Source: Mycobacterium kiyosense | GTDB taxonomy: Bacteria > Actinomycetota > Actinomycetes > Mycobacteriales > Mycobacteriaceae | Assembly: GCA_021654635.1 (NCBI GenBank) | Contig: AP025179.1 | Span: 2,356,001-2,420,000 of the forward strand | Direction of reading: 5' to 3' | Length of the DNA stretch: 64,000 nucleotides | In this document: positions 1 through 64,000 of the stretch, piece by piece | How positions within the stretch are numbered: position 1 is the first letter of the stretch | How the letters are laid out: every line of letters begins with the position of its first letter | Made by a program: the position numbers and the translations under genes | The notes under the pieces: generated by a model | Database searches by the model: none | Seen by the model: only the letters and a program-made list of their open reading frames with translations | What the model was told of the DNA's origin: nothing

Positions 1-862
1 CCATCGACACCGACACGTCGACCGGGTCGCGGTGGGTGATGATGAACGTCGCATCGGGAAAGACGTTGAGAATAGGGATGAATTGTTCGAGATGCTGCGG
101 CGACTTGAGCACCCAGCGCCGGTCGTACCCATCCTGATGTTGCAGCACCTGCAGCATCATCCGCAGGAACTGGTAGCCGGGCGTCTGGTCGTGATCGCGC
201 AGGTAGTCCGACCACCGCGGCAGGTGCGTCAGTGTGGTGAAGAACCCGCTGGAGAAGTCCTGGACCATCAGCCCGATGTCTTCGTGGATGTGGTCGATCG
301 TCATCTCGTGCATCAGCTGGAAGTGCGGCATCAAGGTGTTGGAGATGTTCAGCGCATCGCCGGTGCGCTGGCGGCGCGGCTCGATGCTGCCGTCCTCGCC
401 GGGCGCCGGCAGCGGCTCCTGGGCTTCCCAGTACGGCAGCGACCGCAGCGCCGGGTCGGCGGCGAGCAGGCTGTGCAGGTGCGTGGTGCCGGTGCGCGGC
501 AGGCCGGCGATGACCAGCGGCGCCGCGATGTCGACGTCGAAGACCTCCGGATGCTTCTTGAGGTGGTCGATCACCCGCAACCGGCCCTTGAGGAAGGTCA
601 GCATCAGCGAGAACGCGTAGGTACGGCCGAATGCGGTGAAATGCGGTAGCTCTTCGAAAGCTTCCAGCAGCACCGCCATTCGCTCGCGGTAGCCCTGGTC
701 GCCGAAGTCGGTCAGGCCGGTCTGCGCGGACGCCTGCTCGTGCAGAGCATCCGGGGTCAGCGGGCAGTACTCGGCCATGGCTGCCATGCCGTCGATGATC
801 GCCTGGGCTTCGGGGGTGAAGGTCGGCCGGGCCAGGTCGGTGATGTGCACGGCGTCGGTCAC
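1..862 (-). CDS. Sulfotransferase family protein (3' end cut by window edge)
   Basis: Reading the minus strand from a GTG at 862 gives an open frame running off the window start. It is a PAPS-dependent sulfotransferase: a P-loop-like 5'-phosphosulfate motif (AGLPRTGTTH) lies near residue 120 and a 3'-phosphate region (LKSPQH, then THRDPVDVS) near the visible end. About 287 residues are present, and mycobacterial members of this family are about 380, so the C-terminus is missing. The acceptor substrate cannot be told. It is divergent from the DUF1214 gene with only about 60 bp between, so the two probably share a control region. Confidence 0.85.
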   Translation of the reverse strand, partial: MTDAVHITDLARPTFTPEAQAIIDGMAAMAEYCPLTPDALHEQASAQTGLTDFGDQGYRERMAVLLEAFEELPHFTAFGRTYAFSLMLTFLKGRLRVIDHLKKHPEVFDVDIAAPLVIAGLPRTGTTHLHSLLAADPALRSLPYWEAQEPLPAPGEDGSIEPRRQRTGDALNISNTLMPHFQLMHEMTIDHIHEDIGLMVQDFSSGFFTTLTHLPRWSDYLRDHDQTPGYQFLRMMLQVLQHQDGYDRRWVLKSPQHLEQFIPILNVFPDATFIITHRDPVDVSVSM

Positions 863-896
863 CCGACGGACCCTACCCGGTGGATTACACATTTTA

Positions 897-910
897 CAAT
901 AGATGTATTG
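897..910. promoter_or_regulatory. Short inverted repeat between divergent genes (possible operator)
   Basis: CAATA-GATG-TATTG is a perfect 5-bp inverted repeat just upstream of the DUF1214 gene, in an A/T-rich island flanked by TTACA/TGTA half-sites. TetR-family operators often look like this, and a TetR gene lies about 1.2 kb away. The link to that regulator is inference. Confidence 0.3.
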
Positions 911-925
911 ATGTATGGTATCCGG

Positions 926-2074
926 ATGGGTGCACCCGAAAGCTCGGCGGCGTGGCGTGAACTCCTCAGTGCCTTCGCCGATTTCGACGCACTGTTCCTG
1001 GAGGGTGCCAAGGCGGTGCGCGGTGAACCGGCCGTCGCCGAGGGCTACCAATTCCTGGCCACCATGCTCGGGATGGCGTTCGACGTGAACTTCTTCGCAG
1101 ACCCGGTGGCGCCCCGGTTCGCCGATCTGCTGACCCCGTTTCGGCACGACCGCCGCTGGGGCGGCGACAACACCGACGCCTACTACAGCTACGCCGTCGT
1201 CGACCCGCGCCGCACCTACCGGGTCAGCGGCGCACCCAACGGCAGCGCCATGTACTCGGTCGCCGTCTACAACGAACCCGAACCCGGTGCCTGGCCCAAC
1301 CGCACCATCGGCGTGCTCTACGACGAGCAGATGCCGTTGGACGCCGACGGACGGTTCAGCTGCGTGCTGGGTCCGGTGCGACCGGCCGGGTACGACGGCC
1401 CGTTCATCGCGCTGGACGGCGACGCACGCGGGGTGCTGACCCGCGACTATCACGTCGATCCCCGGCTGACGCGCCGCGTCGACTGGGCGATCGAGGTGAT
1501 CGAGCACGGCGGCTTAGACGTGCAGCCGCTGAAAAGTGATGCGGCAGTTGCTCAGTCGCTACGAGCGGTGTTGCGCTGTGCCCAGGACATGTTCGCGATC
1601 GTGCCGCTGGTACTGCAGGAACGCAAGCCCGCCGAACTGGCCGACGGGCAGAATCTGTTCCAGAACACCTTCGCCCCGCCGTACCGCGCCGGTGCGGCCA
1701 CGCATGGCTACTCGATGCAGAACGCGTGCTACGCGTTGGGTGCCTATGCGCTGGAACCCGACGAGGCGCTGGTGATCACCTCGACGCATCCGGCGTGCCG
1801 GTTCTGGAATCTGACGCTGTGGAATCAGTACATGGCCGCTCCGGATCTCGAATACGGCCGCGGTGGAATCAATTCCGGAACCGCGGTGCCCAACAGCGAC
1901 GGCACCGTCACGATCGTGGTCAGCCGTTCGCTCCTCGAGCACCCCAACGCTCTGTCGACCAAGGACCACCCCGAGGGACTGCTGTCGTTTCGCTGGTTCC
2001 ACGCCGACGAGTTGCCCGAACCGCCGGTCGCCACGCTGGTGCCTGCCGCCGAAGTTCCCCGTGCTGTCACTTGA
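926..2074 (+). CDS. DUF1214 domain-containing protein
   Basis: About 382 residues. The C-terminal half has the aromatic-rich pattern of DUF1214 proteins (SMQNACYALGAYAL, RFWNLTLWNQY). The function of the family is not established; members often sit beside lipid or xenobiotic metabolism genes. No signal peptide or membrane helix is evident. Start: ATG 926 is chosen over an in-frame ATG at 911, because 911 would abut the inverted repeat; neither has a clear ribosome binding site. It converges on the TetR gene, with a long inverted repeat between them. Confidence 0.7.
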   Translation: MGAPESSAAWRELLSAFADFDALFLEGAKAVRGEPAVAEGYQFLATMLGMAFDVNFFADPVAPRFADLLTPFRHDRRWGGDNTDAYYSYAVVDPRRTYRVSGAPNGSAMYSVAVYNEPEPGAWPNRTIGVLYDEQMPLDADGRFSCVLGPVRPAGYDGPFIALDGDARGVLTRDYHVDPRLTRRVDWAIEVIEHGGLDVQPLKSDAAVAQSLRAVLRCAQDMFAIVPLVLQERKPAELADGQNLFQNTFAPPYRAGAATHGYSMQNACYALGAYALEPDEALVITSTHPACRFWNLTLWNQYMAAPDLEYGRGGINSGTAVPNSDGTVTIVVSRSLLEHPNALSTKDHPEGLLSFRWFHADELPEPPVATLVPAAEVPRAVT

Positions 2075-2081
2075 TTCCGCG

Positions 2082-2139
2082 CGAGCAGACGCAAAAGTCG
2101 CCTAAATGGCGCACTTTCGGGCGCCCTTGCGTCTGCTCG
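2082..2139. terminator. Long inverted repeat between convergent genes (bidirectional terminator-like)
   Basis: Left arm 2082-2094 (CGAGCAGACGCAA) and right arm 2127-2139 are perfect reverse complements over 13 bp. The inside also pairs imperfectly (AAAGTCGCC with GGCGCACTTT), giving a long stem between the DUF1214 gene and the TetR gene. The right arm is inside the TetR reading frame and encodes its last residues. From memory, similar palindromes recur between mycobacterial genes; no second copy was seen in this window. Confidence 0.6.
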
Positions 2140-2743
2140 GCAGGGGAGGTGTCGTCACCACCGGGCCGATCCAGTGCCGCAACACCTTTCGCAACTGTGC
2201 GGGCGAGCGCGGCGGATCCGGCGGCGTCAACACCAGGGACTGGATCAGCCGCAGCAGGTACTCCACCAGGTCGTCGAACTCCCTACCCCGGTATCCCAGT
2301 GCGGCCCAATCGATTCCGGTGTGCTCGAGCATCGTCCTTGACCGGGTCAATGCGGTGCCCATCACCATCTGTCGGCTGGTCAGACGTGTCCGGTCCGCAT
2401 CGAGCAGCGTCGTCAGCAGCGGGTCGTCCGGTAGTCGCTCGACCAGGTAGGCGACGGCGTCGACCAGCAGGTCGACCGGGTCGCTGAGGCCGGACGTGAG
2501 TTCGATGATCCGTCCCGTCCAGCCCGCGAGCGCGACTTCGCCCGCGGCGGTGAGCAGATCGTCGATCGTCGCGAAGTAGCGGTACACGGTGGGGCGGGTG
2601 ACGCCGAGGTCGGCGGCGATGACGGAAAGGCTGGTCTGCTGCCGGCCGCGTCGTTCCAGGCTGCGGATGGCCGCATCGACGACACGCTTGCGGGCCTCCT
2701 CATCGTCGGCGGGTGGGGTTCCGCCCCAACCCTTCCGGCCCAT
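2102..2743 (-). CDS. TetR/AcrR family transcriptional regulator
   Basis: 213 residues. The N-terminal helix-turn-helix is clear at about residues 20-70 (SLSVIAADLGVTRPTVYRYFATIDDLL). The C-terminal half is the variable ligand-binding/dimer domain. It lies 25 bp downstream of the MalY-type aminotransferase on the same strand, so co-transcription is possible. The C-terminal tail RRKGARKCAI is encoded by one arm of the inverted repeat at 2082-2139, so the stop codon lies inside that element. Its ligand and targets are unknown. Confidence 0.85.
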   Translation of the reverse strand: MGRKGWGGTPPADDEEARKRVVDAAIRSLERRGRQQTSLSVIAADLGVTRPTVYRYFATIDDLLTAAGEVALAGWTGRIIELTSGLSDPVDLLVDAVAYLVERLPDDPLLTTLLDADRTRLTSRQMVMGTALTRSRTMLEHTGIDWAALGYRGREFDDLVEYLLRLIQSLVLTPPDPPRSPAQLRKVLRHWIGPVVTTPPLPSRRKGARKCAI

Positions 2744-2768
2744 CGTTACCGAACCCGGGGCAAGCTGA

Positions 2769-3995
2769 TCATACGGTCAGTGTAGTGCTGTCAAATCTGT
2801 CACGCAGCGCCCCGCCCATGCGGGTGACCGCCTCGGTCAAGATCGCTTGCGAGGTAGCGAAATTCACTCGCACGTGACCGGCGCCGCCGGTGCCGAAGAT
2901 GTGTCCGGAGCTGAGCGCGACGCGGGCGTGGTCGAGGAACCACCGGGCCGGCCCGGACAGCTCGGAGACCACTTTGGGGCCCTCGGTGTGCGCGTCGTCG
3001 AAACCGAGCTCGCCACAGTCCAGCCACGCCAGATAGGTGCCCTGGGGCCGCAGCAGCTGCACCCCGGGAAGGTGCTCGCCGACGAGATCAGTAAGCAGCG
3101 TGCGGTTTTCGTCGAGGCCGGTGAGCAGGGCGTCGAGCCAGTCGCCGCCGGTGCGGAAGGCTGCGGTGTGGGCGATCAGGCCGAGGTGGCTGGCGCCGTG
3201 GCCGACTTCCTCGGGCATCCGGCTCAGGTCCGCGGCGGCCTCGGGACCCGCGATCGCCAGAGCCGCCTTGAGGCCGGCCAGATTCCACGCTTTTGACGCC
3301 GAGGTCAAGGCCAGCGCGTTCTCGGCGCCGGGCACGCTGAGGTAAGGCGTGAAGTGCGTACCGGCCAGCACCAGTGGAGCGTGGATCTCGTCGGACACCA
3401 CCCGGACGCCATGGCGGCGGGCAAGATCGGCAACCGCGAGCAATTCGTCGCCGGTATGCACCGCGCCGGTGGGGTTGTGCGGGTTGCACAACAGGTAGGC
3501 CACGGCGCCGGACCGCCCGGCGTGCTTGCGGGCTTGCGCGAACGAATCGTCAAGCGTGGCCAGATCGATTCGTCCGTCCGGGCCGAGCGGCGCCTCGACC
3601 ACGCGCCGGCCGTCGTGCGAGACGAACGCGTAAAACGGCGCGTACACGGGCGAATTGACGATGACGTTATCGCCGCGGTCGGTGACCAGTCGCAGCATCT
3701 CGACCACACCGAGCATCACGTCGGGGACCACCCGGGTATGGCCTACCGAAAAGTCCCACCGCCAGCGCTGCGCGGCGAATTCGCTGACTGCCTGCGCGTA
3801 GCTTTTGCCGTGCGGGTAGCCGGTGTCGCCGGCGTCGACGGCGCGATGGATGGCCTCCGCGACGGTGGGGGCGAGGTGGACGTCCATCTCCGCGACCCAC
3901 AACGGCAATACATCCGCCGGGTGCGCACGCCACTTCATGCTGGTGCGGGTGCGCAGCTGCTCGAGGGTGAGCTCCTCGAGAGGGTTACGCGCCAC
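2769..3995 (-). CDS. MalY/PatB-family PLP aminotransferase (cystathionine beta-lyase-like)
   Basis: 408 residues, fold-type I PLP enzyme of the MalY/PatB group, which typically cleaves cystathionine or cysteine S-conjugates. Visible landmarks are WVAEMD near the N-terminus, CNPHNPTG near 170, SDEIHAPL near 201 (cofactor-binding Asp) and the Schiff-base lysine in [10 protein letters not shown] at about K235. Length fits the family. It is the first gene of a possible two-gene unit with the downstream TetR. Carbon-sulfur lyase activity is inferred from family membership. Confidence 0.85.
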
Positions 3996-4047
3996 GCCTG
4001 GATTCTAACCGGGAGCCAGATAGGCCCGTGCCGAGCCGATGGCCGGA

Positions 4048-4061
4048 ACAAACGTTAGGTT
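4048..4061 (+). promoter_or_regulatory. Conserved motif upstream of LLM gene 1 (likely -10 region or operator)
   Basis: ACAAACGTTAGGTT lies 12 bp before the GTG start. A near-identical ACAAATATTAGGTT lies 15 bp before the paralogous LLM gene at 7129. TAGGTT fits the mycobacterial -10 pattern TANNNT, so this may be a promoter giving a very short leader. A shared operator is the alternative. Confidence 0.4.
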
Positions 4062-4072
4062 AGAGTGCTGGG

Positions 4073-5040
4073 GTGTTCACGCTCAGGTTCGACATGCGGG
4101 CACCCGATTGGGCGGCGCCCGCGGCGGACCTGTACGCCGCCGCCATCGACATGTGCGGGTGGGCCGAGACCCGGGGCGCGGTGCTGGCGCTGCTGTCCGA
4201 ACACCACGGCGCCGACGACGGCCATCTGCCGGTGCCCCTTATACTGGCCTCCGCCATCGCCGCACGCACCCGCAATCTGGCGATTCTTGTTGCCGCGGTG
4301 CCGATTCCGTTGTGGGATCCGGTGCGGCTGGCCGAAGAGATCGCGGTGCTGGACCTGATCAGCCGGGGTCGGGTGTCCTACGCACTGGGGGTGGGGCATC
4401 GCCGGCAGGAATACGAACATTTCGGCCTCGACATGGCCACCCGGGGCGGGTGGCCGACGAGATCGTCGCGGTCCTCGGGCAGATGCTGCGCGGCGAGGCC
4501 GTCGAGTACCGTGGCCGCGCCGTCCGGGTGACGCCGCGCTGCGGATCGGAGCACGGGCCGATGATGTTGATCGCCGGGGGCAGCAAGGCGGCGGCCCGCC
4601 GCGCGGGCCGCCACGGCCTGGGTTTCATCGCCCAGACCGAGTCCGCCGGCTTGCAGGACTACTACGAAGCCCAGTGCCGCTCGCACGGCCACCCTCCCGG
4701 GATGTTTCAGGGTCCGGTTTCCGGCACTCCCACAACGGTTTTCGTTGCCGAGGACCTCGATCAGGCGTGGCAGGAACTCGGCCCGTATCTACTGCACGAC
4801 GCGTTGACCGCGGCGTCGTATCGCCCACAGGACGATTCGGTGGCCAGCATCACCCGCGCGGCGAGTGTGGCCGAATTGCGCGCCGAGGCCGGCCCTTACC
4901 GGATCTTCACGCCACAGCAAGCCGCCGCCTATGTGCGCAGCGGGCGGCCGCTTCCGTTGCACCCGCTGTGCGGCGGGGTGCCGCCGCAGGTGGCGTGGCC
5001 GTATCTCGAACAAGCGGCAGCCGTATCGTCCGATCAGTAG
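4073..5040 (+). CDS. LLM-class flavin-dependent oxidoreductase, paralogue 1 (frameshifted in this sequence)
   Basis: A luciferase-like monooxygenase-fold oxidoreductase closely matching the intact paralogue at 7129-8121. The N-terminal part (MFTLRFDMRAP to YEHFGLDMATRG) is in one frame and the rest (RVADEIVAVLGQM to the stop) in another. The break is at about 4446-4450, where GGGGCGGG lacks one C that would give TRGRVADE. Correction gives 322 residues, like the paralogue. GTG at 4073 is chosen by alignment to the paralogue. The gene precedes the DHDPR-like reductase by 11 bp. Flavin or F420 use and the substrate are not determined. Confidence 0.8.
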
Positions 5041-5051
5041 AGGAGCAGTGC

Positions 5052-6113
5052 ATGCGCGTCGTCGTGTGGTCCACCGGGGGAGTCGGGTCCATCGCGATCG
5101 ACGCGACCTGTCGTCGGTCAGACCTGGATCTGGTTGGTGTGTGGGTGCATTCGCCCGACAAGGTCGGAAAGGATGCCGGCGAGCTGGCCGGTATCGGGCC
5201 GATCGGGGTGGCGGCGACCCACGACGCCGAGGCGCTGATCGCGTTGCGGCCCGACTGTGTGGTGTATGCGGCCAGCGGGCCCGAACGCGATGGTGCCGCC
5301 GTGCCCGACTACCTGCGCCTGCTTTCGGCCGGCGTCAATGTGGTGTCGACGACGTCGACCGGGTTGATCTATCCGCCTTCGTATTACGCGCCGGACTGGC
5401 GAGACCAGCTGCAGCAAGCCGCGCTATCCGGCGGATCATCGTTCTATGCTTCGGGCATCTTCCCCGGCTTCGCCTCCGATGAGTTGGCGCTGCTGATGAC
5501 CACCCAGTCCAAGAGCATCCGCCGCATCACCGTGAGCGAGGTGGCGCTCAACGACCACTATCCGGTGGCCGACGTGATGATGGACGGGCTGGGTTTCGGT
5601 CGGCCGCTGGATTTCGAGCCGATGATGAAGACGCCGGGCTTCATCGAAATGGCCTGGCAGGCACCGCTGAACCTGATTGCCGCCGGGTTGGGCGTCGAGG
5701 TCGAGCAGGTGCGCGGCACGCTGGACCGCCAGCTCACCGACCGCGACATCGAGGTTGCGTTCGGCACCATCGCGGCCGGTACCTGTGGCGCCGTGCGCAC
5801 CCGGGCTGCCGCAGTGGTGAACGGTGGTGAGGCCATCGTCCTCGAACACGTCATCCGGATGGCGCGTCACGTCGCACCCGACTGGCCGGCTTCGGATTTC
5901 GACGCCACCTACCGGGTGGAGATCGAGGGTGATCCCGACATCCACTGCATGCTGACCCTGGGCGATGCCGAAGGACACGGCGCCGGGCGCGCGGCGATGG
6001 CGGCCACCGCCATGCGGGTCGTCAACGCCGTCCCTTACGTCGTCGCCGCGGAGCCCGGTCTGCTCAGCTCACTGGACGTGCCGATGACGTTGCCGCGGTG
6101 CGTGTTCGACTAG
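5052..6113 (+). CDS. Dihydrodipicolinate reductase-like NAD(P)-binding protein
   Basis: 353 residues. The N-terminal Rossmann motif (VVVWSTGGVGSIA) and the DHDPR-type layout match the mycobacterial group annotated as dihydrodipicolinate reductase-like or 2,4-diaminopentanoate dehydrogenase-like. It is not lysine-pathway DapB: it is much longer and sits in a redox cluster. ATG 5052 follows AGGAG at 5041-5045, an ideal spacing, and lies 11 bp after the LLM gene, indicating an operon. It probably reduces or oxidises a small keto or amino substrate; the substrate is unknown. Confidence 0.75.
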   Translation: MRVVVWSTGGVGSIAIDATCRRSDLDLVGVWVHSPDKVGKDAGELAGIGPIGVAATHDAEALIALRPDCVVYAASGPERDGAAVPDYLRLLSAGVNVVSTTSTGLIYPPSYYAPDWRDQLQQAALSGGSSFYASGIFPGFASDELALLMTTQSKSIRRITVSEVALNDHYPVADVMMDGLGFGRPLDFEPMMKTPGFIEMAWQAPLNLIAAGLGVEVEQVRGTLDRQLTDRDIEVAFGTIAAGTCGAVRTRAAAVVNGGEAIVLEHVIRMARHVAPDWPASDFDATYRVEIEGDPDIHCMLTLGDAEGHGAGRAAMAATAMRVVNAVPYVVAAEPGLLSSLDVPMTLPRCVFD

Positions 6114-6128
6114 CTCGACGAGTGCCGG

Positions 6129-6976
6129 TCAGGCGAGCTGGACCCGCCCGGTGATGAGGTCCATGATCGGCTTGCCGGGGGGCGAACGACCCGGTGATCG
6201 ACGCCATGGCATGGCCCTGGTCGACATTGAGCGTGATGCCGTTGATCGATGCCGCGGCGGCGCTGTTGAGCATGATCATCGCCTTGCCGATGTCCTCGGG
6301 CGTCAGGGTGGCGCTGCCGGTGTCGTCGCGGTAGTCCTGGGCGAAGGTCAGCCACAGGTCGGCGTTGGCGCGGGCCAGCGGGGTGTCGGTGGGGCCGGGG
6401 CAGACCGCGTTGATCCGCACGCCCTTCTTCTGGAAGTGGTAGCCCTGCCAGGCCACATATCCGTTGATCGCCTTCTTACTGAACCCGTAGTGGATGATGC
6501 CCTGCGGCTCGCGCTCCTGCGACCAGGCCAGCGCCGACTTGTAGTCCGGAAGTGGCCAGGAAATCCTGCACCAGTTCCAGGTCGTTCTCCCAGCCCATCC
6601 CGGCGACCGAGGAGATGAAGCAGATGGCGGCGCCGCGCTGCAGCAGGTCCTTCTCGAAGAGCCGCTCGATGAGGTGGCGATGCCCGATGAAGTTGACCTG
6701 CATCAACTTTGGCCCGTCGGCGACGCCGGCGGCCGAAAACAGCGAGTGGACGGGACCGTCGAGTGCGTCGACCGCCCGGTCGATGGAATCCTGGTCGCTG
6801 AGGTCCAGCGAGATCACGCGGTCGACGTCGAACTCGACCGGCGCGAAGTCCATCACCGTGACATGGGCACCGAGGTCCTTGGCGATCTGTGCCGCGGCCG
6901 CGCCCATACCGGTCGCACCGCCGACCACCAGAACGTTCTTGCCCTCATAACCTAGTAACTCTGACGCCGTCGTCAT
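6129..6976 (-). CDS. Short-chain dehydrogenase/reductase (two frameshifts in this sequence)
   Basis: An SDR oxidoreductase with the TGxxxGxG cofactor motif degenerated to GGATGMGAA at about residues 19-27, a serine region (CFISSVAGM), and the C-terminal PGPTDTP motif. The frame is broken twice: an extra base near 6551 after DFLAT, where the corrected reading is PDYKSALAWSQE and then YGFSKKA, supplying the catalytic YxxxK; and an extra base in the G6 run near 6175-6180, where correction restores a GKPIMDLITGRVQLA ending. The corrected length is 281 residues. It is divergent from the LLM gene at 7129. Confidence 0.75.
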
Positions 6977-7100
6977 CGCTTCCCCTTTTTTCCTGGTGGT
7001 TCGGTCCGCCGACGTTACAATATCCGGACGAGATGTAAGTTACAAACCTGGCCGTCCGGGCGGTTGACCACGATCGCGGGTCCCACGTAGCGTACGTGGC

Positions 7101-7114
7101 ACAAATATTAGGTT
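7101..7114 (+). promoter_or_regulatory. Conserved motif upstream of LLM gene 2
   Basis: ACAAATATTAGGTT matches the element at 4048-4061 at 12 of 14 positions and has the same placement just before a GTG start. It contains the -10-like TAGGTT. A TTACA...TGTAA inverted repeat lies further upstream at 7015-7038, between this gene and the divergent SDR. Confidence 0.4.
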
Positions 7115-7128
7115 GCATAGGAGAAGGC

Positions 7129-8121
7129 GTGTACACGCTGCGCTTCGACATGCGTGCGCCGGGATTCGGCGCCGACCCGACGGCGCTGTACGCCGCCGTT
7201 CCAGAGATGTGCGCCTGGGCGGAGAACCACGGGGCGCTGGCCGCCGTGGTCTGCGAGCACCACGGCTCCGAGGACGGCTACCTGCCATCGCCGCTGCTGC
7301 TGGCCTCCGCGATCGCCTCGCGCACCGAGCGGTTGGCACTGAGCCTGATCCTGATCCTGCCGTTCTACGACGCGGTACGCCTGGCCGAGGACATCGCGGT
7401 GCTCGACCTCATCAGCAAGGGCCGGGCGTCCTACATCTTCGCGCTGGGGTACCGGCCGGAGGAGTACGAGATCTACGGGCTGGACCTGGCCGATCGGGGG
7501 CGGTTGGCCGACGAGAAGCTGGCATTGCTGCGCAAGCTGCTGGCCGGTGAGACCGTGCTGGACGGGGACCGGCGGATCTTCGTGACGCCGCGGCCGGTGA
7601 GCTCCGGGGGGCCGGGGATGATGTGGGGCGGCGGGAGCCTGGCGGCGGCCCGGCGGGCGGGTCGGTACGGCCTGGGGATGCTGGCCAACGCGAACATCCC
7701 CGGGATGCGCGAGGCTTACGAGGCCTCCGCCCGCAAGCACGGCTACAAACCGGGGGCGGCGTTCTTCCCCGACCGCAACAACCCTTCGGTGGTTTTCGTC
7801 GCCGACGACGTGGAGCAAGCGTGGGCGGAACTCGGTGAGCACCTGCTGCATGACGCGCGCACGTATGCGTCATGGAACCCCGGTGACCAGACGACGGCGG
7901 GTTTCTCCCACGTGGACACCGTCGAGGAGTTGCGCGAGACGGGTAAGTCGCACGTGATCATCACGGTGGACGAAGCGGTTTCGCGGGTGCGCGCCGGCAA
8001 GATGCTGGCGTTGTCGCCGCTGTGCGGCGGGGTGCCGCCCGAGGTGGCGTGGCCCTATCTCAAACGGGTGGGTGAGGTGGTAGCGACCGCCGCCCAGCCT
8101 GTTGCTGCGGAGACCGCATGA
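7129..8121 (+). CDS. LLM-class flavin-dependent oxidoreductase, paralogue 2
   Basis: 330 residues from GTG 7129, preceded by AGGAGA at a good distance; longer in-frame starts upstream would include the promoter-like motif. It has the luciferase-like TIM-barrel layout, with CEHHGSEDGYLPSPL near residue 45 and RLAEDIAVLDLISKGR near 85. It aligns along its length with the frameshifted copy at 4073. The stop overlaps the start of the P450 by 4 bp (ATGA), so the two are probably co-translated. A flavin-dependent monooxygenase handing product to, or working with, the P450 is inference. Confidence 0.85.
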   Translation: MYTLRFDMRAPGFGADPTALYAAVPEMCAWAENHGALAAVVCEHHGSEDGYLPSPLLLASAIASRTERLALSLILILPFYDAVRLAEDIAVLDLISKGRASYIFALGYRPEEYEIYGLDLADRGRLADEKLALLRKLLAGETVLDGDRRIFVTPRPVSSGGPGMMWGGGSLAAARRAGRYGLGMLANANIPGMREAYEASARKHGYKPGAAFFPDRNNPSVVFVADDVEQAWAELGEHLLHDARTYASWNPGDQTTAGFSHVDTVEELRETGKSHVIITVDEAVSRVRAGKMLALSPLCGGVPPEVAWPYLKRVGEVVATAAQPVAAETA

Positions 8122-9305
8122 CGACGACCGAGATCTACTACGACCCCTTCGATTTCGACATCGACGACAATCCGTATCCCATCTGGAAGCGGATGCGTGA
8201 CGAAATCCCGTTGTACTACAACGAGAAATACAACTTCTACGCGCTGAGCCGGTACGAGGACGTCGCCCCGGAGCTGACGAACTGGGAGACCTACCGGTCC
8301 GGTCGCGGCACCACGATGGACATCATCATGAGCGGCATCGAGGTGCCGCCCGGCGTCATCCTGTTCGAGGACCCCCCGCTGCACGATCTGCATCGTCGTT
8401 TGTTGTCAAGGGTTTTCACGCCCCGGCGGATGGAGGCGATCGAGCCGCTGACGCGGGACTTCTGCGTACGTGCGCTGGACCCACTGGTCGGTTCGGGCCG
8501 GTTCGATTTCATCGAGAATCTCGGGGCGATGATCCCGATGCGCACCATCGGTTATCTGTTGGGCATTCCCGAGGAGAACCAGGCCGACATCCGCGACCGC
8601 GGGGGCCGCGCGATCAATCTGCGTGAGGGCACCTTCCGGGCGGTCGACGAGGACCTGTTCGAAAAGAGCTACGAGGTGTTCTCCGACTACATCGACTGGC
8701 GGATCGAGCACCCCTCCGACGACCTGATGACGCAGTTGCTCAACGCCGAGATCGAAGACAACGGAGTGGTGCGGCGCCTGGAACGCACCGAGGTGCTGAT
8801 GTACACCAGCATAATCGCCGGCGCCGGCAACGAGACGACGACGCGCCTGATCGGCTTCATCGGGCAGTTGCTGGCCGACCATCCCGACCAGTTGGCGCAG
8901 ATCGTGGCCGACCCCTCGCTGATCCCGATGGCGATCGAGGAGGTGCTGCGCTTCGAGGCGCCGTCCCCGGTGCAGGCCCGCTACGTCGCCCGCGACGTCT
9001 CCTGCCACGGCACCCTGATCCAGGAGGGGTCGATCATGTTGCTGCTCAACGGATCTGCCAACCGCGACGAGCGCAGGTTCGTCGACGGCGAGCGTTTCGA
9101 CATCCACCGCGGCGGGGGCCATCTGAGCTTCGGGCACGGACTGCACTTCTGCCTGGGATCGGCCTTGGCACGGATGCAGGCGCGGGTGGCACTCGAGGAG
9201 GTCATCAAGCGGTGGCCGGCCTGGGAAGTCGACTATTCGGCCGCCGAAAAGGCGCACACCAGCAGTGTGCGGGGATGGGCGAAACTTCCGGTCGTCACTG
9301 GGTAG
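8118..9305 (+). CDS. Cytochrome P450
   Basis: 395 residues, typical of soluble bacterial P450s. The I-helix oxygen-binding motif AGNETT is near residue 236, the ExxR pair (EEVLR) near 275, and the heme-ligand loop FGHGLHFCLG near 341-350 with its axial cysteine. It overlaps the LLM oxidoreductase by 4 bp and ends the redox cluster. No ferredoxin or reductase is nearby, so electrons must come from elsewhere. CYP family and substrate cannot be assigned from the sequence alone. Confidence 0.92.
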   Translation: MTTTEIYYDPFDFDIDDNPYPIWKRMRDEIPLYYNEKYNFYALSRYEDVAPELTNWETYRSGRGTTMDIIMSGIEVPPGVILFEDPPLHDLHRRLLSRVFTPRRMEAIEPLTRDFCVRALDPLVGSGRFDFIENLGAMIPMRTIGYLLGIPEENQADIRDRGGRAINLREGTFRAVDEDLFEKSYEVFSDYIDWRIEHPSDDLMTQLLNAEIEDNGVVRRLERTEVLMYTSIIAGAGNETTTRLIGFIGQLLADHPDQLAQIVADPSLIPMAIEEVLRFEAPSPVQARYVARDVSCHGTLIQEGSIMLLLNGSANRDERRFVDGERFDIHRGGGHLSFGHGLHFCLGSALARMQARVALEEVIKRWPAWEVDYSAAEKAHTSSVRGWAKLPVVTG

Positions 9306-9400
9306 GCCCGCGGGGAGCGGCCGTTGTCGACCGCTTGTGGGGGATCAAGGCCCCGCATTCGTTAGTCTGAGCTGATTGGATCAGACGGGAATCGGGCTAC

Positions 9401-9865
9401 ATGCAGGGCGTATTCATCGGGACCTTCTCGAGCGGCCTTCGAGAAGGCTCGGCGGCGACGCTCATCGCGAGCATCGCCGCCGCGTTCCTGACCCGAAATG
9501 GCCGGTCGACGCCTCCGATGCGCGCCGGCGTGGCCCTTGCCGTCGTCGTCGGGGTGATCGCCGTTGTCTTCGTGACCTCGATGATCCGCTGGATGAACCG
9601 CGACGACGGCCGCCTCCGGCGCGACCTCGAACGTGCAGCTCGGCACGCCATCAGCCGCCGCGGTTCGCCGGTGCCGGCCGCTGCACCCCACGCGCAGGTG
9701 CTGTCCTTCGCACCCGCCGACGGCCCACCGAACTCCGCGACCTCACCGCCGCGGGTGCGGAATACATCGACGGTGTTACGGTGCGGGTCTGGCAGGTCGC
9801 GGCCCTCTGTGTCGTCGCCGCCGGTCGTGTTGGCCGCAGCCAAGCACCGGAGAGGAGGCGAGTAG
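9401..9865 (+). CDS. efeU: EfeU-like FTR1-family iron permease, shortened
   Basis: 154 residues immediately before efeO. The N-terminus carries the FTR1 signature region (SSGLREGSAATLI, compare REGxE) inside a membrane helix, then one more helix (VALAVVVGVIAVVFV) and a WM...L...L...A segment like the one in full-length EfeU. A full EfeU has about seven helices and 270 or more residues. Here an internal segment and the C-terminal half are missing, and the tail is low-complexity. It is either a degenerate permease or a minimal membrane partner. Identity rests mainly on context. No frameshift that restores a longer permease was found. Confidence 0.55.
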   Translation: MQGVFIGTFSSGLREGSAATLIASIAAAFLTRNGRSTPPMRAGVALAVVVGVIAVVFVTSMIRWMNRDDGRLRRDLERAARHAISRRGSPVPAAAPHAQVLSFAPADGPPNSATSPPRVRNTSTVLRCGSGRSRPSVSSPPVVLAAAKHRRGGE

Positions 9866-9868
9866 CCA

Positions 9869-11074
9869 ATGTCGAAGCGCACCAGGCGGTTTAACCGATG
9901 GGTAGTGGTCGGCGCCGCATTGGCTGTCGCCGCCTGCAGTCGCGGAGGCACTGAGCCGCCGAAAAGCGGAGCAAACGACGTCAAGGTGACGATGAGCAAC
10001 GACGGCGGCAAGGACCGCTGCGTGCTGAGCACCACCACGGTGCCGGCCGGCCCGGTGAAATTCATCGCGGCAAACGCAAACGCGCCCGGCATCACCGAAG
10101 TCGAGTTGCTCAAGGATCAGCGCATCCTCGGTGAGAAGGAGAACCTCGCGCCAGGTCTGGATCCCGTCTCGTTCACCGTCACTCTCGACGGTGGCGCCTA
10201 TCAAATCTATTGCCCAGGAGCGGATATCGAGTACCAAACGCTGACGGTGACCGGGCGGGCACCCGCGCCGCCCACCGGCACGGTGGCAACCGACCTCAGT
10301 CAAGGCACGAAGGACTACGCGACGTACGTCGTCGCCCAAATCGGTCAACTTTACGACGCGGTCAAGCTGCTTGACGACGCCGTGCAATCCGGCGATGTGG
10401 CGGGCGCGAAACAGGCCTACGCGAAAGCGCGGCCGTTCTACGAGCGCGCCGAAACCAGTGTCGCAGGCTTTGTGCTGCCAGGCTTTGCGGTCGGTGACAA
10501 CGAAGGCAACCTCGACTACTTGATCGACATGCGTGAGTCGACTCCGGTCGACGCCAAGATCGGCTGGAAGGGTTTCCACGCGATCGAACGCGATCTGTGG
10601 CAGGTCGGCGCCATCACCTCCGCCACCAAGGCGCTGAGCGCCGAATTGGTCGACAACGTAGGCAAATTGAAGGGCACCGTGGCCAACCTGCAGTACCGGC
10701 CCGAGGACTTGGCCAACGGCGCGGCCGACCTGATCGAGGAAGTGCAGAACACCAAGATCACCGGCGAAGAAGAGTCGTTCAGCCACTTGGACCTCGTCGA
10801 CTTCGCGGCCAACGTGGAGGGCGCGCAGCAGGCGTACGCTGCGCTGCGGCCGGGACTGGAAAAGATCGACGACTACCTCGTCAACCAGATCGACCGGCAA
10901 TTTCAAGACGTGCTGGCTGTGCTGAACGGCTACCGCGATCCGGCGGCCCTGGGCGGTTATCGGACCTACACCCCGGAACTGCGGGCCCGCGATGCACCGA
11001 AGCTGACCGCCGTCATCCAGCCGCTGCACCAGAGCCTGTCCATGGTTGCCCAGAAAGTCGTCGCGGTGGGATGA
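9869..11074 (+). CDS. efeO: EfeO-type iron-uptake lipoprotein (cupredoxin plus M75 domain)
   Basis: 401 residues. A lipoprotein signal ends at LAVAAC, so the protein is exported and lipid-anchored. An N-terminal cupredoxin-like beta domain (residues ~35-120, with cysteines at DRC and YC) is followed by the helical M75 imelysin-like domain with the conserved HxxE motif in GFHAIERDLW near residue 235. It lies between the short efeU (3 bp gap) and efeB (1 bp gap), so it is the middle gene of an iron-uptake operon. Confidence 0.9.
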   Translation: MSKRTRRFNRWVVVGAALAVAACSRGGTEPPKSGANDVKVTMSNDGGKDRCVLSTTTVPAGPVKFIAANANAPGITEVELLKDQRILGEKENLAPGLDPVSFTVTLDGGAYQIYCPGADIEYQTLTVTGRAPAPPTGTVATDLSQGTKDYATYVVAQIGQLYDAVKLLDDAVQSGDVAGAKQAYAKARPFYERAETSVAGFVLPGFAVGDNEGNLDYLIDMRESTPVDAKIGWKGFHAIERDLWQVGAITSATKALSAELVDNVGKLKGTVANLQYRPEDLANGAADLIEEVQNTKITGEEESFSHLDLVDFAANVEGAQQAYAALRPGLEKIDDYLVNQIDRQFQDVLAVLNGYRDPAALGGYRTYTPELRARDAPKLTAVIQPLHQSLSMVAQKVVAVG

Positions 11075-11075
11075 C

Positions 11076-12371
11076 ATGACCGACGACACTTCGGCGATCA
11101 CCGAACCAGTTGACAGCACACCGGTTTCGCGGCGCCGGCTGCTCGGCGGCACCATGCTGGCCGGGCTGGCCGGCGCAGCCGCAGGCGGACTCACCGGCTA
11201 CGCGGTCGCGGCCGGGCAGGACAGGGGCGACCAGAACGACGCCGTAGACCTGCGCCGCAGCTACCCCTTCTACGGGCAATCCCGTGAGGGCAGTCACCAA
11301 GGCGGAATCGCCACACCACCCCAGCGGTACTGCGTGTTCATGTCCTTCTCGCTGGCAGCCGGAGCGGGGCGAGCCGACCTACAGGGGTTGCTGGCCCGGT
11401 GGTCGGCGGCGGCCGCGGTTTTGCAGCAGGGCAATCCGGTGGGGGCGGTGCAGCCCGCGGTGGAGGTGCAGCCGCCGGCCGATACCGGCGAAGCGCAGGG
11501 CCTGAGTCCGGCCGGCCTGACCGTAACCATCGGGTTGGGTCCTTCGCTGTTCGGCGATCGCTTCGGACTGGCGGGCCGCAAACCCGCGCTGTTCGCCGAT
11601 CTGCCTGCGCTCAACGGAGACAACCTCGATCCGCGGCTGCGCGGCGGCGACGTGTCGGTGCAGGCGTGCGCGGACGACCCGCAGGTGTGCTATCACGCCA
11701 CCCGCAACTTGACCCGGCTGGGGCGCGACGTGGTCGCGCCGTCATGGCAGGTGCTGGGTTTCGGTCGCGCGTCGGCAGGGCCCGGCCAGGTTACGCCGCG
11801 AAACCTGATGGGATTCAAGGACGGAACCCGCAATGTCATCACCGACGAGCAGTACCGCCGATTCGTGTGGATCGACAACAGCGACCAGGCCTGGCTGAAC
11901 GGCGGCAGCTACCAGGTCGTCCGCAAGATAAGGATGCTGCTCGAAACCTGGGACACCGACCGCATCGGCGACCAGCAACAGACTTTCGGCCGCAACAAAC
12001 AAAGCGGCGCACCGCTGGGCGGCAAGGACGAATTCGACACCCCCGACTTCGGCGCCAGAGGCCATGACGGCAAACCGATCATCGACCCGCTGTCCCACAT
12101 CGGATTGGCGGCACGGGAAAACAACGACGGCGTGATGATCCGAAGACGCTCGTACAACTACACCGACGGGCTGGACGGCGCCGGTCAGCTCGACGCCGGC
12201 CTGCTGTTCATCTCGTATCAGAACGATCCGCGCAACTTCATTCGGCTGCAGAACCGGTTGGGCGCCAGCGATCTGCTCAACGAGTACATCCGCCACATCG
12301 GGTCGGCGATCTTCGCGATACCGCCGGCGCCCGACAAGGGTCACTACATCGGTCAGTCGCTGTTCAGCTGA
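11076..12371 (+). CDS. efeB: EfeB-type Dyp heme peroxidase, Tat-exported
   Basis: 431 residues from ATG 11076, directly after the efeO stop. The N-terminus has a twin-arginine motif (SRRRLLGG) and hydrophobic stretch, so export is folded, via Tat. The Dyp signature GFKDGTRN is near residue 250; SHIGLAAREN later supplies the proximal histidine, followed by RRRSYNY. In EfeUOB systems EfeB is a heme peroxidase assisting iron acquisition. It converges on the alpha/beta hydrolase gene, and the 3' ends overlap by 19 bp. Confidence 0.92.
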   Translation: MTDDTSAITEPVDSTPVSRRRLLGGTMLAGLAGAAAGGLTGYAVAAGQDRGDQNDAVDLRRSYPFYGQSREGSHQGGIATPPQRYCVFMSFSLAAGAGRADLQGLLARWSAAAAVLQQGNPVGAVQPAVEVQPPADTGEAQGLSPAGLTVTIGLGPSLFGDRFGLAGRKPALFADLPALNGDNLDPRLRGGDVSVQACADDPQVCYHATRNLTRLGRDVVAPSWQVLGFGRASAGPGQVTPRNLMGFKDGTRNVITDEQYRRFVWIDNSDQAWLNGGSYQVVRKIRMLLETWDTDRIGDQQQTFGRNKQSGAPLGGKDEFDTPDFGARGHDGKPIIDPLSHIGLAARENNDGVMIRRRSYNYTDGLDGAGQLDAGLLFISYQNDPRNFIRLQNRLGASDLLNEYIRHIGSAIFAIPPAPDKGHYIGQSLFS

Positions 12372-13345
12372 TCCACCAGCACCGGTCCCTCAGGTTTGTC
12401 GCCGAGGGTCTGCAGTTGCAGCGCGATGGCCTTGCCCTGTGCGGTCAGCCGGATGATCTGCGCCAACTCGCGCGGGGCGTCGCATTGCACGTAATGATCG
12501 CCTGTCGGGACCACCCAGTAGCGGCTCCGACCCGGCTTGGCCCGCAGATATTTCTGCCATACGTGGTTGGCAACACGCAGCGGCGCGACCGCGTCGTGCA
12601 GGCCCCAGATCAGCGTGGTGTCGACCGGGAGCTTGGAAAGCTCTTCCAGCCAGCGCTTTTCGTCGGCGGCGCGCTCATGCAGGTACTGAATGGTGTCCGG
12701 CAGCACCCGGATGCCGTCGTTGTAGGCGAAACACTCTGCCAATGCCGAGATCTCGGGGTCGGTGGGCTTGCGACGCGGCATGAACGTGGTGACCCCCAGG
12801 CCGGCGGCCAACAGCTCCGGCGTCGTCTCCGCCGCGGTAGCCCGGCCCGTCGCAGTGTCGAGCAGCGCGGTCTGGAACGGGGTCAGGTTCGATAACGGCA
12901 GGTAGATGTTGGCGTTGGTGAGGATGAGATCAGTTGGCAGTAAATCCTTTTCGGCGAGCATCCCCAGTGCGATCATGCCGACGCTGCTGCCGCGATCGTG
13001 GGTGATCATCCGGTATTCGGTCAGTTTCCACACGTGGGTGATGGCGTGCACGAGCAGACGCGCGTCGTCGTAGAGCGAGTAGACGTAGGGCTCCGGTGGT
13101 TTGTCGGAGGCACCGTAGCCGGGGAAGTCCAGCGCGAAGATCTCGAATTCCTCACCCAACTCACGCGCCAGCGCAAAATAGTCGATGCTCGACGTCGGGA
13201 AGCCGTGCACACACACCAGCGCGGGCGCCCCCGGCTTGCCGAACCGGCGCAGGAAGATCGAGACCGTTTGCCCGGCGTTGGCGTCGGTCGTCGATCGCCA
13301 AGTCAGTTCCGTCCCGCTGCTGTGCCATTCGACGAAGAGGTCCAT
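12353..13345 (-). CDS. Alpha/beta hydrolase (haloalkane dehalogenase/epoxide hydrolase-like)
   Basis: 330 residues from the ATG at 13345; an open frame continues upstream but loses family resemblance. Visible are the HGFPTSS oxyanion region near residue 50, DFPGYGASDKP near 80, the nucleophile-elbow position THDRGSS near 125 (an aspartate at the elbow, as in dehalogenases and epoxide hydrolases) and a C-terminal GDHYVQ with the catalytic histidine. The substrate is unknown. The 3' end overlaps efeB on the other strand. Confidence 0.8.
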   Translation of the reverse strand: MDLFVEWHSSGTELTWRSTTDANAGQTVSIFLRRFGKPGAPALVCVHGFPTSSIDYFALARELGEEFEIFALDFPGYGASDKPPEPYVYSLYDDARLLVHAITHVWKLTEYRMITHDRGSSVGMIALGMLAEKDLLPTDLILTNANIYLPLSNLTPFQTALLDTATGRATAAETTPELLAAGLGVTTFMPRRKPTDPEISALAECFAYNDGIRVLPDTIQYLHERAADEKRWLEELSKLPVDTTLIWGLHDAVAPLRVANHVWQKYLRAKPGRSRYWVVPTGDHYVQCDAPRELAQIIRLTAQGKAIALQLQTLGDKPEGPVLVDQLNSD

Positions 13346-13521
13346 GCTGCCAGCTTGGCAGGTCGGATGTGCCAGTCCACGCCCAGGGGTGCCCGGACTT
13401 CGGATCACGACTCGAACGCGCTGGACAACAGAAACGATAACGATTTCCCAGCTGTGTGCCGGTTTGCGGGAAAATAGTGCGCAGCAAATTGCCGGTGAAG
13501 CCTCGGCAGAGATGGGGGACC

Positions 13522-14520
13522 GTGCCCAAGCGACTCCGTGCTGCGCTCGCCGTGGTGGCGGCGCTATGTTTGCCCGGTGCTGCACCGGAAGGGATTGCCG
13601 AGGTGACGACGCCGGCCTGCGAGCAACGCACGTTGGTGCTGACGGCTTTCCCGGCCGAGGCCGACGCGGTGCTCGCACACACCCAGCTGGACCCCAATGC
13701 CGTGGAAATGGTTGACCGACAGTACTTCTACCGGGGTTCGATCGCCGGCAAGAAGGTGATCGTGGCGATGACCGGCATCGGTCTGGTCAACGCGACGCGT
13801 GTGACCGAAGCCGCGCTGAACCACTTCACCTGCGCCTCCGGCACTACCGTTGGGGCAGTGATGTTTTCGGGCGTCGCGGGTGGGGCCGGGCGCACCAGCG
13901 TGGGCGATGTCGCGGTGCCGGGCCGGTGGACCCTGGACAACGGTGCCACGTTCACCGCCGTCGACCCCGGGATGCTCGCGACCGCCCAGACACTCGATGT
14001 GAGCCTCAGCGGTGTCAATAACCTGGGTAACCCGTTCTGCCTGTGTCGCAACGTTCCAACCGTCAAGCTGATCGATCTGCAGCGAGCGCCGCGGCTGTTC
14101 GTCGGCGGCGACGGCTTCAGCACCGACTCCAACAATGGCCAAGCGTTTCCCTGTGTTCCCAACGGCGGCGATGTCTTCGGCTGCCAACCATGCAGTGCGC
14201 CGGGCCGGTCGCTGTTGTACACCGGGAATTTCTTCCAGGCGATCGGGCCGTTTCTGGCCAAGGGGCTGCTGAGCAATCTGAACATCTCCACAGCGCAGAA
14301 TCCCGCCTTTGACGCGGTGGATCAGGAGACCGCCGCCGCGCAGGCAGTCGCGGTGGCGCACGGTGTCCCGTTCCTGGGTGTTCGCGGCATGTCGGACGGA
14401 CCCGGAGATCCGCTGGGGCTGCCCGGGTTCCCCTTTCAGTTCTTCTTCTACAAGCAGATCGCCGCGGAGAACGCGGCGCGGGTGGTCGCCGCGTTCTTGG
14501 CGACGTGGGCCGGGGCCTAA
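13522..14520 (+). CDS. Secreted nucleoside phosphorylase/nucleosidase superfamily protein
   Basis: 332 residues. GTG 13522 follows GGGGGA and gives a good Sec signal ([19 protein letters not shown]). The mature part has the phosphorylase-superfamily layout: [29 protein letters not shown] and a late [12 protein letters not shown] with the acidic substrate-binding loop. MTA/SAH nucleosidases share these motifs, but this one is exported and has extra cysteines (CLCR, CVP, GCQPC), so a scavenging role outside the membrane is inferred. It is divergent from the hydrolase gene. Confidence 0.75.
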
Positions 14521-14531
14521 AGGCGCTGAGC

Positions 14532-15380
14532 TCAGCCCCGCTCGACGGGGCGTGCCGGATCCGAACTCCACTCCGACCACGACCCGGGGAATAGGGCAGC
14601 GCGTTGACCGGCCGCGGCGAGAGCGGCGACCACGACGGCGGCCGTGACTCCCGAACCGCAGTACGTCCCGACCGGGGAATCAGGCTCAATACCGTTCGCC
14701 GACAACAGATCATGCAGCTCTGCGGTACCGAGGAGCGTTCCGTCGGCGGTCAGCAAACTGCCGAAGGGAAGGTTCTTCGCGCCGGGGATGTGGCCGGCGA
14801 CGGCATCGACGGGCTCGACTTCGCCCCGGTAGCGTTCGGGCGCTCGCGCGTCGAACAGCGGCATGCGCGCGGCGCCGGCCTCGTCGGCGGTCAAGGTGGG
14901 CTGGCTGCCTGCGTACAGGTTCGGTTGCGGCACAGTCACATTCCCGGTCGGGGGTGCGACGGGTCCGCTCTCCAGTTGGCCATCGGAGGCGCGCCAGGCG
15001 GAGAGGCCGCCGTCCAGAATGCGCACGTCGGTCAGCCCTGCCGCGGTCAGCACCCACCAGGCGCGTGCGGAGCCAGCGCGATTCCAGTCGTCGTAGACCA
15101 CGATCGGCACCCCGTCACATACCCCGCAGCGGCGCAGCGACTCCTGCAGACTGCTGCCGGACGGCAGCGGATGGCGTCCGCGCCCGGAGACGGTGTGGTC
15201 GCTGAGATCGTCTTCCAGCGACACATACACTGCACCGGGGAGGTGACCGTCCAGGTAGGCAGGCCGGCCGTCCGGGGTGTCCAGTCGCCAGCGCACGTCG
15301 AGGATGCTGACCGGTTCCCCGGCATCGATGAGCCCGGCCAGCTCGGCGGGGCTGATCAATACTTGTTCGCGCGTGCTCAC
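14532..15380 (-). CDS. Thiosulfate/3-mercaptopyruvate sulfurtransferase (tandem rhodanese)
   Basis: 282 residues with two rhodanese domains. The N-terminal one is inactive-like (SILDVRWRL, GHLPGAVYVSLEDDL). The C-terminal one has the active loop CGSGVTA at about residue 241, with the persulfide cysteine. CGSGV(T/S)A is the loop of the SseA-type enzymes. It transfers sulfane sulfur to thiol or cyanide acceptors in the cytoplasm. It converges with the secreted nucleosidase gene, separated by 11 bp. Confidence 0.9.
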   Translation of the reverse strand: MSTREQVLISPAELAGLIDAGEPVSILDVRWRLDTPDGRPAYLDGHLPGAVYVSLEDDLSDHTVSGRGRHPLPSGSSLQESLRRCGVCDGVPIVVYDDWNRAGSARAWWVLTAAGLTDVRILDGGLSAWRASDGQLESGPVAPPTGNVTVPQPNLYAGSQPTLTADEAGAARMPLFDARAPERYRGEVEPVDAVAGHIPGAKNLPFGSLLTADGTLLGTAELHDLLSANGIEPDSPVGTYCGSGVTAAVVVAALAAAGQRAALFPGSWSEWSSDPARPVERG

Positions 15381-15457
15381 CGGTTCACCTTAGCCAGGCG
15401 TACAGCTCCGGGATGTCGACGACATACGGGTGGTGGCCGCGGCGGGGAAAGCCGAGC

Positions 15458-16179
15458 TCATACCCAGGCTTCCCAGCTGATCATGCTGCGCAGCGGTCCG
15501 GCGAAGACCGGTCGAACCGTTTCAGATCGCCACCGCTGTTCGACGAGAGGCGCCAGCGCAGAGGTGACGGCCAGCGGGTCTTCGTCGAGATAGACGACGG
15601 TGATGTACTGCGGATCGGTGCGCCAGCCGCGGGGCAGCGGAGCCCAGGTCGCCCCGAATGTCCAGACCCCGGCTACCCCGTGGGTGCCGAGCAGTTCCGG
15701 ATAGTGTTCGGCGGCAAGCCATTCCAGCCAGGCGTCGGGGCGGGCACCGGCCGGTTCCTCGATGAGCAACAGCACACCGCGGTGCGGCCGGAACGGCACC
15801 ACCTCCGCCGACACCAGGGCCCGCGGCGCGGCCTGCCACTGCAGCAGACGCAGCCCGCTGATCTGCAGCAACGGCCGGATGCTCGGCATCCGGCCGTTCT
15901 CCCGCAGCACCCGGCCCAGCTCGACGAAGTCGTCGAAGGTCTGCTGCACCGGGTCGCCGACCAGGTAGTGCACCACATTGGCGATCTCGCCGAGTGGACC
16001 GTGGAGGCCAACCTCGCCGCAGGGTAGTCGCCGTCGGCGATCCAGCGCAGCCCTGACACGATGCCGGGCAGTTGATACTGCTCGGGCATGTGGTCGAGCA
16101 GGTGCCAGCGCAGGTAGCTGCCGGCGTCGTCCGGTGATGCCGCGGTGAGGCTGAAAATGCCCGCCCTGACCCGGTTCAC
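15458..16179 (-). CDS. EthD-like/dimeric alpha-beta barrel protein (frameshifted in this sequence)
   Basis: The corrected product is 240 residues. GTG 16179 overlaps the stop of the LLM gene (GTGA), a typical operon junction. The first part (NRVRAGIFSLTAASPDD to ADGDYPA) and the second (GEVGLHGPLGEIANVVHYLVGDP onward) are in different frames. One missing base near 16019 joins them. Two ferredoxin-like repeats can be seen (HLLDHMPEQYQLPG and WLAAEHYPELLGTHG), as in EthD-type proteins. It probably partners the oxidoreductase gene upstream in a degradation pathway; no catalytic residue is obvious. Confidence 0.65.
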
Positions 16180-17042
16180 GAGACGTTCAACTCCGCCAGT
16201 GCCTGCAGATTCTCCAGGAAGTGCTGCAGCGAAGCATGCGCGAAGTTGGCGCTGACAATGGTCGCGCCGTGTGCGAGCGTCTCCGCGATCAGCTCCCGGG
16301 CCCGGTCGGGTGCACCGATCGGATCCAGTCGTGCCGAGGGCGCCAGCACCACGTCGAACGACGCCGGAGTCTCGAAGCGGCGCAACCAGTCTCGGGCCTG
16401 GGCGTTCGACACGGCGAACGGTGCCCACCCGTCGGCCAGCGTGACGGCGCGCCGCAGCGACCGCAGGGTCCGTCCGCCGACCCACAGCGGCACGCGGTCC
16501 TGAACGGCGCACGGGTCGACGATCATGCCGCCATAGGAGTAGAACTCGCCACGGTATTCGGGCTTGCGAACCGACAACGACGCGCGCAACGCTCGCAGCG
16601 CGTCGTCACCGCGGGCGCCGCGGTCGTCGAATGCGGCGCCGAGCAGGTCGAACTCCTCTTTGAGTGAGCCGACACCGACACCGAGGATGAGCCGGCCGTT
16701 GCTGACCACGTCCAGGGTGCCGTAGCGCTTGGCGATCTCCAGCGGATGGTGGTAACCCAGCACCAACACGTTGGTGGCCAACTTGATTCGCTGGGTGCGG
16801 GCGGCCAGGTAGCCGAAGGTGGGCAGCGGATCCCAATAGCGGGCGCCGCGGCGGGCCTGCTCGGCTGCGGGCAGCGCGATGTGTTCGCTGCAGGTCAGGT
16901 GGTGGTATCCGAGTCGGTCGGCGGCCTCGGCGACGCGGGCGACGTCGCCGATGGAGGCGTCGATCTCCCAGTCGGAGCTGGCGTCGGGGAACATCGTCAC
17001 TACCGGGGTGGCGACAGACAACTTTGCGGCGGGGTTGCTCAT
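16176..17042 (-). CDS. LLM-class F420-dependent oxidoreductase
   Basis: 288 residues, luciferase-like TIM barrel. Conserved segments are HHLTCSEHIALP near residue 45, LATNVLVLGYHHPLEIAKRYGTLDVVSNGRL near 90 (F420/flavin binding and the family consensus YGTLD-S-GR) and GVGVGSLKEEFDLLG near 120. It is divergent from a TetR gene with a perfect palindrome between them, and followed by the EthD-like gene with a 4-bp overlap. F420 rather than FMN is inferred from resemblance to the mycobacterial TIGR03619-like group. Confidence 0.85.
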   Translation of the reverse strand: MSNPAAKLSVATPVVTMFPDASSDWEIDASIGDVARVAEAADRLGYHHLTCSEHIALPAAEQARRGARYWDPLPTFGYLAARTQRIKLATNVLVLGYHHPLEIAKRYGTLDVVSNGRLILGVGVGSLKEEFDLLGAAFDDRGARGDDALRALRASLSVRKPEYRGEFYSYGGMIVDPCAVQDRVPLWVGGRTLRSLRRAVTLADGWAPFAVSNAQARDWLRRFETPASFDVVLAPSARLDPIGAPDRARELIAETLAHGATIVSANFAHASLQHFLENLQALAELNVS

Positions 17043-17063
17043 CGCGCTAGATTCTAACAGTGC

Positions 17064-17077
17064 TCGAATTGATTCGA
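17064..17077. promoter_or_regulatory. Palindromic operator between LLM and TetR genes
   Basis: TCGAAT-TG-ATTCGA is a perfect 14-bp palindrome centred between the start of the LLM gene (17042) and the start of the TetR gene (17089). A further TCGAA half-site follows at 17085-17089. The position is what is expected for autoregulation by the adjacent TetR. Confidence 0.6.
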
Positions 17078-17088
17078 ACGAAGGTCGA

Positions 17089-17634
17089 ATGACGTCGGCG
17101 GTGCGTCGCGCCTATGGCGAACTGGACCGCGCGCAGGTGGTGTCCGCCATGCACGCGCTGGCCCGTCGGGTCGGTGTGCAACAGGTGACGATGCGATCGT
17201 TGGCCGCCGAACTCGGCGCCGCAGTGCCGTCGGTGTACTACCACGTGCCGGGCAAACAGGCCGCGCTGAATCTGCTCGCCGAGTCGGTGCTGGCCGACAT
17301 TCCGGTGCCGCAGGACGGGCCGTGGGAGACCCGGCTGGCCGAGCTGTTCTGTTCGGCCCGCGAGGTGATGCTCGGCGTCCCGGGGGTGGCGGGTCTGCTG
17401 CAGACCAGCGGCGGCGGAGAGCGGGCCCGCCGGTTAGACCGGCTGAGCCGCTCGCTGCTGGCCGAATCCGGGGTTTCCAAAGCCGTTGTGGCGGCCGCTC
17501 ATACCGTGCTGTACACCTACCTGCTGGGCTCGGTCAGCCTGGAGGAGTCCCGCGGCCGTCGTCAGCCCACCAAGCGGTTCCGCGCGGGCCTGGACGTGAT
17601 CATCGCCGGCGTCAAGGCAATGGAGGAGTCATGA
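17089..17634 (+). CDS. TetR family transcriptional regulator
   Basis: 181 residues from ATG 17089. The helix-turn-helix (TMRSLAAELGAAVPSVYYHVPGKQAAL) lies at about residues 31-57. YYHVPGK is the usual end of the TetR recognition helix region. It is divergent from the LLM/EthD operon and overlaps the downstream P450 by 4 bp (ATGA), so it probably controls both arms through the palindrome at 17064-17077. The C-terminal domain is typical of the TetR_C group; its ligand is unknown. Confidence 0.88.
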   Translation: MTSAVRRAYGELDRAQVVSAMHALARRVGVQQVTMRSLAAELGAAVPSVYYHVPGKQAALNLLAESVLADIPVPQDGPWETRLAELFCSAREVMLGVPGVAGLLQTSGGGERARRLDRLSRSLLAESGVSKAVVAAAHTVLYTYLLGSVSLEESRGRRQPTKRFRAGLDVIIAGVKAMEES

Positions 17635-18881
17635 CCGTTCCGAATCTGGGGTCGTTGACCGTGGAGAACCAGGACACCCCGGCGGATCGCGACGCCGCGG
17701 CGGTGCTGGACCCGGACACCTACGTCGTCGGCGCGCCGTTCGATGCGCTGAGGAGGTTGCGTGCGGACAGCCCGGTGCATCCGGTCCGGATGGCGGGTCT
17801 GCCCCGGGCGTGGCTGCTGACCAAGCACGCCGACATCCGGACCGTCAGCCGCGACACCGACACCTTCACCTCCTCGAGGGGCAACACGCTGGTCGAGGTC
17901 GAGGCCGGGCCCACCTCGGCGATGCTGCCGGGAATCGACCCGCCGCGACATGTCCACTACCGCAAGCTGATCAACCAGGGGTTCACCGCCCGCAACGTGC
18001 TGCGACTGGAACCACACATGCGCCAGGTCGCCCGCAACATCGTCGCCGACATCCTGGCGAAGGGCGAATTCGATGCCGTGCCGGACATTTCCGCGGAGAT
18101 GTCGCTGCAGGTGATCGCCGGCGTGCTCGGCGTTCCGGCTGAAGACCGGATGGAGGTGTTCCGCTGGAGCAACGCCATCGGCACCCTGGGCATCGAGGAC
18201 CCCGACTACGCGCCCACACCCGAGGCGCTCGGGCAGGCCGCGGCCGAGATGTTCCGGTACTGCGGTGAATTGGTGAAACACCGGCGCACGCACGGGCTCA
18301 CCGACGACATCCTCTCGGCTCTGCTGGCCGCGGAGGTCGACGGTGAGAAACTCAACCGCGACCAGCTCAACGAGTTCTTTCTGCTACTGGCCATCGCCGG
18401 CAACGAGACCACCCGAAACACGTTGAGCCACGGTATTTTAGCGCTGTCGGAGCATCCCGACCAACGCGCCCTGCTCGCGCGCGACCCCGCAGCCGTCAAG
18501 CCCGCGGTCGAAGAACTGCTGCGTTGGGCCACGCCGGTGATGCACTTCCGCCGCACCGTCACCCGCGACGTGGAGATCCGCGGGCAGCGGATCCCGAAGG
18601 GCGACTGGGTGCTGATGCACTATCTTTCGGCCAACCGCGACGAGGACGTTTTCGAGCGGCCCGACGAGTTCGACGTGACCCGGGTGGATGCCGGGCACGC
18701 CGCCTTCGGCGGGGGCGGGGTGCACTTCTGCCTCGGCGCTCAGCTGGCGCGGCTGGAGCTGCGGGTGCTGCTCGAGGAGCTGTACCCGAACGTGCCCGAA
18801 CTCACCGTCACCGGTGAGCCCGACCGGTTGAGGTCGTCGTTCTTCCATGGGATCAAACGACTTCCGTGCAGCACGGGCTAG
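17631..18881 (+). CDS. Cytochrome P450
   Basis: 416 residues from ATG 17631, overlapping the TetR stop. The I-helix motif AGNETT is near residue 253, ExxR (EELLR) near 293, and the heme loop FGGGGVHFCLG near 358-368. An HFRRTVTRDVEI segment matches mycobacterial P450s of the CYP125/CYP142-like shape, but the family cannot be fixed here. It is co-regulated with the TetR, and probably acts in the same catabolic unit as the divergent LLM and EthD-like genes. Confidence 0.92.
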   Translation: MTVPNLGSLTVENQDTPADRDAAAVLDPDTYVVGAPFDALRRLRADSPVHPVRMAGLPRAWLLTKHADIRTVSRDTDTFTSSRGNTLVEVEAGPTSAMLPGIDPPRHVHYRKLINQGFTARNVLRLEPHMRQVARNIVADILAKGEFDAVPDISAEMSLQVIAGVLGVPAEDRMEVFRWSNAIGTLGIEDPDYAPTPEALGQAAAEMFRYCGELVKHRRTHGLTDDILSALLAAEVDGEKLNRDQLNEFFLLLAIAGNETTRNTLSHGILALSEHPDQRALLARDPAAVKPAVEELLRWATPVMHFRRTVTRDVEIRGQRIPKGDWVLMHYLSANRDEDVFERPDEFDVTRVDAGHAAFGGGGVHFCLGAQLARLELRVLLEELYPNVPELTVTGEPDRLRSSFFHGIKRLPCSTG

Positions 18882-18919
18882 CCTGTGTCCTCCGCCTATT
18901 CGGCGCGCGGCGCCAACAG

Positions 18920-20550
18920 CTATTCGGGGTCGGCGGGGTCGAGCAGCTGCACTTCTTCCAGGTCCATCGCCGCCTGCACCTCACGCAACACGATGTCGTC
19001 GATCAAGTTCTGGTTGCGCAACGCGGTGACGGCCTGACGTTGGCGGTCCAATACGGCCAACCGCACCTTGCGGGCCAGGGCGGAGCGTTCGGCCAAGTGG
19101 TTGGCGCAGTCGTCGTCGGGGTCGGCCAGCACGATCGCGGCCCGCTCCTCGTACTCCATGCTGAGCCGCTTGAACAGTTCGGGGCCGACCCCCAGCTCCG
19201 CGGCGATCTGCGGCAGTGCCTCGCGGGCGGTTTCGACGCTGCGGGTGCGGGCCAGCTGCAATTCGTCGGCTTGGGCGACGTCCTCGGGCAGCCGGGCCCA
19301 CCGCACTACGGCGGGCAGCGTGCTGCCCTGCACCAGCACGGTGACCAGGATGACGACGACCACCACGTAGATCAGCAGGTTGCGGTCCGGGAACGGGGCG
19401 CCCTGGTGCACGGTCAACGGGACCGCCAGTGCGGCGGCCAGCGACACCGCCCCGCGGAAGCCGGCCCAGCTGGCTGGTGACGCAGCGTTGCCGGAACGGG
19501 ACGTGCCGTTGGGGGCCGCTTCGCCAGCGCGTCGGTGATGCGGCCCAACACCGTGGAGAACTCCACCCAGGCGATCCGCGTCGCCACCACCACCCCGGTG
19601 ACGGCCAGCGCCAGGTAGGTGGCGCGCGGCAGGCCGCCGCTGTCGACGTCGGTGATGTGGCGGATTGCGCCGGGGATCTGCACGCCGACGAACACCCACA
19701 GCGAGCCGTTGATCAGGAACGTGGTGATGTCCCAGAACGCGTAGGACTGCAGCCGCGACCGCGCCCGGATCACCCTCGGCCCGGTGTAGGTGAGCACCAG
19801 CGCCGACACCAGCACCGCGACCACACCGCTGCAATCCAGCGACTGGGCGAGCAGGAACGCCGCGAACGGGGTCAGCAGGCTCAGCGCCCCCTCCTCGAGC
19901 GGCTCGTCGATGCGCCGGCGCAGCAGCGTGACCAGCCCGCCGACCAGCAGCCCGGCCACGATCCCACCGAGGTAGGACAGCACGAACCGGACGACCAGCG
20001 CGGCGGGCCCGACCTCGCGAGCGCCCTCGGCGACCGCCACGGTCACCGCGAACAGCACCAGTGCGGTGCCGTCGTTGATCAGACTCTCGCCGCGCAGCAC
20101 GGTCAGCGCGCGCCGCGGCAGCCGTTTGGCCAGGCCGGCGACGGCGGCCGCGTCGGTGGGCGACAGCACCGCACCCAGCACGGCGGCGGTGTGCGGCTCC
20201 ATGCCCAGCGCGCGGGCCGTCCACGAGACGGCGAAGGCGGTCGCGATCACCAGGCCGATGCTGGACATGATGATGATGCGCAGGTTGGTGCGCATTTCCC
20301 GGAAGCTGGTGTTCAGGCTCTCCCAGTACAGGATCGCCGGCAGGAACAGCAACAGGACGATCTCGCCGTCGATCTCGACGTTGCCGAAACGCGGGATCAG
20401 CCCAAGCAGCGTGCCCAGCACGATCAGCAGGACGGGCGGACCTACCCGATAGCGCCGCCCGAGGAGCGTTCCGACGACCACGGTGGTGACCAGCGTGACG
20501 ATGACGACGAGGCCGAACACCAGCCCATCGTGCCGCACGCCAGCGGCCAC
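18920..20550 (-). CDS. Na+/H+ antiporter, CPA1 family (frameshifted in this sequence)
   Basis: The corrected product is 543 residues: about 12 hydrophobic helices, then a cytoplasmic helical tail (DELQLARTRSVETAREAL...). The ion-site region GAVLSPTDAAAVAGL and GESLINDGTALVLF is characteristic of CPA1 exchangers. The frame breaks at about 19510: the first helices end at ITDALAKRPP, and the rest (NGTSRSGN, then FRGAVSLAAALAVP) is in another frame. The G5 run on the plus strand needs one more G. GTG 20550 is the start used. It probably expels Na+ or K+ and controls pH. Confidence 0.8.
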
Positions 20551-20580
20551 CGCCCGCCCGGAGGGCGCTCGGCGCGCCCG

Positions 20581-21696
20581 CTAGCTGCAGTCGCAGCAAT
20601 CCCCGCAGTCGCAGCAGCACGAGTCGCCCTCGCCGCAGCAGGAGTCGCAGCAGCAGTCACATTCGCAGTCGCAGCAACACGCGTCGGTGCAGTTGCTCCA
20701 CCAGGTTTCCTTGCGCTGTTGCTCGGGTGGCAGCTGGCCGGGCGGAATCTCGCCGGGCGGAAAGTTCCCAAACGGCTCGTTGCCGAAGTTGATCCCCTCC
20801 TGCTCCCCATGCGGCGACCCGTGGGGGTAATTGGCGTTGCGGCTGGGCTGACCGAAGGTGCGTGTGACGGCGCGGCGCAGCTCCTTGGTCAGCAGCCGGC
20901 GGGGTAGCCGCCCGTCGGTGAAGTCGACCTCGGCCAGAGCCAGTTCGATGCCCAGCACCGCGTCGTCACACAGCGCCCGGACTTCAGGCAGCGACGTTGC
21001 GGTCGCGGCCAACGGGTTCCACTTTCCCCGGACCAGGTCGTCGCGGTAGTCCTCGACCGCGTCGAGCAGATGCGCCACCCGCCCGAACAGCTGCCCGACC
21101 TCACGCAGCGGCGCCTCGTTGGCCGGGCGTCCGGCCAGCACCGCGGTGTGGGCGAACGCGGCGGCCACCGCGGTCTCGGTCGGCTCGGTCACGGCCAGCA
21201 GTGAGCTGCCCGTTCCGGCCGTCGCCTCGAGCTCGACCTGCCGGTCCATCGCGGCCACCAGCACGTCGGCGTCGAAACCCAGCGTGTGGCCGGTGTCGGT
21301 GCCGCGACGCACCCAGCGTTCGGCAATGCGACGCGCCGCGGGCCGGATGGCCGCCGCGCCGACCAGTCCGTCGCGGTCGTCGACGTGGTCGCGCACCTTG
21401 GCCGCGGCCAGCGCCAACGACACCACCGCGGCCAGCTTCACGCATTCACCGGTCGCCACGTCCGCGCGCCTCATGCCACGCAGCGGGCACGGCCCGGCGG
21501 TGCGGCGGCCCGGCTTCGCCGCGGACTGCGCTTCGACGAGCAGCGAGACGATCAGGCCGTCGTAATTGGTGGCGATCCGGGCGGCCTGACCGTAGTCGTC
21601 GCGCAGCGCCAGGCACAGGCCGCACAGTTGGGCCCGCCAGGCCGCGGAGAGTTCGCTGCCGAGCCGGTGACGGCAGGGCCGAATGATGCCAAACAC
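20581..21696 (-). CDS. DUF5685 family protein with cysteine-rich C-terminal tail
   Basis: 371 residues from a GTG. The body is helical with conserved cysteines near the start (IIRPCRHRLG, LCGLCLALRDDYG) and in GPCPLRGMRR, as in actinobacterial DUF5685 proteins (sometimes loosely called regulators). The last 35 residues hold about 18 cysteines mixed with Asp/Glu/Ser in CCCDC-type blocks, and a Pro/Gln/Gly linker precedes them. Such a tail could bind metal or zinc, though that is inference. Function unknown. It is 30 bp from the antiporter gene, same strand. Confidence 0.8.
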   Translation of the reverse strand: MFGIIRPCRHRLGSELSAAWRAQLCGLCLALRDDYGQAARIATNYDGLIVSLLVEAQSAAKPGRRTAGPCPLRGMRRADVATGECVKLAAVVSLALAAAKVRDHVDDRDGLVGAAAIRPAARRIAERWVRRGTDTGHTLGFDADVLVAAMDRQVELEATAGTGSSLLAVTEPTETAVAAAFAHTAVLAGRPANEAPLREVGQLFGRVAHLLDAVEDYRDDLVRGKWNPLAATATSLPEVRALCDDAVLGIELALAEVDFTDGRLPRRLLTKELRRAVTRTFGQPSRNANYPHGSPHGEQEGINFGNEPFGNFPPGEIPPGQLPPEQQRKETWWSNCTDACCCDCECDCCCDSCCGEGDSCCCDCGDCCDCS

Positions 21697-21830
21697 GGAC
21701 TGAAGCTACCCGACCAACTGGGCTTTTGCGCGCAGAACGCGGTGTCGGTAGCCGAGCCAGCAGAACTTTACTGCGATCCGCGGCGCCGAAAGCCTTAGCC
21801 GTCTCGCGTTCGCGGCATAGGGTCGATGCT

Positions 21831-22251
21831 GTGCAGACCCGACTCCTGGCGCTGGCCGCCGCGCTGCTGATGCTGGCGGCGTTGTTCGAGCCCGAGCAAG
21901 TCGTCGACCAAGACCATCGAGGTCTCCATCGACGACGTGTTGCAGCAGAACGTCATCACCCGCGACGGCACGCTGGCCGTCGGCGACACGCTCAAGCTGT
22001 CGCTGGGCGCCAACCACAGCACCCCGTACCGCTGGACCGCCGACCCGAAGATCGCCGACGGTACCATCCTGCGGCAGGCCAGCCACGAGTACTTCCACGG
22101 CGACACCGGCCGGGTGGGCTCGCCCGGCACCGAGGTGTGGACGTTTACCGCGTTACGGTCGGGCAAGACGACGATCGTCGCCAGCTATGGCCCGATCGTC
22201 GGTGACGCCGCGCCGTCGTGCACGTTCACCGCAAACGTGACAGTCCAATAG
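21831..22251 (+). CDS. I42 (chagasin-like) protease inhibitor lipoprotein (frameshifted in this sequence)
   Basis: A GTG at 21831 begins a lipoprotein signal ([16 protein letters not shown]). The lipobox cysteine appears only when one T is removed at about 21882, giving [12 protein letters not shown] and joining the frame of [16 protein letters not shown]. The 139-residue corrected product has the I42 motifs: [18 protein letters not shown], a GTEVWTF loop and [12 protein letters not shown]42 proteins inhibit papain-like cysteine proteases. It probably sits on the outer face of the membrane. Confidence 0.75.
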
Positions 22252-22271
22252 GTCCGACAGGGGAGACGCCG

Positions 22272-22967
22272 ATGACGACCGTCGATTTCCACTTCGACCC
22301 GATGTGCCCGTTCGCCTATCAGACTTCGCTGTGGATCCGCGAGGTCCGCGCGCAACTGGGCATCACGATCGACTGGCGGTTCTTCAGCCTGGAGGAGGTC
22401 AACCGGGTCGAGGGCAAGAAGCACCCGTGGCAGCGCGACTGGTCCTACGGCTGGTCGCTGATGCGGATCGGCGCGTTGCTGCGCCGCACCGACATGGACC
22501 TGCTCGACCGCTGGTACGGCGCGATCGGTCACGAGCTGCACACGCTCGGCGGCAAACCGCACGATCCCTTGGTGGCGCGCGGACTGTTGGCCTCGATCGG
22601 CGTGGACGAGTCGACTCTGGATGCGGCACTTGCCGATTCGACCACCCACGACGACGTGCGTGCCGAGCACCAGCGAGTCGTCGAGGCGGGCGGCTTCGGG
22701 GTGCCGACGCTATTTCTCAACGGGCAGTGCCTGTTTGGTCCGGTGCTGGTGGACCCGCCGTCGGGTGCCGACGCCGTGAAGTTGTGGAATGTGGTCACCG
22801 GCATGGCGGAACTGCCGCACGTCTACGAGCTGCAGCGGCCCAAGTCGGCCGCGGACGCCGAGTTGATCGGCCGCAGCCTGAGACCGTATCTGGACGGTCG
22901 CGACTGGGTGAGCATCAACCGCGGTGAGGTTGTCGACGTCGAGCGGTTGGCTGGCGGGGCTTCCTGA
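22272..22967 (+). CDS. DsbA/HCCA-isomerase-like thioredoxin-fold protein
   Basis: 231 residues from ATG 22272. The N-terminus reads [18 protein letters not shown], the thioredoxin-fold strand and active-site loop of the DsbA/FrnE/2-hydroxychromene-2-carboxylate isomerase family. Only one cysteine is present in CPFA, so a glutathione- or mycothiol-dependent isomerase or reductase is more likely than a disulfide oxidase. [15 protein letters not shown] near residue 150 is the cis-proline region. No signal peptide, so it is cytoplasmic. Confidence 0.8.
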
Positions 22968-23074
22968 CGTCCTGACCTGGGTCGGCGCCGGATTGTGTTG
23001 TTTCGCACGTTACGCGTGCGGATCTTTTGGGCACACTGGGAGGCGATTATCGTTCCAGCGAAAGGATTTCCGTT

Positions 23075-24475
23075 TTGTCCTCACCGGATCACCGCTCACG
23101 TGCCGGAACCCAGTTCGGGCCGTACGAACTGCGCTCGCTGATCGGCGAGGGCGCAGCGGGCGAGGTCTACGAGGCATACGACACCCGCAAGGACCAGGCG
23201 GTGGCGGTCAAGCTGTTGCCCACCGAGTTCGCCGCGAATCCGCGCTTCCAGCAACGGTTGTCCCGGGTGGCGGCGCTGCGCGATCCGCACGTCTTGCCGG
23301 TGTACCACTTCGGTGAGATCTCCGGCGTGCCTTACCTGGACACCCGTCTGATCGATGGCGGCACGCTGCGGGACTTGCTGCGTGAGCAGGGCACGCTGGA
23401 ACCGCCACGCGCGGCGCGCATTGTCGCGCAGGTGGCTGCCGCGCTGGACGCTGCGCATGCCCTGGGTTTGGTGCACGGTGACGTCCGGCCGGAGAACGTG
23501 TTGCTCACCTCGGAGGACTTCGCCTATCTCGACTTTGCTGTTGATCCGGCCGGATCCCCGGTGTATCTGGCACCGGAACGCTTGGGCGGCGGCCGAATTG
23601 GGCCCCCGAGTGACATCTATTCGCTGACGTGCGTGCTGTACGAGTGCCTCACCGGCAGGCCGCCGTTCGAGGACGACGACGAGCGGGAGGTGCTCAACGC
23701 ACACATGTTCGGGGCGCCGCCACGGCCCAGCATCATGGGCCGGGCGATCAACCGCGAGTTCGACGGCATCATTGCCCAGGGGATGGCCAAACAGCCTGCG
23801 GCACGGTTTGTTTGCGCCGCCGAGTTGGCCAGCGCCGCCGGGGAGGCCGCGCTGTGGGACCAGCCGGCGCTGGTCAGCGGGCCGCCGCTGAGTGAGCCCC
23901 GGCTGAGCCCGCCGCCGAGTGAGCCGCCCAAGACGCGGCCGTTCGAGGTGGTGCGGGAGCCCTCGCGGAGGCCGCCGACGGTGAGCCGGGTCGTGCTGAG
24001 CGGGGTGACGGCCGTGCTGTTCGTCGTCGCCGTGACATTGGCGGGGGTGCTGGCTTTCACCAACCACCGGCACGCGCCGACCACCGTCGCATCGGCGCCC
24101 TCGGCGGCGCCGCCGGTGACATCGACACCTTCAGCGCCGTTCCTGTCGCACCCGGTGCAGGGCGCCGACGCCCTGGGATTCATCGGGCATTCGGCGCGCT
24201 GCGATCCTGGGAACCCGCCCGCCGCGGTGGTGCGCACGGCCAAGTCGCTGGCGGTGGTGTGCCAAACCAGCGCCGGCTATTACTACCGCGGTGAACGGAT
24301 TCGGGACGGCGCCAACATCGAGATCTCCAACGCGGTGCGGTCGGCGGGGGGATTCGACGTGACCAATCCGGCCAACGGTGTCCGCTACGAGGTGCGCCCG
24401 AATCAGCTGACCATCCTTAGCGGCCGGCACGTCGACTCGGCTGAGCCGGTGTTGCAGTACGCGTCGGCAGCCTGA
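23075..24475 (+). CDS. Membrane-anchored Ser/Thr protein kinase homologue, predicted pseudokinase
   Basis: 466 residues from TTG 23075, preceded by AAAGGA with 8-bp spacing. An N-terminal kinase fold (residues ~15-275), a Pro-rich linker, one membrane helix (~305-328) and an external domain with paired cysteines follow. The glycine loop (GEGAAGEV) and lysine (VAVK, K46) are kept. But the alpha-C glutamate segment reads RLSRVAALRDPH, HRD-x-K is HGDVR (134-138), DFG is DFA, and the activation segment to APE is only about 12 residues. The other STPKs in this window have normal motifs. A signalling scaffold or MviN-like pseudokinase is inferred. Confidence 0.8.
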   Translation: MSSPDHRSRAGTQFGPYELRSLIGEGAAGEVYEAYDTRKDQAVAVKLLPTEFAANPRFQQRLSRVAALRDPHVLPVYHFGEISGVPYLDTRLIDGGTLRDLLREQGTLEPPRAARIVAQVAAALDAAHALGLVHGDVRPENVLLTSEDFAYLDFAVDPAGSPVYLAPERLGGGRIGPPSDIYSLTCVLYECLTGRPPFEDDDEREVLNAHMFGAPPRPSIMGRAINREFDGIIAQGMAKQPAARFVCAAELASAAGEAALWDQPALVSGPPLSEPRLSPPPSEPPKTRPFEVVREPSRRPPTVSRVVLSGVTAVLFVVAVTLAGVLAFTNHRHAPTTVASAPSAAPPVTSTPSAPFLSHPVQGADALGFIGHSARCDPGNPPAAVVRTAKSLAVVCQTSAGYYYRGERIRDGANIEISNAVRSAGGFDVTNPANGVRYEVRPNQLTILSGRHVDSAEPVLQYASAA

Positions 24476-24524
24476 CTTGGAGTACGGCGACAGTAGCGCC
24501 CTGGCCGGCTGAGGGAGCCGAAAA

Positions 24525-25904
24525 TCATCCCTCGCCGAACACCACTCCCGGGTTGAGGATTCCGGCCGGGTCGAAGCTTTCCTTGATGCGACGGAGCAAC
24601 GCGACCTTGGCCGGGTCTTCGAGTTCGGCGAAATACGCCGCCTTGGCCCGGCCGAGCCCATGCTCGCCGGAGATCGCGCCACCCAATTCCATTGCCAGCG
24701 CGAAGATATCGGTCATCAGTTTCTTGCGGGCCACCGGATCCTTGCACAACACCGCCAGATGCACGTTGCCGTCGCCGGCGTGCCCACAACCGGCCACCCC
24801 GCCGCCGGCCGAGGTGGCCATCTCCCGCACGGCGGCAAGGAATTGCGGCATCGCGGCGCGCGGTACCACGGTGTCGACGATGTCGTCGGCGCCGATCGCC
24901 TTCGCCGTCCAGAACGCTTTTTCGCGCGCCTCGATAAGTTTGCGCGCGGCACCGCCTTCCAGCACATAGCAGTCGACCGCGCCCAACTCGGCGAGCAGCT
25001 CGGCGACCTGCTCGACATCTTCGTCTAGGCGACCTTCATTCCGATTCTCCAGAGCCACAACAAGATACGCCTGACAGCTGTCGCTGACCTGTTCGGGGAT
25101 GCCCAGCTCCAGGTGCTGGGTGTAGACGATCGCGGCCATCGTCATGTTGTCGACGTATTCCAGGATGTAGGGGGAAAGACCCTGCGCCAGCACGGCCGGC
25201 ACCGCCGTCATCACCTGGTCGAAGTCGGCGAACGGCGCCAGCACGGTGGCGCTGTGCTCCAGCCGCGGATACAGCTTGACGATCACCTCGGTGGCCAGCG
25301 CCAGCGTCCCCTCGGAGCCGACGATCAATTGCGTCAGGTCGTAGCCCGTCGAGACCTTGGCGATCCGACCGCCGGTGCGGATGATCTCGCCCGTCGGCAA
25401 CACCGCCTGCAACCCGAGGATGTTGTGCCGGGCCACCCCGTACTTGACCGCCTGCATCCCGCCGGCGTTGGTGCCGACGTTTCCGCCCACGCTGGACGAC
25501 AGCTCACCCGGGTGCACCATGTAGCGCAGCCCGTGCGGGTCGGTCGCGGCGTCGAGTTCGGTCAGCGTCACGCCGGGCTGCACGACGGCGACCTGGTTGG
25601 TGGTGTCGACCTCCAGCACGGCGTTCATCCGTTCGAACGAGATCAGCAGCCCGCCGGGCTGCGGCCGGGCCGCACCCGACAGTCCGGATCCCGATCCGCG
25701 CGCGGTCACTGGAATGCCGTGCTCCCCGGCGGCCACCAACAACGCCGCCACTTCCTCCGCACTGGCGGGCTTGGCGACGTAGGCCGGCTTGACCGGCGCC
25801 AGCGTCAACTCCTCGTCGTGTGCGTAGTCGTCGGGAATCGCGTCGCCGGTCACCAGGTGGTGCTCTCCGACGATATGCGCCAGCCGCGCCGCTATGTCGC
25901 TCAC
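24525..25904 (-). CDS. FAD-linked oxidase, GlcD/D-lactate dehydrogenase type
   Basis: 459 residues. An N-terminal PCMH FAD-binding domain (VTARGSGSGLSGAA near 70, GGNVGTNAGGMQAVKYG near 140) and a C-terminal FAD-oxidase domain with GCGHAGDGNVHL near 377 and ISGEHGLGRAK near 415. This architecture oxidises 2-hydroxy acids such as glycolate or D-lactate. There is no Fe-S domain in the chain. It converges on the pseudokinase gene. Substrate not determined. Confidence 0.88.
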   Translation of the reverse strand: MSDIAARLAHIVGEHHLVTGDAIPDDYAHDEELTLAPVKPAYVAKPASAEEVAALLVAAGEHGIPVTARGSGSGLSGAARPQPGGLLISFERMNAVLEVDTTNQVAVVQPGVTLTELDAATDPHGLRYMVHPGELSSSVGGNVGTNAGGMQAVKYGVARHNILGLQAVLPTGEIIRTGGRIAKVSTGYDLTQLIVGSEGTLALATEVIVKLYPRLEHSATVLAPFADFDQVMTAVPAVLAQGLSPYILEYVDNMTMAAIVYTQHLELGIPEQVSDSCQAYLVVALENRNEGRLDEDVEQVAELLAELGAVDCYVLEGGAARKLIEAREKAFWTAKAIGADDIVDTVVPRAAMPQFLAAVREMATSAGGGVAGCGHAGDGNVHLAVLCKDPVARKKLMTDIFALAMELGGAISGEHGLGRAKAAYFAELEDPAKVALLRRIKESFDPAGILNPGVVFGEG

Positions 25905-25986
25905 AGCGACTCAATCTATCTTCGTCCCGCCAAGTTGGGACTTCCGACTCTCACCCGTGGGCGTACCGCGGCGAATAGTGAAAATT

Positions 25987-27372
25987 ATGGAGCGTTTGTC
26001 AGCATTGGACGCAGCTTTCCTCGAAGTCGAAGACTCCGATCCGCACGTGAGCCTGGCGATCGGCGGCGTGTCGATCATGGAAGGGCCCGCACCGGGTTTC
26101 GACGAGTTCGTCGCCGCCTTCAGCGAACGGGTGCAGAACATTCCCCGTTGCACCCAGATGCTGCACCGGCATTCGCTCGACATCGGATCCCCGGAATGGG
26201 TGGAGGACCCGCACTTCGACATCAGCCGGCACCTGCACCACCGGGCGGTGCTGGCGCCCGGCGGGGATGCCGAGCTGTTCGAGTTGGTCGCCGCCATCAT
26301 GGAACGCCGGCTGGACCGGGAACGCCCGCTGTGGGACTGCTTCGTCATCGAAGGGCTCAGCGACGGGCGCTGGGCGGTGCTGACCAAGCTGCATCACTGC
26401 ATCGCCGACGGCATTGCCACCACCCAGATGCTGGCGCAATTCAGCGACGACGGCGGTGGCGAATCATTCGCCACCCACATCCACGCCGCCACCGAACCCG
26501 AGCAGCGCTGGCGCCTGACGATGAATCTCAATCCGCTGAGCTGGGCCCGCAGCGCCGTCAGCGCCGGCCGCGCCGTCGAGCACGCGGCGTGGGGTGCCGC
26601 CGGACTGACCGCCAGCCTGTTCAGCCCGGCGCCGTCCACGTCGTTGAGCGGGCCGGTCACCAAAATGCGGCGTTACGCCGTCGCGCGGGTGAAGCTGGCC
26701 GATCTGCACGAGGTCGCCGACGCCTTCGACGTGACACTCAACGACGTCGCGCTGGCCGCGATCACGTCCAGTTACCGGCGCCTGCTGCTCGAGCGCGGAG
26801 AGAAGCCCAGCCGCAACTCGCTGCGCACACTGGTCCCGGTGTCGGTGCGTGGGATGAACCACTTCAACATGACCGACAACCAGGTCTCGGCGATGCTGCC
26901 GCTGCTGCCCGTCGACGAGGACGACCCGGTCACCCAGCTGGAGCTGGTGCACGACCGGCTTACCGCGGCCAAGGGCAGCGGGCAGCGCGAGGGTGGCAAC
27001 GCGGTCATCTCGCTGGCCAAGAACGTGCCGTTTGTGTTGTCCGCGTGGATGGTTCGGTTGCTGAGCCGGCTGCCGCAGCGGGCGGTGGTGGCGCTGGCGA
27101 CGAATGTGCCGGGCCCGAGGACCGAACAGAAGCTGCTGGGCCGTCGGGTGCTGGAGATGCTGCCGATCCCGCCGATCGCGCTGAACCTGCGCACCGGTGT
27201 CGCGATGGTCAGTTACGCCGATAGCTTCATCTTCGGCATCACCGGCGACTACGAGAACGCACCCGATGTGACGGCGCTGGCCTCGGGAATCGAGCAGGGG
27301 GTGGCGCGGCTGGTCGAGATCACCCACGCCCTGCGGGTCAAGCGGCGCACCAAGCCCCGCGCCGCGGTGTGA
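25987..27372 (+). CDS. Wax ester synthase/diacylglycerol acyltransferase (WS/DGAT, Tgs-type)
   Basis: 461 residues from ATG 25987, which starts at MERLSALDAAFLEVED, the usual N-terminus of mycobacterial Tgs proteins. The catalytic HHxxxDG motif is in LTKLHHCIADG near residue 135-142. A second conserved stretch, TNVPGPRTEQKLLGR, lies near 376. It transfers acyl groups from acyl-CoA to diacylglycerol or fatty alcohol to make storage lipid. It is divergent from the FAD oxidase gene and followed by a strong hairpin. Confidence 0.92.
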   Translation: MERLSALDAAFLEVEDSDPHVSLAIGGVSIMEGPAPGFDEFVAAFSERVQNIPRCTQMLHRHSLDIGSPEWVEDPHFDISRHLHHRAVLAPGGDAELFELVAAIMERRLDRERPLWDCFVIEGLSDGRWAVLTKLHHCIADGIATTQMLAQFSDDGGGESFATHIHAATEPEQRWRLTMNLNPLSWARSAVSAGRAVEHAAWGAAGLTASLFSPAPSTSLSGPVTKMRRYAVARVKLADLHEVADAFDVTLNDVALAAITSSYRRLLLERGEKPSRNSLRTLVPVSVRGMNHFNMTDNQVSAMLPLLPVDEDDPVTQLELVHDRLTAAKGSGQREGGNAVISLAKNVPFVLSAWMVRLLSRLPQRAVVALATNVPGPRTEQKLLGRRVLEMLPIPPIALNLRTGVAMVSYADSFIFGITGDYENAPDVTALASGIEQGVARLVEITHALRVKRRTKPRAAV

Positions 27373-27421
27373 AGGTGACCGGCAGCTTGGCCAGCCCCGG
27401 TCATGCGCGGGTTGCTCAGGT

Positions 27422-27450
27422 GGTAGTCGACGCCTTATTCGTCGACTACC
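27422..27450. terminator. Perfect 10-bp hairpin after the WS/DGAT gene
   Basis: GGTAGTCGAC (27422-27431) and GTCGACTACC (27441-27450) are perfect reverse complements around a 9-nt loop, 50 bp after the WS/DGAT stop. No T-tract follows, which is common for mycobacterial terminators. Confidence 0.55.
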
Positions 27451-27535
27451 CTGCCGCGCCGTGCGCTGCCTGAGGCCGCGGCGCGTGGGCGTACTGGGCT
27501 ATCTTTGCACTAATACGCTCTGGGCCGATCGGAAT

Positions 27536-27593
27536 CGCTCGGGCTCGCTCGGGTCTGTTCGGGTTCGCTCGGCTCGGCTCGGGGGCCGCTCGG
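27536..27593. repeat. Degenerate GCTCGGG tandem repeat
   Basis: About eight imperfect copies of a 6-9 bp unit around GCTCGG or TTCGGG fill the 60 bp before the first M24 gene. They sit where its promoter or leader would be. Confidence 0.5.
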
Positions 27594-27601
27594 AAAAGTA
27601 G

Positions 27602-28828
27602 GTGGGTGACATCAAGGACTGGGCGGCAGGGGCCACCATCGGCGGCGTGGCGATCCCGGACAAGCCGGACCTGACCCGGATGCGCCGGGAGCGGTTCGCG
27701 CGGCTGCAGACCGAGATGGCGACGCAGGGTCTGGACGGCCTGGTGTTGGTGACGTCGAGTGCGGTGACGTATGCGACCGGGGTCGCGATGCCGGCGATGG
27801 ACGGCGACCGGGCGGCGTTGTTCCGTGCGGTGGCGATCGTGGTGCGCGGTGAGGCGATGGTGCACCTGTACTCGATGGTCGCCGACGCGGTGCCGCTGGG
27901 CGTGCATCTGCATCCGCCGCTGTTCCCGGATCTGGACGACGGTATCTCGGAGTTCGCGTCGGAGTTGTCGGAGCATTTCAAGAAGGGTGCGCGGGTGGGG
28001 ATTGACCACTTCTCGCACCCGATGATCCGTGGTTTGCAGGGTGTTTCGTGCGCGGACGCGTCCGGGGTGATGGGTGCGGTGAAGTTGCTCAAGACGGTGG
28101 ATGAGGTTGCCTGCATCCGGCAGGTGCAGCTGCTCAACGAGCTGGCGATGGAAGATGCGTTGCGGGCCTTGCGGGTTGGGGTGCGCCAGACCGACCTGAG
28201 TGCGGTGTTTCTGCGGCGGGTGTTCGAGCTCGGGGCGTCGGCGGGCGGGATCGACCCGATCTGGCAGGTGATGGCACCTTCGCAGGCCGCGGGACCGTGG
28301 ACCTCACACGGCGATCTGGCTTATCCGACGGTCACCACGGATCGATTTTTGCGGTACGGCGACGTGGTGTGGGTGGATGCCGGGATCATGTGGGAGGGGT
28401 ACGCCTCGGATTACGGACGCACCTGGTTGGTGGGCCGGGGGCCGAATGCCGTGGAGCGTAAGCAGTTTCGCCGATGGCGGACGGTGGTCGACGCGTGCCT
28501 GGACATCTTGGCGCCCGGGGTGACCGGTGCGGAGCTCACGCGCAAGGCCGTGGAGACCAACGGCGGGGTGCGGCCCTGGATGACGCATTTCTATCTGGCG
28601 CACGGGGTGGGTGTCGACAGTGCCGAGATGCCGCTGATCGGGACCGACCTCGGTGATGATTTCGATGCGCAGCTGGTGATGCAGCCGGGGACGGTGCTGG
28701 TGCTGGAGCCGGTGATCTGGGACGACGGTGAGGGCGGGTATCGCGCCGAAGACATTGTGGCGGTGACCGATCGGGGCTGGGTCAAGCTGAGCGGGTCTAA
28801 TTACGATCCTTTCGGGAGCTTCTCGTGA
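27602..28828 (+). CDS. M24 family metallopeptidase (Xaa-Pro peptidase-like)
   Basis: 408 residues from GTG 27602. An N-terminal creatinase-type domain is followed by the pita-bread catalytic domain. All five metal ligands can be placed: Asp in VVWVDAG, Asp in ASDYGRTW, His in LAHGVGVD, Glu in LEPVIW and Glu in RAEDIVAV. It is therefore a probable di-metal aminopeptidase or related hydrolase. It overlaps the second M24 gene by 4 bp (GTGA), suggesting paired action. Confidence 0.85.
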   Translation: MGDIKDWAAGATIGGVAIPDKPDLTRMRRERFARLQTEMATQGLDGLVLVTSSAVTYATGVAMPAMDGDRAALFRAVAIVVRGEAMVHLYSMVADAVPLGVHLHPPLFPDLDDGISEFASELSEHFKKGARVGIDHFSHPMIRGLQGVSCADASGVMGAVKLLKTVDEVACIRQVQLLNELAMEDALRALRVGVRQTDLSAVFLRRVFELGASAGGIDPIWQVMAPSQAAGPWTSHGDLAYPTVTTDRFLRYGDVVWVDAGIMWEGYASDYGRTWLVGRGPNAVERKQFRRWRTVVDACLDILAPGVTGAELTRKAVETNGGVRPWMTHFYLAHGVGVDSAEMPLIGTDLGDDFDAQLVMQPGTVLVLEPVIWDDGEGGYRAEDIVAVTDRGWVKLSGSNYDPFGSFS

Positions 28829-29985
28829 GTCCGGCGCCGCGTGATCCCGGGGTGCGGATCGGGACGATGAGCCTCGAGGACGGGGCTCGGGTCGACTTCA
28901 GCTGGCTGCGCGGGGAGCGGCGGCTGAAAGTGTTGTCCGGCATGGACACCCAGGGTCTGGATGCGCTGATCCTGGGTGGTGCGGGCAATGTGCACTACGT
29001 GTCGGGGGCGCGGCTGTTGGGGCGGGCCGGGGTCTTGCCGTTCGGGCCGTATGCGGTGGTGGTGCGCTCGTCCGGGCGCGTGCACCTGCTGTCGACGTGG
29101 GACGAGGGCGTGCCGCCGGAGATCGACCGCGAGGATCTGTATCCGCTGAGTTGGAACCCGATGAATTTGATGGCCTCGCTGGCGGCCGTGCCCGGGCTGC
29201 GGGAGGCACGCCGGATCGGGACCGACGGGATGACGCCGTCCTTCGCGTTGCTGGCCGCGTCGTTGGGTGTGTCGGAATTCGTGGACGCCGGGCCGGTTCT
29301 GGATGTGGCGCGGCGGGTGAAGACGGCCGAGGAGATCACGTGTCTGACTGTGGCGGCCGCGATTTCGGAGTCGGCATTGAGTGTCATGGAGTCGGCGTTG
29401 CAGCCCGGGGTCACCGAGCGGGAGCTGCTGGCGGTGTACTACTCGACGGTGGCGGGGCTGGGCGTGCCGGTGGCGCCTACTGAAAGTGTTTGTTTTGCAA
29501 CGCCGTTGCGGGGGTCGGTGCCGTTTCGGCATGTGCCTCGGTCTCGGGCTGTTCGCGAGGGGGAGCTGGTGGTGTTGGCGCCCTCTGCTTTATATGCCGG
29601 ATATGAGGCGGGGCTGGCGTGTACGCGGATGGTGGGGGGATCCCGGTCGGTGCGCTCGACCGCGCTGGCTGGGCGGTGCGCGGCGGGGATGGATGCGCTG
29701 GTGGCGGCGTGCCGGCCGGGGGCTTTAGGTGCGGATCTGTATAAGGCTTGGGAGCGTTTGGGTTTCGGGGCGGCGTCGGTGCTGTTGGCGCACGGACTTG
29801 GGCTGGGGGCGGAGCCGCCGGTGATCGGGTTGGGGCGCGGGCTTGGGGCAGTGCTGGAGGAGGGGATGGTGTTGAGCGTGCAGTCCTGGGTTGTTCAGGC
29901 CGGCGTCGGGGGGTGCCTGGAGCGGGCGACGGTGCTGGTTTCCGCTGGCGGGGCTGAGGTGCTGTCGCGGTATGGGAGGTTGTGA
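28825..29985 (+). CDS. M24-fold protein lacking metal ligands (probable non-catalytic partner)
   Basis: 386 residues, same fold as the preceding gene (GLDALILGGAGNVHYVSGARL at the N-terminus; CRPGALGADLYKAWE and AHGLGLG later). The first ligand region reads LVVLAPSALYAGYE with no VDxG aspartate, the EP glutamate position reads SVQSW, and only the AHGLG histidine is kept. It is thus likely a pseudoenzyme, perhaps forming a heterodimer with its neighbour, or an enzyme using a metal-free mechanism as creatinase does. Last core gene before the island. Confidence 0.75.
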   Translation: MSPAPRDPGVRIGTMSLEDGARVDFSWLRGERRLKVLSGMDTQGLDALILGGAGNVHYVSGARLLGRAGVLPFGPYAVVVRSSGRVHLLSTWDEGVPPEIDREDLYPLSWNPMNLMASLAAVPGLREARRIGTDGMTPSFALLAASLGVSEFVDAGPVLDVARRVKTAEEITCLTVAAAISESALSVMESALQPGVTERELLAVYYSTVAGLGVPVAPTESVCFATPLRGSVPFRHVPRSRAVREGELVVLAPSALYAGYEAGLACTRMVGGSRSVRSTALAGRCAAGMDALVAACRPGALGADLYKAWERLGFGAASVLLAHGLGLGAEPPVIGLGRGLGAVLEEGMVLSVQSWVVQAGVGGCLERATVLVSAGGAEVLSRYGRL

Positions 29986-30027
29986 TTTGTATGTTGTTTC
30001 GGGGGTTGACGGCGGTGATGCGTTCCG

Positions 30028-33000
30028 TCAACAACCAGCAGCCCCTCGTCCTCTTCTTTCAGCCGATCTCTTGGCGGTCTTCAGCCGCGCATCGAGAAAA
30101 TCTGCGACCGATGGGTTCGCCACAATCTGCTTCTCGCCGTCGGCCGCTCGGCGCGCCCAGTGATGATTGGACCGTTCGAACACCACAGTGTGCCTTGGGT
30201 CCGTGCCGATCAACATTCTGCGCGTTAACAAGATTCGGCCGTTATCGCGAGCTTCACTGCGCGTAGGCGGGCGAGACGACATACATGCTGGGCAAAGCCA
30301 CAGATTTCTGTACGGTTCGCGAATGCAACGCTTGCAGATCGGGACTGCGCAGCAATCGCATAGCACGACCTTATCGACGCACAGCGCACAGGTTACGTCG
30401 CTGCAGTAACTGCATTCTGTGATTTCCAGCCCGAAATGTCCCTCGCGATCGATGAATCCGGAGTCCAGCAGAGCACCTGTGCCGAAGTCGCTGCGGCGGC
30501 CTTCGACCTCGCCGGGGGCGAGCTTGCTCTCGTAAAGCCAAGTTTGGCCACTAATCATCGTCGCCAATTGTTGGATATGAGCTCCAATGTCGAGACGCGT
30601 CCAGTCGGATACAGGGACGTGCAGTTGCTGCAGCTCGGCGCGGAATGCATTGGGGAGCGCACGTAGCTTAGGAATGCGAGTGATGTCCGATATCCCCCAG
30701 GCAGACAAAGCGCCGGCGCTGGCATCACCTGTGGCGCGCGGCGCCGTCTTCAGAACTCCGAGTGGCTTCACGCTAAGAGAAATCTTGGCTGCGTTTGCCA
30801 CCGTCGAAATTCTGATTTCCGCGGGATCAGTGAATATGCCGATCTGGTCAGCGTCGCCAAGGGCAATCGACCGTGACAGTGCGGTGGAGGCGGGAGCGTC
30901 TGGGGACGCGACGATCGCGTACCACTCGGTGTGATCGATCGTGCGAATGCCAAGAGCGGCAAGCGATGCCATGGTCACAATCACGGCGTCGGTATCACCA
31001 AGCGCTGCATGCGCTCTAACTACCGGGACGGGTTCCCATTCATCCGCAATCCACTCAAATGTACTGCCGGGAAGTGCCCAGGTTGCTAGACCTTGACGCT
31101 CGGAAGATCCTTCGAAGGTAGCGCTATAGATGCCTGCAGACGTGACTGCCAATGAATATCCGAAGCGATCCCATCTCGCGACCAGCGGAAAGATTTTGGG
31201 CCTTCGCATGCCGTTAAAGATTGCGCCGACCGGCTGAGGCACAGTGTGCGCAGGCTCCGGCAATTGTCCGAGCGGAGGGAACTCGTCGGCAAGGATTGCG
31301 CAGAGTTCTCCATCGGGAGTCTTGAATGACTTTGGACTGCAGCCCGAAACTTCGAGCTCCTCGACTGACCACCCCGGCCTGAAGGATCGTTCCGACTGAA
31401 TATCTAAGTAAGATTCAGCGATGGGTTGTTCCGGTCGAAGTGGAGTGACTATAGGTGCGATCTGAACTCCGAACAGCGCACTTGCGGCGAGGCGCAGTCG
31501 ATAGCTGGCGTCAATGTTGTTCCTGCCGTAAGCAATCCAGCTGTCGATGGATCCGTTGCGTACGATTGCCTTCTCGAAGACTTCTCCCCTGTTGACGAGG
31601 ACCACAAGGGCGTCACTGTCTTTGCCGATGAGGGCGCGGGCGCCGCGAGCTACCAGGTCCTTTGGTAGGTTGGCCAATTCGTTGTCCGTAGCCGGACGTA
31701 GTTCGTCGCATGCGCCACAAATGTCTCCGCGACGGCAGAACGCGCACATGACGCGTTGGCACCTGGCGCAAGGGACAACAGAAGGATCACGTCCACAGTC
31801 TGAGCAGGCGTGATCACCGCACAGCACGCAGATGCTCGGCGGTGCTGTGTGCTCAGACGATAAGCATCGTCGGCAAACGGATGCTGAGCAGCTGAGGCAT
31901 GGCATGGTCGCTAAATGTTCGACACCGTCACAGGCCCGGCACGCCCAGGTTTGGCACGCGTCGCAGAATGCAGCCGTGCCTACCTCATAGAAGTGTCCAT
32001 CTCGGCACACGCCGAAATCCATTGAGGGGGGGTCCCGCTGTCGCTCAATACAGGGGGGATGCGGCTCGCCGTTGAATGTTCGGTACGAATGAACCGCAGT
32101 GCCGTGTCCGCGCCATCGCTCGACGACTTCGAACCCGTTGAGCACCACTGCGGTGAAAGACCGCACGGCATGCTTCTGTAATGCCCGGCCCAACGAGGGA
32201 AGAAGTGGTGAAAACGCTTGAGCGGCAGTGATATCGAGAGACAATCCTAGCTTCTTGAGTGAGGCAACATCGGCTGGCATCAATACCGTGGTCGAATCGG
32301 GTTCGGCCAGGACCGAGATTGGCTCGATTTTTCGGCTGGCGAGTTGGCACTCTGACGGAGACGGGAAGTGACCAGTGATATTCAAGGCTTCGTCGGCTCG
32401 CTTTGCGAGGCGCCCCCCCGGGCATGCCTAGTGATTGGAGGCGGTCAAAGCACGCAAGTTGTAGCGCAAGCGACCGTGCGTCGGGGCAAGAGTGCCATTG
32501 AGCAGGGGGGATCAGAGTCAATTTGCCCTTCCACATATGTGGATACAACTACCGCATCATTCCGGCGTTGCAGAGCGACGAGCGCATCACTTATCACCAC
32601 CTCGGCAAGCACGTCGCTATCAAGAGAGGGTTCGCGCCAAACAAGGTGAGCTTCTTGCCGATTGTTCAGTATCATTCCGCCACCGTCTGCAACCGTGACT
32701 GTCTCTCTGACTACTCGGTCGGCCTCCAAGTAGATGTCGACGAATTTGGAGCGGCGAGTGACTATGACTGCCGGTGGTGGTGGTGGGGGGACTTCAGTGC
32801 GGAGTTTTCGGAGAAACGAATTCGCATTAAACTCCCGCTCGGAGGACACTCTTACTTCGGGGTGGTGTGGCAGCTCGTTCAGTGCCGCGGGTTCGATGGA
32901 CGTGGAGTGCGCCGGAATAACCGCATACTCAACGGACACCGCCGCCGCCGTTGCCAGTCGCGTGCGCGAGGGATCTCCCACATCGGAGCGCTCGGTATAA

Positions 33001-36000
33001 TCGCGCAAAACCAATCCCGCATCGAGTGTGAGACCATTTGCTGCTGCGTATGAACGCATTTGGGCCCGATAGTGGTCATTCGCATCCTCGTCACGAACAA
33101 GATTTATCGGCTGCGATCCGTTGCGATGCAATGTCGCAACTCGTTCGCCGACCAGCAAAACAGCTCCGGCGTTAATCCGCCAAGCTATCGCTGACTCGTC
33201 ATCTAATTCGGGAGCACGTTGCGCAGCGGCACAGTTCCGGCACAACCCGCCGCTCACTCGTCGGCAGCCGTTACAGCAAGTCAGGCTACAGAGAGGACAT
33301 TCTTTGAAGAGTGCGTCATCGCCGCACGCGCTGCACAGATACTGATCGCAGGACTGGCAGTGGGCCGTCTCGGAAGCGTCCACCCAATGGGAATCTGAGC
33401 ACAATGCCAGTACGCTAATACTTTCCGAGCTAGCATCACTAATCACTAGGGGTGCTTCCCGGCAGCTCTGGTCCCACTCATAAGTGAGCGTTCCCTCAGC
33501 GCCGTTCGGTCCCGACCAGCATTCCTCGACTAACCAGTCGTCCTCGTCGAGGACGACAGCGAGCAGCTTGGCCCGAGCACGAATGTCAGGGCGTCGGCTG
33601 AGTCGCTTCTCCTCGGAGCGTAACGCTCGTTCCAAACGGGCCCGGTCGTCGGGAGCAGCTTCGGCGATCTGCGCCGTGTAACCTTTACGGATCCTCTTGA
33701 ACTCTGCTGCTTGAACGGCTTCGACTTGCTTAACCCTCTCGCCGCGTAGCGCTTCAAGCTGCCTTGCAGCGGCCTTCTCGAAGTCCACGATAATCTTGGC
33801 CGGGATATCGAACGCGGGTGGCAAAGTTTCTCCGTCTTGGAGGGGTCGGCGAGGCAACCGTCTTTCGTTGTGTCCGTTCACCTCTGCGGTGATGAGATGC
33901 TCCGTTGTCTCGGCCTCGCCGATCGTCGACCGGAACGTCGCCTGCCCGCTCCACGATCCCGACGGCACCAGCCGACGTCCTCGAAGGGTCATGGTGGGCG
34001 CATGCTCGAACGGGGTCGGGCCGATGTCATCTGGAATTACAGGGACGGTCGCATGCATGTCACCGCGCATACGTAACAGCCCAAGAAGTTCATCGAATAC
34101 AGGGGAGCCGACAGCGCAGAGCTCGGCATCAGGATGTTGTTCGAGTCCAAGCCGGTCGAATGCCAGATGCAACAATGTTCGACCACCTAGCTCGTCTGTA
34201 AACTCCTCACCGAATTGCGCTGTGAGGAAGGCGCCTTCACCTGCGCCTGTGTCGTGTACCAGCTCGGCATCCAGGGCTTGCAGCACACTCCTTGTCCACT
34301 TCTGCACGCGCCGTTGTCGCCTTCGCGACCGCTCACTCACTTCAGGGGCAAGTTCGGTGGTGCCAGCCTTTGAAAGCCCCTTGCGATGCTCGAAAGCCGA
34401 ATTCATCCAGCTGCTTAGGCCGCTGTCGGCGGCTATCAGAGTGGACGCGCTTTTGCGTGCCTGTTCCAACTCGGCACCGAGCTGGTTGAGGAGTCCTTCC
34501 ATCTTGCTGTCGGTGTTTGCGAACAGCGCTTCTAGTACACGGGCTTCGAACGTCGCAGACTTGGCATCGTCCAGTTCACCGAGGATTGTGGTGACCTGTC
34601 CGAACAACAGCTCGAACATCCGCAGCTTTTCGGCTAATAGGCGATACACACTTTCGTCGATTGTGCGCTGTGCGTAGAGGTTCGCAATAAACACTTCATC
34701 TTTGGGCTGAGTTAACCGGTCGACACGTCCGATGCGCTGCTCGATCCGCATGGGATTCCAGGGCAGGTCAAAGTTCAGCACGCAGTTGCAGAACTGCAGG
34801 TTCTGTCCCTCTGCGCCGGCATCCGTGGAGATCATAATCGGTGCGTCTCCCGACCTGAAGGCAGCGATGGTGGTGGCGCGCTCGCCGGCCGACATGGCCC
34901 CATGAAACGAACGCGCCTTCAGTCCCTCGGCTTCCATGCGCCGGAGCAAACCGGTGACGGTGTCTGTGTGTTGGGTGAAGATGAGTACGCGACCGTGTTC
35001 ACGGAGCCAATTACGCGTTATTTCAAGAGCTTTGTTTTCGCGCGCAGAGCCCACGATGTCCATCGCGAAATGGCCGACTTCGTTCAGGACGGAACGAACT
35101 CGTGCATCACGATGTCGTTCTGCCATCCGCAACGCGGATGTGCCCATCGAGAACGGGCTCGCAGTCAGCCGGAGCGCCAGACTGCGCCGACGCATGGCGT
35201 CACCCGGATCGCGCATGACATTGCGCAGCAGATCGGTGCTCAGTGTGTACAGCTCGCGCTCGCGCGGTCCGAGGTCGACTGGTACGTCCACGGCACGCCG
35301 CACCACCCGATCTACTCCGGCTTGCGCGCGCGTAGTTCGTATCATCGCGCTGCTTATCAGGCGACGAAGCGCCGCAGGATCATCTGGGGTGCGCGGGTCG
35401 TAAGAGCGCATGAACTGTCGTTTGAACTCATTGAGTGAGGTAAAGGTGCCAGGTCGAAGCAGCTCGATAAGACGGTAGAGCTCGAGCAAGTCGTTCTGCA
35501 CGGGCGTGGCCGTTAGGAAAAAGGCGTACCTGCACGCCGTGGTAAGGGAGGTAATGAGGTCGCGAGTCTTACGCGCCCCCGCGCTCGCGGCGCGATGAGC
35601 TTCATCGATAATGACTATGTCCCAAGGCTTTTCCGTTAGCCTGTCGGCGACGTTGCGGCCCAGCGTCAGGCTTAAGATCAGTTTTTCCTGTTTCTGTACC
35701 TCAGATCCTCGGTATGCCACCTCGAAAGATATGTCGAATTTCTGCTGCATCTCCTCGCGCCATTGGTCGCGAAGGGGAGCCGGACACAGGATGAGGACAC
35801 GCCTAGCCAGACCGCGCAGCGTGAGTTCCTTGATTGCCAGCCCAGCTTCGATTGTCTTGCCGAGACCAACTTCATCGGCTAGGACTGCACGCCCTCGAAG
35901 GCGCGACAATGCGTGGCGAGCCACAGCCTCCTGGTGTGGCATGCGGTCGACATTGGCGACATCGACGGCAAGAAGCTCCTCGAAATCATCGAGAGTCGCG

Positions 36001-36512
36001 AGTTCCTCGCCTTGAAGGCGGAGTTCCACAATCTCTAAAGGGTCGAATCCTGCCGCTTTCAGTTGATCGCCGAGGAGTGCACGGGCTTCCTTGAGAAATC
36101 CTATTGTTTGGTTTGCAGTCCAGTCATATTCAGTGTCCGCGTGGAACTGACGATCGACCGTGCGTCTACGAGCCGCTTTGGATCTGCTCGTTTTTGTGGT
36201 TAAAGTGTTTGGCTTGGTTTGGGTGATCCGGATAGGAGTTCCGGGCGGGAGCAACTCCAAACGGTATACGTCGTCCACTTTTCGAAGCCGGAGTAGCCCA
36301 CCGTCTTGCCCGTAATCTTGCAGTCGCTCGATAAGAATGTCCCCTGTGAGCTGGCGACCCCGCCCACTCCATTGGGCGTGAAAGGCCTCTCCGTCGAGCT
36401 CCAGGACGACGGAGGAGCTGTGGGCTGGCAGGGTAAGCGCGACGGATTCACGCTCAGTCAGAGTAAGTTCGCCAGTCTCCAGCAGTTGATGAGTAATTCT
36501 TTTCTCAATCAT
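30028..36512 (-). CDS. Giant RapA/SNF2 helicase with three cysteine-rich zinc modules (two frameshifts in this sequence)
   Basis: Reconstructed as one 2160-residue protein. Residues ~1-1000 are a SNF2 ATPase: Walker A DEVGLGKT (~213-220), DEAH (~305), LTATPVQND, and motif VI QRIGRVDR. Cysteine-rich modules follow at ~1038-1094, ~1502-1601 and ~2035-2085, each with many CxxC pairs and followed by a similar beta-rich segment. The frame is broken at 32506-32511 (G6, needs 5) and 32411-32418 (C7, needs 6). Removing one base at each joins IDSDPP-AQWHSCPDARSL and LGMPGG-RLAKRADEAL, and the span becomes exactly 2161 codons. Read as given, it is 1355- and 785-residue proteins. Start overlaps the upstream helicase gene by 8 bp. 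Role inferred: DNA translocase of a defence system. Confidence 0.75.
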
Positions 36513-39500
36513 TGTGTGACACCGCGATTCCTAGTGTTTGAGCCCCAGTCGAAGTCAGAGACAGGGTGTCGTAGGAACTTCGCGAGCTTTCGCGTTCGAC
36601 GATGCGACGTTCTACAAGACCATCCGACAGCAGCTTGTTCAGTGCCTCGTGCCAGCGCTTCTCCCCATTTCGTACGTGACGCAAGGCGCCGAACTGAGGG
36701 CAACTGAGTACACCTGCACCGAGAGGGCGTCCTTCGCCCAAGGATTCCTTGCCAAGGACCGCAGCGCGTAGGCTCGCTTCGCCATAGGATCCGCGCCGGT
36801 ACGACGAGGCCCAGGCGATGGCCTGAAGCACAGTGAGTTCAGCGTTCACCAGCAACTCGGGGTCGGGGACCAAGTGGTCGGCAAGGGTCGTCCATGGCGG
36901 TGACTCTTGACTGCAGCGGTCGCAGGGTGCGATGTTCCGGCTTGTGCAATCGGCGATCTGGTCTCCGAAGTGCGTTCCGATGACGACCCGTCGGCAATCC
37001 GACTGATTTGTGGCGTAGGCGATCATCGCTTTGAGGCGACGCTGCTGCCACAGCTTCCACCTGGCAGACTCTCGTTCCAGTGCGGGGCGGGATGCAACTC
37101 TAGCCAGCAGATGGACCCGGCGAAGCCGACGAGAACTCGAGAACGTCACGAGGCGGTCGAGGGACCAGTCAATCAGCTTTCGTTCTAACGTGTCTGGCTC
37201 ATAACCACGCTGATCATAGAGCTGTTGGAAGTCCAGTTGAACGCGGACATTAGGGCGGGCTCGATTCGCCTTATAGAACAGTTCGCGGAACAGCCTTCTA
37301 TCACTTTCTTCCGTTGGCTCTCGTGAACCGACTTCGACGGTGCCCCGCGCTGAACAATCGAGGCCCAGGCGCAGTGCGTTGACGCGTTCGAGTTGGGCTA
37401 AGTGGACGTTGATTTCGTCGTCACTGATGCCGAGCTTGTCGGCAACCTCGTCGATGTCAAATACCCTGCTCTCACCACGTTGCGGACATCGCCAAAGTTC
37501 GCTCAGCAGTTGTTGGGTGATGGCTGCGTCTGACTTCGATTCATGCCCATCGACCAAACTGCGTCGACGAGCAATATCAGCTCTCGTGTACAGCAGTAAG
37601 CACTCGCCGATGACATCGCGGGCTCGTGCCGCCCTCCCGGCCTCCTGCGCGTAGCCATCGAGTGAGTCCGGCAGGTCGTAGTGAACCACCCACGCAATAT
37701 TGGGCTTGTTGATGCCCATGCCGAATGCTTTGGTAGCAACGATGATTCGGGTGGTGTCTGAGTCGAAGTCTTCCTGGACAGCGTCTCGCTGTTCGGGGAC
37801 CATGCCTGCGTGGTACGCCCTCGCGGCGTGACCCGCCCGCCGTAGAACGGCTGCGACTTCCTCGGCGAGTGCACGTTTCGAGACATAAACGATGCCGGGA
37901 TTGCTGCCCGACCACGTGACGAACCGCAGAAGTTCTCGAAGTCGGTCCCTCCCGTCGGCGCATTCGTGGACTCGGAACCGCAAATTAGGCCGGTCGCTGG
38001 GTTCGCGCACCGTGAGAGGATTGTGCATGTCCATGGCCGCTACGATGTCGACCTCCACCTCAGGAGTGGCCGTTGCAGTCAATCCAATACGTGATGGGCG
38101 TGTCTCGAAAGTCGCGACTGACGCCGGTACCTGCCGGAATTCGGGCCGAAAATCGTGACCCCATACCGAAACACAATGCGCCTCGTCCACTACGACTCCG
38201 TTGAGTTGCTGGCGTCCGAGCGCGCCACGCAGGACCGGATCACGGGCCAGTCGTTCAGGTGAGACATAGAGAAGACGAACCTGACCACTGGCGGTGTCAC
38301 GGAGTATTTCTATCTGGACTACCCGTGAAGTGGAGCCGATGATTCCTTGCACCGGCCTGATACCTCGGCGGCCGCGCAGCTCATTGACTTGGTCTTTGAT
38401 CAGCGCGACCAGCGGTGAGACGACGACAGTGGCCCGTGCTTGGGGGGCCAGCAAGGCCGGCAGTTGGAAGCAGACGGATTTGCCGAAGCCGGTTGGCAGA
38501 ACGGCGAGAACATCGTTGCCTGCAGCGATCGCGCACATCACCTCCAGCTGCTTGGCGTGGAGATCAGTGATGCCAAATAGTTTCTCGGCAGCCTCGATGA
38601 ATTTCGGCACAGGGTCCTCTCCCTCAACGAGGCGCAGGCTTTCCAACAGCTGACTGACGTCGTCGCGTCCGAACGAAATTGCCGCAGTCAGGTCAGGTGC
38701 AGCGCCAGTGACGAATTCGATCGCGCGCGTCCATGCGTCGTCGCGGTCGACCGCCTCGTGGATCGTAGGGTCGGGTAGTGAGCCGAGGAGGACGCGCTGT
38801 GCTTGTGTCGGTGAGTGCAGTCGGCGGTCGCACACAAGTGCGGCACCTCGGTCGGTTTCGGATCTGATCAGACGTCCGAATCCCTGAGTGAACTGCATCG
38901 CTGTCAGGGGGAGGACGTAGTCGAGGAAGGGGTCATCGCCCCGCTCGGCGATTGCGCGTTGGCGTGCGGATACCAGAGGATCATCCGGGTGTGGATATGG
39001 GGGCTTCTCGATGAAGAGATACGACAATGTTTCGCCCGGTGCGTCGAATCCTTCCCAATACGACTTTAACCCGTACAGCACTGTGCCCGGCTCGGCTTTG
39101 AACCGCTGTGCAATCTGGCTGCGTCCCTGCTCACCTTGGACGAGTAGTTCGACCCCCCCGTTCGGCAAGTTCGGCGGATTTGGTCCGAACGGCATCGGCC
39201 ACCGCCTCCATGCGTACTCGCGCCGCGAAGAGTGTGAGGGTCTTTCCACCGGACAGCGACAGAAAACCGGTCTGGTCGGCGGCCATCTCCTCACAGAACT
39301 CACGTTCATTGACCGGTATCGGGATGGGCAGGTGGTTGGTCAGTATGACGACCGATTGCTGCTGATAATCGAACGGAGACGCGAGCCGAAGTGCACGAAA
39401 CACGCCGTCAGCGGGTTGCGGGTCGATGCGGATACCCAATCTTGAGGCGATGTAGTCGAAGCGGCGCTCGACGGTCAACGTCGCCGAACAAAGCACCGTC

Positions 39501-41734
39501 GAATGCGTCCTGTCGACCACTGACTGTTGAAACGCGGGGAATACGTGAATCGGCAGCCGTTCGAAACTCCAAGCGGCGGAATCATCCTCGTCTGTGCTGA
39601 GCCGATAAACCCACAGGTGTCCGTCAGGTAGCGGCCCCAACGTGTAAAGGAGATTGATGGCGGCGTCGACTCGCTCCGAGTATCCATCAAGCCGTCGTTT
39701 GGCTGACGCGGCACCGGCCACTTGGTCCAGCGAGTGGCGAAGAGAAGTAATGGCTTTCGCGAATTGAATCAGGTTGTATCGAACCGAGGATGCGGCCTGC
39801 CGAAGTGCTCTGAACTCGGGGCGACTATCGACAAGTCCGGAACGGAGGACCGCCGTATCGGTCTTTCCGCCGTATTCATGTAGATATGTGTTGATTGCGG
39901 ACGCAAGGTCGGCAGCGCTCAATCGGACGGCGCTGGAGCCCGTGGCAAGTTGTTGAATGGCATGGTCTGTTGACTGATCTCTACCAGTGCGGCAACGGAT
40001 TTCACGAATCAGTTTCGACCGGGGAGATAGAGAGTTGACAAGGATCTCGAGCTCCACGGCATCGACTCGTTCTGTCCACGCAGCTGTCAAAGAGTTCCTC
40101 TAGAGCGTGAGCCTCGTCAAAGACCAGATCGGCGCGCCCCTCAGCGAGAACGTCGCCTGGAGCCTGACTTACCTTGACCCACGCTGCGATTAGTGCGTGG
40201 TTCACCGACACGACACCCGGGGATCCGCTGATGTCGTTGATCTGCTGGACGAGAGGACATACAGTGGCCCACTTGCAGTGGGAGCGTTCGCAGCCCGCGG
40301 CGGTGGTCCGTAACCGAGCACGTGTGCGCGCGTAACGGATGTCCGCGCGTCGAATGACGTCGTCGGTAACGTCATCCCAGGTGCCGTTGGGAGACTGGGC
40401 TATTGCCCGCATCGCGACGGCGATGCTGAACCCCGAGGCTTCCTGGTCCGGCAACACGTCCTCGAGCTCACGTGCGCAGACATAGTTGTTGACCCCTTGG
40501 AGCTGTCGGAATGGGGCGCTTAGCAGACCCTCTTTCTGCAGGGCCGCGGCCTCCTCTCGAAGCTGTCCCTGGAGCGCTCTTGTTGCGGTCGCGATTACGA
40601 CCGGTTGTCGCGGTCTAGATGCCCGCCCGAGAGCCGGCAGAAGGTAAGCCAGTGATTTGCCCGTGCCAGTCGGTGCTTCGACAGCGAGTCTTCCGCCGCC
40701 GTCAAGCACCTCAGCTACCGCTTGGGCCATCTCCTGTTGACTCGGGCGGGGCCGGAGTCCGCGACGCTGTCGGAGCAGCGGAAAAGTGTCGCGAGTCCCT
40801 GACCACGCATCGGAGGATGGGGGGAGCGGTCGGGGTCAGCAGAGGGTCAAGAGGTCGAGTCAGTTGGGACAGGTCGGGTGCTGATTGGAGTCTCGGTAAA
40901 AGCAATGCCAAAGGATGATGGTGCGTTTCGAGGATCGCGACAGCTAGCTGCCAGCTAGCCTCAGCCATGTCGACTTCGTCAAGAAGTCTGGTGACGACCG
41001 CTGCCGTCGTCATGGCGTTGGATACGGCAAGGTGGGGTGCCTCATTAGTGACCCCATACCGCTGTGCGAGGTCGGCAAGCTGACGGTTCGGAAGCGAGAT
41101 ATCGACCAATAGCGAAAGGTCGATGCTGTCGGCGCTCTGGGGGGAATGGTGGGTATTGAAGTCCCTCGCGATCCGCAGCGCGCTTGAGGAACGGCAGGTC
41201 GAAGGCAAGCAGATTGTGGCCAATAAGCAAGTCCACGTCCTGTAACCGGGTAGTAAGGACGCGTACCGCATCGGCAAGCAGGAGTGCGTCTGCTGAGCTA
41301 GAGACGTTACCCGGGTGAGCAATTACGACGTCCAGGAGGATTGTGCCGTCGAGCCCCACGAGGGCTAGTTCGGTAATAAAGTCGGTAGTGCGATTTAGGC
41401 CGCTCGTTTCCAAATCCAGCACCGCGACTCGGTCGCGCGGAACCCGCACGGGTTGGGCGACATACCAGTCATCACTGGCTGCGTCATTGTCGTCTATGTC
41501 GACTGAGTGCGATTCGACGCCTCTAGGCTCTGCGCAGTGCAGGAGCCCCCCGGAAGTCACACCAAAGTGTTGCGGGAAGCGATCGGGCCATTGCTGAATC
41601 CGTTCAAGAGGCTGAGCGAAGCCCTCTTTGCGGAGCCGTTCACGAAGCTCGACCGCGGACAAAGGTCCGTGGTCGGCGAGTATTTGATGGGCTGCCTCGG
41701 CTGCCGGATGCAGTGTGCGCCGCGGTTCCGTCAA
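36505..41734 (-). CDS. DEDD exonuclease-DinG helicase-RecQ helicase fusion (four frameshifts in this sequence)
   Basis: Reconstructed as one 1741-residue protein (1742 codons after removing one base at each of ~41140, ~40820, ~40090 and ~39155, all in base runs). Order: winged-helix-like N-terminus; DEDD exonuclease (LDLETSG ~103, GHNLLAFDLPF ~180, third motif near 238 with Asn for the last Asp); XPD/DinG helicase (TGTGKS ~351, four Fe-S cysteines ~418-490, DEAH ~541, QGFGRLIR); RecQ helicase (TGFGKS ~1080, DEAH ~1180, QEAGRAAR) with a four-cysteine zinc site ~1580-1600. Exonuclease-DinG fusion is known in Gram-positives. The added RecQ is unusual. The last 8 bp overlap the SNF2 gene, so the two are one operon. 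Confidence 0.78.
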
Positions 41735-42532
41735 TGCGGCTCCCGGCGCACCATGGGGTGCTTTCTCAAACGTGACACCCCATTACGTGGACTGAACCGT
41801 CAGCGATTCTTCGTTGCCCGGAAGGTATCCAGCCGTTGACGGCGACACTATGTCCAGCCACAGGGTATGACACCGGCTCGGCGGAGTTGTGGATCCGTGG
41901 TGCAACTGTAAGTCTGGCAGCCGCTGGGATTCGTAACGGTCTCAGTGTGTCGATCTTGGCTAGCGTTCTGGTTGGCTGCACACCTCTGAAGATGTTGAGC
42001 GCTACAGAGGCAAGAAAGCTTTCGCTGCCCACGTCGCAGAGTGTCTGGCCCAACTTGAATGATGTGTTGGGAGCGAGTCGCATGTTGGAAGAGGGCAGAG
42101 AGCAGGGTCGCTGCAGCTCAGTCTCGCTCCGGATCTGCTCGTCCTTCAATCTCGGAAACTCGCCATTGTTGACGAAGACCCTATTTAGGACACCGAAGTC
42201 CAAGGCTTCTATGACAGCTCCTTTCACTCTGGGTCGCACGTGCTGCGGGCGAACCTACTTTGGACCACCGACATATTTTGAAGATGTTCGCAGCGCTCCG
42301 TTGGGTGTTTGACGAAGGCTCTTGGTACGAGTTGGGAGCGTTCTTTGAATATCAGATGTGCCGACCTAAATTGCGGGACAACAAGACTGAGATGTGATAG
42401 TGGCCATCTGTCCGTATGCTGCATTGGCCGGTAACGACTCTGTTGTTCGCGAATTAATGTCACCTTCTCGTTGTTCAATCGTGCGATGGCGCCCACTGAA
42501 TCGGTACGCTGCGATGCTTCTAAGGGGGTTAC
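41735..42532. other. 798-bp divergent intergenic region of lower GC
   Basis: The region lies between the divergent helicase gene and the NERD-UvrD gene and should hold both promoters. It is more A/T-rich than the core. An unfamiliar 157-residue frame runs on the minus strand (41766-42239) and a 158-residue frame opposes it (41836-42312); neither shows a domain, a good ribosome site or convincing coding character. No repeat or RNA gene was recognised. Confidence 0.4.
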
Positions 42533-44185
42533 ATGACCACCACCGAAACGCCACGCCTGAACAACGGCGCCGAACGCTGCATCTATCACACCCTGCTCGA
42601 TCAGCTGCAGCCCGACGACCTAGTCGTCGCCAACCAGCGTGTCACCGACCATCTCAAAGACCACGAGGTCGACTTCGTGGTGGCCATCGAGGGCGCCGGC
42701 ATCGCCTGCTTGGAGGTCAAGGGCGGTGAGGTGTGGCACGACGGTGACGGTTGGTGCCAATACCGCGGCGGCAAACAAGTGCGCATCGAACCGATCCGCC
42801 AAGCCCGCGAAGCCTGCTACGCGCTCAGAAACTACGTCGAGAGCGACCCTCGATGGACCCAGGGGCGGCTGCGCTGGGATCATTTCGTCGTCCTACCCAA
42901 TACCGAGCTCCCGAAAGACTTTTCGCTGCCGGAGTGCCCGCGGTGGAAGATCTTCGACCGCACCGACCTACCCAGCCTCGCCCACCAGCTTCGCCACATC
43001 CTCATCCGCCAAGAGCTCGATCGGCCACTGCTCACCCAGGACGGGATCGGCCAGCTGACCACCGTGCTCATCGGCAGGGGACTGCCGCAGCGCGACGTCG
43101 TGGCCCGCGCCCTGGCTCACGAGGACGCCGCCGACACGCTCACCGGGCATCAGTCCGTCATCCTCGATGCCATCCGACTCATCAATCGTGTCGAGGTGCG
43201 CGGCGGTGCCGGCAGCGGCAAGACCTTCCTGGCCATCGAGCAGGCGCGCCGGCTCGCGCAACAAGGTCAGCGCGTCGCGCTGGTCTGCTACTCCCACGGC
43301 CTGGCGTCCTACCTCGAGCGCATCAGCGCCGCCTGGCCCCGCCGCCAGCAGCCGGCCTACGTCGGGGAGTTCCACGCCCTCGGCGTCCTGTGGGGTGCGC
43401 CCGAGGGGCCCGACGAATCGCTGCGCAACGAGCAGACCGTCCAGTTCTGGGAGCACGACCTGCCGCAGCAGATGGCTGATCTCGCAGCACAATTGGAGCC
43501 GGGCCACCGCTACGACTCGATCGTCGTCGACGAAGCCCAGGACTTCGCCGACGCGTGGTGGGACCCGCTGCTGGCCGCCCTGAAAGACGACGAGACGGGT
43601 GGGCTGTACGTCTTCAGCGACGAGGGTCAGCGGGTGTTCAACCGCCATGGCTCGCCGCCCGTTCCGCTGGTGCCGTTGATTCTCGACCACAACGTGCGCA
43701 ACACCAGACAGATCGCCACCGCATTCCAGCCGCTGGTCGATCACCCGATGCGCTTCCTCGGCGGCGACGGACCTGCCGTGAAGTTCGTGGCCTGCACACG
43801 GGAGGACGCCCTGAACGCCGGCGACGACGAAGTCGAGCTACTCCTAGAGGAAGGATGGCGCCCCGAAGACGTCGCCCTGCTGACCACCGGCAGCCGACAT
43901 CCCGAGCAAAAGGAACGCCAGGCTGCCGGCAACGCCGCCTACTGGGACAGCTTCTGGGATGCCGAGCAGGTGTTCTACGGCCACGTCCTGGGCTTCAAGG
44001 GCTTGGAGCGGCGAGCGGTGGTCCTCGTCGTCAACGAGGCTGCGGCGTTCGAGCGCTCCCGCGAACGGCTCTACGTGGGGCTGTCCCGCGCACGCGACCA
44101 ACTCGTGGTCTGCGGCGACCCGGACTTCATCCGCGAAGTCGGTGGACCGGATCTCGCCCGCCGACTAGGTGTCCCATCCAGCTAG
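42533..44185 (+). CDS. NERD nuclease-domain UvrD-like SF1 helicase
   Basis: 550 residues. N-terminal NERD domain (residues ~10-120): EVDFVVAIEG and CLEVKGG carry the acidic residues and lysine of this restriction-like nuclease fold. SF1 helicase: Walker A RGGAGSGKTF (~224), DEAQDF (~335), LDHNVRNTRQIA (~383) and YVGLSRARDQLVV (~520). It is short, with no obvious 2B insertion. The start ATG 42533 follows an AAGGGGG stretch. Such NERD-UvrD proteins are common in islands. It is probably a nucleic-acid processing effector. Confidence 0.85.
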   Translation: MTTTETPRLNNGAERCIYHTLLDQLQPDDLVVANQRVTDHLKDHEVDFVVAIEGAGIACLEVKGGEVWHDGDGWCQYRGGKQVRIEPIRQAREACYALRNYVESDPRWTQGRLRWDHFVVLPNTELPKDFSLPECPRWKIFDRTDLPSLAHQLRHILIRQELDRPLLTQDGIGQLTTVLIGRGLPQRDVVARALAHEDAADTLTGHQSVILDAIRLINRVEVRGGAGSGKTFLAIEQARRLAQQGQRVALVCYSHGLASYLERISAAWPRRQQPAYVGEFHALGVLWGAPEGPDESLRNEQTVQFWEHDLPQQMADLAAQLEPGHRYDSIVVDEAQDFADAWWDPLLAALKDDETGGLYVFSDEGQRVFNRHGSPPVPLVPLILDHNVRNTRQIATAFQPLVDHPMRFLGGDGPAVKFVACTREDALNAGDDEVELLLEEGWRPEDVALLTTGSRHPEQKERQAAGNAAYWDSFWDAEQVFYGHVLGFKGLERRAVVLVVNEAAAFERSRERLYVGLSRARDQLVVCGDPDFIREVGGPDLARRLGVPSS

Positions 44186-44269
44186 GGGGGTGCATAGTCG
44201 ACGACATTTTGGATTTCGGTGCGCGCGCCTCACCCATAACTCTCAACTAGAGCTTTACCCTTTCGAACC

Positions 44270-44536
44270 ATGACGGTCCGGGGGAGCTCGCTACTGCCAG
44301 AGCTCGAGATTTTGTCGGCGCTGGATTTCGACACCGAGATCCCATGCATCTGCCAGAAGTTCTGCGATGAAGCAGAGCACCGGGCGGACTGGTGGGTCAC
44401 GCTGTCCTGCGGGTGCCGATACCCGTTCTGCAAGAAGGCGTTACAAATCTCCAAGATCCGGCTCAAGGTGCGACCACTGACGTGCCGGCTGTGTTCGGCG
44501 GAAGACATCACCATCAAGAGCGTCAAGCGTACGTAG
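44270..44536 (+). CDS. Small cysteine-rich (zinc-binding) protein
   Basis: 88 residues. Cysteines occur as CICQKFC, SCGCRYPFC and CRLC, eight in all, in an arrangement like a small zinc ribbon or treble clef. No family name is recognised. It lies 84 bp after the NERD-UvrD gene on the same strand and could be an adaptor for it. The next gene is convergent. Confidence 0.55.
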   Translation: MTVRGSSLLPELEILSALDFDTEIPCICQKFCDEAEHRADWWVTLSCGCRYPFCKKALQISKIRLKVRPLTCRLCSAEDITIKSVKRT

Positions 44537-44572
44537 CCACTGCGGCGGAGATGCGGCGTGGGGCCGGGTGGT

Positions 44573-45280
44573 TCAGTCGGTATCGCGAGGCATGGTCAGT
44601 TGACCTCTCCGGCGACGTCGGGCCGGCGGTGAGCCGCGCCGGAACTTCTGAGCGGGTCGACCTCTGCCCTCGTTGACGAAAGTGCCCGTAGGTTGGATCA
44701 GGGGCTCCATCAGGCGCCGGAATGCATCGCGGTCCAGGTTGTGCCCGGCCACCGCTTCATGCGCGCTGCGCAGCTCGCGCAAGGTGAATTCCTCGCCGAG
44801 CAGTCCGTCCGGGTCGGGTCGATCGACGTAGCGGGCCCGCAGGTCTGCCAGGGCGTACTCCACTATCTCCGGGTGGTCGTAGGGGAGTTTCCCCGGGTCG
44901 CGCGCCAGGGCCAAGGTAGTGCGCTCCGACGAACGCGACTCCAGTTGATGCGGCTGCACGACCTGGATATGCGCGACCGACAGCACCCAGCCGCGTTTGT
45001 CGCGACCCGGCTTGTCAAACACCTGGAGTTGGCGCGGCCGCAACCCGCGGATGTTGGCCTTGTCCTGCAGGCAACGGTCGACAGCATGCGCGAGTCGCTC
45101 CCTGTCGTGGAGAAAAGTTCCTGGCAGCGCCCACCCACGACCGCTAGGTCGACGGACCAGCAGAACCACTAACTCGTTGTCGGCGTCCAGGCTGAGCACG
45201 GCGGTGTCCACGGCGACGGACGGCTGGGGATAGTCCTCCAGCGCCTTGCCGTGGGAGTCGATGTACTTGTGATCGGTCAT
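44573..45280 (-). CDS. NrtR-like Nudix-domain transcriptional regulator
   Basis: 235 residues. An N-terminal Nudix-fold domain (VAVDTAVLSLDADNELVVLLVRRP, WALPGTFLHDRERL) has lost the REUXEE catalytic glutamates, as NrtR regulators do. The C-terminal part (LRELRSAHEAV, RDAFRRLMEPLI) is the winged helix. NrtR proteins sense ADP-ribose or NAD metabolites and control NAD metabolism. It is divergent from the ADP-ribosylglycohydrolase gene with a perfect inverted repeat between the two, consistent with direct control of that gene. Confidence 0.82.
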   Translation of the reverse strand: MTDHKYIDSHGKALEDYPQPSVAVDTAVLSLDADNELVVLLVRRPSGRGWALPGTFLHDRERLAHAVDRCLQDKANIRGLRPRQLQVFDKPGRDKRGWVLSVAHIQVVQPHQLESRSSERTTLALARDPGKLPYDHPEIVEYALADLRARYVDRPDPDGLLGEEFTLRELRSAHEAVAGHNLDRDAFRRLMEPLIQPTGTFVNEGRGRPAQKFRRGSPPARRRRRGQLTMPRDTD

Positions 45281-45322
45281 GTCGGTGCCTCAGAGTACAG
45301 TGCAGGTATATAGAGCGCTTAG

Positions 45323-45349
45323 CGCAATAAATGGTGTATGATTATTGCG
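45323..45349. promoter_or_regulatory. Inverted repeat, candidate NrtR operator
   Basis: CGCAATAA (45323-45330) and TTATTGCG (45342-45349) are perfect reverse complements with an 11-bp spacer. They are centred one helical turn apart in the A/T-rich region between the NrtR-like gene and the ADP-ribosylglycohydrolase gene. Confidence 0.65.
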
Positions 45350-45392
45350 GATCGCGCGTAAAATCGGACCGGCGTAGAAGGAGATGGTGGCC

Positions 45393-46841
45393 ATGGCTGC
45401 ATATGACGACAGGTTTGAAGGTGCACTGCTGGGCATGGCAGCGGGCGACGCCCTGGGTGCGCCTTACGAATTCGGGCCACCGCGCGGGCTCGACAAGGAG
45501 GTCGCGATGGTCGGCGGCCGCGGCTGGGAGGTCGGGGAGTGGACCGACGACACCGCGATGGCGATCGCCATTGCAGAAGTCGCCGCGACCGGCGCAGATC
45601 TGCGCGAGGAGTCCGCGCAGGACGCGATCGTCACCCGCTGGCTGCAATGGTCGAGGAACACCAAAGACATTGGGCTCCAGACTTCTTCGGTTCTGCGCGC
45701 CGCCACCCGGGATGGCGCGATCACGGCTGAGCGTGCCCGAACCCAGTCGCAGGCACTACATGCGCGAACCGGCCGCAGCGGCGGCAACGGTTCGCTGATG
45801 CGCACCGCACCGGTCGCCCTGGCCCACATCGACGACGAGGACGCGATGGTGCACGCCGCAACAGCGATCAGCCAGCTCACCCACTGGGAGCCGGATGCGG
45901 GCGAAGCCTGCATCATTTGGTGCGCGGCCATCCGCCACGCGGTGCTCACCGGCGAACTCGATGCCCGCATCGGGCTGCGCCACCTCGAGCCCGCACGGCA
46001 TGAGCTTTGGGCACAACGACTCGATGCGGCTGAGGCGGCACCGCCGTCGTTCTTCGCCAATAACGGGTGGGTGGTGTCGGCGCTGCAGGCCGCGTGGTCG
46101 GCCATCAGCACCACGCCGGTGCCGGCCGACGACCCTGGCGCCGGTGTGTTTCGGGCCGACCATCTCCGCCGCGGAATCGATGCCGCGGTACGGGCGGGTC
46201 ATGACACCGACACCGTCGCGGCGATCGCAGGAGCACTGCTAGGGGCGGCCTACGGTGCGTCCGCGGTTCCGCTCGAGTGGCGCCAGCTGCTCAACGGCTG
46301 GCCGAGCCTCGACGCGCGTGGCTTGGTCAAGCTCGCCAATGCGATTAAGCGCCAAGGGAAGCCAGACACTTTCGACTACACCTACCCGGGCTCGCCCGTC
46401 GACACGTTCGCCCGGCACCCGTACGACGACCGAGTCCTGCTCGGCGGGATCGGGGCCTTGCGTCAGCTGCGTTCGGAGGTCGATGCGGTTGTCTCGCTGT
46501 GCCTGCTGGCCGACGACGACGTCCGCAACGACATGCCGCACGTCGAGGTGCGCCTGATCGACCGGGTCGGTCGCGACGAAAATCCGCACTTGGATTACGT
46601 GCTGCTGGACGCAGTGCGCGCCGTCGAGCAGTTACGGGCCGAGGGCCGCACGGTGCTGGTGCACTGCGTCGGGGCCTACAGCCGCACCCCGACCATCGGG
46701 GCGCTGTACGGAGCGCGCCTGCGCAGCGTGGCCGTCGACACGGCGCTGCGTGATGTCACGGCGGTGTTGCCCAATGCGCATCCCAACGCTGACTTCCGGA
46801 ACGCGTTGCGGCGCTTGAGGAGGTGCAGCCATGAGCGCTGA
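45393..46841 (+). CDS. ADP-ribosylglycohydrolase fused to a dual-specificity phosphatase domain
   Basis: 482 residues. ATG 45393 is preferred because AAGGAG at 45378-45383 gives a 9-bp spacing; the upstream ATG 45384 would abut it. Residues ~1-300 form a DraG/ARH domain: GMAAGDALGAPYE, the metal motif WTDDTAMA (~50) and AGHDTDTVAAIAGALLGA (~275). Residues ~340-480 form a cysteine phosphatase-like domain with HCVGAYSRT, matching HCxxxxxRT of dual-specificity phosphatases. It would remove ADP-ribose from proteins or free metabolites and possibly process a phosphorylated product. Divergent from NrtR. Confidence 0.85.
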   Translation: MAAYDDRFEGALLGMAAGDALGAPYEFGPPRGLDKEVAMVGGRGWEVGEWTDDTAMAIAIAEVAATGADLREESAQDAIVTRWLQWSRNTKDIGLQTSSVLRAATRDGAITAERARTQSQALHARTGRSGGNGSLMRTAPVALAHIDDEDAMVHAATAISQLTHWEPDAGEACIIWCAAIRHAVLTGELDARIGLRHLEPARHELWAQRLDAAEAAPPSFFANNGWVVSALQAAWSAISTTPVPADDPGAGVFRADHLRRGIDAAVRAGHDTDTVAAIAGALLGAAYGASAVPLEWRQLLNGWPSLDARGLVKLANAIKRQGKPDTFDYTYPGSPVDTFARHPYDDRVLLGGIGALRQLRSEVDAVVSLCLLADDDVRNDMPHVEVRLIDRVGRDENPHLDYVLLDAVRAVEQLRAEGRTVLVHCVGAYSRTPTIGALYGARLRSVAVDTALRDVTAVLPNAHPNADFRNALRRLRRCSHER

Positions 46842-47027
46842 GCGCGGTTGGATCGGCGAACCGGGGTCTTCGATGAAGATCTTCGTGAGCAGTGGATCAC
46901 CCGCCATCGAGAGCTGGGCCACCATCCTTATGCTGCTGCCACTGCCGAAAATCCCGAGCGTTGGGAGTGCAAGTGCGGCCCAGACGCCGACGGGACTGAA
47001 GTCTGGCGCATCCTGACGATCGAGTAG
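46831..47027 (+). CDS. Small conserved-looking protein downstream of ARH (frameshifted in this sequence)
   Basis: ATG 46831 overlaps the end of the ARH-phosphatase gene by 11 bp. After one G is added to the G4 run near 46865, the frame reads GWIGEPGVFDEDLREQWITRH and continues to a Trp/Cys-rich end (WECKCGPDADGTEVW), ending at 47027 (65 residues, exactly 66 codons). Without the correction the ORF ends at 47016. Translational coupling suggests a partner of the ARH. No family recognised. It lies 99 bp before the IS21 end. Confidence 0.45.
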
Positions 47028-47127
47028 CTCAAACCGAAGTTAGGCCGCCTGAGGAACGCCAAGGCGAAGCCGCAACCGGAGCAAAAATGAAGTCCGAATC
47101 GACAACGGAGCCGGGCTTTTCTCTATG

Positions 47128-48017
47128 TCAACCTGACTCAGGACCACTGTGACGGCTTGATTCGGGACCACCTCGGCGAGGAGGTGGTGGCTCAGGCGTC
47201 TTCGTAGGCTGTGATCGCGAGCTGCTACCGCGGGTATGGCTGAGCCGGTATGAGGTGGTGCCGGTTTCGATGATGGTGCCGTGGAAGGTGAGTCGGTCGA
47301 CGATCGCGGCGCAGAGTCGGGGGTCGGTGAAGGTTTTGGTCCAGCCGGAGAAACTCTCGTTGGATGCGATGGCTACTGACGCCTTTTCCTCGCGTTCAGT
47401 GAGTACTTGGAACAGCAACTCCGCGCCCCGGCGGTCGAGTTCCATGTAGCCGAGTTCGTCGATACATAAAGATCGACGCGGCCGTAGCGGGCGATCGTGC
47501 GGGCGAGTTGCTTTTCATCGGCGGCCTCGACGAGTTCGTTGACCAGTTTGGTCGCCAGTGTGTAGCGGACGCGGAAGCCTTGCTCGGCGGCGGCGGTGCC
47601 CACACCAATGAGCAGGTGGGACTTGCCGGTGCCCGAGTCGCCGATCAGGCAGAGCGGGTCGCCTCGGCGTATCCAATCGCCTTGGGCGACGGTATGTACG
47701 GTGGCGGCGTTGATGTTTGGGTTGGCGTCGAAATCGAAGTCGCCCAACCATTTCTGACGTGGAAACCCGGCCGCTGCGACTCGCCGCAAGGTGGATCGGC
47801 GGTCCCGGTCATCGCATTCGGCCAGGAGCAGTTCGGCGAGGAAGCCGTGGTAGGTGAGCTGTTCACGCTCGGCGACTTTCACTGCTTCGTCGATCACCGC
47901 ACGCACGGTCGGCAACCGCAGGCGTCGGCATGCGGAATCGACGGCGGCTTGGGCCGCTTGTGGGGTCATCCCGCGTTGGCGGCGCAGGGTGTTGGTGACT
48001 TTCGTGGCCGTGCTCAT
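47128..48017 (-). CDS. istB: IS21 helper ATPase IstB (frameshifted in this sequence)
   Basis: The corrected length is 296 residues. An AAA+ domain carries Walker A GDSGTGKSHL (~120); the normal continuation DLLCIDELGYMELDRRGAELLFQ is interrupted at about 47468-47471 by one missing T. Downstream sequence (VAIASNESFSGW to SYRLSHT) matches the C-terminal half. IstB assists IstA in transposition. Its stop is in the left terminal repeat. The ATGA overlap with istA is normal for IS21. Confidence 0.8.
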
Positions 48018-49690
48018 GATCCAGTCGTTCCTTCCATTCCGTCACCGGGTGGCGGTGTTGGGGGTCTGCGTTGGAGCAGCTCGTCGTAGGCCGCGACGTC
48101 AGGCAGCGGCCGGGTGTCGGGTGGCAGGCCGGCGATCACGGTCGCTGGATCAGCCAGGCGGCGCTGGGTCAGACTGACGACCCGGTAATCGACGGTATTG
48201 GCATGGTTACCGGCGTGACGGTCTGATTCGAGACCACCACCGGCGGCATGCAGGCGTGCTTCGACCGCGACCACATCCGCTGAAACGGCACCGACCGACA
48301 GGGCGGCGTGGATCCCGGCGATCACATCGGTAGCGCGCATGCTGCGGTGCAGCAGCAGCACGTCGATTAGCGAGCGAGTCCCGCCAGCATCGCCGTCGAC
48401 GCGGCGGGCCTGCTGCCAGAACGCCTCGTGCGCTGCGGTGAAAGTGCCGGCGGCGCGGGCCTGAGCAAGCGCGGTGGAGCCGGGCAACGCGCCGGGTTTG
48501 CAGTGCAACACCTCCAGATAGTGGTCGAGGTTGATCGATTGCCCGTTGCGGGTCGTGACGCGTTCATGGCGTGCGGCGATAGTGCGGCCGTCGAAGACGA
48601 CCAACTCCGAGGCCCGCAGCGACACCCTGACTTTGCGTCCGATCAACCGGGCGGGAACCGAGTACTTCGCCGACCGCGCCGTGATCAGCGCCGACCGGTC
48701 CACCCGTGGATGCAGCACCAGCCCCGGGTCGAACCGCTCGGCAGGCAGAGCGGCGAGATGTTCTCGTTCGGTCTGGAAGTCCTGGCCCACGGTGTGCAGC
48801 CGGCCGGTGACCCGCCGATGATCCTCACGTGCTTCGCAGCGGCGGATGTAGTCGTTGAGCTCTGACAGCGAGTCCACTTCCGGCATGGGCGTGAGCCAGG
48901 TGCGGCGGAAACGTCCGATCTCGCCCTCGACTCCGCCTTTCTCGTGGGCGCCTTTCACTCCCGGCTGGCAGTAGAACGGGTCGAACCCGTAGAACGATCT
49001 GAACAGCACCCACCGGTCGTTCTCGACCCTGCCCCGACCGCGGCCGAACACCACCGAGGTGACCGCAGACTTCAAGTTGTCGTAGCGGATATGGCGCACC
49101 GGGATGCCGCCGATCACGTCGAATGCTTCGATGTGGCCTTCGAGGAACGCCTCCTGCGACTGAGTCGCATACACCCGATGGACTGCCTTGCCGGACATCG
49201 ACATTCGAAAAACGAACATGTAGCAGCGGGTTCTGACACCAGCGAGGATGACGTGAACCTCGCCGAAATCAACCTCAGCTTCAGCGCCGGGCGGGTGTTC
49301 CTGCGGCACGAACGCTTCCTGCGCCTGCTTACCGGACTCGGCGATGATCTCCGCACGACGGACCCGGACATAGTCACGCACCGACGAATACGACACATCC
49401 TCAACGCCGTGTTCATCGGCCAGACGATTGCAAATCCTTGTCGCAGTGTGGCGTTGCTTGCGGGGCGCATCCAGATCGGTCCGCAGCATCGCATCAATCG
49501 CAGGTTTGAGCGGGCCCAGTTTCGGCGACTCCCGCACCGGTGTCTTCCGCCTCGGCGGCTCCGGATTCGCCAACGCGTGCCGGACCGTATCCCGGCCAAC
49601 CTTGTACTTACGAGCAAGCGCCCGAATACCCAAACCCTCGACCCGGGCGTCCCTACGTATCTGGGCGAACAGCTCCACACGACTTCCCAT
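48014..49690 (-). CDS. istA: IS21-family transposase IstA
   Basis: 558 residues. The N-terminal helix-turn-helix (IRALARKYKVGRDTVRHAL) binds the ends. The rve/DDE catalytic domain starts near 140: EVDFGEV supplies the first Asp, RYDNLKSAV the second and KGAHEKGGVEGEIG (near 250) the Glu. The C-terminal Mu-type beta barrel follows (FDGRTIAARHERV). Intact, so the element's transposase may be active while its istB copy here is interrupted. Confidence 0.92.
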   Translation of the reverse strand: MGSRVELFAQIRRDARVEGLGIRALARKYKVGRDTVRHALANPEPPRRKTPVRESPKLGPLKPAIDAMLRTDLDAPRKQRHTATRICNRLADEHGVEDVSYSSVRDYVRVRRAEIIAESGKQAQEAFVPQEHPPGAEAEVDFGEVHVILAGVRTRCYMFVFRMSMSGKAVHRVYATQSQEAFLEGHIEAFDVIGGIPVRHIRYDNLKSAVTSVVFGRGRGRVENDRWVLFRSFYGFDPFYCQPGVKGAHEKGGVEGEIGRFRRTWLTPMPEVDSLSELNDYIRRCEAREDHRRVTGRLHTVGQDFQTEREHLAALPAERFDPGLVLHPRVDRSALITARSAKYSVPARLIGRKVRVSLRASELVVFDGRTIAARHERVTTRNGQSINLDHYLEVLHCKPGALPGSTALAQARAAGTFTAAHEAFWQQARRVDGDAGGTRSLIDVLLLHRSMRATDVIAGIHAALSVGAVSADVVAVEARLHAAGGGLESDRHAGNHANTVDYRVVSLTQRRLADPATVIAGLPPDTRPLPDVAAYDELLQRRPPTPPPGDGMEGTTGS

Positions 49691-49906
49691 CCGGAACCCT
49701 CCGACAGCGAGCCAATAATCGACACGCCAACCGTCGAGGGTGGTCCTGAATCAAACCGTCACAACACACCGGTCTGAAAGAAGGTGGTCCTGAATCAGGC
49801 CGTCACACCGGTCCTGAATCAAACTGTCATAGCCAGGCTTTCATTCCAATCGTTCTCTAAGACCAAAAAGGGCACGTCTGTCACCGGGCCGTAGTTCAAT
49901 CGGGTC

Positions 49907-52315
49907 ATGCACGAAGAGCTAGCGCCTGCGCCCAGCGAGCAGTCCACCCGGGACGTCATCCTGCAGATGCTCGCCGACGATTCCGAGACCGACGATGCGA
50001 TCAAGAACGCCGTGCTCGACGCACTGGCCACGGTCGGTGACCCAACCAATGGAGATGTCCAGCAGCGCACGTCGCCCACATTTCTGACGAGTATCTCGGT
50101 GGCGGGGTTCCGCGGTATTGGGCGGCAGGCGAAGCTCGACCTCTACCCTGCCCCGGGCCTGATGGTGGTCAGTGGCCGCAACGGCTCCGGTAAATCCAGC
50201 TTCGCCGAAGCACTCGAACTGACCCTGACCGGAACCAGCTATCGCTGGCACGAGAAGAAAGAAAAGATGTGGGCGGAGTCCTGGCGGAACCTGCACCATC
50301 ACGACCCGTGCGCAATCCGGATCCACTTCGCTGCGGAGGGTACTGGGCCCTTCACGCTCGGCGTGGACTGGAAAGACGACGCAACGCTGGCTGAGCGCAG
50401 CGCGTGGACACAATTCGGATCGGCCCAACGGGCGGAGGGCACCGATGGTCTGGGTTGGGCTCGCCCGTTAGAACTGTGGCGTCCCGTGCTTTCCTATGAC
50501 GAACTCGGCCGCGTATTCGACGACGGGCCTGCCGCGTTGTATGACGCGCTGAACAAGTTGTTGGGCCTGGACGTGCTCGCGGATGCCGAGAAATGGCTCG
50601 CCGCCAAACTGAAGTCCACAAAGGCTGCACGCGATCAGGCGGATGACGAGCGCAAACGTCTGCTCGGCATGCTCGCCGAGTCGAGCGACGAACGCGCTGA
50701 GCGCGCAACGAAACTGCTGAAGAAGCGACCTGTTCCGCTGGATGAAGTAAGGGGGCTGGCGACTGGTTCCGATGATTCAGATCTCAAGGTCGTCCCCGCG
50801 CTTCGGGCGTTGACTCAGCTCGAAACTCCGTCGCTCGATGAGATTGACTCCGCTGCAAGCCGTTTGCGTACCGCTGCCCAGGCCGTTGCGCAGCTCGCCA
50901 CCACCGTCGTCGACACGACTCGCCAACGGCTCGACCTGCTCGAGGCCGCGTTAACATTCCACGCCCACGCCGGCGACACGGACTGCCCGGTTTGCGGCAA
51001 GGGCAGGCTCGACGGCGACTGGGCGACGCAGGCGCGCGCGGATGTCTCTAGTACCGAGTCCACACTGGCCGAATATCGCGCCGCGACCAACGAACTCAAT
51101 CAAGCGCGAAGTTCCGCGCGCAGGCTGCTGGTGGGCCTTGAACAAGTCAGCAAAGTGCCGGCCACCGAATTGGCCGGGTTGGCGGCGTACAACGCCGCGG
51201 TTTCTGCGGCTGTAGCTACGCCCACCGGTGATGTGGACTTGGCGTCCCACCTGGAATCTGCCCTGATCGCCGTCGGCGAAGCAGCTGAGAGTTTGCGCTC
51301 GCAGGCTGCAGAAGCGTTGACAGATCGAGAAAGTGGCTGGGCTCCGCTAGCCGCGAAGCTCGGCGGATGGGTCGGGCTCGAGGAGGATGCGCGCTCGCTC
51401 GACGACACCTTGAAGACCATGACGGCGGCTAAGAGCTGGATGAATAAGAACGGCGAGGCTTTCCGAAATTTGCGTTTGAAACCCGTTGCCGCGCAGGCAC
51501 GCAAGATATGGGCGCAGCTCAGGCAGGAAAGCAACGTCGACCTTGGCGAGATCACCCTGCAGGGTAGCGCGAATCGCCGGCGCGCAGAGCTCAGTGGATC
51601 TGTGGATGGACAACCCACCAAAGCGCTGTCGGTCATGAGCCAAGGTGAGCTACACGCGCTCGCGCTGGCGTTGTTCCTGCCGCGAGCAACTGCCGCGGCC
51701 AGCCCGTTCCGGTTCGTTGTGCTCGACGATCCGATCCAGGCAATGGATCCCGCCAAGATCGACGGCTTCGTGCAGGTGCTGGGTGAGATCGCCCAGACCC
51801 ATCAGGTGATCGTGTTCTCCCACGACGATCGGCTGGCCTCGGTGATTCGCGAAACCGGTGTCGACGCACGACTGGTCGAGGTGGTGCGCGAGAGCGAGTC
51901 GAAAGTGACTGTGCGCGATAACATTAACCCGGCCATTCGTCAGGTCCGCGATGTGTTCGCACTGATCAAGGACGACGGCCTTGCCGATGACGTCAAGGCG
52001 CGCGTGCTGCCGGGGCTGTTCCGGATGGCTTTGGAATCGGCTGCCAAGCAAACGTATTACACCAAGCAGTCACTGGCCGGATGTCCGCGATCGGAGTGCG
52101 AGGACGCGTGGCTGGCGACGAAGAAGACCATTCCACGGGTGGCGTTGGCGGTGCTGGGTGATGCCTCAGCCGATCTGACCAAGTGGCTGGACCAGAAACC
52201 GGAACGACGGCGTTCGACGCGACTGTGCAACGCCGTTCACAACAAGGCGACCGTGTCCATGGCTGACGCACGCGACCTGGAACGCACCGTCGAGGAAGTG
52301 CTAGCGCTGCGATGA
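49907..52315 (+). CDS. SMC/RecF-like AAA ATPase with zinc hook
   Basis: 802 residues. Walker A GRNGSGKSSFAEA (~95), long central helical region interrupted by CPVCGKG (~364, zinc-hook CxxC), signature MSQGELHALALALF (~582) and Walker B FVVLDDPIQAMD (~603), then an H-loop HDDR. The C-terminal ~150 residues are helical and unlike SbcC. The gene overlaps the next small ORF by 4 bp. It resembles defence-associated ATPases (Lamassu-like or RecF-like groups) but could also be a repair factor. A specific family could not be named. Confidence 0.8.
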   Translation: MHEELAPAPSEQSTRDVILQMLADDSETDDAIKNAVLDALATVGDPTNGDVQQRTSPTFLTSISVAGFRGIGRQAKLDLYPAPGLMVVSGRNGSGKSSFAEALELTLTGTSYRWHEKKEKMWAESWRNLHHHDPCAIRIHFAAEGTGPFTLGVDWKDDATLAERSAWTQFGSAQRAEGTDGLGWARPLELWRPVLSYDELGRVFDDGPAALYDALNKLLGLDVLADAEKWLAAKLKSTKAARDQADDERKRLLGMLAESSDERAERATKLLKKRPVPLDEVRGLATGSDDSDLKVVPALRALTQLETPSLDEIDSAASRLRTAAQAVAQLATTVVDTTRQRLDLLEAALTFHAHAGDTDCPVCGKGRLDGDWATQARADVSSTESTLAEYRAATNELNQARSSARRLLVGLEQVSKVPATELAGLAAYNAAVSAAVATPTGDVDLASHLESALIAVGEAAESLRSQAAEALTDRESGWAPLAAKLGGWVGLEEDARSLDDTLKTMTAAKSWMNKNGEAFRNLRLKPVAAQARKIWAQLRQESNVDLGEITLQGSANRRRAELSGSVDGQPTKALSVMSQGELHALALALFLPRATAAASPFRFVVLDDPIQAMDPAKIDGFVQVLGEIAQTHQVIVFSHDDRLASVIRETGVDARLVEVVRESESKVTVRDNINPAIRQVRDVFALIKDDGLADDVKARVLPGLFRMALESAAKQTYYTKQSLAGCPRSECEDAWLATKKTIPRVALAVLGDASADLTKWLDQKPERRRSTRLCNAVHNKATVSMADARDLERTVEEVLALR

Positions 52316-52668
52316 GCGCGGCCGAACTGCTCGGCCAAGCGCGGCGGCTGTTGAACACGCGAAGCGTTGGAGGGCTGTCACCGCGCATGGCTGCATTCAT
52401 TGCCCGACAGGCACTCGAAGACATTGTGGCCCAACGGTGTAGTGCGCTGGGAGTCGTGTCACCCGCTGCGAATATGCGCAGCAAGTTGCTCGTGCTGCGC
52501 GCACTCGACGAGCCCGCAGTAGCTGATGCGGCCGCCGTTGCCTGGAGTCGGCTTAGCAACGCCTGTCATCTGCACGCGTACGAGATGCAGCCGTCGCTGA
52601 CGGAGGTGGAACACCTCTGCGGGCTGGTCGCTTCGTTGCTGCCGGAAGGAGTGAACAGTGGGCCGTAG
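52312..52668 (+). CDS. Small helical protein coupled to the SMC-like ATPase
   Basis: 118 residues, starting at ATGA that overlaps the ATPase stop. Predicted helical throughout (SPRMAAFIARQALEDIVAQRC, AAAVAWSRLSNACHLHAYEMQPSLTEVEHL). The RQALE and NACHLHAYEM stretches recall HEPN-like helical proteins but the RxxxxH motif is not obvious. No known family. Translational coupling indicates a functional partner, possibly antitoxin, nuclease or assembly factor. Confidence 0.7.
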   Translation: MSAAELLGQARRLLNTRSVGGLSPRMAAFIARQALEDIVAQRCSALGVVSPAANMRSKLLVLRALDEPAVADAAAVAWSRLSNACHLHAYEMQPSLTEVEHLCGLVASLLPEGVNSGP

Positions 52669-52965
52669 ATTGATTTTGCTGCAGCTTCGTCGCAGGCCAG
52701 TCCGCTGGATACGTTGGTGCACAGCGAATCTAGGGGAATCATTCTCATTGCTACCCATCGACAGCCTAGAATGGAGCAGGCCTGAGAGGGCTGATCTAAC
52801 AATTGCTGATTTCTGGAGCTGCCGTGACGCATCCACCCTCACGTGCTGCCGAGCTCGACAACGCACTGCTCGGACGCATCTGCTCGGTGTAAAAGGGGGG
52901 TGGTGAAATTCCCACCTTGAGCCAGAAGCGAATGAAACAGGATCGTCGCCGTCGATCGTTCCGGC
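52669..52965. other. Intergenic stretch with decayed-looking coding fragments
   Basis: No intact gene. Short fragments in different frames look protein-like (for example a stretch beginning GIILIATHRQ and RADLTIADFWS) but stops interrupt them and no single indel joins them. Confidence 0.3.
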
Positions 52966-53211
52966 GTGTTCGTTGCAACCGACCGTTCAGATCGTCTGGG
53001 GACCGGCCCCCAACTCGTCCCAGCGTGGATGGTTGTTGGGGCATGGGAGCATCTCTGCGCTCATGGTGAGCTGACTCAGGACGAGTTGCTCAACGACCTC
53101 AATGTGAAGCGATCAGCCTTCGTCTGTGCGCTGCTCGCTCAGTTTGAGGATGTGATGGTCGAATCCGCGCCGGCAACGACGCTGCAACTCATCCGTGGTC
53201 AAACCCCTTGA
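52966..53211 (+). CDS. Hypothetical protein, possibly N-terminally truncated
   Basis: 81 residues from GTG 52966. A coding-like stretch (GPQLVPAWMVVGAWEHLCAHGELTQDELLNDL) suggests a helix-turn-helix-like or restriction-enzyme C-terminal fragment. Upstream residues in the same frame (IVAVDRSG) look like a continuation but a TGA cuts them off. No clear ribosome site. It is either a fragment of a longer lost gene or a small real gene. Confidence 0.35.
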   Translation: MFVATDRSDRLGTGPQLVPAWMVVGAWEHLCAHGELTQDELLNDLNVKRSAFVCALLAQFEDVMVESAPATTLQLIRGQTP

Positions 53212-53270
53212 ACAGCGACGCTGGGTGGCGGAGACCGAGAACGAGTGGAGCGATAGGGCACCGAGCCAAC

Positions 53271-54863
53271 TCAGTTGTACGCCGTGCTCCCCGCCACCGG
53301 ATGCGTCGTGCTGATCAGCTTCGCGATACAGTGATCCCGGTCGAATCCTCTACTGCTGCACCAACTCAACGCGCCCTGGGCATCGCCGAACGTATAGCCC
53401 GCAATCGTCACCCAGTAGTTGGACTCGGAGAAGGTCGACCAGTCACCGGACCACAGCAGCTTGGCGTTGTACAGGCTCCGCAGCCGCTCGTGCTCCCGCA
53501 GCGCCATCGCGTTGTCCCACGCGACGCCGCCTTCGATCGTCCCGGGACGCTTGGAGCTGAGCTGGGGAACCCACCTATTCATCGCATCCGACGCGACGAC
53601 CGAGCGATCGAGATTCACGTACTGCCTCAGCTGCACTTCGGCATCCTGAACCTGCGCGGCGGTGGTCGTTGGAACCGCGACCGAACGCGTCGTCGTCGGC
53701 GGCGTCGTCTGGTAACTCGGCTGAGCCGTCGTCTCAGAGGTGGACTGAAGAGCAGGTTGCGTCGAGGGGGGATAGGCAACAGCAGGCGAGGGATTATCCG
53801 AACCAGAGTTCTGATTCGCGACCACGGCGACCGCGAGCACGATCACGACCACTACAAGTGTGGCTGCGACCGCGACCAACGCTGGCACCAGATAACGTCG
53901 TGAATCCTGCTGCGGCGGCATCGTTAAAAGCGTTGGCGCAGAATTGAACTGCGCGTTGAAGTGCTGGTGATCACGCGGCGGTGGCGGTGGCGGCTGGTAC
54001 TGCGAGGCGTACACCGTGTCCTCGGTCGCCGAGGTCGGCCGCGGCGCCGTCAGCGCCCGCTTGGCTGCCCGGGCCAACGCCCCGGCGCTGCCGTAGCGGT
54101 CGTCGGGATGCTTGGCCATCCCGCGCGCGATCACCTCGTCGAGTGCCGCCGGAACCGCCGACCTGGCCATACTGGGTCGCGGCGGCGGCGCGGACAGGTG
54201 AGCCGCGATGACCTGCTGGGCGGTACCGACGAACGGCTGACGGCCGGTCAACGTCTCGTAGAGGACGCAGGCCAGTGCGTAGATGTCCACGGCCGGCGTG
54301 GCGGGCGCATCGCTGTTGAGCCGCTCGGGTGCCATGTAGGCGAAGCTGCCCACCTGGTAGCCCGTCATGGTCAGATGGCTCTCGCCCGGCGCCTCGGCGA
54401 TGCCGAAGTCGACCAGGTAGGCGAAATCGTCGGGCGTGACCATGATGTTCTGCGGCTTGACGTCGCGGTGGATCAACGCTTTGGCGTGCGCGGCATCCAG
54501 CGCCGCCGCGACCTGGCTGATGATCTCGACCGCCCGCTCCGGCGTGAGCATCCGCTTGGCGAGGATGTCGTGCAGGGTCTCGCCCTGCACCAGTCGCATG
54601 TCGATATAAAGCGTGTGGTCGATCTCGCCCCAGTCGTGAATCGGAATGACATGCGGCTCTTGCAGAATCGCCGCCGCGTGCGACTCGCGCAGGAACCGCT
54701 CCCGGAACGTCGCGTCGTCGGCGAACTGGTCGGTGAGCACCTTGAGCGCGACAGCCCTTCGCTTGTCGGTATCGAACGCCTCGTACACCTCACCCATGCC
54801 GCCCTTGCCGAGCAGCCGGTTGACTTCGTACTTCCCGAACGTCCCGCCCACGAGTGTCTTCAT
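53271..54863 (-). CDS. Receptor-type Ser/Thr protein kinase
   Basis: 530 residues from ATG 54863, since the frame upstream adds 44 unrelated residues. The kinase domain (1-270) has LGKGGMGEVYEAFD, ALK, HRDVKPQNIMV, VDFGIAEA and YMAPERL. A Pro/Gln linker follows, then one membrane helix (LVPALVAVAATLVVVVIVLAVAVV) near residue 345. The external domain is Thr/Ser-rich, ending in a cysteine-bearing ~130-residue part. It is active by motif. Substrate unknown. Confidence 0.9.
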   Translation of the reverse strand: MKTLVGGTFGKYEVNRLLGKGGMGEVYEAFDTDKRRAVALKVLTDQFADDATFRERFLRESHAAAILQEPHVIPIHDWGEIDHTLYIDMRLVQGETLHDILAKRMLTPERAVEIISQVAAALDAAHAKALIHRDVKPQNIMVTPDDFAYLVDFGIAEAPGESHLTMTGYQVGSFAYMAPERLNSDAPATPAVDIYALACVLYETLTGRQPFVGTAQQVIAAHLSAPPPRPSMARSAVPAALDEVIARGMAKHPDDRYGSAGALARAAKRALTAPRPTSATEDTVYASQYQPPPPPPRDHQHFNAQFNSAPTLLTMPPQQDSRRYLVPALVAVAATLVVVVIVLAVAVVANQNSGSDNPSPAVAYPPSTQPALQSTSETTAQPSYQTTPPTTTRSVAVPTTTAAQVQDAEVQLRQYVNLDRSVVASDAMNRWVPQLSSKRPGTIEGGVAWDNAMALREHERLRSLYNAKLLWSGDWSTFSESNYWVTIAGYTFGDAQGALSWCSSRGFDRDHCIAKLISTTHPVAGSTAYN

Positions 54864-55102
54864 CGTGTCCGCCTTCCTCCCGACAGTCAGTATGCGACGG
54901 GGGTACGACAGACGGCAGGCGTTTGCCGCGAAAGGCTTACCTGCGGCGCGCGGCGCGTGGTCGGAAGGCTGGTGTGCGGCGACTCCCGCCGACAAGGTGC
55001 TGTAAGAACGGCATGATCGGGCACAGTGATCCGAGACGGATGAGACTGATGTGACACCTGAGCCGTGCGGTACCAGGTTTGCTGAATCTACCGCCCGACC
55101 CG

Positions 55103-56194
55103 TCAGGCAGTGCCCGCTACGTCGGGTCTCTTCCTACGATTACGCACCATGCTGCTGAGCAATGACGCACCGATGAGGACCACTCCGATCATGCCGGTCA
55201 CGATCTCGTTGACGTGGAATCTGATCGAAATCAGCAAGATCACCGCCAGCGCGCCGATCGCCCAGTGCGCACCGTGTTCGAGGTACACGTATTCCGAGAG
55301 GGTCCCCTTACGCACCAGGAAAATGGTGATCGACCGGACGAACATCGCTCCGATGAAACCAAGCCCCAACGCGATCAGAATGGGATCGGCCGTGATGGCG
55401 AACGCACCGATTACCCCGTCGAACGAGAACGACGCATCCAGCACCTCGAGCTGGAGGAACAGGAAGAACCCGGCCTTGCCGGATGCCTTGACGAGTTGGG
55501 AGGGTCCGCCGGCGCCCGGATCGGTGGCGTCGTCGTCGACCGCGAACATCGACCCCAGGCTGTCGACCACCATGTAGACGACCATGCCGAGCAGGCCGGA
55601 CAGCAGCACCGAGTGGCGTTGTTCGTTGTCTGAAAGGAATTCGGAGGTCAGGACCAACGCCAGCGCCGCAGCCGCCACGGACAGGTGGCCGCGTTTGCCC
55701 GCTTTGCCAAGCGGGCGCTCCAACCACGAAAGCCAGGTGATCTCGCGCTCACAGAAGATGAAGTCCAGGAACAACAACAGCAGGAAAGTGCCTCCGAAGG
55801 CGGCGATCTGCGGATGCGCTGTGGTCAGCGCGGTTTCGTAGCTGGGACTGCCATCGGGGAAGTACGCGGCATCGTTGGGTGGGGGATTGAGCGCGAGCTG
55901 CATAGCCTGGCGTGGTGCGAGGCCCGCGGTCATCCACACCACCAGCAGCGGGAAAAAGATCCGCATGCCGAACACCGCGACCAGGATCCCGACGGTCATG
56001 AAGATCCGCTGCCAGAACGCGTCCATTCGCCGCAGCACCGTCGCGTTGATCACCGCGTTGTCGAAGGACAGCGACACTTCCAGCACGCCCAGGATCGCGC
56101 ACAGGATGAGCGCGTGAATTCCCCGGTAGAGGTACGCGGCGACCAGCGAACCGATCGTGACCGCAATCGACGGCCAGAAAATGCGCAATTCCAC
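55103..56194 (-). CDS. DUF475/TerC-like integral membrane protein
   Basis: 363 residues with about nine hydrophobic helices. Motifs VSLSFDNAVINA near 41 and LDASFSFDGVIGAF near 260 are the two FDN/FDG metal-site repeats of the TerC/DUF475 family, which is linked to manganese export or metal-loading of secreted proteins. The cytoplasmic loop contains FAVDDDATDPG. No regulator adjacent. Confidence 0.85.
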   Translation of the reverse strand: MELRIFWPSIAVTIGSLVAAYLYRGIHALILCAILGVLEVSLSFDNAVINATVLRRMDAFWQRIFMTVGILVAVFGMRIFFPLLVVWMTAGLAPRQAMQLALNPPPNDAAYFPDGSPSYETALTTAHPQIAAFGGTFLLLLFLDFIFCEREITWLSWLERPLGKAGKRGHLSVAAAALALVLTSEFLSDNEQRHSVLLSGLLGMVVYMVVDSLGSMFAVDDDATDPGAGGPSQLVKASGKAGFFLFLQLEVLDASFSFDGVIGAFAITADPILIALGLGFIGAMFVRSITIFLVRKGTLSEYVYLEHGAHWAIGALAVILLISIRFHVNEIVTGMIGVVLIGASLLSSMVRNRRKRPDVAGTA

Positions 56195-56510
56195 GCGTGC
56201 CCCTATCGACCCGGCCGGGTCAGCCGGGGTGCTCGCAGGTGATTACGGTGACGGCGGAATCGTGAGCGCTGGCGCGAGACCTTCACGTGTGCGCGTACCG
56301 CTCGTCGCACCTCACGTCTTGACGCCCCTCATCGAACTCCTTCGCGAACCCCTGGAACTCAGGCTAGTCTCTACGCGTTTGCCGAGGCTCGGCGCAAGTC
56401 GAGTTTCGCCGGGGTGGGTGTTGCTCGAACCGATCTGCCGGGGTCCACGTGGAACCTGTTGCGGCGCAGCTCACCTAAATGTGTCGGTGCACCGCGATAG
56501 AAGTGACGGT
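56195..56510. other. 316-bp intergenic region
   Basis: Divergent spacer between the DUF475 gene and the DUF1524 lipoprotein gene. No tRNA fold, strong palindrome or terminator was recognised; it should contain both promoters. Confidence 0.4.
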
Positions 56511-57254
56511 GTGAATCGTTTCATGGCCGCCGCGGTCGTGGTCCTCGCTGCGCTGATGTCGGCTACGGCCGTCGGATGCAGCGCGCCCGCCGCCCCGCCG
56601 GGCACCGCGGTGTCCACCCGCGTATCTCAGGCGCCTGCGTCTTCGGTGCCATCGCCCGCAACATCGACCACGGCACCCGATACGGCCCACCACATCGCGC
56701 AACTTCTCACCTCCGTGCCAGTCGTGGAACACCTGCCAAAGCTCCCGGGATACCAACGCGGCTGTAAACCCGGCCAGGGCTGCGTGTTCGGGCCCGCGTG
56801 GACGGACACCCAACACACCGGATGCGACACCCGCAATCGGGTGCTGGCCGCACAGTTGACCAACGTCGTCTTCAAACCCGGCACCCGGGACTGCAAAGTG
56901 ATCCGCGGCATCCTCAACGACCCGTACACCGGGGCCACGCTCGAGTACGGCGGCCCCACGCACGACGACATCGAGATCGACCACGTCTTTGCGCTGAACC
57001 GGGCATGGGACGCCGGCGCCGCGCAATGGACCGCCGACCAGCGACTCCTGTTCGCCAACGACACCGACAATCTGCTCGCAGTCTCCGGCGCCGAGAATCG
57101 GCGCAAATCGGACTCCGGCCCAGATGAGTGGTTGCCGCCCAATCGGCAGTTCGCCTGCCGCTTCATTGAGATCTACCTGAGCGTGGCCGTCAAGTATCGG
57201 CTCACGGTCACCCAGCGGGACAAGTCTGTCGCCGAAAGTACCTGCCCCCCTTGA
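56511..57254 (+). CDS. HNH-type DUF1524 lipoprotein (GmrSD C-terminal domain family)
   Basis: 247 residues from GTG 56511 (ATG 56523 also possible). Lipoprotein signal with lipobox ATAVGC. The DUF1524 core contains IEIDHVFALNRAWDAG (H of the betabetaalpha-metal motif) and DNLLAVSGAENRRKSD. The family has HNH-like nuclease folds and occurs alone in actinobacterial exported proteins. Exported nuclease is inferred. Confidence 0.8.
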   Translation: MNRFMAAAVVVLAALMSATAVGCSAPAAPPGTAVSTRVSQAPASSVPSPATSTTAPDTAHHIAQLLTSVPVVEHLPKLPGYQRGCKPGQGCVFGPAWTDTQHTGCDTRNRVLAAQLTNVVFKPGTRDCKVIRGILNDPYTGATLEYGGPTHDDIEIDHVFALNRAWDAGAAQWTADQRLLFANDTDNLLAVSGAENRRKSDSGPDEWLPPNRQFACRFIEIYLSVAVKYRLTVTQRDKSVAESTCPP

Positions 57255-57455
57255 CGTTGCCGCAAAGCCGACGACTAGCGGCGTCACCATGACAACGGAA
57301 GGGGAGCCATGGAGCCATGACCTTTGCAGAACGTTGATATCACCGGCGATAGCGCTTTCGTGAAAAGACCGCCGTCCCGCCGAGACGAGCTCGGATGCGC
57401 ATGCACTGAAGATGTTGCGCTCCAAGAAAACTCGACGCGGCCCAGGGTGGGGGGC

Positions 57456-59432
57456 CTACTTGCGCTGCAACTCCAGGATTTGGTCGTTGCGGCCGCCGAC
57501 GTAGATGTTGCCGCGATTGTCGACGGACAACCCCCAGGGATAGTTGAGACCGGTGAAGGGCAGCTCGATCTGGTCCGAGGACCCCGCGGGTAACTTCAGG
57601 GCGCGGTTGTTGCCGCTGTCGGTAACGTACACAGCGCCCTGGCTGTCCAGGGTGACACCGCCGGGCTGCTTGAGGCCCTTGAACGGTACGGGCACTTGCT
57701 TTTTCGTGTCCGTCGGCAGCATCAGGATCCGATTGTTTCCGCCGTCGGAGACGTAGATCGTACCGTTGCCGCTGACCACCAAACCCGTCGGGCCGTTGAG
57801 GCCGGTGAAGGGCACCTCGGTCTGGGTGTTGGAGCCGTCGGTCAGCGCCACCACACGGTTGCGGGCCGTGTCGGTGACGTAGACGGTGCGACTGCTGTCC
57901 ACCGTCAGACCGGTCGGATTGCCGAGGTCGGTGAAGGGCAGCGTGATCGGGGCGCTCGCACCGTAGCGAAGGACCAGTACACGCTTGTTGCCGGCGTCGT
58001 TGACGTAGATCGATCCGTTGGGGTCGGCCGTCACCCCAGTGGGAAAGCTCAGTCCCTCGAATGGCAGCTGGTCGGGCGTCTTCGAGCCGGGGTGCAACGC
58101 CAGGATCCGGTTGTGCTCGGTGTCGGCGACGTACACCGTGCCGCCGTAGTCCACCGACAGTCCCTGTGGGTCACGAAGTCCGGTGAACGGCAGGGTCACC
58201 TGCTGGAACTCGTCGTGGGCGGAGTCCGACCTGCCGAAGACGACGAGGCCCGCGACAGTTGCAGCCACGGCGACCAACGCGGCCACCGAAAGGGCGGCGG
58301 CTTTGCGACGCCACCACGGCCGCGACGGTGTGGGCGCGCTCCCTCGTGCCGGAGCCGGCTCTCGCGCGGGAGTGGGCGGCAGGGTCGGCAGGGGCCGGGC
58401 GAGGGTCGGTGGGCCGTGCACATGCTGCGGCGACGCGTGCTGCGGCAAGGCAGTGCGCGGTGGTCCGGTCTGGGGTGCCGTGGCGTGTGGGCCGGTCTGC
58501 CTGGGCGGGGCCTGCGGCATCGGGACCGGCGCACGATTCCCGGGCCGGGCGCCGTAGTGAACGTGTTCGGGGATGGCCGGTCGCATCAGGGTGGGCGGTT
58601 CCGGCGGCGCGGCCGGCGGTGCGGTGAGCGCCTCGCGGGCAGCCCGCGCCAAATCCACCGCGGTGTCATACCGGTCGCCGGGATGCTTGGCCATGCCCTT
58701 GGCGATTACGGTGTCCAACCCCGGCGGCAGAGCGGGATTGGTGTTCGACGGCCGCGGCGGCGGACTGGTGAGATGCCCGGTGATCTGTCGCTCCAACGTG
58801 TTTCCCGGAAACGGGTGCTGGGCGGTCAAACACTCGTAGAGGACACACGACAGCGAGTAGATGTCCGATCGCGAGTCGATGGGTTTGGTGCTGAACCTCT
58901 CGGGAGCCATGTAGTGCCAGGTTCCCACGAAGTCTCCCGCCGCGGTCAACGCCAAATCGTCTGTTGCACGGGCGATTCCGAAATCGAACAGGTACGCGAA
59001 GTCGTCGGCGTCGAGCAGGATGTTGGACGGCTTGACGTCGCGGTGCAGCAGCCCGTTCCGGTGCGCGGCATGCAGCGCTTTGGCGACCTGGTCGATGATG
59101 GCGACCGCGCGCTCCGGCGGCAGCGGCCCGTTGTTCAGCACCGTCTGCAGGTCGCGCCCCTGGATCAATTGCATGTCGACGAACAGCCGTCCGTCGATCT
59201 CGCCGTAGGTATGGATCGGGATCAGGTGCGGGCTGCTCAACCGCGCGGCCGAGTGGGCTTCGCGGCGGAACCTTTGCTGGAAAACCTCGTCATTGGAAAT
59301 CTCCGACGGCAGAATCTTGAGCGCGACGACCCGGTCGGTGGCGGTGTCGAACGCCCGCCACACCTCGCCCATGCCGCCGCGACCCAGCAACTCGATCAAC
59401 CGGTATTTCCCGAACGAAGTTCCCTCCAACAA
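57456..59432 (-). CDS. pknD: PknD-type Ser/Thr kinase with extracellular NHL beta-propeller
   Basis: 658 residues. Kinase domain with LGRGGMGEVWRAFD, ALK, HRDVKPSNILL, FDFGIAR and YMAPERF, a Pro-rich linker, a membrane helix near residue 375-395 and six NHL repeats (pattern PTGV-D--G-IYV-D-GN-RVL-L). Length is close to M. tuberculosis PknD. The propeller senses an external ligand. It sits near two other STPKs in this window. Confidence 0.95.
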   Translation of the reverse strand: MLEGTSFGKYRLIELLGRGGMGEVWRAFDTATDRVVALKILPSEISNDEVFQQRFRREAHSAARLSSPHLIPIHTYGEIDGRLFVDMQLIQGRDLQTVLNNGPLPPERAVAIIDQVAKALHAAHRNGLLHRDVKPSNILLDADDFAYLFDFGIARATDDLALTAAGDFVGTWHYMAPERFSTKPIDSRSDIYSLSCVLYECLTAQHPFPGNTLERQITGHLTSPPPRPSNTNPALPPGLDTVIAKGMAKHPGDRYDTAVDLARAAREALTAPPAAPPEPPTLMRPAIPEHVHYGARPGNRAPVPMPQAPPRQTGPHATAPQTGPPRTALPQHASPQHVHGPPTLARPLPTLPPTPAREPAPARGSAPTPSRPWWRRKAAALSVAALVAVAATVAGLVVFGRSDSAHDEFQQVTLPFTGLRDPQGLSVDYGGTVYVADTEHNRILALHPGSKTPDQLPFEGLSFPTGVTADPNGSIYVNDAGNKRVLVLRYGASAPITLPFTDLGNPTGLTVDSSRTVYVTDTARNRVVALTDGSNTQTEVPFTGLNGPTGLVVSGNGTIYVSDGGNNRILMLPTDTKKQVPVPFKGLKQPGGVTLDSQGAVYVTDSGNNRALKLPAGSSDQIELPFTGLNYPWGLSVDNRGNIYVGGRNDQILELQRK

Positions 59433-59630
59433 GCCCTCCTTCGATCTTCGCCAGCTACTGCCAGACCATCATGCTCCCATGCCCGGCCACGCCGCTAGGC
59501 CACGTCCGCGCAAGACGCTGTTAACCAGTTGTTCGCCAACCTCCGCCGGAAGCCCCGACCGAGACCGCTGTTTGCCCGCCGCGACGGCGACATCGCCAGC
59601 CCAGCCAGCCAGCCCAGCCAGCCAGCCCAG

Positions 59631-60056
59631 CTATCCCAGCTGAAAGGAATCCCGCGAAACCTGGAAGAAATGCCCACCGCCGGACTCGGTGCACTTGATG
59701 CCCGCCTGCTCGCTACTGGCACAGGTGATGGTGCCGGCGCTGATGGTCTGGCCGTAGTTCAGCGTCGGCTCGCCGGGCATGGCCAGGGTGTCGCCGTGGC
59801 AACTCCCGTGGCCGGGCTTACCGGGTTCCACCGCGAATCGGTTGCCCCACTTGATGTGCTGGGCACATTCCGGTGGTGGCGGCGGGGTGAAGGTGTACTC
59901 GTGGATGTCGCAGGCGGCGCCGTCAGCGCCGAGCATGCAGACGATGTTCCCCGACGGCGACTGAAAATACTTCGAGTCCGCGTGTGCGACGGCCGGAACA
60001 GCGATGGCGGCGGCCGCCCCGACGGTCGCGACCAGCCCGAGCTTGAAGGTGCGCAT
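59631..60056 (-). CDS. Secreted DUF6636-like protein
   Basis: 141 residues from ATG 60056. Clear signal peptide ending AHA (FKLGLVATVGAAAAIAVPAVAHA). The mature protein starts YFQSPSGNIVCMLG with conserved cysteines (CMLG, CDI, ECAQH, SCHG, ITCASS, KCTE), as in the mycobacterial exported DUF6636 family. Function unknown. Confidence 0.8.
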   Translation of the reverse strand: MRTFKLGLVATVGAAAAIAVPAVAHADSKYFQSPSGNIVCMLGADGAACDIHEYTFTPPPPPECAQHIKWGNRFAVEPGKPGHGSCHGDTLAMPGEPTLNYGQTISAGTITCASSEQAGIKCTESGGGHFFQVSRDSFQLG

Positions 60057-60216
60057 GCCGCGAGCGTAACGCCACAGCGAAGAAAGCGGCCCGAAATGAC
60101 GGTGCGATAGCACTCGTGGGGAAGGTTGCGGAAAAAGGAAGTCAGCACTGGGGGACCAAAGAAGGACCAAACAAGGTGAGGGGCGCGCGACCGGGCCCGG
60201 TTGTTACCATCGCGCG

Positions 60217-60966
60217 GTGACCCGAGTTTCCCGGCGCGACGTGCTCAAATACGCCGCCGCCGCACCGCTGGTCGTCGCCGCAGCCCTCAGCGCGCCGCAC
60301 TCGAAGGCCGCTGGGCTCGCCGATATGACCGTCTTCCTCGACCCCGGCCACAACGGCGTCGCCGACGCCTCCATCAACCGGCCGGTCCCCAACGGTCGGG
60401 GCGGCACCAAGCCGTGCAACACCTCGGGCACCGCGGCCAATGACGGGTATCCCGAGCACGCGTTCACCTGGGCCGTCACCAATATGGTCGCCGACAATCT
60501 GCGCGGGATGGGCGTCAAGGTCGGCCTGTCCCGGGGCGACGACAACTCCGTCGGACCCTGCATCGACGAGCGTGCCGACCGCGCCAACGCGGCCCATCCC
60601 GACGCGATCGTCAGCATCCACGCCGACGGCGGCCCGCCGTCCGGGCACGGCTTCCACGTCAACTACTCCAGCCCCCCGCTGAGCGACAACCAGCCCGAGC
60701 AGACCATGCAATTGGCCAACGCGATGCGCTCGGCGCTGCTGCAAGCGGGTTTTGCGCCGTCGAATTACATCGGATCCGACGGCCTCTATGGTCGCGCCGA
60801 CCTGGCCGGCCTGAACCTGGCGAAGTACCCGGCCGTCCTGGTCGAACTCGGCAACATGAAGAACGCCGACGACGCCGCCACCATGGAAAGCCCCGACGGG
60901 CGCGCCCGGTACGCCAACGCCGTCACCCAAGGGATCGTCGCCTATCTCCAAGCCAAAGCGGGGTAG
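60217..60966 (+). CDS. Tat-exported N-acetylmuramoyl-L-alanine amidase (Amidase_3, Ami1/Rv3717-like)
   Basis: 249 residues from GTG 60217. Tat motif SRRDVLKY and hydrophobic stretch, then the Amidase_3 domain with zinc ligands in DPGHN, YPEHAFT and SIHADGG and the catalytic Glu in LVELGNMKN. It cleaves the amide between muramic acid and the peptide stem of peptidoglycan. It lies upstream of a beta-lactamase-like gene and a kinase, same strand. Confidence 0.92.
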   Translation: MTRVSRRDVLKYAAAAPLVVAAALSAPHSKAAGLADMTVFLDPGHNGVADASINRPVPNGRGGTKPCNTSGTAANDGYPEHAFTWAVTNMVADNLRGMGVKVGLSRGDDNSVGPCIDERADRANAAHPDAIVSIHADGGPPSGHGFHVNYSSPPLSDNQPEQTMQLANAMRSALLQAGFAPSNYIGSDGLYGRADLAGLNLAKYPAVLVELGNMKNADDAATMESPDGRARYANAVTQGIVAYLQAKAG

Positions 60967-60976
60967 CATCCGACGC

Positions 60977-61838
60977 GTGATCGCGGTTGCCGCAACCCTG
61001 GTGGTGGCAGCCGCGGTCGTGGCGCTCGGCGTCGTCTACCTCAATCGCGACGCGCCAACACCCCACCGGACCGCCGCACCGCCGCTGCCGTCCACCACCC
61101 GAACCGCACCGCCCGGCCAACCCGACCTGGCAAGCGAATTCGCCCAATTGGCGGCCCGACTGAACGCGACCATGGGCCTGGCGGTCGCCGCCGTCGGCAG
61201 CGCCGAGCCGCCCGCGACGTGGGGCAGCTCGGAGCAGGGCCCGGCCTGGTCGACCAGCAAGGTGCCGTTGGTGATCGCCGCCTACCGCGAGCAGGGCCAC
61301 ATCACCGACAAGATGAGGGCCGCGATCACCGAATCCGACAACGCCGCCGCCGAGGCGCTGTGGCAGCAGTTGGGTGAGCCGGCCACCGCCGCCCGCAAGG
61401 TGCAGCAAAGCCTGCAGGAAACCGGCGACCCGACGACAGTCCAGTCCCGCAAAGTCCGGCCCGAATACACCGCTTTCGGCCAGACCATCTGGTCGCTGGC
61501 CAATCAGGCGCACTTCACCGCTAACGCGTTCTGCGACAAGCGCAATGACCCGATCTTCGATCTGATGGCGCAAATCCAGCAGCAGCAGACCTGGGGAATC
61601 GGCACCATGGCCGGAGCCCGATTCAAAGGCGGCTGGGGCCCCCTCGGAATCCGGCATATACCTGGTCCGCCAGCTCGGCGTGATCGACACACCGGCCGGG
61701 AAAACCGCCGTCGCCATTGCCGCGCAACCGATTTCGGGATCCTTCGACGACGGAAGGCACGCCCTCGACGAAGCCGCCACCTGGCTGACCAGCCACCTCG
61801 CCCAGCTGCCCGCCGGAAAGTGCCCGGGCAAAGGCTAG
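60977..61838 (+). CDS. Membrane-anchored beta-lactamase/serine-hydrolase-like protein (frameshifted in this sequence)
   Basis: The corrected product is 286 residues from GTG 60977. An N-terminal membrane anchor (AVAATLVVAAAVVALGVVYL) is followed by a class-A-like fold: SxxK in WSTSKVPL, SDN in ITESDNAAAEALW, and a KGG in RFKGGWGPSESG. One extra C in the C5 run near 61641 breaks the frame just after KGGWGP; removing it gives IYLVRQLGVIDTPAGK and a terminal GKCPGKG. It may be a beta-lactam- or peptidoglycan-acting serine hydrolase. It is in the same orientation as the amidase, 10 bp after it. Confidence 0.75.
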
Positions 61839-61877
61839 ACAAGCCGGCGCCGTGCCGCATAATCCCTACGGGAGGCG

Positions 61878-63474
61878 ATGACGGTGTCAGCGGGAGATCA
61901 GCGAGTCGGCACGACCTTCGGCAAATACACGATCACCGGCGTCCTCGGTAAAGGCGGCATGGGCGAGGTCTACGAGGCCTACGACAACCAGATCGGCCGG
62001 TCGGTCGCCCTGAAGATCATCAAGAGCCAGTACGCCCACGACCGCAAGTTCCGCACTCGCTTCGAGCGGGAATCGCACGCGGCGGCGACGCTGCAGGAGC
62101 CGCACGTCATCCCGATCCACGGTTTCGGCGAAATCGACGGCTCGCTGTTCATCGACATGCGGCTGGTCCGTGGCAAAGACCTGGAAGCTCTGCTGGCCAA
62201 AGGACCGCTGGATGCGCCGCGGGCCGTCGCCATCGTCAACCAGATCGCCGCCGCGCTGGACGCCGCGCACGCCGAGGGCCTGGTCCATCGCGACGTCAAG
62301 CCGCAGAACATCCTGGTCACCCCGGCCGACTTCGCGTACCTGGTGGACTTCGGGATCGCCGAGGTGGTGGGGGAGAACACCCGGCTCACCGCGACCGACA
62401 TGCGCGTCGGGTCGTGGGCCTACATGGCGCCGGAACGATTCGCCGGCACCGAGATCACTCCGGCCGCCGACATCTACTCACTGGCTTGCGTGCTGTACGA
62501 AGCGTTGACCGGTGAACTGCCTTTCCCGGGCAAGACCCAGGGCGGGTTGATCGCGGCACACATGTCCACGCCGCCGCCGCGGCCCAGCCAGACCAACCCG
62601 CGGGTTCCCGCGACGTTGGACGACGTCATCGCCCGCGGCATGGCCAAGGAACCCGACGACCGCTACGGCAGCGCCGGGGCGCTGGGTCGCGCCGCCGAAC
62701 GGGCGCTGCGCAGTGGTGTGCGCACCGTGGTGGATCCGACGGACGAGCCGACCCGGCAGCTGTCCTGGGCGCCGGCGCCACCCACCCTGCCGCGGGCTTA
62801 CCCCCGTCTCCACCGTCGCCGCCCGCGCCGCCGCCGTATCAGCAGGTCTACCCGCAGACGTACCCGCCGTCAGGGCCGCAGCCGGTGATCACCAATCAGG
62901 TTGCGGATCAACAAGATCGGCGTTGGGTGCTGCCCGTGGTGATCGGCGCCTGCGTGGTGCTGGTGCTCGGAGTGATCGGCATGGTGGTGAGCCTGCTGAG
63001 GAAGCCGGATTCGCCGCAGAGCGGTGCCGCATCGTCGGTGAGCGTCCCGCCCACGATTCCGCCGTACTCGGGCGAGCCGACCGACTCGTCCAAATTCGCC
63101 GCAGCCGAGCCCGTCGCGACCCGCCAACGTCACCCCCTCCGCTGGTGGCCGGCCCGGATCAAAGCGCCGCGCACCAAAGCTGCGACTTCGGTTATCACCG
63201 CAACGACAGCACCGCATTCGGCTCACGCAGCGGCCGGGGCTCGCCGCAGACGTCGTGCTTCTTCGCGCAGTCCGTGCTGGACTCGTACTGGAGTGCCTAC
63301 GGAAATGCGACCACCGATGCGCGGACGGTGTCGGCGCCGGGTTCGGTTGCCTGCCCGACGATTCCGGGCGCGGAATGCAACGGGGCGAACTTCGTCATGC
63401 GGTGCGCGGGCGACGGCCCGAACCCGTGGATCCGGTGCACGGGCGGTAAGGAAGCGGTCGTCTACCTCTGGTAG
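61878..63474 (+). CDS. Receptor-type Ser/Thr protein kinase (two frameshifts in this sequence)
   Basis: The corrected length is 532 residues from ATG 61878. Kinase motifs LGKGGMGEVYEAYD, ALK, HRDVKPQNILV, VDFGIAEVV and YMAPERF are all intact in the first frame. A C deletion near 62800 hides the Pro/Tyr linker and membrane helix (VLPVVIGACVVLVLGVIGMVVSLL), and a second near 63134 hides the external domain (SCDFGYHRND to the terminal EAVVYLW). The external domain has several cysteines and repeated GPDQ/GDGPNP loops. Substrate unknown. Confidence 0.82.
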
Positions 63475-63484
63475 CAGGATGGCA

Positions 63485-64000
63485 TCACGCCAACCAATCC
63501 CGGATCGCCGCGGCGAACCGCTCCGGGGCATCCGACTGCACGTAATGCCCTGCGCCGTCGATGATCTCGGTGCGGTGATCGGGGAAGACCTGTTCCCACC
63601 GGCGCAACTCGTTGTCGCCGAACGCGATGTCGCCGGTGGCCCAGATGATGAGAGCCGGCATCGATGCCAGGCCCGGCAGGGCGGCCTCGATCTCAGCCAG
63701 GAACGTCCGAGAGCCGGTGATGCGGCGGGGAAAGACCGCCGAGGCGTACCGCCGCTCCGGGCTGTCCAGGGCCTTGCGGTAGTGCGCCATCTCGGTGCCG
63801 CTGGGCTTCCGCCACCGGTGCCCCGCCGGGATCATGGCGTTGACGAAGAGGTTGAACTGCCTTATCAGCAACCGTCCGAGCGGTCCGCCCATCAGGCGCG
63901 AGAAAATCTCGAAGTGTGGGCCGCTCACCGGCCAGGCCCAGGTATTGGCCACCACCACCCGATCGAAGGCGTCGGGATTACGCGCGACCGTAGCCAGCCC
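63485..64000 (-). CDS. Alpha/beta hydrolase (5' end cut by window edge)
   Basis: The C-terminal ~170 residues. The frame runs past the window end, where the GLATVARNPDAFDRVVVANT stretch continues upstream. GDIAFGDNELRRWEQVFPDH supplies the acid and AGHYVQSDAPERFA the catalytic histidine. Fold as in haloalkane dehalogenases; the nucleophile lies outside the window. Confidence 0.8.
   Translation of the reverse strand, partial: GLATVARNPDAFDRVVVANTWAWPVSGPHFEIFSRLMGGPLGRLLIRQFNLFVNAMIPAGHRWRKPSGTEMAHYRKALDSPERRYASAVFPRRITGSRTFLAEIEAALPGLASMPALIIWATGDIAFGDNELRRWEQVFPDHRTEIIDGAGHYVQSDAPERFAAAIRDWLA

What the first reader, a model, noticed from the sequence alone, without database searches (positions are those of the whole stretch)
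30028..41734. Two-gene operon of giant helicases: DEDD-DinG-RecQ fusion plus SNF2-zinc protein
Seen: after correcting six single-base indels, two giant ORFs of exactly 1742 and 2161 codons overlap by 8 bp. The first joins an exonuclease fold, an Fe-S XPD/DinG helicase and a RecQ helicase. XPD/DinG motors usually run 5'-3' and RecQ 3'-5', so one chain would carry motors of opposite polarity. The second is a RapA/SNF2 ATPase with zinc modules. Inference: this is an anti-phage or plasmid-processing machine. It resembles no defence system I can name.
Basis: partly seen in the sequence, partly recalled or inferred. Interest (0 to 1): 0.9.

Follow-up and report, generated by a model that had tools for sequence, protein, structure and literature searches.

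The report
Two-motor helicase pair in defence islands
A pair of giant bacterial genes, one joining two DNA-unwinding motors in a single protein and one carrying a third motor with metal-binding modules, travels together between bacteria among antivirus genes and looks like a defence system that has not yet been described.

Summary
The window (genus Mycobacterium) carries gene 1 (minus strand, 41734-36505: DEDDh exonuclease, Fe-S XPD/DinG helicase, RecQ helicase) and gene 2 (36512-30028: SNF2 ATPase plus three cysteine clusters). They overlap by 8 bp; both are frame-broken here (4+2 breaks by homology). The fusion is real: unbroken relatives abound, and one (P0138) is 99.4-100% identical to the window's five gene 1 pieces. 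Both genes occur in the same 21 of 248 genus genomes. Operon trees largely agree and reject rpoB groupings, so the pair has moved as a unit. Neighbourhoods are GC-poor and hold many restriction and other defence genes. In 120 homologues the checked catalytic residues of both motors and the four Fe-S cysteines never vary; exonuclease residues are incomplete in 20 of 100, the window's lineage included, and in all of a 20-protein group whose named members are Micromonosporaceae. DinG-RecQ fusions occur elsewhere with other partners: an SF1 helicase, a STAND-like ATPase, or small genes on Thermus plasmids. A 2005 paper noted the fusion in Thermus HB27; I found no description of a system. Best reading: an undescribed anti-phage or anti-plasmid system around a single-chain, probably bipolar dual helicase. 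Function is untested.

The parts
41045..41734 (-). gene 1, piece 1: N-terminal region and first part of the DEDDh exonuclease (motif I at 41399-41428, motif II at 41186-41221)
   Evidence: 99.4% identical over 174 aa to unbroken P0138
40711..41322 (-). gene 1, piece 2: end of exonuclease; motif III at 41011-41040 has Asn in place of the last catalytic Asp
   Evidence: 100% identical over 108 aa to P0138, which has the same Asn, so it is native
40002..40730 (-). gene 1, piece 3: XPD/DinG helicase, Walker A 40653-40676, Fe-S cysteines 40464-40481 and 40257-40295, DEAH box 40107-40121
39131..40090 (-). gene 1, piece 4: XPD/DinG helicase, middle part
   Evidence: (YoaA/DinG models)
36505..39309 (-). 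gene 1, piece 5: end of DinG helicase (motif VI 38863-38886), complete RecQ helicase (Walker A 38476-38496, DEAH 38149-38193, motif VI 37624-37647), RecQ zinc motif 36913-36996, C-terminal region
32445..36512 (-). gene 2, piece 1: N-terminal region, RapA/DrmD-like SNF2 ATPase (Walker A 35853-35876, motif VI 34716-34739), first cysteine cluster 33231-33401
   Evidence: at least 679 homologues at E<=1e-60
30028..32385 (-). gene 2, piece 2: C-terminal half with second (31708-31998) and third (30283-30441) cysteine clusters; no family in Pfam, NCBIfam or PADLOC
42533..44185 (+). neighbour, divergent from gene 1: NERD nuclease-UvrD helicase; island neighbour, not a fixed component
   Evidence: in 13 of 21 genomes with the pair and 62 of 227 without
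47373..49690 (-). neighbour: IS21-type istB gene and a Mu-transposase-like (istA-like) gene next to the island

Best explanation
An accessory, horizontally transferred two-gene system that acts against invading DNA (phage or plasmid). Gene 1 is a single-chain dual-motor helicase: an Fe-S XPD/DinG motor (family polarity 5'-3') joined to a RecQ motor (family polarity 3'-5'), so that one chain can walk one way along a duplex with a motor on each strand, as RecBCD does with two subunits. The DEDDh exonuclease trims the opened strand where it is intact, but is dispensable. Gene 2 is a SNF2-type duplex translocase whose three cysteine clusters probably read the target or hold the complex; it recruits or licenses gene 1. 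In other lineages a different partner fills this place. The likely outcome is unwinding of invader DNA ends or replication intermediates, with or without degradation. Shown: architecture, pairing, co-transfer, island setting, invariance of the checked motor residues, recurrent change of exonuclease residues, different neighbours of the fusion in other lineages. Inferred: defence function, motor polarity, partner role, substrate.
For: Pairing: gene 1 and gene 2 in the same 21 of 248 genomes; directly coupled in 17 of 19 fetched loci. Co-transfer: distance correlation gene 1-gene 2 0.876, against 0.449 and 0.584 with rpoB; operon data reject two rpoB groups and rpoB rejects two operon groups (six AU tests, p<=0.00055). 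Island: GC 0.592 against 0.668 in random own stretches, 0 of 180 windows as low; 69 neighbour ORFs hit 207 PADLOC families, with five members matching type IV restriction enzymes, three methylases, two BrxHI and two PsyrT, against 33 families for 69 control ORFs; Pfam shows GmrSD, NaeI, JetD, McrBC. Motor core: checked catalytic residues of both motors and four Fe-S cysteines in 120 of 120; the five DEDDh residues complete in 80 of 100 and 0 of 20, 16 of the 20 incomplete ones being full-length proteins without gaps there. Other partners. The HB27 copy lies between type I-C and III-B CRISPR genes of pTT27.
Against: No function was tested and no phage data exist. Island setting is guilt by association; the control ORFs come from one genome, Pfam had no control, and four of the five restriction-enzyme neighbours are close homologues of each other, so they are not independent. 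The operon still correlates with rpoB (Mantel p 0.0004 and 0.0002), so part of its history is vertical. No nuclease is invariably active, and no linked methylase is constant, so self/non-self discrimination is unexplained. The window's own copy is frame-broken. On two Thermales plasmids the fusion lies among metabolic or housekeeping genes. Close relatives of both motors are ordinary repair enzymes.
Confidence: 0.55

Rival explanations
1. An accessory DNA-repair or replication-restart machine (WRN- or DinG-like) carried in some strains, which helps the host rather than fighting invaders.
For: RecQ and DinG families are repair helicases; the RecQ part matches solved RecQ, BLM and WRN sequences, and WRN is itself an exonuclease-RecQ. 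On one Thermus plasmid the operon lies beside reverse gyrase.
Against: Present in 21 of 248 genus genomes, transferred horizontally as a unit, with neighbours rich in restriction and other defence genes. Partners differ by lineage.
Confidence: 0.2
2. A plasmid- or transformation-control system: it unwinds or degrades incoming plasmid or transforming DNA and is not mainly anti-phage.
For: Type IV CRISPR systems also use a DinG helicase (PADLOC typeIV_DinG hits). No match at 1e-60 in 50,697 phage records; 20 viral loci matched only in the RecQ part. Thermus is naturally competent (recalled).
Against: A relative of the fusion itself sits on plasmids in Thermaceae. The neighbours are largely restriction-type systems.
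Confidence: 0.2
3. A non-functional remnant in this strain: a real system elsewhere, decayed here.
For: Six frame breaks in 11.7 kb with no broken gene among 13 others tested.
Against: A near-identical unbroken gene 1 exists (P0138). The pieces keep 326 of 330 invariant residues. It concerns this copy only, not the system.
Confidence: 0.3
4. An assembly artefact: the fusion does not exist.
For: The window copy is frame-broken.
Against: 20 of 20 relatives carry gene 1 as one open frame; at least 158 homologues at E<=1e-100; P0138 spans all five pieces unbroken.
Confidence: 0.01

Closest known systems
Three-domain DnaQ-DinG-RecQ protein of Thermus thermophilus HB27 (PMC1274311, 2005; passages read)
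   Same: Same domain order; WP_011174436.1, 1649 aa, has RNase_T, DEAD/Helicase_C_2, DEAD/Helicase_C and RecQ_Zn_bind
   Different: About 31% identical where aligned. Different neighbours (280, 180 and 514 aa). The passages read call it a unique fusion protein and give no function or system
DISARM (SNF2 helicase DrmD) and BREX (BrxHI)
   Same: Gene 2's SNF2 core scores 237.6 bits with DrmD_b and 246.4 with a BrxHI model
   Different: Far under the NCBIfam DrmD cut-offs (950, 610). The zinc half is unmatched. No DISARM or BREX core gene among 10 scanned window neighbours
Druantia III (DruH + DruE)
   Same: Also a two-gene defence system with a large helicase, studied in a mycobacterium (PMC13316683, abstract and passages)
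   Different: No DinG-RecQ fusion there (recalled)
Dpd system (DpdE SNF2, DpdF RecQ-like)
   Same: Pairs a SNF2 and a RecQ-like helicase
   Different: DpdF 196.9 of 550 bits, DpdE 191.3 of 500. No DinG or exonuclease part in those models (recalled)
RecBCD / AdnAB (recalled)
   Same: Helicase-nuclease; in RecBCD two motors of opposite polarity on the two strands
   Different: SF1 motors on separate subunits there; here SF2 motors in one chain with a DEDDh, not a RecB-type, nuclease
DinG with an N-terminal exonuclease domain (TIGR01407, PRK08074)
   Same: Same exonuclease-DinG half
   Different: No RecQ part, no SNF2 partner

Membership tests
RecQ family helicase | Score above the TIGR00614 recQ_fam cut-off (219.8 bits) | tested here: met
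   345.5 bits for piece 36505-39309
RecQ family helicase | RecQ zinc-binding domain | tested here: met
   PF16124 36.3 bits, cut-off 25
XPD/DinG Fe-S helicase | Four Fe-S cysteines and SF2 motifs | tested here: met
   four cysteines, Walker A Lys and DEAH Asp-Glu in 120 of 120 homologues, P0138 included; same motifs in the window pieces
DinG/YoaA equivalogs | Score above NCBIfam cut-offs (547.7-789 bits) | tested here: inconclusive
   only broken pieces were scanned: up to 143.5 bits per piece
DEDDh exonuclease | All five catalytic residues (D, E, D, H, D) | tested here: not met
   window lineage has Asn for the last Asp; complete in 80 of 100 other homologues and in 0 of the 20 picked for lacking a Pfam exonuclease hit
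DISARM | DrmD model cut-off (610 or 950 bits) | tested here: not met
   231.0 and 237.6 bits for piece 32445-36512
DISARM | Linked core genes (helicase with DUF1998, PLD protein, methylase; recalled) | tested here: inconclusive
   none among 10 window neighbour ORFs by Pfam at 1e-5; other ORFs not scanned
BREX | Linked PglZ and other core genes (recalled) | tested here: inconclusive
   none among the same 10 ORFs
Dpd | DpdE and DpdF cut-offs (500, 550 bits) | tested here: not met
   191.3 and 196.9 bits
Type IV CRISPR-Cas (Csf4/DinG) | TIGR03117 cut-off (400 bits) | tested here: not met
   47 bits for piece 40002-40730; a broken piece
RapA | PRK04914 cut-off (576 bits) | tested here: not met
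   193.2 bits
Anti-invader defence system (functional class) | Patchy distribution, horizontal transfer, island location | tested here: met
Anti-invader defence system (functional class) | Measured protection against phage or plasmid | not testable with these tools
   bench work needed

The most novel reading that the evidence does not exclude
The DinG-RecQ chain is the invariant core of an undescribed superfamily of defence systems: a bipolar dual-motor translocase in one polypeptide, a single-chain counterpart of RecBCD built from SF2 motors. It is plugged into exchangeable lineage-specific sensor or licensing partners (SNF2-zinc, SF1 helicase, STAND-like ATPase plus a 750-aa protein, coiled-coil-like proteins), and works by unwinding invader DNA even where its nuclease is dead.
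Probability: 0.4. Interest if true: 0.88.

Novelty: new variant of a known kind. Interest (0 to 1): 0.74.

Why it matters
Bacteria guard their genomes with multi-helicase systems (DISARM, BREX, Zorya, Druantia) whose mechanisms are largely open. This would add a family with two recognisable motors of presumed opposite polarity in one chain, with relatives in Actinomycetota, Chloroflexota and Thermaceae beside different partner genes. The contrast between invariant motors and a dispensable exonuclease makes a direct test possible: does unwinding alone stop an invader? Thermus thermophilus HB27, a tractable laboratory strain, already carries a relative.

Tried and rejected
Artefact of assembly: rejected for the fusion, left open for the six breaks of this copy. 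The codon-based frame-break scan gave 16 candidates in 400 kb of this genome against 8 in 400 kb of G477. It missed the operon's own breaks (its codon use differs), so it says little. In the homology test gene 2 was dropped by the filter, because its second half is under 50% identical to L035.

NERD-UvrD as third component: considered because in 11 of 14 distant fusion loci (8 from MAGs named as Acidimicrobiia members, 3 named only 'bacterium') the next gene on the same strand, 0-322 bp on or overlapping, is a UvrD-like SF1 helicase. PADLOC's 'NERD+UvrD' model matches it (1.1e-39), though best in the helicase part, and Pfam finds no NERD domain. The other three loci are Chloroflexi, one cut by its contig end. 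Rejected for the genus: the window's NERD gene occurs in 13 of 21 genomes with the pair and 62 of 227 without (p 0.002, no correction for kinship), 6-144 kb away in the 12 of 13 where both are on one contig, and matches the other proteins only at about 25%.

Phage or prophage origin: no match at 1e-60 in phage records; viral contigs gave only RecQ-part matches (20 loci).

Papers: nine searches of the held open-access library gave one relevant paper, PMC1274311. PMC5512222, PMC5529391, PMC13316683 and PMC9122126 were read in passages only and in these do not describe the system; other listed papers were seen as listings only. 'Not described' means within these searches.

Errors corrected: one search took a wrong ORF as rpoB for G309; one search repeats it correctly. 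The trees use 19 of 21 genomes: G334 (gene 2 match split over two contigs) and G370 (pair disrupted) were left out.
Full report
The thing. The window lies in a 6.35-Mb single-contig genome (G000:C1:2356001-2420000). Two minus-strand genes fill 41734-30028. Gene 1 reads, in order, a short N-terminal region, a DEDDh exonuclease, an Fe-S XPD/DinG helicase, a RecQ helicase with its zinc site, and a C-terminal region. Gene 2 reads an N-terminal region, a RapA/DrmD-like SNF2 ATPase and a long C-terminal half; it holds three cysteine clusters. Gene 2's start overlaps gene 1's end by 8 bp. In this copy both genes are frame-broken: four breaks in gene 1 and two in gene 2, the second seen through a 31-residue segment.

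The fusion is real. In 20 of 20 relatives that carry it, gene 1 is one open frame without stops. Of 19 whose loci I fetched, 17 have gene 2 directly after it, overlapping by 4 or 8 bp in 16 and by more in one where the longest-ORF start is uncertain. In L046 about 2.6 kb lies between the genes; in L053 gene 2 is shortened and gene 1 lies about 16 kb away. Protein searches, whose candidate lists are capped, found 679 gene 2 relatives at E<=1e-60 and 158 gene 1 relatives at E<=1e-100. P0138, a 1717-residue unbroken gene 1, matches the window's five pieces at 99.4, 100, 99.5, 99.7 and 99.7%; its sources are hidden by the tool. Whether the window's breaks are errors or recent decay is open: 13 of 13 other conserved genes tested in this genome are unbroken, yet the pieces keep 326 of 330 family-invariant residues, as intact relatives do.

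The pair is obligate in the sample and travels together. In 248 genus genomes gene 2 (E<=1e-150) occurs in 21 and gene 1 (E<=1e-250) in the same 21 (Fisher p 6e-31, uncorrected for kinship). For 19 of these genomes, pairwise distances of gene 1 and gene 2 correlate at 0.876, but with rpoB only at 0.449 and 0.584; the latter are still significant (Mantel p 0.0004 and 0.0002), so inheritance is partly vertical. rpoB places the window's genome with G300 and G513 (support 100/99); gene 1 and gene 2 place it with G477, G319, G381 and G312 (95/90 and 85/88). Operon data reject the rpoB group (AU p 9e-5 and 5.5e-4) and rpoB rejects the operon group (p 6e-61); a second pair of groups gives the same picture. 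The groups were chosen after seeing the trees, so these p-values are optimistic.

The setting is a defence island. The operon has GC 0.592 against a mean of 0.668 in 20 random stretches of the same genome; none of 180 windows of 11.7 kb is as low. In 18 relatives operon and flanks average 0.625 and 0.630 against 0.678 in random G477 stretches. Sixty-nine complete neighbour ORFs of at least 200 aa from the 19 loci matched 207 PADLOC families at 1e-15: five matched type IV restriction enzymes, three methylases, two BrxHI and two PsyrT. Four of the five restriction enzymes are 76-88% identical to each other. Sixty-nine ORFs sampled from 267 in random G477 stretches matched 33 families, each by one member. 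Pfam shows three GmrSD, one NaeI, one JetD and one McrBC among the neighbours (no Pfam control was run). The control is one genome, so the contrast is clear but not exactly sized. The window's own neighbour, a NERD-UvrD gene, is an island companion rather than a component.

What is conserved and what is not. Among the 120 listed gene 1 relatives the four Fe-S cysteines, both Walker A lysines and both DEAH Asp-Glu pairs are present in 120 of 120. I set apart 20 proteins because one search shows no Pfam exonuclease in them; every named one is from a genus of Micromonosporaceae (family recalled). None of these 20 has all five DEDDh residues; 80 of the other 100 have. Of the 20 incomplete ones among the 100, 16 are full-length without gaps at these sites, so the changes are not only truncations. 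The window's lineage (P0138) has Asn for the last Asp. The two motors are thus the invariant core, and the exonuclease has decayed more than once. Gene 2 of L055 has 19 CxxC pairs in three groups of 5, 9 and 5; similarity between the first and second cluster regions points to internal repeats. The predicted structure of its C-terminal 1195 residues is locally confident (pLDDT 87.7) but has no clear PDB match.

Partners differ. (A) SNF2-zinc partner: mycobacteria, Planosporangium (L072), one Acidimicrobiales contig (L059, two cysteine clusters); Micromonospora have both proteins by the protein searches. (B) A UvrD-like SF1 helicase of mostly about 600 aa: 11 of 14 distant loci. (C) A roughly 750-aa protein of no known family plus an AAA ATPase, mostly 1900-2100 aa, with STAND-like motifs (my inference): 10 loci of Streptomyces, Kitasatospora, Amycolatopsis, Nonomuraea and Catenulispora. 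(D) Genes of about 280, 180 and 514 aa in HB27, with genes of like size in two other plasmids looked at; in HB27 CRISPR I-C and III-B genes lie 4-8 kb to either side. (E) A 335-456-aa upstream gene in two Chloroflexi (27% identical, E 3e-30). A Pfam exonuclease is present in the B, D and E proteins tested, but the type C protein tested (L087) shows only a weak PolC-like exonuclease match (28.7 bits). In a phylum-wide sample of 396 genomes at E<=1e-90, one match joined the DinG and RecQ parts (G793), besides the window's own split matches; G780, with a 1757-codon frame around a RecQ match, was not looked into. So the type A form is rare; type C would not reach that threshold.

How it may work. 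DinG/XPD helicases move 5'-3' (recalled); the mycobacterial RecQ-like helicase RqlH is 3'-5' (title of a cited reference seen). Two such motors in one chain, each on its own strand of a duplex, would move the same way, as in RecBCD (recalled). The SNF2-zinc partner would find or license the target. Where the exonuclease is complete it could degrade the opened strand; where it is dead, unwinding itself must be the effect. No linked methylase is constant, so recognition probably relies on DNA structure or partner sensing. Motor activity, polarity, substrate and protection are all inference.

Against what is known. [quoted passage not shown] The listed NCBIfam and PADLOC hits match single domains; DrmD, DpdE, DpdF, RapA and Csf4 are all far under their NCBIfam cut-offs. 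I file it as a new variant of the known kind 'multi-helicase defence system', not as a member of any named system.

Noticed in passing
window 42533-44185 (+): NERD nuclease-UvrD helicase gene, 550 aa, found in 75 of 248 genus genomes and in 12 of 21 pair-bearing genomes on the same contig as the pair: perhaps a marker of a shared mycobacterial defence hotspot.
   Followed up: partly
L087 9491-23703 and nine further loci (L079, L093, L095, L098, L100, L105, L110, L112, L127): Three-gene arrangement in Streptomyces and kin: roughly 2000-aa DinG-RecQ fusion, roughly 750-aa protein of no known family, and a large AAA ATPase with STAND-like motifs.
   Followed up: partly
L178 10678-18544 (T. thermophilus HB27 pTT27): Fusion plus 280, 180 and 514-aa genes, with CRISPR I-C and III-B genes to either side; the 514-aa product is annotated as BglG antiterminator without Pfam support.
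   Followed up: partly
gene 1 proteins P0216, P0218-P0232, P0234, P0235, P0237, P0240: The exonuclease region has lost its catalytic residues while both motors keep theirs.
   Followed up: yes
window 49907-52315 (+) and 53271-54995 (-): SMC/RecN-like ATPase of 802 aa and a Ser/Thr kinase near the island, possibly further island genes.
   Followed up: no
window 44573-46841: NrtR-type winged-helix gene next to an ADP-ribosylglycohydrolase-phosphatase fusion; the latter also lies near the pair in L057 and G309.
   Followed up: partly
L053 (G370) and L046 (G381): Inserted genes lie between gene 1 and gene 2, and gene 2 matches from residue 302 or 60 on only: perhaps natural knock-outs.
   Followed up: no
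window 4448, 6552 and 47463: Further candidate frame breaks outside the operon from a codon-use scan (16 candidates per 400 kb here, 8 in the control genome).
   Followed up: no
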